From a virus, in the IMG/VR virus record IMGVR_UViG_3300009151_000515, positions 1 through 20,317 of that record: a stretch of 20,317 bases of DNA; one strand, 5' to 3'. Shown here piece after piece: positions 1 to 20,317 of the stretch (position 1 is its first letter; every line of letters starts with the position of its first letter). Under the pieces are notes generated by a model, which was not told the DNA's origin, did not search any database, and saw nothing but the letters and a program-made list of their open reading frames with translations. The translations under genes were made by a program, and so were the position numbers.

Positions 1-814
1 AATTTTTCTGAACAATTCGATTTATTAGATGATTAATTTCGCTTGTGGAAACATTTTCCTCACTTATGGACAATGCACTTTTAATCCAACTAAAAAATAC
101 CTCACTATTACTAATAGTATCGTCCTTGTTGGTAACGAATTTATCCATTTTATTAAAGAATTCACTTAGGAAGTAGTTACAATCTCTTTTAGATTTAAAA
201 AAGTCTTCTATGTTAAATTTACTTTTATAATATTGTTTGAAGAAGATATAGACTTCTTCATCTTCTAAAGTTTCTTTTACTATATTTCTAATTTCCAGTT
301 TTGACATTTCAGGTGTAATTTGCTCTTTAAGTTCATAATAAATATCATTAAAATAAGCTTCAAATTCATCGGGATTGCAATAGTATAGTGTTTCGATTAA
401 AACCTCAGCATTTTCTTTTGTTGTGAAAAGATGTCGGTATTTATCGGCAACATATCTACCAATATGATTTATATAGAAATAGTTATCGGTTTTCATTTTC
501 CTACGAATATTTCTATCCATGTGCTTCAATTCGTGAATTAAGGTACTTTTTGATATTTCATCCATTTTTATTGAGAATTCAAAGTTATCAGGATCTTCAA
601 CTCTAAAACTTCCACTTAACTCACGTCCATTTTGCTCCTCCGGTTTTAATAGGTAGCAATCAATTTTTATTTGATTTCCTAAATATTCTGTTTCTAGTCG
701 GTAGTATTTTTTACCCGATAGTTCTTTCAATATTTTATCCGCTATATCTTCAAGTGAAGTTAGTATACCAAGTCTTTCCGTAATAAATGTATTAAAATCA
801 CTAATTCGTTTCAT
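1..814 (-). CDS. Zinc-metallopeptidase-like protein with HELKH motif (C-terminus outside window)
   Basis: I translated this by hand: an open frame starts at ATG 812-814 and runs off the left edge, giving 271 residues without a stop. The key motif is HELKH at residues 94-98, the HExxH signature of zincin metallopeptidases, in which the two His bind zinc and Glu is the catalytic base. A later NPDEFEAY stretch (residues 147-154) has acidic residues that could supply the third zinc ligand; that is inference. The N-terminus, MKRISDFNTFITERLG, resembles the T4 capsid-targeting peptide, including an I-x-E site of the kind cut by the T4 prohead protease. The start overlaps the end of the upstream gene by 14 bases, so it is the distal gene of the left operon. 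No signal peptide is seen. The substrate is unknown; it could be a virion-packaged protease or a protein that has only kept the fold. Confidence 0.75.
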   Translation of the reverse strand, partial: MKRISDFNTFITERLGILTSLEDIADKILKELSGKKYYRLETEYLGNQIKIDCYLLKPEEQNGRELSGSFRVEDPDNFEFSIKMDEISKSTLIHELKHMDRNIRRKMKTDNYFYINHIGRYVADKYRHLFTTKENAEVLIETLYYCNPDEFEAYFNDIYYELKEQITPEMSKLEIRNIVKETLEDEEVYIFFKQYYKSKFNIEDFFKSKRDCNYFLSEFFNKMDKFVTNKDDTISNSEVFFSWIKSALSISEENVSTSEINHLINRIVQKN

Positions 815-1346
815 TATCTATATCAAATGTTATTCTTAAATCACCACCTTCAAAACCGACCGAACAGGATTCGAAGTTTGAAAAGTGACTTAGTCTCGGT
901 ATTATTTTATCTTTTAGTATTTGAAAAACTAATTTAGCTTTTTTATTTCTTTCAATTATATCATCTAAATCATTTTTAACTTCCTCTAAATCTTCTCTAT
1001 TTCCATCAAGATATCCAAATATTTCTTCAAATTTTGCATCATCAATTGTCTCAGGCTCATCAATTGGTGATAATATCTGATTTGTATAATCTAAAAAGTC
1101 GAGATTCATATGAGGTATATCATCGTGTATTTCATATCCTTCTTTATATGTCATATAAATCCAAACATCATAGAATCCTTCATATCCATCCCAATTCTCA
1201 CCCTCCTCATCTTTTGAATAGTCATGAAAATCATATTCAAAATCAAACTGATCTACTATATCTTGCATAATGCTTTTAAAATCTTCAAAACTTAGTTCTG
1301 GGCCTTCTTTTGATTCATTAAATCTTTTAAGATATTTATATTTCAT
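801..1346 (-). CDS. Acidic protein of unknown function with phage N-terminal peptide
   Basis: A 181-residue protein that I do not recognise. It is strongly acidic, with many Asp/Glu and aromatic residues between residues 20 and 80, and has a charged helical stretch at about 105-150. It has no membrane segment and no obvious catalytic motif. The N-terminus MKYKYLKRFNESKEG belongs to the recurring basic/aromatic/x-Glu peptide found on most unknown proteins of this block, which suggests packaging in the head (inference). It overlaps the upstream cupin-like gene by 4 bases (ATGA) and the downstream metallopeptidase by 14, so translation is probably coupled. The reading frame is clearly favoured over the antisense frame at 1034-1270 by its position in the operon and its composition. 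Confidence 0.8.
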   Translation of the reverse strand: MKYKYLKRFNESKEGPELSFEDFKSIMQDIVDQFDFEYDFHDYSKDEEGENWDGYEGFYDVWIYMTYKEGYEIHDDIPHMNLDFLDYTNQILSPIDEPETIDDAKFEEIFGYLDGNREDLEEVKNDLDDIIERNKKAKLVFQILKDKIIPRLSHFSNFESCSVGFEGGDLRITFDIDNETN

Positions 1347-1606
1347 AACTTTTGTAGTTTTATTTTAAGATCTCCATCACCTTTAATTAGTCTGTGATAA
1401 ACTCCTTTAGGTATATATATTTTACCAGAAATAAGAATAGGTAATTCATTATCTATTTGAATTAACCAATCTGTATCACCAATAGATTCAACAATACGAT
1501 TTTCATGATCTCTATGCCACATAAATTCACCAGAATCAGTATCTTGTTTGAACTCTCTGATAAAAGTATTATCACTTAATTTAGTTTCTTGAAATGGAAG
1601 TGTCAT
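1343..1606 (-). CDS. Small cupin-like protein
   Basis: An 87-residue protein with the layout of a one-domain cupin. Residues 30-37 (WHRDHENR) match the first metal-binding strand pattern, a central strand carries DWLIQIDNELP, and IPKGVYHRL at 65-73 matches the second cupin motif with its conserved His. His31, His34 and His71 are candidate metal ligands. Similar small cupin proteins are known from marine T4-like phages; their role is unclear. Unlike its neighbours it lacks the N-terminal phage peptide, so it may stay in the infected cell. It starts 6 bases after the stop of the upstream gene and overlaps the next gene by 4 bases. The family call is good; I cannot give an enzymatic function. 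Confidence 0.7.
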   Translation of the reverse strand: MTLPFQETKLSDNTFIREFKQDTDSGEFMWHRDHENRIVESIGDTDWLIQIDNELPILISGKIYIPKGVYHRLIKGDGDLKIKLQKL

Positions 1607-1612
1607 ACATTT

Positions 1613-2167
1613 TTATTTTTTTATAAAATAATCTAATTCTTTTTTATCAATATTATCAATTGGTGTTATTTTACTAACTGGACTACCTAAATGATAGTTT
1701 TTAAGAGAGAATTTATTATCTCCTAAGTTATATTCTACTATATTGTATCCAATTTTTGGTTTATCTATACAATCAAAAACCAATGGTGAATCTTTTCCAA
1801 ATTTTGGATAAGCATCTAACATATTACCGATTATCCATTTACCATCTTTTATTATGTATATTTTAACCTTATTATTCTCAACATGGATTCCTATATTTGA
1901 TATTCTCATGCCTTTGTTTGTTAGATGTAAAACAGAATTGGCTTCGTTTTCAAATTTAGGGTCTATGAAGAAAGAGTTTTGATGCCACTCTTTTAAACCT
2001 TTATCTTCACCACCTGTATTAGTATGATCCGACTTCCACCTTTTTGTTTCCCCCTTATCAGTCATTAGATATTTAGAACCTTGTCCCGTTTCTAAATATA
2101 TGACAACTTTATTACCAGTAGTTGATGTAATAGACTCAAATATCCTATATGTTTTTAAGTGTTTCAT
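1613..2167 (-). CDS. Conserved-looking phage protein of unknown function
   Basis: A 184-residue protein. The N-terminus MKHLKTYRIFESITS is one of the clearest examples of the block's recurring peptide; I-F-E would be a prohead-protease-type site. The middle contains KSDHTNTGGEDKGLKEW (about residues 45-61) followed by FFIDPKFENEA, a pattern that reads like a structured domain shared among T4-like phage proteins, but I cannot name a family with certainty. The C-terminal half is rich in short beta-strand-like segments. It has no membrane segment and no catalytic motif. It lies 2 bases downstream of the 361-residue gene and 6 bases upstream of the cupin gene, inside one operon. Confidence 0.75.
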   Translation of the reverse strand: MKHLKTYRIFESITSTTGNKVVIYLETGQGSKYLMTDKGETKRWKSDHTNTGGEDKGLKEWHQNSFFIDPKFENEANSVLHLTNKGMRISNIGIHVENNKVKIYIIKDGKWIIGNMLDAYPKFGKDSPLVFDCIDKPKIGYNIVEYNLGDNKFSLKNYHLGSPVSKITPIDNIDKKELDYFIKK

Positions 2168-2169
2168 AA

Positions 2170-3258
2170 TTAACCGGTTATTTTTTTTATTGCGGGTTCA
2201 ATTGCTAAATAAGTTCCAATTGCAATTACTAACGAATCAAGAATGGATAAAATGTCACCTACATAAGGTATTTTCTTTATTGCGTTTTTAACATTTGAGA
2301 CAATTTCTTCACCGTTGATTCCCATAGTGTCCCAAACTTGATCCAATGTTTTATCTTGAATTTGATTAGCCAATTCTTCGAATCCACTCGCTTTATTTAA
2401 AAATTCTTTGAACTTTTCAATTTTACCTACCACTTTATAATAAACATAGATTTCTAAAATCTGAAAGAGGAAAAGAAATCCTTTTTGAAATTTACTCCCA
2501 CCACCTTCTTTTCCGGTTGTTAACCAAACAAAAAACTTGTCAATTATATTAGATAAAGAAGAAATTCCTTTCTTCATCATTTCTTCTATTTTAGGAATCC
2601 ACGAAAACGGTGGAAATGTCATAATCTTCTCACCCAATCTTTGTAGGAATGATTTTTTCTCTTCTTGTTCTTCGGCCTCGAATAGAAAGTGATTATCAAT
2701 GATGTATAGTCCCTCATTTGTTCCTAAGTTTAAAACTTTAGAAAAACATTCGGATAATCTTGTAACTAAGTCAGTTATAATTTGACCAGAAACAATATAC
2801 TTTAACAAATCTGAAATAATTTTTACATATATTTTTAATTTTACTTGTTTCTTTTTATTGACAAAATCTAATAAAATTGTTGAGAACTCTCCGTCTTTCA
2901 TAGCATAGTTTTTTACTTTATCTGATAGATTAGTGAATTGTTCTTTAACATATTCACCGATTTTACTGGCTAATTGTTTTGCAAAATCTAAAACATCTTT
3001 TGCTTTTTTAACTAAATCGACCAGTAATTCACCAGCTTTACTTTTGACTGCCAATACACCTCTTTTACCTTTATCAACAAAATCAGAAAACCAAGACTCG
3101 GTTATTAGACCAAAATCAGATTCAATTACAATTTTTTCATTAATTGATAAATGATGATTATATAAAGAAGTAAAGATTAAATTAAAATTTTCTCTGTCTT
3201 TAGATTCAACGATTGAAAAATCAAAGTGAAATTGGTTGTATGTTTTTATTCTGTTCAT
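2170..3258 (-). CDS. Helical, partly hydrophobic protein of unknown function
   Basis: I place the start at ATG 3256-3258 (361 residues). This puts MNRIKTYNQF, the block's recurring N-terminal peptide, at the very start. An in-frame ATG at 3277-3279 would add only MKNKKKY, encoded by an A-rich leader. The protein is mostly Lys-rich amphipathic helix. Hydrophobic stretches occur near 260-285 (FLFLFQILEIYVYYKVV) and at the C-terminus (about 330-355), where IPYVGDILSILDSL and the following residues could form a membrane-inserting hairpin. This makeup might suit a membrane-active virion or internal protein, but that is speculation. I do not recognise a family. It is followed after 2 bases by the next gene. 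Confidence 0.75.
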   Translation of the reverse strand: MNRIKTYNQFHFDFSIVESKDRENFNLIFTSLYNHHLSINEKIVIESDFGLITESWFSDFVDKGKRGVLAVKSKAGELLVDLVKKAKDVLDFAKQLASKIGEYVKEQFTNLSDKVKNYAMKDGEFSTILLDFVNKKKQVKLKIYVKIISDLLKYIVSGQIITDLVTRLSECFSKVLNLGTNEGLYIIDNHFLFEAEEQEEKKSFLQRLGEKIMTFPPFSWIPKIEEMMKKGISSLSNIIDKFFVWLTTGKEGGGSKFQKGFLFLFQILEIYVYYKVVGKIEKFKEFLNKASGFEELANQIQDKTLDQVWDTMGINGEEIVSNVKNAIKKIPYVGDILSILDSLVIAIGTYLAIEPAIKKITG

Positions 3259-3268
3259 ATATTTTTTT

Positions 3269-3358
3269 TTATTTTTCATTTCTTATTCCCACATAGTTAT
3301 AATTTCCTTTTCTAACTTCTTCAGCTTCTTTTTCTTTAGCTAAAATATAATCTTTAAT
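3269..3358 (-). pseudogene. Possible remnant of a small gene (29-codon open frame without start)
   Basis: The 117-base gap between two operon genes holds a minus-strand open frame of 29 codons with protein-like composition (it begins IKDYILAKEKEAEEV and ends YNYVGIRNEK) but no start codon; a TGA lies directly before it. In another frame just upstream, the codons FNIKKLN run into TAA, so a single frameshift would join them. A purine-rich stretch, AGGGAGGAG, lies at about 3380-3393. This looks like a decayed small gene, but the stretch is too short to be sure. Confidence 0.25.
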
Positions 3359-3396
3359 TCAACTTCTTTATATTAAATGTCTTCTCCTCCCTTAGA

Positions 3397-4092
3397 TTAC
3401 CAAAATCCCGGATAGGATTTATTGTTCCACAAGTGACCGTATCGATTTATGCGACATGACCAGTACCCCGCGGTGGTCTTATCTTTCTTTAAATGGCACT
3501 GGTGGCGAGCAGCAAATGACTTTCTTGCCTTAGGATTACTAACTTTAGCTGTTAATCCACCATGAACATCACCAAATGCAATCTTTTTAACCCTACCAGT
3601 TTTTGGATTCTTTACATAAACTTGGTATTTTTTAGTTCCACCACGCATTGGATAATTTAACTTAACCTCTTTACCTTTATATTCAGCCTCATTTAGTTCT
3701 TCAATGTTTTCCATTGGTAAATCAAGTGGAACCATTTCACCTTCAAACATTACAAACTTACCAATGTCTGTTGTTTCGAATAGTTCTCTATCATTCTCTT
3801 TTAATAGCTCTATAAATTTTCTGGACTCACTCAAAAGTTCATAAAAAGATTCTGATCCTGGTCTAAAAACATTATCTAAAACAGACATTTTATTTTCCAA
3901 ATGGAATTTAAGATTTTCAGATGGGTTAAACCCGAAATCTGAGAATTTCTTAACTGATTTCAAATCGACATCTTTTTCTTCTAAATCAACAATAGGTAAA
4001 TAACCTTTTTCTGGAATGAAATCTTTGATTTCGGTTCCTCCGGTATTTTGTGATTTTTCTTCTTTGTTTTCAAATAATCTAATCTTTTTCAT
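3397..4092 (-). CDS. Phage protein with conserved ARHxC/YWSC C-terminal domain
   Basis: A 231-residue protein in two parts. The N-terminal part begins MKKIRLFENKEE, the recurring packaged-protein-like peptide with an L-F-E site, followed by about 120 acidic residues. The C-terminal domain, from EYKGKEVKLNYPMRGG (137-152), continues with a beta-rich YQVYVKNPKTGRVKK stretch, then SFAARHQC (192-199) and YWSC (210-213). Cys199, Cys213 and His197 could bind a metal. This small domain recurs in T4-like marine phage proteins of unknown function, as I recall it. The sequence L-N-E/A at 133-136, just before the domain, fits the (L/I)xE prohead-protease rule of T4, so the domain might be released during head maturation (inference). 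It lies 3 bases downstream of the ATPase gene. Confidence 0.75.
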   Translation of the reverse strand: MKKIRLFENKEEKSQNTGGTEIKDFIPEKGYLPIVDLEEKDVDLKSVKKFSDFGFNPSENLKFHLENKMSVLDNVFRPGSESFYELLSESRKFIELLKENDRELFETTDIGKFVMFEGEMVPLDLPMENIEELNEAEYKGKEVKLNYPMRGGTKKYQVYVKNPKTGRVKKIAFGDVHGGLTAKVSNPKARKSFAARHQCHLKKDKTTAGYWSCRINRYGHLWNNKSYPGFW

Positions 4093-4095
4093 ATT

Positions 4096-6471
4096 TTATA
4101 TTTTTCTTTTTGCTTTAACCAAATACTTCTTTATGAGTAGTTTCCAAACTTTCTCACTTCTTTCGCCAATTGTTATATCTTCATCATTTCCAGCTCTCAA
4201 ATTAATTGAGTGTATTAGTGTTCTGATATTTAAATCAAATTTAACTGGGTAAGTTTCGGTTACATAGATTAGATAGTCTAAAGCTTCTTGTTTAAGTTCA
4301 TCATCTAATTCAGGACTTATTTTGTGCATAAGAGTTTTCATCCTTTCAATTAGTTCGGATTTGTTAAGATGAACATCTACATGAAGGGATCTTGAAAGAA
4401 GTGCGTCATCAAATTTATCTTCTGGTAAATTAGAGATAAAAATAACTTGACCATTGAATCCAAATTTATTGGGAAGTTTACTTGGATCTTCTTGATATGT
4501 TGCTTCAATTTCTTCATCTGACATTCCCATAGAGTCAAAAGTATTTCCTTTTGTCATTTTAGAAATTTCTCTTACTTCATAAGTATCTAAAGCTCCTTTT
4601 AGGAGATTTATTGAATCCGATTCTTTAAAAACTGCATCGCAGTCATCAAAAACAATTAGTTTATGTCTGTTTTTAAAAAGGACCTCATATAATCCTGCAG
4701 TTGTTATAGTTCCTGTTGTTGTAAAATAATCAACATCGGTTACCATTCCTAATGATTTAAGAGTATCTTTTACCGTTTGAGTATTGTGCGTGACAGTAAA
4801 GTCTTGTAATAGGTATAAGTTGTTGGAATCTATTGTAAATCCATAATAGTCGCCTTGTCCTATGGATTCTATTTTGATTCCAGATACTAATGGATCTTTT
4901 ATCTGTTTTCTTTGAGATATTTTTTTTCTATTTAGTAGAACTGGAACTTCTGATAAGTTTCCGCTTATATTTATATTAAAATAAGTGCCAACCTTCTTAT
5001 TTTTCCCAATATTTTTTACTATTTTTTTAGATATATGTGCATGAAACCCTAAGCTTCTGCACAGGAATTTAATCTGGTCAGCAAGTTGAGGAAATTTTGT
5101 TGTTACTGAATATGTTTTATTAAATTGATATCCATCTGTGTCTATAATTCCAGCAAGTAGGCTTAGCCTTTTATATCTTGAGTTGAATAAAAATTCATTT
5201 GGTATAAATTTTAATCCGTTTAATAGTCCATATTTTCTAAATTTGTTTATTAGTGGATTTTTATTTACTCCTTTTCCTGAAATATTTCCAACTGTTAATC
5301 GATATCCATCGCTATTAGATTTTTTATTTTCGTGTTTTTTTAGTTGGGTATTTTCGATTATTGATATTTTTTGTAAATATTCAACAATTTCTTTATCCTC
5401 TGTCTCTATTTCTAACACTTTACAACTTCCGTCTCCTATCCAAATACCTAGAAGGTATGGGTCAAACTCAACTTCTTGGTCTTTAAACTCAACTCCCCTT
5501 TTGTATAGCTTTAAAAGCCTTTTTTGATAATTCGATAAATTTAGATATGACCTAACTGAGATATTTTCTATCTCTTTACTAATAGTATGTTTAAGTGATA
5601 ATATATGATCCGAATTACATGTAAATTCCTCAAATCCAGCTCTCCCTCCTATTCTATACATTTCATCAACTCCTCTACCAAGAGACTGGACTATCCTTGG
5701 TGATGAATCATCTCCCATTAAGATATCTCCAATTTCAATATCTTCGACACTTTTAATAGTGCCATTAAACATTATTATTTTTGTTCCTTTTCCATGGCAC
5801 TTACCAACTCCTGCCTGACCACTAATTATAAGTGAATTACTTTTCTTTTTAGCAACTTGTATTGTATATAATTCGATTGATTTGAACACATCTAAGTTTA
5901 AATCATCTGATGTTACATTATCACTCTCAAGTTTAGCTTTCTCATCTTGAGCAACGGCAGCTTTTAATCTTTCAATTTGTCCTTTAATTTGTTCTTTCTT
6001 TTCAGCTGATCGAGCTCTTTTATATTTACCTTCTAAATCACTTAGTCTTGATGCGTTTTCATCATTTTCTTGTAATTGTAAGTTTTTAACACCTGATTTT
6101 ACAAACGATTGTGGGTTATTAAGAAATTTTACAATTTCAGGAAGAACTTTAACAATTGATATCCCTTCTAATGTGAGTGTAAATTGTGGATTAGTGTCGA
6201 ATTCAAAATCGACCCATAAATCGATAGAGTGTATTTCACTTCTCAGGTCACCATCTATCCAATTTATTCTAATTGCCTTTGAGGTTTTCAAGGAAAGAAA
6301 CAATTGTCCAGTTAAGAATAAATTTTCCTTTTGTATGTAGAATAATTCGTTATATGGATAAAGATCTACATTACTATTTCTTGTAATATAGGATATTATT
6401 TGTTCTACGGCGTTTTCTTTGTCTTTTGATAAGAATGCTTCTAGGAATAATTGATATTTTTTAATGATCAT
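4096..6471 (-). CDS. AAA+ ATPase precursor interrupted by an intein
   Basis: A 791-residue precursor. The host protein is residues 1-224 plus 564-791 (452 residues after splicing). Its N-terminus, MIIKKYQLFLEAFLSK, matches the block's capsid-targeting-like peptide. Residues 135-175 are a charged coiled-coil-like linker. The ATPase core has Walker A GQAGVGK|T (split by the intein after Lys224), Walker B KLIVFDDCD (604-612), sensor-1-like IFISN (677-681) and an arginine-finger-like LLSRS (691-695). Related AAA+ proteins with an FDDCD Walker B occur in large phages and plasmids; the substrate is unknown. It is the promoter-proximal gene of the left operon, with a TAATATATA motif 19-27 bases upstream. 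ATP hydrolysis should require splicing, because Walker A is incomplete in the precursor. Confidence 0.85.
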   Translation of the reverse strand: MIIKKYQLFLEAFLSKDKENAVEQIISYITRNSNVDLYPYNELFYIQKENLFLTGQLFLSLKTSKAIRINWIDGDLRSEIHSIDLWVDFEFDTNPQFTLTLEGISIVKVLPEIVKFLNNPQSFVKSGVKNLQLQENDENASRLSDLEGKYKRARSAEKKEQIKGQIERLKAAVAQDEKAKLESDNVTSDDLNLDVFKSIELYTIQVAKKKSNSLIISGQAGVGKCHGKGTKIIMFNGTIKSVEDIEIGDILMGDDSSPRIVQSLGRGVDEMYRIGGRAGFEEFTCNSDHILSLKHTISKEIENISVRSYLNLSNYQKRLLKLYKRGVEFKDQEVEFDPYLLGIWIGDGSCKVLEIETEDKEIVEYLQKISIIENTQLKKHENKKSNSDGYRLTVGNISGKGVNKNPLINKFRKYGLLNGLKFIPNEFLFNSRYKRLSLLAGIIDTDGYQFNKTYSVTTKFPQLADQIKFLCRSLGFHAHISKKIVKNIGKNKKVGTYFNINISGNLSEVPVLLNRKKISQRKQIKDPLVSGIKIESIGQGDYYGFTIDSNNLYLLQDFTVTHNTQTVKDTLKSLGMVTDVDYFTTTGTITTAGLYEVLFKNRHKLIVFDDCDAVFKESDSINLLKGALDTYEVREISKMTKGNTFDSMGMSDEEIEATYQEDPSKLPNKFGFNGQVIFISNLPEDKFDDALLSRSLHVDVHLNKSELIERMKTLMHKISPELDDELKQEALDYLIYVTETYPVKFDLNIRTLIHSINLRAGNDEDITIGERSEKVWKLLIKKYLVKAKRKI
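4783..5799 (-). mobile_element. Intein with LAGLIDADG homing endonuclease, inserted in Walker A
   Basis: Residues 225-563 of the precursor form a 339-residue intein. It begins with Cys225 in block A (CHGKGTKIIMFNGTIKSVED, then IGDILMG) and ends with the canonical His-Asn (VTHN at 560-563), followed by Thr564 as the +1 nucleophile. Block B is seen as CNSDHILSL at about 285-293. Two LAGLIDADG-type motifs are present: YLLGIWIGDG (339-348) and LLAGIIDTDG (438-447), both with the Asp needed for cleavage. All splicing and endonuclease residues I can check are intact, so it is probably active for both. The site, between Lys and Thr of the P-loop, is a well-known insertion point for inteins in P-loop ATPases. 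Confidence 0.93.
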
Positions 6472-6489
6472 TGTTTTAATGAGTTTTTT

Positions 6490-6498
6490 TATATATTA
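6490..6498 (-). promoter_or_regulatory. Candidate late promoter of the left operon (TAATATATA)
   Basis: On the minus strand the sequence reads TAATATATA, ending 18 bases before the ATPase start codon. The same nonamer recurs before other transcription units here and resembles the T4 late promoter TATAAATA. All minus-strand genes down to position 1 are nearly contiguous and could be read from it. Confidence 0.45.
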
Positions 6499-6524
6499 AA
6501 TTTTCTATCAAGAATTAGATATTT

Positions 6525-6533
6525 TATATATAA
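6525..6533 (+). promoter_or_regulatory. Candidate promoter of the large tail gene (TATATATAA)
   Basis: TATATATAA lies 20 bases upstream of the ATG at 6554. It is a variant of the octamer seen before other units and sits in the divergent region shared with the ATPase operon. Confidence 0.35.
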
Positions 6534-6553
6534 AACAAATTATAAATTGATTG

Positions 6554-9500
6554 ATGACAAACGCAGGTGATAACTTACTATTCTATGATAAGGAAGGAAA
6601 TTATTTAAACTTTAACTATAACGAAACATTATCGAGATATGAGGGTGATATTATCTTCCCTGAAAACTCCAATGATACCTTTAAAACTCAGATATTATAT
6701 ATGTTTGAGAATATAAAATCATTTGAATATGAGAACCAGTCAGATTTAACATTATCTAAATGGCAATTATTTAATGAGTTTGGGTTTAATTTCTATAATG
6801 CAAACTATACTTTTGAAGTAATTGATTTGATTGAGCCTATTAATAATAAGTCATCATATTATTCAAAGTGGATTTGGGGTAATAATTTCCATAAGAAGTT
6901 TCCGCTTGGAACGGTAATTAGATTCAATACTCCAATATTTGAGTTTATCAATCCTAATCAAACATATGTTGTTGTTTCTAATAAAAAGAATGCAATTTTA
7001 ATTTTAAGTCTTGTTGATAATAATACATTCTCTGCTACTTATCCATATTCTACACATTCTTATGGAACAGATACAATTTCATCACTTGATATTATTGGAG
7101 TTTATAATTATATTGATTCTTCGACATTCAATGATACTTTATCATCTTGGAATGAGCAGGAGTTTTACACTAGAATTTTTGCAGGTCAAAAATTGAATAT
7201 AGTTAATTCATTGAAGAATGATCTTTATTCAACTACACATAAATATATTGATGCTGCCATTGCTACCGTTAAGAACGAGAATTTAATTGATATAAGTCAT
7301 TATGAGTATTCTGTTTCATCACTTCCAGTGGATATAGATTTATCGATTGAGGTAATTTTAAAAACAGATTTACCGCTAATATACACTGGTGGTTTGACAT
7401 TCTATGATAGTATAACACCTCTTATTATTGGTGTTAATTCATATTCAAATGTTTTAGGATTCTCCTTATTACCAATACCTCATATTCTAAAGTCGGGTAT
7501 GTCTTTCGAGGTATCAAACTCGGCATCAAATAGTGCATTTTTGCAAGTTGATAATATTCCGACATTTGTTGGTAATTCTAATATGATAACTTATAATGAG
7601 GGAAATCAGGTAATTTGGAATAATAATATTTATCAGTGTATTCAAACACATGTTTGGACAGCAACCTCATCTATTAATCCAAGTGATGTTTTATATTGGG
7701 GTCTCCCAACCTATTTACCTTTGGTAGATGATCCGGTATATGAGAATTTGTTAAGTGGTGATTTATATTTAACATCGAACCATTTATATTTTACTCAATC
7801 ATTTACTCAATCATATCTTACTACATTGGCATCAGCGGCACAAAAATATTCATCTGATCTTAAGAATTTGAATATTGATTTATATTATGATAATTTCATA
7901 TTACATTCTGATTTAGTTTATCCAAGTCAATATGCTGTTGTTAATTATTATGGATTGACAAACTCATCGATGACATCATCTTTAGTTTTAGGAAATCAAA
8001 AGTTGGTTTATGAAAGAGCAATTGAGATAGATGAAACACTTAAAAGGGAATTTAATTATGATTATAGTCAAAACTTTAGTTATAACATTGTATTCGATCA
8101 TTTGGATGAGTATGGATTCATTATTAAGATTAATAAGGAGGTTTATCAGATAGAGATTGATTATGTTTATGTTTCTGGTTCAATTGATATGGAACAGACG
8201 ATTGATCAAACTTTGAGAAATTGGATGACTAAGAATTCAATTAAACTACTTACATTGGGTGTGATTCCTACCTTACAAACGATTGGTGTGATCTCGTCAT
8301 ATTTTAATTCAATTAATTTATCAACTGAGTTTCCGAATGTGCCACTTGATTTTAAGGTCCAAGTTGGAACCACGGCTATTTTTAATATTGAGAAAAGTCA
8401 GCTTTATTTTTATGAGCCATCTGTTGAGGGAGTTACACAAAGTTTGGGTAATTATATTAATATCAATGTGAATGGTAATTCATATGGAATATCTAATACT
8501 ACTTTAAGCACAACTATTCAAAATTGGGTTGACCAATATTCGGATATACTTGATAATTATGGAATTATTGTGTCTGGTTTAACATCAAGTATTAAGTTTG
8601 GGGTTTTAGATCAGCATCAGAGATGTGATGTTATGGTAAATGCTGGTAAATCAGTTTTGCCGGGTGATTATAATTATAAAGTTGTTAATAGAATGTTAGG
8701 AAATCTTGGTACTTTATTAACATCGAATTCGATTATATTAGGAACTTGGTCAGGTAGTGGATTTGAGGATGTTGGATTTTCAACAGGTATGATAACTGGT
8801 ATTAATGGTACAATTTATCCTCTTCAAGATGTTGAGTTTAATATTTTATATTTAAGTCCTGGTATAATTAATTTAAGTTATGAAGGTCCTTTTTGGGGAA
8901 TAACTTCTTCTTTATGTACAACATCTCCTTTTAAGATAGTTTCTTTTAATCTTGGTTTCACACAATCAGATTGTAATGGATTAACTGGATCTGGTGGTAT
9001 GTTTGACTTGTTGCAGTTTGGAAGTGCTTTCAGTTTAATTGGTGCTACTGGTTCAACATCAAGTCCAATAAATCCAACTTACTCAACTATTCCACAGAAT
9101 GGATATGGTAGCTTAGATCCTGATTATGTTCAAAGAAATTATCTTTGGTTGCATACTAAGGATTACATTAGAAGACCGAGAGGCAATTTCAGTAATGAGT
9201 CACAGGTTTCTTTATATTGGAAATGGTTTTCAGATAATGTTCCAGAGATGTTTTTATATGATTTTTCTGGAGATCTTCTACCCAGTACTGGTATTTTGGC
9301 TTATACTGGTCCTAAACCTTTAACAGATATTCACTTGAATAGAAATGCTAATAGAAACTTGGATAGAGTTTCACTTCCTGAGTATCAGCAAACTATATTT
9401 CCGGTTGTTGGTAGTCTTTTAACTTATTTGGATGATGAGTTTGATACTTCGATAGTTCCTGAACCAATTGAGACATTTATTGGTTTCAACTCTCAGATAG

Positions 9501-11335
9501 AAGGACCTTTGAGAAGTATTCTTCAATTATATTATAAAGAACAAGTTGATTTTACTATCAATACATATACAAATAACCTTGATATTATCTCATTTCAAAC
9601 TTTATATGATTCAGTGATTGGTGCGACATATGGGTTAATTGAGTTAGATGTTAATGCTCATAGCAACTTTTTAACAGATGATAATGGAGATGTTCGTGGG
9701 TTAAAGGTAGGACAGCAATTGGCTATTTTTATTAAGGATGAGACAAATACACAAAAACAATATGTTTCGCCAAACAATGGATATTTAGTTCAAATCACTG
9801 ATGTTTTTTTCAAGACAATTAGGGTTAGTTTCTTTAAGTCTATTGATAATTTTTCATCTGAGTCGACTATTATAAGTGATTACCCAAAATCTGGTAAGAC
9901 TACATATTTATCTGTTAGATTTAAAGTTTGGGATAAAGAGATTGGTAGGTTTAATGTTTATGGGCAAACCGAAATTGAAGATGTTAGATTTGAAACTGAA
10001 TTGGGTAATGTTGGTAAGTTAATATCATCGGATGATGTTTATATTTTTAAAGAATATGATATTAAAGAAGAGGGTATTGATTGGGTTTATCTTAATAGAA
10101 AGAGAAAGGAAATGTTAATGATGAGAAATATGATTTATCCATATATTGGAAGTTATAAGGCTATTATTAATGCTATTAACTATTTTGGATATAATGATTT
10201 AGAGTTGAATGAATATTATAGAAATATAAATGTTCTTTCTCCTAATTATTTCCAATTATATAAAGTAGAGATTCCTGATATATTTGATAATAGTGTGAAG
10301 GGATGGTCGGATAGTGATTTCCTTAAACACACTTTTCCTAATGATAATTATGAGGACACTAATTTATTTAATTTGACTTATAGGATTACTGATAAAGAGG
10401 GTAATAATGTTTTGAATTATACTTTACAGGAGGTTCAAACTAAACTTAATGGGTTAAAACATTGGTTAGAGAAGAATATCATTCCGATTACACATAAGAT
10501 ATTGGATATAACAGGTAAGGCTGATTTTGTTGCTGAAACTACTATTTCACATATAACAAGGGATGTTAAAGTTATTAAGGTTTTTGAAGATTTTACTCCG
10601 GTATCATTTAAGTTGAATGAGCTTTATTTAATGCCTGTAAATAATGGTTCTACTGTTTATAATTGTGTATTGGATTTTTATTCACCAACACAATCTTATT
10701 CCCCATATGCTGGTATAACCCAATCAGATTTTCCTGATTCTTATACTGTTGATATAAGGACATATCAGATTTATAGAGAATGGTATGCTTTTAAAAACTA
10801 TATGACGGGTGATAGAGTAGTTTATTATAGTAAGTTGTATGAGTCTGTGATTGATGATAATAAGACTAATAATCCAAGGAAATATGAAAATGTTTCTGAT
10901 TGGATTTCTGGGACAACATATAATGTTTCTGATATTGTTAAGTATTCCAGAGAGTTTTATATTTATAGTGGTTATGGTGGAGTAACAGCTTCTGTTATTA
11001 CTCCTTACTTAGATAGTGATCAGTCAAATAGTAATTGGTTAAATATTACTCGAACATCAACATATGGTTGGAAAGAGATAGATTTATCTCCTATACAACA
11101 TATTACGGAAAGAAGAAGAGGTGATAATTTATATCCTTATAACTTTACAATCGATTCAAATATTGATCCGTATTTAGTAATTGAAGTTTCATCTGAAAAC
11201 GGCTACGGAGCAGCTTATAGAGATAAAAAGAATTATGAAATTAAAGGAATTCTTGATTTAAGAGAATTAGAATCATATACTAACTTGACATCTAAGCAAT
11301 ATACAGACGCTGTTATTGGAATAGTTTATCCCTAA
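6554..11335 (+). CDS. Very large tail/baseplate structural protein with carbohydrate-binding-like modules
   Basis: I use ATG 6554 (1593 residues) rather than the TTG three bases earlier. The protein is rich in Ser, Thr, Asn, Tyr and short beta-strand patterns, as in phage tail and baseplate proteins. Around 345-385 is a module with W-x-NNIYQC and a later W, resembling the small chitin/cellulose-binding type (CBM5/12). Two more lie near the C-terminus, about 1405-1445 (YMTGDRVVYYSKLYES) and 1447-1500 (WISGTTYNVSDIVKYSREFY). A helical segment at about 1183-1225 (RNMIYPYIGSYKAIINAINY) looks like a baseplate docking element. Its place beside gp25-like and gp15-like genes supports a baseplate role; it could be a counterpart of T4 gp7 or a receptor-binding adaptor, but I cannot prove which. 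A TATATATAA box precedes it. Confidence 0.7.
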   Translation: MTNAGDNLLFYDKEGNYLNFNYNETLSRYEGDIIFPENSNDTFKTQILYMFENIKSFEYENQSDLTLSKWQLFNEFGFNFYNANYTFEVIDLIEPINNKSSYYSKWIWGNNFHKKFPLGTVIRFNTPIFEFINPNQTYVVVSNKKNAILILSLVDNNTFSATYPYSTHSYGTDTISSLDIIGVYNYIDSSTFNDTLSSWNEQEFYTRIFAGQKLNIVNSLKNDLYSTTHKYIDAAIATVKNENLIDISHYEYSVSSLPVDIDLSIEVILKTDLPLIYTGGLTFYDSITPLIIGVNSYSNVLGFSLLPIPHILKSGMSFEVSNSASNSAFLQVDNIPTFVGNSNMITYNEGNQVIWNNNIYQCIQTHVWTATSSINPSDVLYWGLPTYLPLVDDPVYENLLSGDLYLTSNHLYFTQSFTQSYLTTLASAAQKYSSDLKNLNIDLYYDNFILHSDLVYPSQYAVVNYYGLTNSSMTSSLVLGNQKLVYERAIEIDETLKREFNYDYSQNFSYNIVFDHLDEYGFIIKINKEVYQIEIDYVYVSGSIDMEQTIDQTLRNWMTKNSIKLLTLGVIPTLQTIGVISSYFNSINLSTEFPNVPLDFKVQVGTTAIFNIEKSQLYFYEPSVEGVTQSLGNYININVNGNSYGISNTTLSTTIQNWVDQYSDILDNYGIIVSGLTSSIKFGVLDQHQRCDVMVNAGKSVLPGDYNYKVVNRMLGNLGTLLTSNSIILGTWSGSGFEDVGFSTGMITGINGTIYPLQDVEFNILYLSPGIINLSYEGPFWGITSSLCTTSPFKIVSFNLGFTQSDCNGLTGSGGMFDLLQFGSAFSLIGATGSTSSPINPTYSTIPQNGYGSLDPDYVQRNYLWLHTKDYIRRPRGNFSNESQVSLYWKWFSDNVPEMFLYDFSGDLLPSTGILAYTGPKPLTDIHLNRNANRNLDRVSLPEYQQTIFPVVGSLLTYLDDEFDTSIVPEPIETFIGFNSQIEGPLRSILQLYYKEQVDFTINTYTNNLDIISFQTLYDSVIGATYGLIELDVNAHSNFLTDDNGDVRGLKVGQQLAIFIKDETNTQKQYVSPNNGYLVQITDVFFKTIRVSFFKSIDNFSSESTIISDYPKSGKTTYLSVRFKVWDKEIGRFNVYGQTEIEDVRFETELGNVGKLISSDDVYIFKEYDIKEEGIDWVYLNRKRKEMLMMRNMIYPYIGSYKAIINAINYFGYNDLELNEYYRNINVLSPNYFQLYKVEIPDIFDNSVKGWSDSDFLKHTFPNDNYEDTNLFNLTYRITDKEGNNVLNYTLQEVQTKLNGLKHWLEKNIIPITHKILDITGKADFVAETTISHITRDVKVIKVFEDFTPVSFKLNELYLMPVNNGSTVYNCVLDFYSPTQSYSPYAGITQSDFPDSYTVDIRTYQIYREWYAFKNYMTGDRVVYYSKLYESVIDDNKTNNPRKYENVSDWISGTTYNVSDIVKYSREFYIYSGYGGVTASVITPYLDSDQSNSNWLNITRTSTYGWKEIDLSPIQHITERRRGDNLYPYNFTIDSNIDPYLVIEVSSENGYGAAYRDKKNYEIKGILDLRELESYTNLTSKQYTDAVIGIVYP
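11318..11331 (+). repeat. Direct repeat, left copy (end of tail gene)
   Basis: GGAATAGTTTATCC encodes the last codons of the tail protein. The same 14 bases recur at 13200-13213, right at the end of the endonuclease gene. With one mismatch the match extends to 18 bases (…CTAA versus …TTAA). The two copies bracket the endonuclease gene. Confidence 0.8.
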
Positions 11336-11360
11336 AACTCCATGATAACAAAATAGGGAT
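11328..11360 (+). terminator. Inverted repeat after the tail gene
   Basis: ATCCCTA (11328-11334) and TAGGGAT (11354-11360) can form a 7-bp stem with a 19-base loop across the tail gene stop codon. There is no T-run after it, so it could be a weak terminator or an RNA structure in the leader of the next gene. Confidence 0.3.
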
Positions 11361-11369
11361 CTATGTATA

Positions 11370-11379
11370 TAATATATAG
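11370..11379 (+). promoter_or_regulatory. Candidate late promoter of the endonuclease gene (TAATATATAG)
   Basis: TAATATATAG ends 3 bases before ATG 11383, so the transcript leader would be very short or absent. The identical decamer occurs at 16027-16036, before another plus-strand unit. Confidence 0.4.
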
Positions 11380-11382
11380 TAT

Positions 11383-13206
11383 ATGTTATTAACCGAATCA
11401 ATAGATATTAAAATAGATAAGAAAAACTTAATGTTTTATAGAAGATTTTCAAAATCTATTAATATAGGTGATATATTTACAATTGGTATTAATAGTTTAT
11501 CTAAAAAATCACACGCATTAGTTTCCGTTTCTTGTGATTATTGTGGTTTTATTTTTAATAAGCAATATTATAAATATGTTAAACAACTAGAAATACAAAA
11601 TATGTGCTGTTGTAATAATAGTATTTGTAAAAATAGAAAAAAGAGGGAAAATAATATTATTAAATATGGGGTAGAATATACCTTACAATTGAAAGAAGTT
11701 AGAAGTAGTATTATTGAGACAAATTTAGAAAAGTATGGCGTTGATAATTATACCAAAACAGATGTTTGTAAGGAAAAAACAAAAAAGACTAATTTAGAAA
11801 AGTATGGAGTAACATCCTATACTAAAACTGGTGAATATAAAGAGAAGTCCAAACAAACAAATTTAGAAAAATATGGTGTTGAGTTTGTTTTGCAAAACAA
11901 ACAAATAAAAGAAAAAGTAAAGAGAACCACTACAGAAAGATATGGGGTTGATAACTATACTAAAACTGGTGAATATAAAGAGAAGTCCAAACAAACAAAT
12001 TTAGAAAAATATGGTGTTGAGTTTCCATCACAATCAGAAGAAGTTAAAGGTAAGACTAAACAGACAAATTTAGAAAAATATGGTGTTGAGTATGTCCTGC
12101 AATCAAATCTTATTAGACAGAAAATTAAAAAAACAAATTTAGAAAAATATGGCGTTGATAATTATTCATCAAGTGATCATTTTTTCAAAACAACAATAAT
12201 TGGTAATCATCCAAATTATATTAAATATTTAGAAAATGGTATTTCTTTATTTAGGTGTGATTGTGGAAAAGATCACAACTTTGAAACAAATTCAGATGCT
12301 TTCTTTTGGAGAAAGAAATCAGACTTGCCTCTATGTACTATATGTTACGAAATAGGTAATCATCGTTCAATTAAAGAGCAGTTGTTATTTGAGTTCATTT
12401 TCAGTATTTATGGTGGTAAAATAATACAATCATATACAGATAGTAGGCAAGAAATTGACATTTATTTGCCAGATTTAAATCTGGGGTTTGAATTTAACGG
12501 ACTTTATTGGCATTCAAGTCAATATAAGGATAAAGATTATCATGTTAATAAAACCGAACATTTTAGAGAGAGGGGTATAAGGATTATACATATTTGGGAA
12601 GATGATTGGGAATTTAAGCAAGATATAGTTAAATCTATGATATCTAATATAATAGGGAATACAAAAATAAAGATATATGCCAGAAAGTGTGAAGTTAGGG
12701 TTATTAGCGATTCTAAGATATCTAATAAATTTCTGAATGAGAATCACATTCAATCAAAGATCAATAGCGTTTTAAAACTCGGATTGTACTATAAAGGTGA
12801 GTTAGTATCATTGATGACATTCGACCACTTTGAGGGTCGTAAATCAATGCCGAATATGGAATGGAATCTTTCTAGATTTTGTAATATTTTGAATACTTCT
12901 GTCATTGGTGCTGCTTCTAAACTTTTAAACTATTTCATATCACATTATAATCCTTTAAGAATTATTTCATATGCTGATAGAGACTGGTCTATTGGGGGAT
13001 TATATGAAACCTTAAATTTTATAAAGATATCAGAAGGAAATCCAGACTATAAATATATAATAAATAAAAAGAGAATACATAAGTCAAGATTTAGAAAGTC
13101 TAAAACAAGTGTATCAGAATCTAATTTGAATTTATTAAAAATATATGATTGTGGTAAAATAAAGTTTGAATTAGAAGTTGCTAGTACTGACTCGGTGTCG
13201 GAATAG
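11383..13206 (+). CDS. Free-standing homing-type endonuclease with KYGV repeats and Vsr-like nuclease core
   Basis: A 607-residue protein. Residues 51-82 hold a Cys cluster (C51, C54, C75-77, C82). Eight units of 23 residues start with YGV at 95, 118, 141, 164, 187, 210, 233 and 256, each ending in a TNLEK-like stretch; such basic helical repeats are probably DNA-reading. A second Cys pair set (C292, C294, C318, C321) looks like a zinc ribbon. The nuclease core follows: EIDIYLPD (Asp359), FEFNGLYWH (Glu370, His377) and IHIWEDDW (402-409), the pattern of Vsr-like PD-(D/E)xK homing enzymes. A conserved C-terminal domain (430-600) follows. It sits between the tail gene and the convergent gp25-like gene, and its final Glu codon and stop lie inside a copy of the tail gene's end. 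All key residues look intact. Confidence 0.8.
   Translation: MLLTESIDIKIDKKNLMFYRRFSKSINIGDIFTIGINSLSKKSHALVSVSCDYCGFIFNKQYYKYVKQLEIQNMCCCNNSICKNRKKRENNIIKYGVEYTLQLKEVRSSIIETNLEKYGVDNYTKTDVCKEKTKKTNLEKYGVTSYTKTGEYKEKSKQTNLEKYGVEFVLQNKQIKEKVKRTTTERYGVDNYTKTGEYKEKSKQTNLEKYGVEFPSQSEEVKGKTKQTNLEKYGVEYVLQSNLIRQKIKKTNLEKYGVDNYSSSDHFFKTTIIGNHPNYIKYLENGISLFRCDCGKDHNFETNSDAFFWRKKSDLPLCTICYEIGNHRSIKEQLLFEFIFSIYGGKIIQSYTDSRQEIDIYLPDLNLGFEFNGLYWHSSQYKDKDYHVNKTEHFRERGIRIIHIWEDDWEFKQDIVKSMISNIIGNTKIKIYARKCEVRVISDSKISNKFLNENHIQSKINSVLKLGLYYKGELVSLMTFDHFEGRKSMPNMEWNLSRFCNILNTSVIGAASKLLNYFISHYNPLRIISYADRDWSIGGLYETLNFIKISEGNPDYKYIINKKRIHKSRFRKSKTSVSESNLNLLKIYDCGKIKFELEVASTDSVSE
11817..11886 (+). repeat. 70-bp perfect direct repeat, copy 1
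   Basis: Identical at every base to 11955-12024. The two copies are 138 bases (46 codons, two 23-residue units) apart inside the KYGV repeat region of the endonuclease. Identity at silent sites indicates a recent duplication or gene conversion of a two-unit block. Confidence 0.95.
11955..12024 (+). repeat. 70-bp perfect direct repeat, copy 2
   Basis: Second copy of the repeat at 11817-11886. Flanking units encode related amino acids but differ in nucleotide sequence, so only this part of the array is recent. Confidence 0.95.
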
Positions 13207-13213
13207 TTTATCC
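13200..13213 (+). repeat. Direct repeat, right copy (end of endonuclease gene)
   Basis: GGAATAGTTTATCC, the same 14 bases as at 11318-11331. Here the frame is different: it supplies the final GAA and the TAG stop of the endonuclease. It ends exactly where the convergent gp25-like stop codon begins (13214). Confidence 0.8.
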
Positions 13214-13591
13214 TTAAGTAATTATGGTATTTACTTCATAATCTGCAAGAGTAAAATCTATTATCATTACATCTTGATAATTTTCAGGATCTTGTTCAAA
13301 TGAGACTTCCAAACCATAGTTAGTTCCATTTAGTTCTGGTATATAAGCATCAATTTGTCTTGTTATTAGTGTCTTAACAGATTGTGATGATATTTTAGTT
13401 TGGAATAATAGTTTTGGTAAATCTGCTCCAAAATCTGGATCACCTAAGAGTTCACCTTTATTGGTAAATATTATCATTTCATACTTCTGAACAATTACTC
13501 TAATTATATCATCAACAATAATTTTGTTGATTGTGAATCTTGGATGTCCTGTGTAACCAATATAATGGTCTCTAAAATCAAATTCTGGCAT
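13214..13591 (-). CDS. 25: Baseplate wedge protein, gp25/GPW family
   Basis: A 125-residue protein, close to the 132 residues of T4 gp25. The family hallmark is seen at residues 44-60: NKGELLGDPDFGADLPK, followed by LLFQ. The order is typical: an N-terminal segment, a helix-forming VDDIIRVIVQKYEMIIFT, the GExLxxPxFG core, then a helix (SVKTLITRQIDAYIPEL) and C-terminal strands. In T4, gp25 is part of the baseplate wedge core that also holds gp6, gp7 and gp53 and helps start sheath assembly. It is transcribed toward the endonuclease gene and ends 7 bases from it. Its own leader has ATATATAATTC directly before the ATG, without a Shine-Dalgarno sequence. Homology is convincing despite the short length. 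Confidence 0.88.
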   Translation of the reverse strand: MPEFDFRDHYIGYTGHPRFTINKIIVDDIIRVIVQKYEMIIFTNKGELLGDPDFGADLPKLLFQTKISSQSVKTLITRQIDAYIPELNGTNYGLEVSFEQDPENYQDVMIIDFTLADYEVNTIIT

Positions 13592-13620
13592 GAATTATAT
13601 ATTTAAATTGAATGTGCCTT

Positions 13621-13632
13621 TAATATATATAG
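13621..13632 (+). promoter_or_regulatory. TAATATATATAG promoter-like element
   Basis: A plus-strand copy of the recurring box, in the 77-base gap between the gp44-like and gp25-like genes (both minus strand). It points toward a 13-codon open frame at 13639. Read on the minus strand, the same A/T tract (CTATATATATTA) lies 30 bases before the gp25-like start and could serve that gene instead. Confidence 0.3.
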
Positions 13633-13638
13633 TATGTT

Positions 13639-13680
13639 ATGAAATATTTAAATAAACTTAAAGAATATTTAAGTAAGTAA
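13639..13680 (+). other. 13-codon open frame resembling the phage N-terminal peptide
   Basis: ATG 13639 to TAA 13680 encodes MKYLNKLKEYLSK. This is close to the start of the protein at 14669 (MKYLKMFENF) and follows a TAATATATATAG box by 6 bases. It overlaps the last 12 bases of the convergent clamp-loader gene. It may be a relic of a lost gene whose N-terminal peptide survives, a tiny peptide gene, or chance. Confidence 0.25.
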
Positions 13681-14634
13681 GATATCTCTAAACTTTCCAA
13701 CAACAGTCATTCCTAAAAGGATTGGATCTGTTTGTCCATCTAATTTAGATCTGTAATCAGATATTACATAATTACATTTGAATAGTTTATCAATATTTTT
13801 TCCTTCTTGAAGTGACCACTCAATAAAAGTTTTTCCAAGTATTTGGAATAATAAGTCCATTTTCTCAGCACCATAACAAGACATTAAAAAATGGTATATC
13901 TTTTCATAATCAGCAGATTTATCATAGATAAGATTATAAGTATCAGTTTTAAGTTTATTGTTGATATTTGCTCCGGAAGATGAAATTTCTCCGGTGTCTT
14001 TAATATTTTGCAACTCGACAAAAATAGATCTTATGTCCGGATATTTTTTATTGATAAGAGAAATTAAATTTTCTTTATCAATTTTGATTTCTTCTTTTGT
14101 GGCAACATCATCCATTATTTTTTTATAAATTCCAGTCTTAACTTGTTTTTCTTCTTCTGGTGTTTGTGGATCAAAATTGATAGAAGTAAATCTTGATTTT
14201 ATACCATCTGATATCTTATTATAATGATTGGTAGTTAAAATGAATCTTACATTTTTATGGTATTGTTCGATGAATGCTTTTAGACCGTCCTGAAAGGATA
14301 GACTAGTTCTATCGAACTCATCAAGCAGAATATATTTGTTCGGATCTTCCGAATCAAACATTGGCATGGTTTTGCAGAATTTTTCAATATCATTTCTAAG
14401 TATTTCAACTGAAGTATAAAGTGATGAGTTTATTTCTAAAAAGGCTTTGTCTTTTGAATATTTTCCAATTAATATTCTGGCTAGTGATGTTTTACCAGTT
14501 CCGTAGTTCCCATAAAATATTAAATTGGATTTTACACCGAACTTTATATGTTTGAGAATTCTTTCAGGTAATATTGTATCTTCTAATGTTTTTGGTCGCC
14601 ATTTTTCCCAGAGTAATAAATTATTGATTGACAT
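13669..14634 (-). CDS. 44: Sliding-clamp loader large subunit, T4 gp44-like
   Basis: A 321-residue AAA+ protein, nearly the length of T4 gp44 (319). The start LLLWEKWRPKTLEDTILPE is the usual clamp-loader entry motif. Walker A is GNYGTGKT (42-49), Walker B YILLDEFD (101-108), sensor 1 LTTN (133-136), and the SRC-type arginine finger reads IKSRF (145-149). The clamp-loader C-terminal domain follows. With a small subunit (gp62) and the clamp (gp45) it loads the ring for replication; in T4 the clamp also activates late transcription together with gp55. The small subunit and clamp genes are not in this window. It shares a divergent start region of 34 bases with the gene at 14669. All catalytic residues look intact. 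Confidence 0.92.
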   Translation of the reverse strand: MSINNLLLWEKWRPKTLEDTILPERILKHIKFGVKSNLIFYGNYGTGKTSLARILIGKYSKDKAFLEINSSLYTSVEILRNDIEKFCKTMPMFDSEDPNKYILLDEFDRTSLSFQDGLKAFIEQYHKNVRFILTTNHYNKISDGIKSRFTSINFDPQTPEEEKQVKTGIYKKIMDDVATKEEIKIDKENLISLINKKYPDIRSIFVELQNIKDTGEISSSGANINNKLKTDTYNLIYDKSADYEKIYHFLMSCYGAEKMDLLFQILGKTFIEWSLQEGKNIDKLFKCNYVISDYRSKLDGQTDPILLGMTVVGKFRDILLT

Positions 14635-14637
14635 ATC

Positions 14638-14646
14638 TAATATATA
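14638..14646 (+). promoter_or_regulatory. Candidate late promoter (TAATATATA) in divergent region
   Basis: TAATATATA ends 22 bases before ATG 14669. On the opposite strand the same bases read TATATATTA, 4-12 bases before the clamp-loader start, so the element may only serve the plus strand. Confidence 0.4.
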
Positions 14647-14668
14647 CGTTAAATTAAAATAGTTTTAT

Positions 14669-15238
14669 ATGAAATATTTGAAAATGTTTGAAAATTTTGA
14701 TCAGGACTTATCAGGTCAAATTGATGATTTGATTTCAAAGTTACCAAGTGGTGTAAAATTGCAATCCAATAGTAAGAAAAGTTTAACATTGTTAATTAAT
14801 AGTGTTTTGTATCATTTGGCAGCAGTTGATGGTGATTTTGTTATAATTCGTGAGTATGATGATACAAATATGGGTCAATATACACCAGAACAAACGATTG
14901 AAATATTACAATGGTATTTGGATAACCCTGATTATGATTCTGATACATCTTCAAAATATTCTAATAGTAGGGTTTCAAATAATATTATAAATGATGTTGT
15001 TAATTTTATACGTCCATCAGATCCTATGATGTCGGATGAATATGGATATTATGTATGGGGTGATGATGAGGCATATTATGATGATAAATTGACAGATGAT
15101 GATTATATAAATTGTATTGAGACTACTGTTTTTAAAGAGGATTCAAATACTGCTAAGAAATTTGGATGGGATTTTATACAGAAAAATAAAGAAGAGATTT
15201 TAAGTTTGTGTCGTAAGGAACTTGAAGGCTTAAAATAG
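14669..15238 (+). CDS. Acidic protein of unknown function with phage N-terminal peptide
   Basis: A 189-residue protein that I do not recognise. It starts MKYLKMFENFDQDLSG, the recurring peptide seen on the left-block proteins, with hydrophobic-F-E. The rest is very acidic, with a run of Asp/Tyr at about 120-145 (DEYGYYVWGDDEAYYDD), and a helical C-terminus. It has no membrane segment and no catalytic motif. It is followed after 7 bases by the gp15-like gene, so both are probably read from the TAATATATA box at 14638. The shared N-terminus suggests packaging into the head (inference). Confidence 0.75.
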   Translation: MKYLKMFENFDQDLSGQIDDLISKLPSGVKLQSNSKKSLTLLINSVLYHLAAVDGDFVIIREYDDTNMGQYTPEQTIEILQWYLDNPDYDSDTSSKYSNSRVSNNIINDVVNFIRPSDPMMSDEYGYYVWGDDEAYYDDKLTDDDYINCIETTVFKEDSNTAKKFGWDFIQKNKEEILSLCRKELEGLK

Positions 15239-15245
15239 ATAGTAT

Positions 15246-15995
15246 ATGATAGGTGAAAAATTTAATTGGGATGATGTATTTTTGAGAGACCTTACAATGT
15301 GCGTTCTCGATACATTAGAGGGTAGGGTTAAATGGGTAAATAAATTCACATCGGGTGATGTGGATGTTAATGTTCCTTTTTATTATTCTATGACTGGTGA
15401 TGAGAGATTTCTTTTAGATGCTTTTACTGATGATATTGCATCAACTAATCGATTTGTTGAATTAAATACAGATCAAATTCCAAGAGGCCATATAACCTTA
15501 TCTAATTGGCAAATTCGTTCAGATGAATTTCGTAATCCAAATATTTGGTTAAGAAATGTAGTTGAGGATAATGTAGAGGTAAAAAGAACCTTAAATAAGG
15601 TTAGGGCTATCCCTATTACTGCCACATATGATATGTCAATTTTATTGAAGACTGAGGTGGATGTTTTTAAATGTTCTCAGGCAATTATGAATACATTGTG
15701 GCTTTATAAGTTTATGTATTTTGAGTATAATTACATGAATATTGATGCTGTTATGTTACAACCGGATACAAATGCGATTGAGATAACAAGGGAGAAGAAT
15801 TTAAAGAGTGATGGTAATGTAATAAAGATGTCAGCCACATTAGAGGTTCAGACGTTTTATCCTGCATTCCTTACCACTGTTGAGGTTCAGCCTTATAGGA
15901 CTCGTTGGTTTAATAATATTATTGCTCTGAGAACGGGTTCTCCGAGAACGGATAATCCTAATGCTGGAACGGGAGACTTATCACAAAACAAATAA
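15246..15995 (+). CDS. 15: Tail completion/sheath stabiliser, T4 gp15-like (probable)
   Basis: A 249-residue protein (T4 gp15 has 272). The pattern matches what I know of gp15-like proteins: an early VPFYYSMTGDERFL (43-56), a PRGHITLSNWQIR stretch (79-91), then IPITATYDMSILLKTEVD (122-139) followed by a helix with QAIMNTLW, and a final beta-rich region. In T4, gp15 forms the ring that caps the tail tube and sheath and joins the tail to the head. Its neighbours here are not the usual T4 ones. The remaining uncertainty is that the match rests on spacing and pattern, without a search. The leader (AAAATAGATAGTAT) has no Shine-Dalgarno sequence. Confidence 0.6.
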   Translation: MIGEKFNWDDVFLRDLTMCVLDTLEGRVKWVNKFTSGDVDVNVPFYYSMTGDERFLLDAFTDDIASTNRFVELNTDQIPRGHITLSNWQIRSDEFRNPNIWLRNVVEDNVEVKRTLNKVRAIPITATYDMSILLKTEVDVFKCSQAIMNTLWLYKFMYFEYNYMNIDAVMLQPDTNAIEITREKNLKSDGNVIKMSATLEVQTFYPAFLTTVEVQPYRTRWFNNIIALRTGSPRTDNPNAGTGDLSQNK

Positions 15996-16001
15996 TCAAA
16001 A

Positions 16002-16020
16002 TTGTCAAAATATGACTTTT
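16002..16020 (+). terminator. Weak hairpin with T-run after the gp15-like gene
   Basis: GTCA (16004-16007) pairs with TGAC (16013-16016) and is followed by five T. The stem is only 4 bp, so termination would be partial at best. Confidence 0.25.
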
Positions 16021-16026
16021 TAGATG

Positions 16027-16036
16027 TAATATATAG
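16027..16036 (+). promoter_or_regulatory. Candidate late promoter (TAATATATAG)
   Basis: TAATATATAG ends 27 bases before ATG 16064 and is identical to the decamer at 11370-11379. Between box and start is an A/T-only leader. It would drive a single-gene unit that ends at the strong terminators at 17364-17448. Confidence 0.45.
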
Positions 16037-16063
16037 TTATATAAAAAAATAAATTTTTAAAAT

Positions 16064-17344
16064 ATGAAGAATCTAAAACTTGAGCTTTTCAACTTTAAAA
16101 AGTCCTTGACTTTTGATGCGTCAGACGTGGCTTATATTATTGAAGGTCATCTAAATGGATATACAGAGTTTGCTGAAAAGCAAATGATCCATTCTTTGAA
16201 TGAAAGATTAAAACCATACACTTATGATAAGCAAGTTAAGTCTTTCTTGGAGAGTCTTAATGATGATATGGCTCAATATGAGTTATTATATGAATTGAAA
16301 AGTTTGTATAATGTATTGAATTCAAAAAATCAAGGTGAACTTTATAGACAACCTATTAATGTTCTTTTACAAACTATTAATTTAGAAACAGATCAAGATA
16401 GATTGTCTAAAATTCTTAATGAGTTAGCAATTTATGACTGGGTTCCAGAAATTAAATTATTTGTTCACAACTTAACAAAATCTCCAGAAAAGAGAAATAA
16501 TCTTTTAAGTGGTGGTAAGGCTGAATCAGTTTATACTATTGTTGAGCAAGTTGAATCTGGACACTTATCTTTCATTAAAGATTCTTGGTTTATTTTAACT
16601 GAGAATGTAATTGAAAAGACTCTACTTGAGACTCATGTTAAAGATGAGGCAAGATTGAGAACTTTAAGAACTTTACAAACTGCTTTACAGTTTGCTAATA
16701 TTTCAGAATCAAGAATTGATTTCAGAATTTCTGAATATTTAACTCTTGGTTTAGGTGTTTCTAAAAAGGGTATTTTCATCAATGATGATGAATTAAATGA
16801 AGAATCAACTCTTGAGAGTATTTTCTCATCTCCGGTTATTCCTATTATAAATAAGAATTTCTATCCATTGATTCAAGAAGTTTCTAAGAACATGGATTCT
16901 TTTGTTGAATTAGATGTTGTTAAGAGAGTTTCTAACTTAATTAATCCTACTTTAGAAGTATTTGCTTTCAATTATAAAAATAATCTTTTTGTTTACAGAT
17001 GTGATGAAAGATATGGTTATTCGTTCTTTAAATATGAAAGCGCAATCGAATTAGTTAATGAAGTAAGAAATGAATTGAATTTTGATTTAACTTATTTCTT
17101 TGAAGCTAAATTGAGCAAAGAGGTTGTTAGTAAGAAAAAACTTGAAGATAAAGAAAGACAAATCACTCTTAAACTTGAAGATGTTGAGTTCAATATTTCT
17201 AAGGTAAAAGCATCTCTTCAAATGTTAGGTGAAACTAAAGTATTGAAAGAAGCTCTTAAAAACTTACAGAAGAGGGAAAGTAGCATTAGTGAAGAACTTC
17301 AAGCTATTAAAGAACTTCAATACAAAGAAAGAACTAGACTTTAA
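16064..17344 (+). CDS. Unknown protein, probably abundant; C-terminal coiled coil
   Basis: A 426-residue protein that I do not recognise. It begins MKNLKLELFNFKKSL, a looser form of the recurring N-terminal peptide. Residues 1-130 are helical, the middle is mixed (a SGGKAESVYTIVE segment near 145-157), and the last 70 residues (about 355-426) form a charged coiled coil. It has its own promoter-like box and is closed by two intrinsic terminators, so it is transcribed alone. Its codons include more C-ending forms (TTC, AAC, CTT) than the neighbouring genes, which suggests high expression. This fits an abundant virion or scaffold protein (inference). It has no enzyme motif and no membrane segment. 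Confidence 0.75.
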   Translation: MKNLKLELFNFKKSLTFDASDVAYIIEGHLNGYTEFAEKQMIHSLNERLKPYTYDKQVKSFLESLNDDMAQYELLYELKSLYNVLNSKNQGELYRQPINVLLQTINLETDQDRLSKILNELAIYDWVPEIKLFVHNLTKSPEKRNNLLSGGKAESVYTIVEQVESGHLSFIKDSWFILTENVIEKTLLETHVKDEARLRTLRTLQTALQFANISESRIDFRISEYLTLGLGVSKKGIFINDDELNEESTLESIFSSPVIPIINKNFYPLIQEVSKNMDSFVELDVVKRVSNLINPTLEVFAFNYKNNLFVYRCDERYGYSFFKYESAIELVNEVRNELNFDLTYFFEAKLSKEVVSKKKLEDKERQITLKLEDVEFNISKVKASLQMLGETKVLKEALKNLQKRESSISEELQAIKELQYKERTRL

Positions 17345-17363
17345 TACAATAATAAATATATTT

Positions 17364-17402
17364 AAACCCTCCTAAAAAATAGTTTTTAGGAGGGTTTTTT
17401 AT
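17364..17402 (+). terminator. Strong intrinsic terminator
   Basis: A perfect 15-bp stem, 17364-17378 with 17383-17397, 4-base loop, GC-rich centre (CCCTCCT/AGGAGGG) and T-run to 17400. It lies 20 bases after the stop of the 426-residue gene. The A-run on the left side makes it potentially bidirectional. Confidence 0.93.
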
Positions 17403-17417
17403 TAAACTTAATTTTAT

Positions 17418-17448
17418 AAAAAACCTCTAAAATTTCGAGGTTTTTTTT
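17418..17448 (+). terminator. Second intrinsic terminator
   Basis: A 10-bp stem AAAAAACCTC (17418-17427) with GAGGTTTTTT (17437-17446), 9-base loop, then T to 17448. It backs up the terminator 16 bases upstream and insulates the gp55-like gene. Confidence 0.85.
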
Positions 17449-17479
17449 ATGCTTTTTAACAACTCGTCATGAATATTGA

Positions 17480-17486
17480 TATATAA
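17480..17486 (+). promoter_or_regulatory. Candidate promoter of the gp55-like gene (TATATAA)
   Basis: GATATATAAC at 17478-17487 lies just after the double terminator and 48 bases before the start codon. A similar CATATATAAT precedes the tRNA-like gene at 17966. Confidence 0.4.
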
Positions 17487-17491
17487 CATGA

Positions 17492-17530
17492 AAGCATCAC
17501 TAATCCTCTGTGATTAAAAAATAAATGCTT
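17492..17530 (+). promoter_or_regulatory. Alternative hairpins in the leader of the gp55-like gene
   Basis: AAGCAT (17492-17497) can pair with ATGCTT (17525-17530), and ATCAC (17496-17500) with GTGAT (17510-17514); the two share two bases. The longer pairing ends 4 bases before the start codon and could limit translation. This is inferred from base pairing only. Confidence 0.3.
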
Positions 17531-17534
17531 ATGA

Positions 17535-17900
17535 ATGTACTTAAATAATCGTGAATTATATGTTGAGATTCTTGTATCAAAGGCTCAAGGAAAATTGACC
17601 AGAAAAGCTGAAAAAATGCTAGAACTTCTTGGTAAAGAAACAATCAAAAAAATGAGATATTGGAGTAACGATGATAAAATGGATTGTTTCCAGTCCGGCT
17701 TACTTGATATGTATCAAAATTGGTTTAACTTTAATGAAGAAAAATCCGTCAATGCCTTTGCGTACTTTACCGAGGTTTTTAAAAGGGGGATAGCCAAAGG
17801 TTTCAACGAAATCTACAAGAAGAAAGGGGATTCTGAAAATTCGATAAGATTAATTTCACTTGAAGGATCAAATGATGGTCAAGGTCTTCATTCACTTTAA
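17535..17900 (+). CDS. 55: Late-transcription sigma factor, T4 gp55-like (short)
   Basis: A 121-residue protein. The opening YLNNRELYVEIL parallels the YVNNKELLQAI start of T4 gp55, and residues 43-97 (from WSNDDKMDCFQSGLLDMYQNWFN through EEKSVNAFAYFTEVFKRGIAKGFNEIYKKK) follow the gp55 sigma-2-like region, including the N-x-AYxT/F-T motif. In T4, gp55 directs host RNA polymerase to late promoters with the octamer TATAAATA. T4 gp55 has 185 residues; this one lacks most of the C-terminal part, where T4 gp55 carries its clamp-binding epitope. It ends SLEGSNDGQGLHSL, with no obvious epitope. It is preceded by a promoter-like box and hairpins and followed by the tRNA-like gene. Confidence 0.8.
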   Translation: MYLNNRELYVEILVSKAQGKLTRKAEKMLELLGKETIKKMRYWSNDDKMDCFQSGLLDMYQNWFNFNEEKSVNAFAYFTEVFKRGIAKGFNEIYKKKGDSENSIRLISLEGSNDGQGLHSL

Positions 17901-17951
17901 TAATTGATAAAAGATAGAATTGTTTAAAAATAAACAAAGTAGATAGTGTCA

Positions 17952-17958
17952 TATATAA
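17952..17958 (+). promoter_or_regulatory. Candidate promoter of the tRNA-like gene (TATATAA)
   Basis: CATATATAAT at 17950-17959 ends 6 bases before the predicted tRNA 5' end, a spacing that would suit a -10 element with transcription starting at the tRNA. It also flanks a small inverted repeat, GTCATATATAATGAC. Confidence 0.4.
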
Positions 17959-17965
17959 TGACTAT

Positions 17966-18036
17966 GCAGATTAGGTGTTACGTTAGCACGCAAATATTCC
18001 ATATTTGAGGAGGTAGTTAAATTCTACCATCTTGCT
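17966..18036 (+). tRNA. Divergent tRNA-Gly (anticodon UCC), possibly degenerate
   Basis: A cloverleaf can be drawn. D-stem GTGT (17975-17978) pairs with GCAC (17986-17989). Anticodon stem CAAAT (17991-17995) pairs with ATTTG (18003-18007) around the loop ATTCCAT, giving U33 and anticodon UCC. T-stem GGTAG (18012-18016) pairs with CTACC (18024-18028) around TTAAATT. The ends start GC and finish GC plus U73, as in bacterial and T4 tRNA-Gly. Odd points: the 7-bp acceptor has two mismatches (A5-C68, U6-U67) and a wobble, or else a bulged 6-bp stem. The D-loop has one G where GG is usual, C56 of the T-loop is A, and CCA is not encoded. It may read GGA codons, or be decaying. Confidence 0.55.
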
Positions 18037-18050
18037 CATAAATAATAAAT

Positions 18051-18350
18051 ATGAATAAGTGTTATTTTCAATTATGGGAAGAATCGGAAAGAGGTTGGGG
18101 GATCCGACCTGATGGTTGTTCTCTTCATTTATCATCAGGGTGTCATAAACAATATCTTAATGATATTTATAATATCAGACAGTCTGAGATTTTGGTTCCT
18201 GAGGAATATGATAGGATCAGTGGGGATATGGTAGAGTGTTTCATTTCTGATAGTTTATTTGATATTTTAAAAGAAAAAACCTCAATGAGATTGATGGAAC
18301 ACGAAATGAGAAACTTAATCAAGTTTGAGGAAATATTTTTTAAGCCATGA
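18051..18350 (+). CDS. Small protein of unknown function
   Basis: A 99-residue protein. The first half has a distinctive RGWGIRPDGCSLHLSSGCHK (residues 14-33) followed by a helix, QYLNDIYN, and VPEEYDRISGD. Three Cys and two His in the first 33 residues might bind a metal, but there is no clear finger spacing. The rest is helical and acidic. I do not recognise a family. It is preceded by CATAAATA (18037-18044), one base from the T4 late promoter TATAAATA, but only 6 bases from the start codon. It overlaps the next gene by 4 bases (ATGA), so the two are probably translated together. Confidence 0.7.
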   Translation: MNKCYFQLWEESERGWGIRPDGCSLHLSSGCHKQYLNDIYNIRQSEILVPEEYDRISGDMVECFISDSLFDILKEKTSMRLMEHEMRNLIKFEEIFFKP

Positions 18351-18688
18351 ATATTTTAGCTATATTTTTTATCATCTCGACATTTTACTATTTGTTTAAC
18401 ATTTCTCATTTAGAGAGAAGTTTAGAACAGAGAATGTTAATGTATTCTGATAATAAGTGGATTTTATTAGACATGATATATTATGCACATTCTATTATTT
18501 ATTGGATTTGGTTATTTATACTTTTATTCACACCATTTAAAGTTTGGGCAATTTTTTTATTAAGTTATTCAATTGGTACATCTATTTTAAGATGGTTAAT
18601 TTTTAGTAGGAGTAAAAAATTTGAGCAAATCTCATCCTTGATTAAGGTTATAATTCTTATACTATTTATAATAATCCCATTTTTTTAA
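18347..18688 (+). CDS. Small integral membrane protein
   Basis: A 113-residue protein made almost wholly of membrane segments: about 3-19, 39-63, 65-86 and 96-113, with a charged loop at 20-37 (HLERSLEQRML) and another at 87-95 (SRSKKFEQI). It has no signal peptide distinct from the first segment. Small phage membrane proteins may act in lysis control, superinfection exclusion or host takeover; nothing in the sequence decides between these. It starts within the stop of the preceding gene (ATGA overlap). Its last 23 bases overlap the 3' end of the convergent gp4-like gene. Confidence 0.7.
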   Translation: MNILAIFFIISTFYYLFNISHLERSLEQRMLMYSDNKWILLDMIYYAHSIIYWIWLFILLFTPFKVWAIFLLSYSIGTSILRWLIFSRSKKFEQISSLIKVIILILFIIIPFF

Positions 18689-19202
18689 GATGATCTTCGG
18701 TGATAATAATAAAGTCCCATCCTTTTAAATCACAATATTTTATCATTGTTTTCCATTTCTCGGAGTTCTTTTGTGCCATTTTGAATTTAAACTCGACACT
18801 TTTTAGTTTTTTCAAATTTGCATCTTTTGGTATTTTAAATAGTTTTTTTTCAAATAATACAACGTCATTATATTCTTCTTTTGGTTTAACCTCAGCGACT
18901 ACTTTTTGCAAAGACCCATCATCTCTAATAACTTCATAATAGAAATCTGGGTAGTAGCAGTGTGATTTTAAATTTATATCCCCATTTTTTTCATAGTGTG
19001 TTAATTGGTAGGGTATTTGTATATTTTCTGATGACCACATAACAACCTTTTTATTTTTATCAAAAAATTGCATAAGCTTTAGCTCCCAGGAACTACGATA
19101 ATATATTCCGCCTTGGGCATTTAATTTTAGTACTTTGTCTTTATTTATTGGTATATAATTTCCTTGGTGATAGTTACTATTGTTTGGTTTGGAGTTTAAC
19201 AT
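18666..19202 (-). CDS. 4: Head completion nuclease, T4 gp4-like
   Basis: A 178-residue protein (T4 gp4 has about 150). The family signature is clear: YIPINKDK near the N-terminus, YYRSSWELKLMQF (34-46), VMWSSENIQIPYQ (54-66), CYYPDFYYEV (82-91), VVAEVKPKEE (101-110) and a C-terminal WKTMIKYCDLKGWDFIIITEDHL. Glu40, Asp86, Glu104 and Lys106 form the TnsA/PD-(D/E)xK-type active site. In T4, gp4 (with gp50/gp65 functions) finishes DNA-filled heads before tail joining. It overlaps the stop of the upstream endonuclease by 7 bases, so it depends on transcription through that gene. Extra residues at 67-80 (LTHYEKNGDINLKS) and 108-125 explain the extra length. Confidence 0.88.
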   Translation of the reverse strand: MLNSKPNNSNYHQGNYIPINKDKVLKLNAQGGIYYRSSWELKLMQFFDKNKKVVMWSSENIQIPYQLTHYEKNGDINLKSHCYYPDFYYEVIRDDGSLQKVVAEVKPKEEYNDVVLFEKKLFKIPKDANLKKLKSVEFKFKMAQKNSEKWKTMIKYCDLKGWDFIIITEDHLKKMGLL

Positions 19203-20224
19203 ATTTCGTTTATTTTTTTTAATATAGAATCTTTGTAGGATATTACGATCAATTTTATTGAGTTATCCTCACAAAACTTACTCTTTATTTCATCATTTTT
19301 TATTTGATATAAATATTTATTTTTACCTCCCCAATGTTCGACGGGTTTGTAGTGTTGAATTCCGTTAAATTCTATACATATATTTTTTGATGGTATAAAA
19401 AAGTCAAATCTTAGACTTTTGATATTTTTACAATTTTTAAATGTTTTTTGCTTGATAAACAATATATTATTTCTTGATAATATAGATTCAATTATTGTTT
19501 CACCTGTTGATATTTTTGGTAAAAATCCATTTAGATGATTATATGGTAGTTGTTTAATCCATCCAGTTTCTTTTGAGTATATCTTCATTTTGTGTGAGGA
19601 ACCTTTATATTCTAAAGTTGAATAATCAAACTCTATAATTCCTTTCCATTCTTTTTTTGACTTTTCAATGAATTTTAGTTTTTCAAGATTTGAATTTTTT
19701 TCTCTAGAACAAGTTGGACACCCATATCCGATTGTGTTATCTATAAATCCTTTAAAATTACCATGAATATTGCAGACGAATTCTGATTTTTTATCATATC
19801 CATTATATGATAAAATTTTTAATTTTTTGCCATTTATTTTATTTATTATGCCTTGTGATAATTTTCTTTTATCATCATAAATACATTTTGGGCAAGATTG
19901 GTTTAGATAGAAGTGATTATGTATTTTTTGAGTGAATTCACCATGTTGATTGCAGATTATTTTTATATAATCTCTTGATTTGTATATTTTATCCTCTATA
20001 ATATATTTGTAGTTTGGTTTCGCTTTTTCCAAAATTTTTTCTTTTGTATATGCTCCTTCTTTTTCCTTTGAGCATTTGCTACAATTCAAGTTTTTAATAT
20101 GCACATCATATCTTTGTGAAATTTGACCATGTTTTTCACAAATATAATTTATGTATTTTCTACCATTTATATATTTTTCTCCTAAATATTTTAGATTCTT
20201 ATTAAGATTTGTTATGTTTTTCAT
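19196..20224 (-). CDS. Zinc-finger homing-type endonuclease with PD-(D/E)xK core
   Basis: A 342-residue protein. It has three finger-like modules of the form CxxHG ... CxxC: C29/H32 with C48/C51, C91/H94 with C111/C114, and C151/H154 with C169/C172. These are common in phage nucleases and probably bind DNA. The nuclease core follows: GETIIESIL (241-249), LRFDFFIPS (Asp274), ICIEFNGIQH (Glu285, His291), a Lys at 314 and IKLIVISY (323-330). This arrangement fits Vsr-like or related PD-(D/E)xK homing enzymes. It lies between a TAATATATATTA box and the gp4-like gene, whose start codon it overlaps; its own stop TAA is formed from the gp4 start region. Residues look intact. The target could be the gp4 region of related phages. 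Confidence 0.78.
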   Translation of the reverse strand: MKNITNLNKNLKYLGEKYINGRKYINYICEKHGQISQRYDVHIKNLNCSKCSKEKEGAYTKEKILEKAKPNYKYIIEDKIYKSRDYIKIICNQHGEFTQKIHNHFYLNQSCPKCIYDDKRKLSQGIINKINGKKLKILSYNGYDKKSEFVCNIHGNFKGFIDNTIGYGCPTCSREKNSNLEKLKFIEKSKKEWKGIIEFDYSTLEYKGSSHKMKIYSKETGWIKQLPYNHLNGFLPKISTGETIIESILSRNNILFIKQKTFKNCKNIKSLRFDFFIPSKNICIEFNGIQHYKPVEHWGGKNKYLYQIKNDEIKSKFCEDNSIKLIVISYKDSILKKINEIC

Positions 20225-20256
20225 ATTTGTATATATAAATATTCAAAAGTGGCATT

Positions 20257-20268
20257 TAATATATATTA
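20257..20268. promoter_or_regulatory. Palindromic TAATATATATTA, candidate bidirectional late promoter
   Basis: The palindrome reads TAATATATA on both strands. It lies 33 bases before the minus-strand endonuclease start and 4 bases before the plus-strand ATG at 20272, so it could serve both. Confidence 0.45.
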
Positions 20269-20271
20269 GAT

Positions 20272-20317
20272 ATGGGTTACCTAGTAGAAAGAGTTAAATT
20301 AAGTCAATTGGTACATG
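20272..20317 (+). CDS. Start of a gene cut by the window edge
   Basis: ATG 20272 opens a frame that continues to the end of the window (MGYLVERVKLSQLVH). It is placed 4 bases after the TAATATATATTA palindrome, like other genes here. Fifteen residues are too few to name it. Confidence 0.4.
   Translation, partial: MGYLVERVKLSQLVH

Follow-up and report, generated by a model that had tools for sequence, protein, structure and literature searches.

In some of the largest bacterial viruses known, about every sixth protein starts with one shared short peptide. We read this peptide, here called the tag, as a T4-type capsid-targeting sequence (CTS) that has expanded to some 150–190 carriers in 640-kb phages, compared with roughly four in T4, and that copies the phages' own scaffold repeat. 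With the steps proposed below, we give this reading a probability of about 0.8. It differs from the CTS of T4 in its huge expansion and in the tandem repetition of the tag core in a protease-fused scaffold. Sequence comparison supports the interpretation of the first-pass annotation, which had suggested, from a peptide shared by a block of phage genes, a putative set of proteins injected with the DNA. The block lies in the window, the whole 20,317-nt stretch of viral DNA analysed here.

The tag in the window and in related genomes

The window is a 20-kb part of the genome of a phage related to LR745206 and LR756502, which are huge phages of 634/642 kb. Genetic code 11 fits, and an alternative code is ruled out. 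Its left block (positions 2–6471) holds seven minus-strand genes, all real ORFs, six of which have the N-terminus described in the first pass (Table 1). Seven window tags serve only as the starting point of the tag model, which is trained on LR756502 alone, with no window gene in the training set. A second model, trained on LR745206 after a start from two artificial seeds, behaves alike. The threshold is a score of 5, gene calls and starts were made in this analysis, and the shuffle control permutes residues 2–22, keeping composition.

Table 1. Features of the window, with tag model scores (threshold 5); a slash marks the predicted processing site.
Feature	Position	Strand	N-terminus	Tag codons	Score	Remark
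Tagged protein 1	2..814	-	MKRISDFNTFITE/R	776-814	3.2	truncated at window edge
Tagged protein 2	801..1346	-	MKYKYLKRFNE/S	1311-1346	10.3	orphan
Untagged block member	1343..1606	-			-5.7	resembles Flavobacterium phage immuto gp098
Tagged protein 3	1613..2167	-	MKHLKTYRIFE/S	2132-2167	15.2	orphan
Tagged protein 4	2170..3258	-	MNRIKTYNQFHFDFSIVE/S	3229-3258	10.4	start = inner ATG 3258
Tagged protein 5	3397..4092	-	MKKIRLFE/N	4066-4092	6.2	C-terminal Cys/His domain of phrog_7595
Tagged protein 6	4096..6471	-	MIIKKYQLFLE/A	6436-6471	8.9	AAA+ ATPase, T4 NrdC.10 family
LAGLIDADG/Hint intein	4783..5799	-				residues 225-563 of tagged protein 6; PF05203/PF05204
AATATATA promoter-like element	6490..6497	-				26 nt upstream of first gene of tagged block
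AATATATA element, class as at tagged genes	13596..13603	-				12 nt upstream of gp25 baseplate gene
AATATATA promoter-like element	14639..14646	+				30 nt upstream of tagged gene 14669
Tagged protein 7	14669..15238	+	MKYLKMFE/N	14669-14698	6.0	orphan
Untagged conserved gene	16064..17344	+			-4.0	adjoins gp15-like gene
gp55-like late sigma factor	17535..17900	+			4.8	phrog_234, E 1e-6

The shared N-terminus had been assigned to eight genes. Five of the six in the left block and the gene at 14669 pass the model; protein 1 scores weakly, yet contains the strict T4 pattern aromatic-x2-aromatic-φ-x-Glu (FNTFITE). The eighth, the conserved gene at 16064 (MKNLKLELFNF), is a false positive, and its 73–74% identical orthologs W01_0285 and W02_0329 score −3.9. 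Tags are also present on W01_0259, the ortholog of protein 2 (37% identity, score 13.1), on W02_0295, the ortholog of protein 6 (8.9), and on W01_0532 (6.8) and W02_0610 (15.6), relatives of proteins 4 and 7, respectively. The further observation that recognised assembly and replication proteins lack the peptide holds, gp25, gp44, gp4 and the gp15-like protein of the window included; gp55 stays below the threshold, with its orthologs at −0.5. PHROG confirmed the gp55 assignment and not the gp15 name, and iterated searches recovered neither T4 gp15 nor T4 gp55.

Scanning whole genomes, as the first pass had proposed, we find 155 of 924 genes tagged in LR745206, 184 of 951 in LR756502 and 65 of 898 in LR756504, against 3.3, 2.6 and 3.4 hits for shuffled N-termini and a rate of 0.1–0.2% at internal Met. 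Among the 1466 distinct genes that 126 IMG/VR loci of this clade contribute, 183 are tagged (5.2 after shuffling). Among ortholog pairs, both members are tagged in 50, the members disagree in 19 and neither is tagged in 342 (p 1e-44).

Phage N-termini are Lys-rich and some tagged genes have paralogs, as would be the case if the tag were a side effect of gene duplication, of biased composition at N-termini or of a nucleotide-level translation-start signal. This explanation is very improbable, given the few hits that survive a composition-keeping shuffle. Moreover, 164 tagged genes fall into 153 body clusters, confirming that the proteins behind the tag are otherwise unrelated. Tag codon use is near that of the genome, with synonymous sites free. 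In protein 3, compared with three relatives that are 86–89% identical, K2, Y7, F10, E11 and S12 are kept while residues 3–6 and 8–9 vary.

Sphingomonas PAU, PTm1, CBB and immuto encode a gp21 protease and have almost no tags, which counts against the capsid-targeting reading. Retraining per genome (PAU, PTm1, immuto) was dropped, as it overfits and labels up to half of all genes; virion mass spectrometry of the Rak2-like phage CBB was unusable as a test of the link, since CBB is almost without tags.

Match to the T4 capsid-targeting sequence

Applied to 261 T4 genes, the LR756502-trained model places IPI (8.3), gp61.1 (7.7) and IPII and IPIII (7.5) at the top, and the next gene scores 3.2 (p 1.4e-6). 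The LR745206-trained model reproduces this transfer. The likeness to the T4 CTS noted in the first pass is thus recovered from the model, which picks exactly these four genes.

Mutagenesis in T4 has linked residues 4 and 7 to targeting and residues 8 and 10 to processing (PMC9026906). Columns 0 (Y/F/W) and +3 (F) of the model, two of its strongest, correspond to T4 Y4 and F7, and by sequence comparison the aromatic and φ-x-Glu positions conserved in the tag are the targeting and processing positions of T4. The φ-x-Glu end is found in 92%, 87% and 74% of the tags of the three genomes, above the shuffles (63% and 62% for the first two), with no clear site in 8–26%. Only 53–63% of tags have a strict Leu/Ile at P3, and this position is often Phe or Tyr where T4 has Leu/Ile.

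As with T4 IPI, IPII and IPIII, an N-terminal peptide of about 10 residues precedes unrelated bodies (Mullaney and Black 1996; PMC9026906, PMC3012670), carries aromatics at two targeting positions and a φ-x-Glu processing site, and occurs in phages that encode a gp21-type protease. The tag differs in its longer Lys/Leu lead, M-K-[YH]-[LI]-K-x. The cargo differs as well: the small bodies of the T4 IPI–III families are basic, whereas tagged bodies have many folds and are acidic on average (net charge per residue −0.056, against a comparison value of −0.016).

Similar N-termini are found in the T4-like cyanophage S-CREM2, where the strict T4 N-terminus is encoded on four proteins that mass spectrometry detects in virions: gp136, and a SAM hydrolase, a kinase and a cytidylyltransferase, which start MKDFDSFLEE, MKRFDAFLTE and MKNFSSFLTE (PMC10665884). 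In these data it is present on 4 of 28 virion-detected proteins and 1 of 154 undetected ones (p 0.002, a small test). S-CREM2 differs in having a handful of carriers, and the accessible part of the paper draws no link between these N-termini and a targeting sequence.

Tag core repeats in a candidate protease-fused scaffold

The first pass had also suggested a check for a gp21-like protease. A gp21-type prohead protease is present in all complete relatives and absent from the window. A single protein holds about 11 copies of the tag core in tandem. This protein, in which a gp21 protease is fused to the scaffold, occurs in more than 170 contigs; its tandem repeats number 10–14, are 14 residues long and follow the form NLDKNIAYSEYIAE. 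Both the tandem core and the fusion set these phages apart from T4. The pattern [FYW]xx[FYW][ILVM]xE has 62–63 internal sites per proteome; the protease-scaffold accounts for 11, and every other protein for at most two. By enrichment of φ-x-E[SAGN], the top protein is gp22 in T4 and the protease-scaffold in each of the three huge phages. In addition, EYAEFHSINE/N of the major capsid protein precursor aligns with T4 GSFLTE/A. In a proteome scan with a Glu-aligned core matrix, basic lead residues dominated the matrix, so that the scaffold did not stand out; with the aromatic-φ-Glu pattern it did. The protein is a candidate scaffold in phages above 600 kb, and its repeats suggest that the targeting peptide may work by copying them.

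A promoter-like element shared with virion genes

The promoter-like element TTAATATATA is observed at 18 of 30 late virion genes and 208 of 425 tagged genes, as against 4 of 49 early replication genes and 230 of 2147 untagged genes. The canonical T4 late promoter TATAAATA shows no enrichment. Presumably, the gp55-like late sigma factor is the reader of the TTAATATATA element.

The tag could instead direct proteins elsewhere in the infected cell, for example to a replication compartment, a structure made by the phage or the membrane, its T4 likeness being convergent. Several tagged enzymes (tRNA nucleotidyltransferase, RNA ligase, NUDIX, nucleases) would be sensible in the cytoplasm too. We nevertheless hold this to be unlikely: replication proteins lack the tag, and neither the blind transfer to T4 internal proteins, nor the tandem copies in the scaffold-protease, the φ-x-Glu sites or the virion-gene promoter class would be expected.

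Cargo and its proposed delivery

In the capsid-targeting reading, tagged cargo would be synthesised late from TTAATATATA promoters, and the amphipathic tag segment K-x-[LI]-K-x-aromatic-x-x-aromatic would enter the scaffold core at prohead assembly. At shared φ-x-Glu sites, the protease would cleave the cargo tags along with the scaffold repeats and the major capsid protein, releasing the cargo inside the head, from where it would pass with the DNA into the next host for RNA repair, blunting of defence signalling and cell takeover. Since the tag matches both the T4 loading signal and the phages' own scaffold repeat, we infer that tagged proteins are packaged, cut and injected in this clade, and the number of different proteins that these phages deliver with their DNA is probably well above a hundred.

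The predicted cargo includes tRNA-repair enzymes and an Acb1-like phosphoesterase; tRNA nucleotidyltransferase, RNA ligase, NUDIX proteins and nucleases are among the tagged proteins. Some tagged proteins match endolysin families, for which head packaging is odd, and many are short acidic orphans. The latter, and the prominence of scaffold and protease as the tag's strongest links, would fit a tag that serves the prohead core for assembly only, with most cargo acting as fillers or decoys and remaining uninjected or idle in the next cell. This is quite improbable, since the RNA ligase, 2H phosphoesterase and AAA+ domains of tagged proteins are kept across genomes, which points to a job in the cell, and Alt and the internal proteins of T4 do enter the host by injection (PMC9026906). 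A general delivery system, in which a scaffold-mimic peptide would load 100–200 different late proteins, tRNA-repair and anti-signalling enzymes included, for injection and about one-sixth of the genome would be an injected arsenal, seems a somewhat better than even prospect.

A set of about 150 distinct cargo proteins would exceed every case known. The giant phages SPN3US and phiKZ pack many proteins cut by the prohead protease, but their propeptides are mostly longer than 100 residues and share no short peptide, and no counterpart of gp22 is confirmed there (PMC5694885); more than 40 MDa of ejection protein has been reported for SPN3US (PMC7411985). In P1 DarB, set beside the tag by description, the N-terminal 30 residues suffice to carry a foreign protein into the head, although the cargo is a single large protein (PMC9024508).

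With the tag as a rule, the probable virion cargo of uncultured huge phages can be named from sequence. Over 150 genes in a genome, the majority of unknown function, are thereby predicted to have their products inside the head and to act in the first moments of infection. The tagged set is a list for finding anti-defence and takeover proteins, and the repeat–tag pair could be turned into a tool that loads proteins into heads.

Tagged proteins of the window

Protein 1 has a HELKH metallopeptidase-like motif, no passing match in Pfam or PHROG searches and an AlphaFold prediction with a pLDDT of 41; searches of viral contigs found no relatives of it or of protein 6. Homologs of protein 5 occur in Flavobacterium, Pelagibacter, Methylophilales and Roseobacter phages. 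T4 NrdC.10, of the family of protein 6, is itself untagged (−3.3). NrdC.10 and RNA ligase homologs are tagged here and untagged in T4, suggesting that grafting a few codons can turn a protein into cargo. The intein of protein 6 interrupts the Walker A motif of the AAA+ ATPase (GVGK^T), and the ortholog W02_0295 has the ATPase without the intein.

Distribution and shape of the N-terminal tag

The window is a 20,317-bp fragment from IMG/VR. Its clamp loader shares ~60% identity with its counterparts in the metagenomic huge phages LR745206 (W01; 634,780 bp) and LR756502 (W02; 642,428 bp), and ~34% with those in LR756504 (W03; 636 kb) and LR756501 (W06; 735 kb). W01, W02 and W03 were used as whole sequences, together with the phages Sphingomonas PAU and Tenacibaculum PTm1; 400 kb of W06 was covered. 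Genetic code 11 applies, and gene calls for the relatives came from a simple dicodon method.

The first-pass annotation listed eight examples of a common N-terminal peptide. We find the described peptide at the start of six of the seven left-block genes, but 16064 was rejected as a carrier because the motif is absent from its orthologs. A motif of ten columns, its anchor left free, was then fitted by expectation-maximisation to W02 N-termini, starting from seven window tags. A scan of related genomes with this model identifies tags in W01 (155/924 genes), W02 (184/951) and W03 (65/898), compared with 3.3, 2.6 and 3.4 matches, respectively, when residues 2-22 are shuffled; the match rate at internal methionines is 0.1-0.2%. 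A second model, trained on W01 from two artificial seeds, marks 172 genes in W02. The tag is also present on 39/523 genes of the W06 part and on 183 of 1466 distinct genes from 126 clade loci in IMG/VR.

The tag has the shape M-K-[YH]-[LI]-K-x-[FYW]-x-x-[FY]-, followed by phi-x-Glu and often by Ser, Ala, Asn or Glu. The phi-x-Glu motif occurs in 92% (W01), 87% (W02) and 74% (W03) of tags, so that up to a quarter lack a clean copy. Shuffling of residues 8-25 lowers the share to 60-63%, and among untagged proteins it stands at 37-41%.

Features of the window and of related sequences
Sequence	Position	Strand	Feature
Window	2-6471	minus	left block, seven genes
Window	1343-1606		homolog in immuto
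Window	1613-2167		relatives 86-89% identical overall
Window	3397-4092		homolog in immuto (C-terminal domain)
Window	4783-5799		intein
Window	11383-13206		homing-endonuclease-like gene
Window	14669 (start)		tagged gene
Window	16064 (start)		rejected tag carrier
Window	19196-20224		homing-endonuclease-like gene
L037 (W01)	8257-9573	minus	W01_0606
L135 (T4)	18966-19130	minus	gp61.1
L337	2409-4987		genes adjoining a relative of gene 1613
L189 (immuto)			adjoining homologs of 1343-1606 and 3397-4092

The tag is a protein-level signal and not a trace of paralogy. As had been claimed, its carriers are otherwise unrelated: 164 W01 bodies, with the first 22 residues removed, fall into 153 clusters. Among 411 W01-W02 reciprocal-best pairs, both members are tagged in 50, one in 19 and neither in 342 (p 1e-44). 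Codon use in the tags resembles that of the genome. In relatives of gene 1613, six of the first twelve residues are changed, while M1, K2, Y7, F10, E11 and S12 are kept. Homologs of NrdC.10 and RNA ligase are tagged in this clade, whereas the T4 versions are untagged.

Genes adjoining one relative of gene 1613 start with METRLKSFTQFIGES, MSVLKFNQYLILEQ and MILTFNQYCILESK, which are tag-like and score low with the huge-phage model. Near the two adjoining homologs in immuto lie genes that have MKKSELVKLIKEEL / MKKSQLRQIIKEAL as a common N-terminus of another kind, which may be a separate tag.

Relation to the T4 capsid-targeting sequence, protease and capsid

The capsid-targeting sequence was defined on the T4 internal proteins IPI-III. 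Its suggested likeness to the tag is borne out by a blind run of the model on 261 T4 gene calls, in which the best four are IPI, gp61.1, IPII and IPIII, with a wide score gap beneath. In T4, mutagenesis assigned residues 4 and 7 to targeting and residues 8 and 10 to processing (PMC9026906); these correspond to the aromatic and phi-x-Glu positions kept in the huge-phage tags. In contrast to the T4 internal proteins, the tagged bodies of huge phages are acidic.

The N-terminus of gp61.1, MKTFKEFIKED, scores like those of the T4 internal proteins. From its place beside IPI-III among the model's best four T4 genes, we predict that gp61.1 is an unrecognised internal head protein of T4.

A gp21-type protease, for which a search had been advised, is encoded in all complete relatives. 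In W01, W02, W03 and W06 it forms a single long protein, in which the protease domain is followed by 10-14 tandem 14-residue repeats (for example, NLDKNIAYSEYIAE) and an acidic tail. More than 170 viral contigs encode this protease-scaffold; of 80 read, 76 have 11-14 repeats and four gave no readable frame. At their core, the repeats read YSEYIAE, a match to YQEFIAE in the core of the T4 targeting sequence. The W01, W02 and W03 proteomes each contain 62-63 internal occurrences of [FYW]xx[FYW][ILVM]xE, with 11 in the protease-scaffold and at most two in any other protein. When proteins are ranked by phi-x-E[SAGN] excess, the protease-scaffold comes first in three huge phages and PTm1; in T4, gp22 is first, with gp21, gp68, gp67 and gp23 close behind. 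The major capsid precursor of a huge phage has EYAEFHSINE/N at the position of T4 gp23 GSFLTE/A (slash, cut; putative in the huge phage).

Virion evidence and putative cargo

Based on these sequence features, we infer that the tagged proteins are packaged, cut and injected. The published virion proteome of cyanophage S-CREM2 includes a SAM hydrolase, a kinase, a cytidylyltransferase and gp136 (PMC10665884), with the N-termini MKDFDSFLEE, MKRFDAFLTE, MKNFSSFLTE and MQTFSMFFSE, respectively. The strict T4 pattern (aromatic-x2-aromatic-phi-x-Glu) is present in 4/28 non-structural virion proteins versus 1/154 undetected ones (p 0.002), a small sample in which the kinase counts only if its annotated start is adopted; without it, the comparison is 3/28 versus 1/154 (p 0.012).

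The majority of tagged W01 proteins have no domain match. The others include a tRNA nucleotidyltransferase/poly(A) polymerase head, T4 RNA ligase 1, nucleotide cyclase, NUDIX, DHH and Toprim domains, and two peptidoglycan hydrolases. Three of the 92 core T4 homologs in W01-W03 are tagged, namely RNA ligase (two genomes) and lysozyme (one genome). Tagged W01_0606 fuses a 2H phosphoesterase related to the anti-CBASS protein Acb1, an assignment close to the Pfam cut-off, to a DEDDh exonuclease, and is possibly an injected anti-CBASS enzyme. W02, too, has a tagged Acb1-like protein (score 6.8; model threshold 5), and one in W03 carries MNFYSNFDDFLLE. tRNA repair and second-messenger destruction would be useful at once upon entry, which fits injection; endolysin-like cargo is an odd fit for head packaging and, like the acidic bodies and the tags lacking a clean phi-x-Glu, a weak point of this reading. 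One copy of every tagged W01 protein amounts to 34,608 residues, or ~3.8 MDa by rough arithmetic, and ten copies of each would therefore come near the >40 MDa reported for SPN3US (PMC7411985).

Related signals in the literature are the T4 sequence, the long propeptides of phiKZ-like phages and the P1 DarB signal. In the open-licence literature we found no description of one short tag shared by a sixth of a genome's genes, nor of a scaffold composed of tag repeats.

Promoter-like element

An element, AATATATA (context TTAATATATA), was counted within 70 nt upstream of genes in three genomes. Tagged genes have it in 208/425 cases and virion genes in 18/30; for the replication and nucleotide class the count is 4/49, and for all others 230/2147. 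Copies in the window lie ahead of gp25, of tagged gene 14669 and of the gene that opens the tagged block. A gp55-like late sigma factor, also encoded in the window, may read the element.

In W01-W03, AATATATA lies 11-17 nt upstream of the start codon in 140/425 tagged and 0/49 replication genes; at this distance from the ATG, transcripts would be almost leaderless.

Intein and homing-endonuclease-like genes

An intein of ~339 residues (Hint and LAGLIDADG) interrupts the tagged AAA+ ATPase exactly in its Walker A motif; the W02 ortholog is without this intein. Two homing-endonuclease-like genes flank the gp25-to-gp4 segment, the first of which contains TNLEKYGV tandem repeats.
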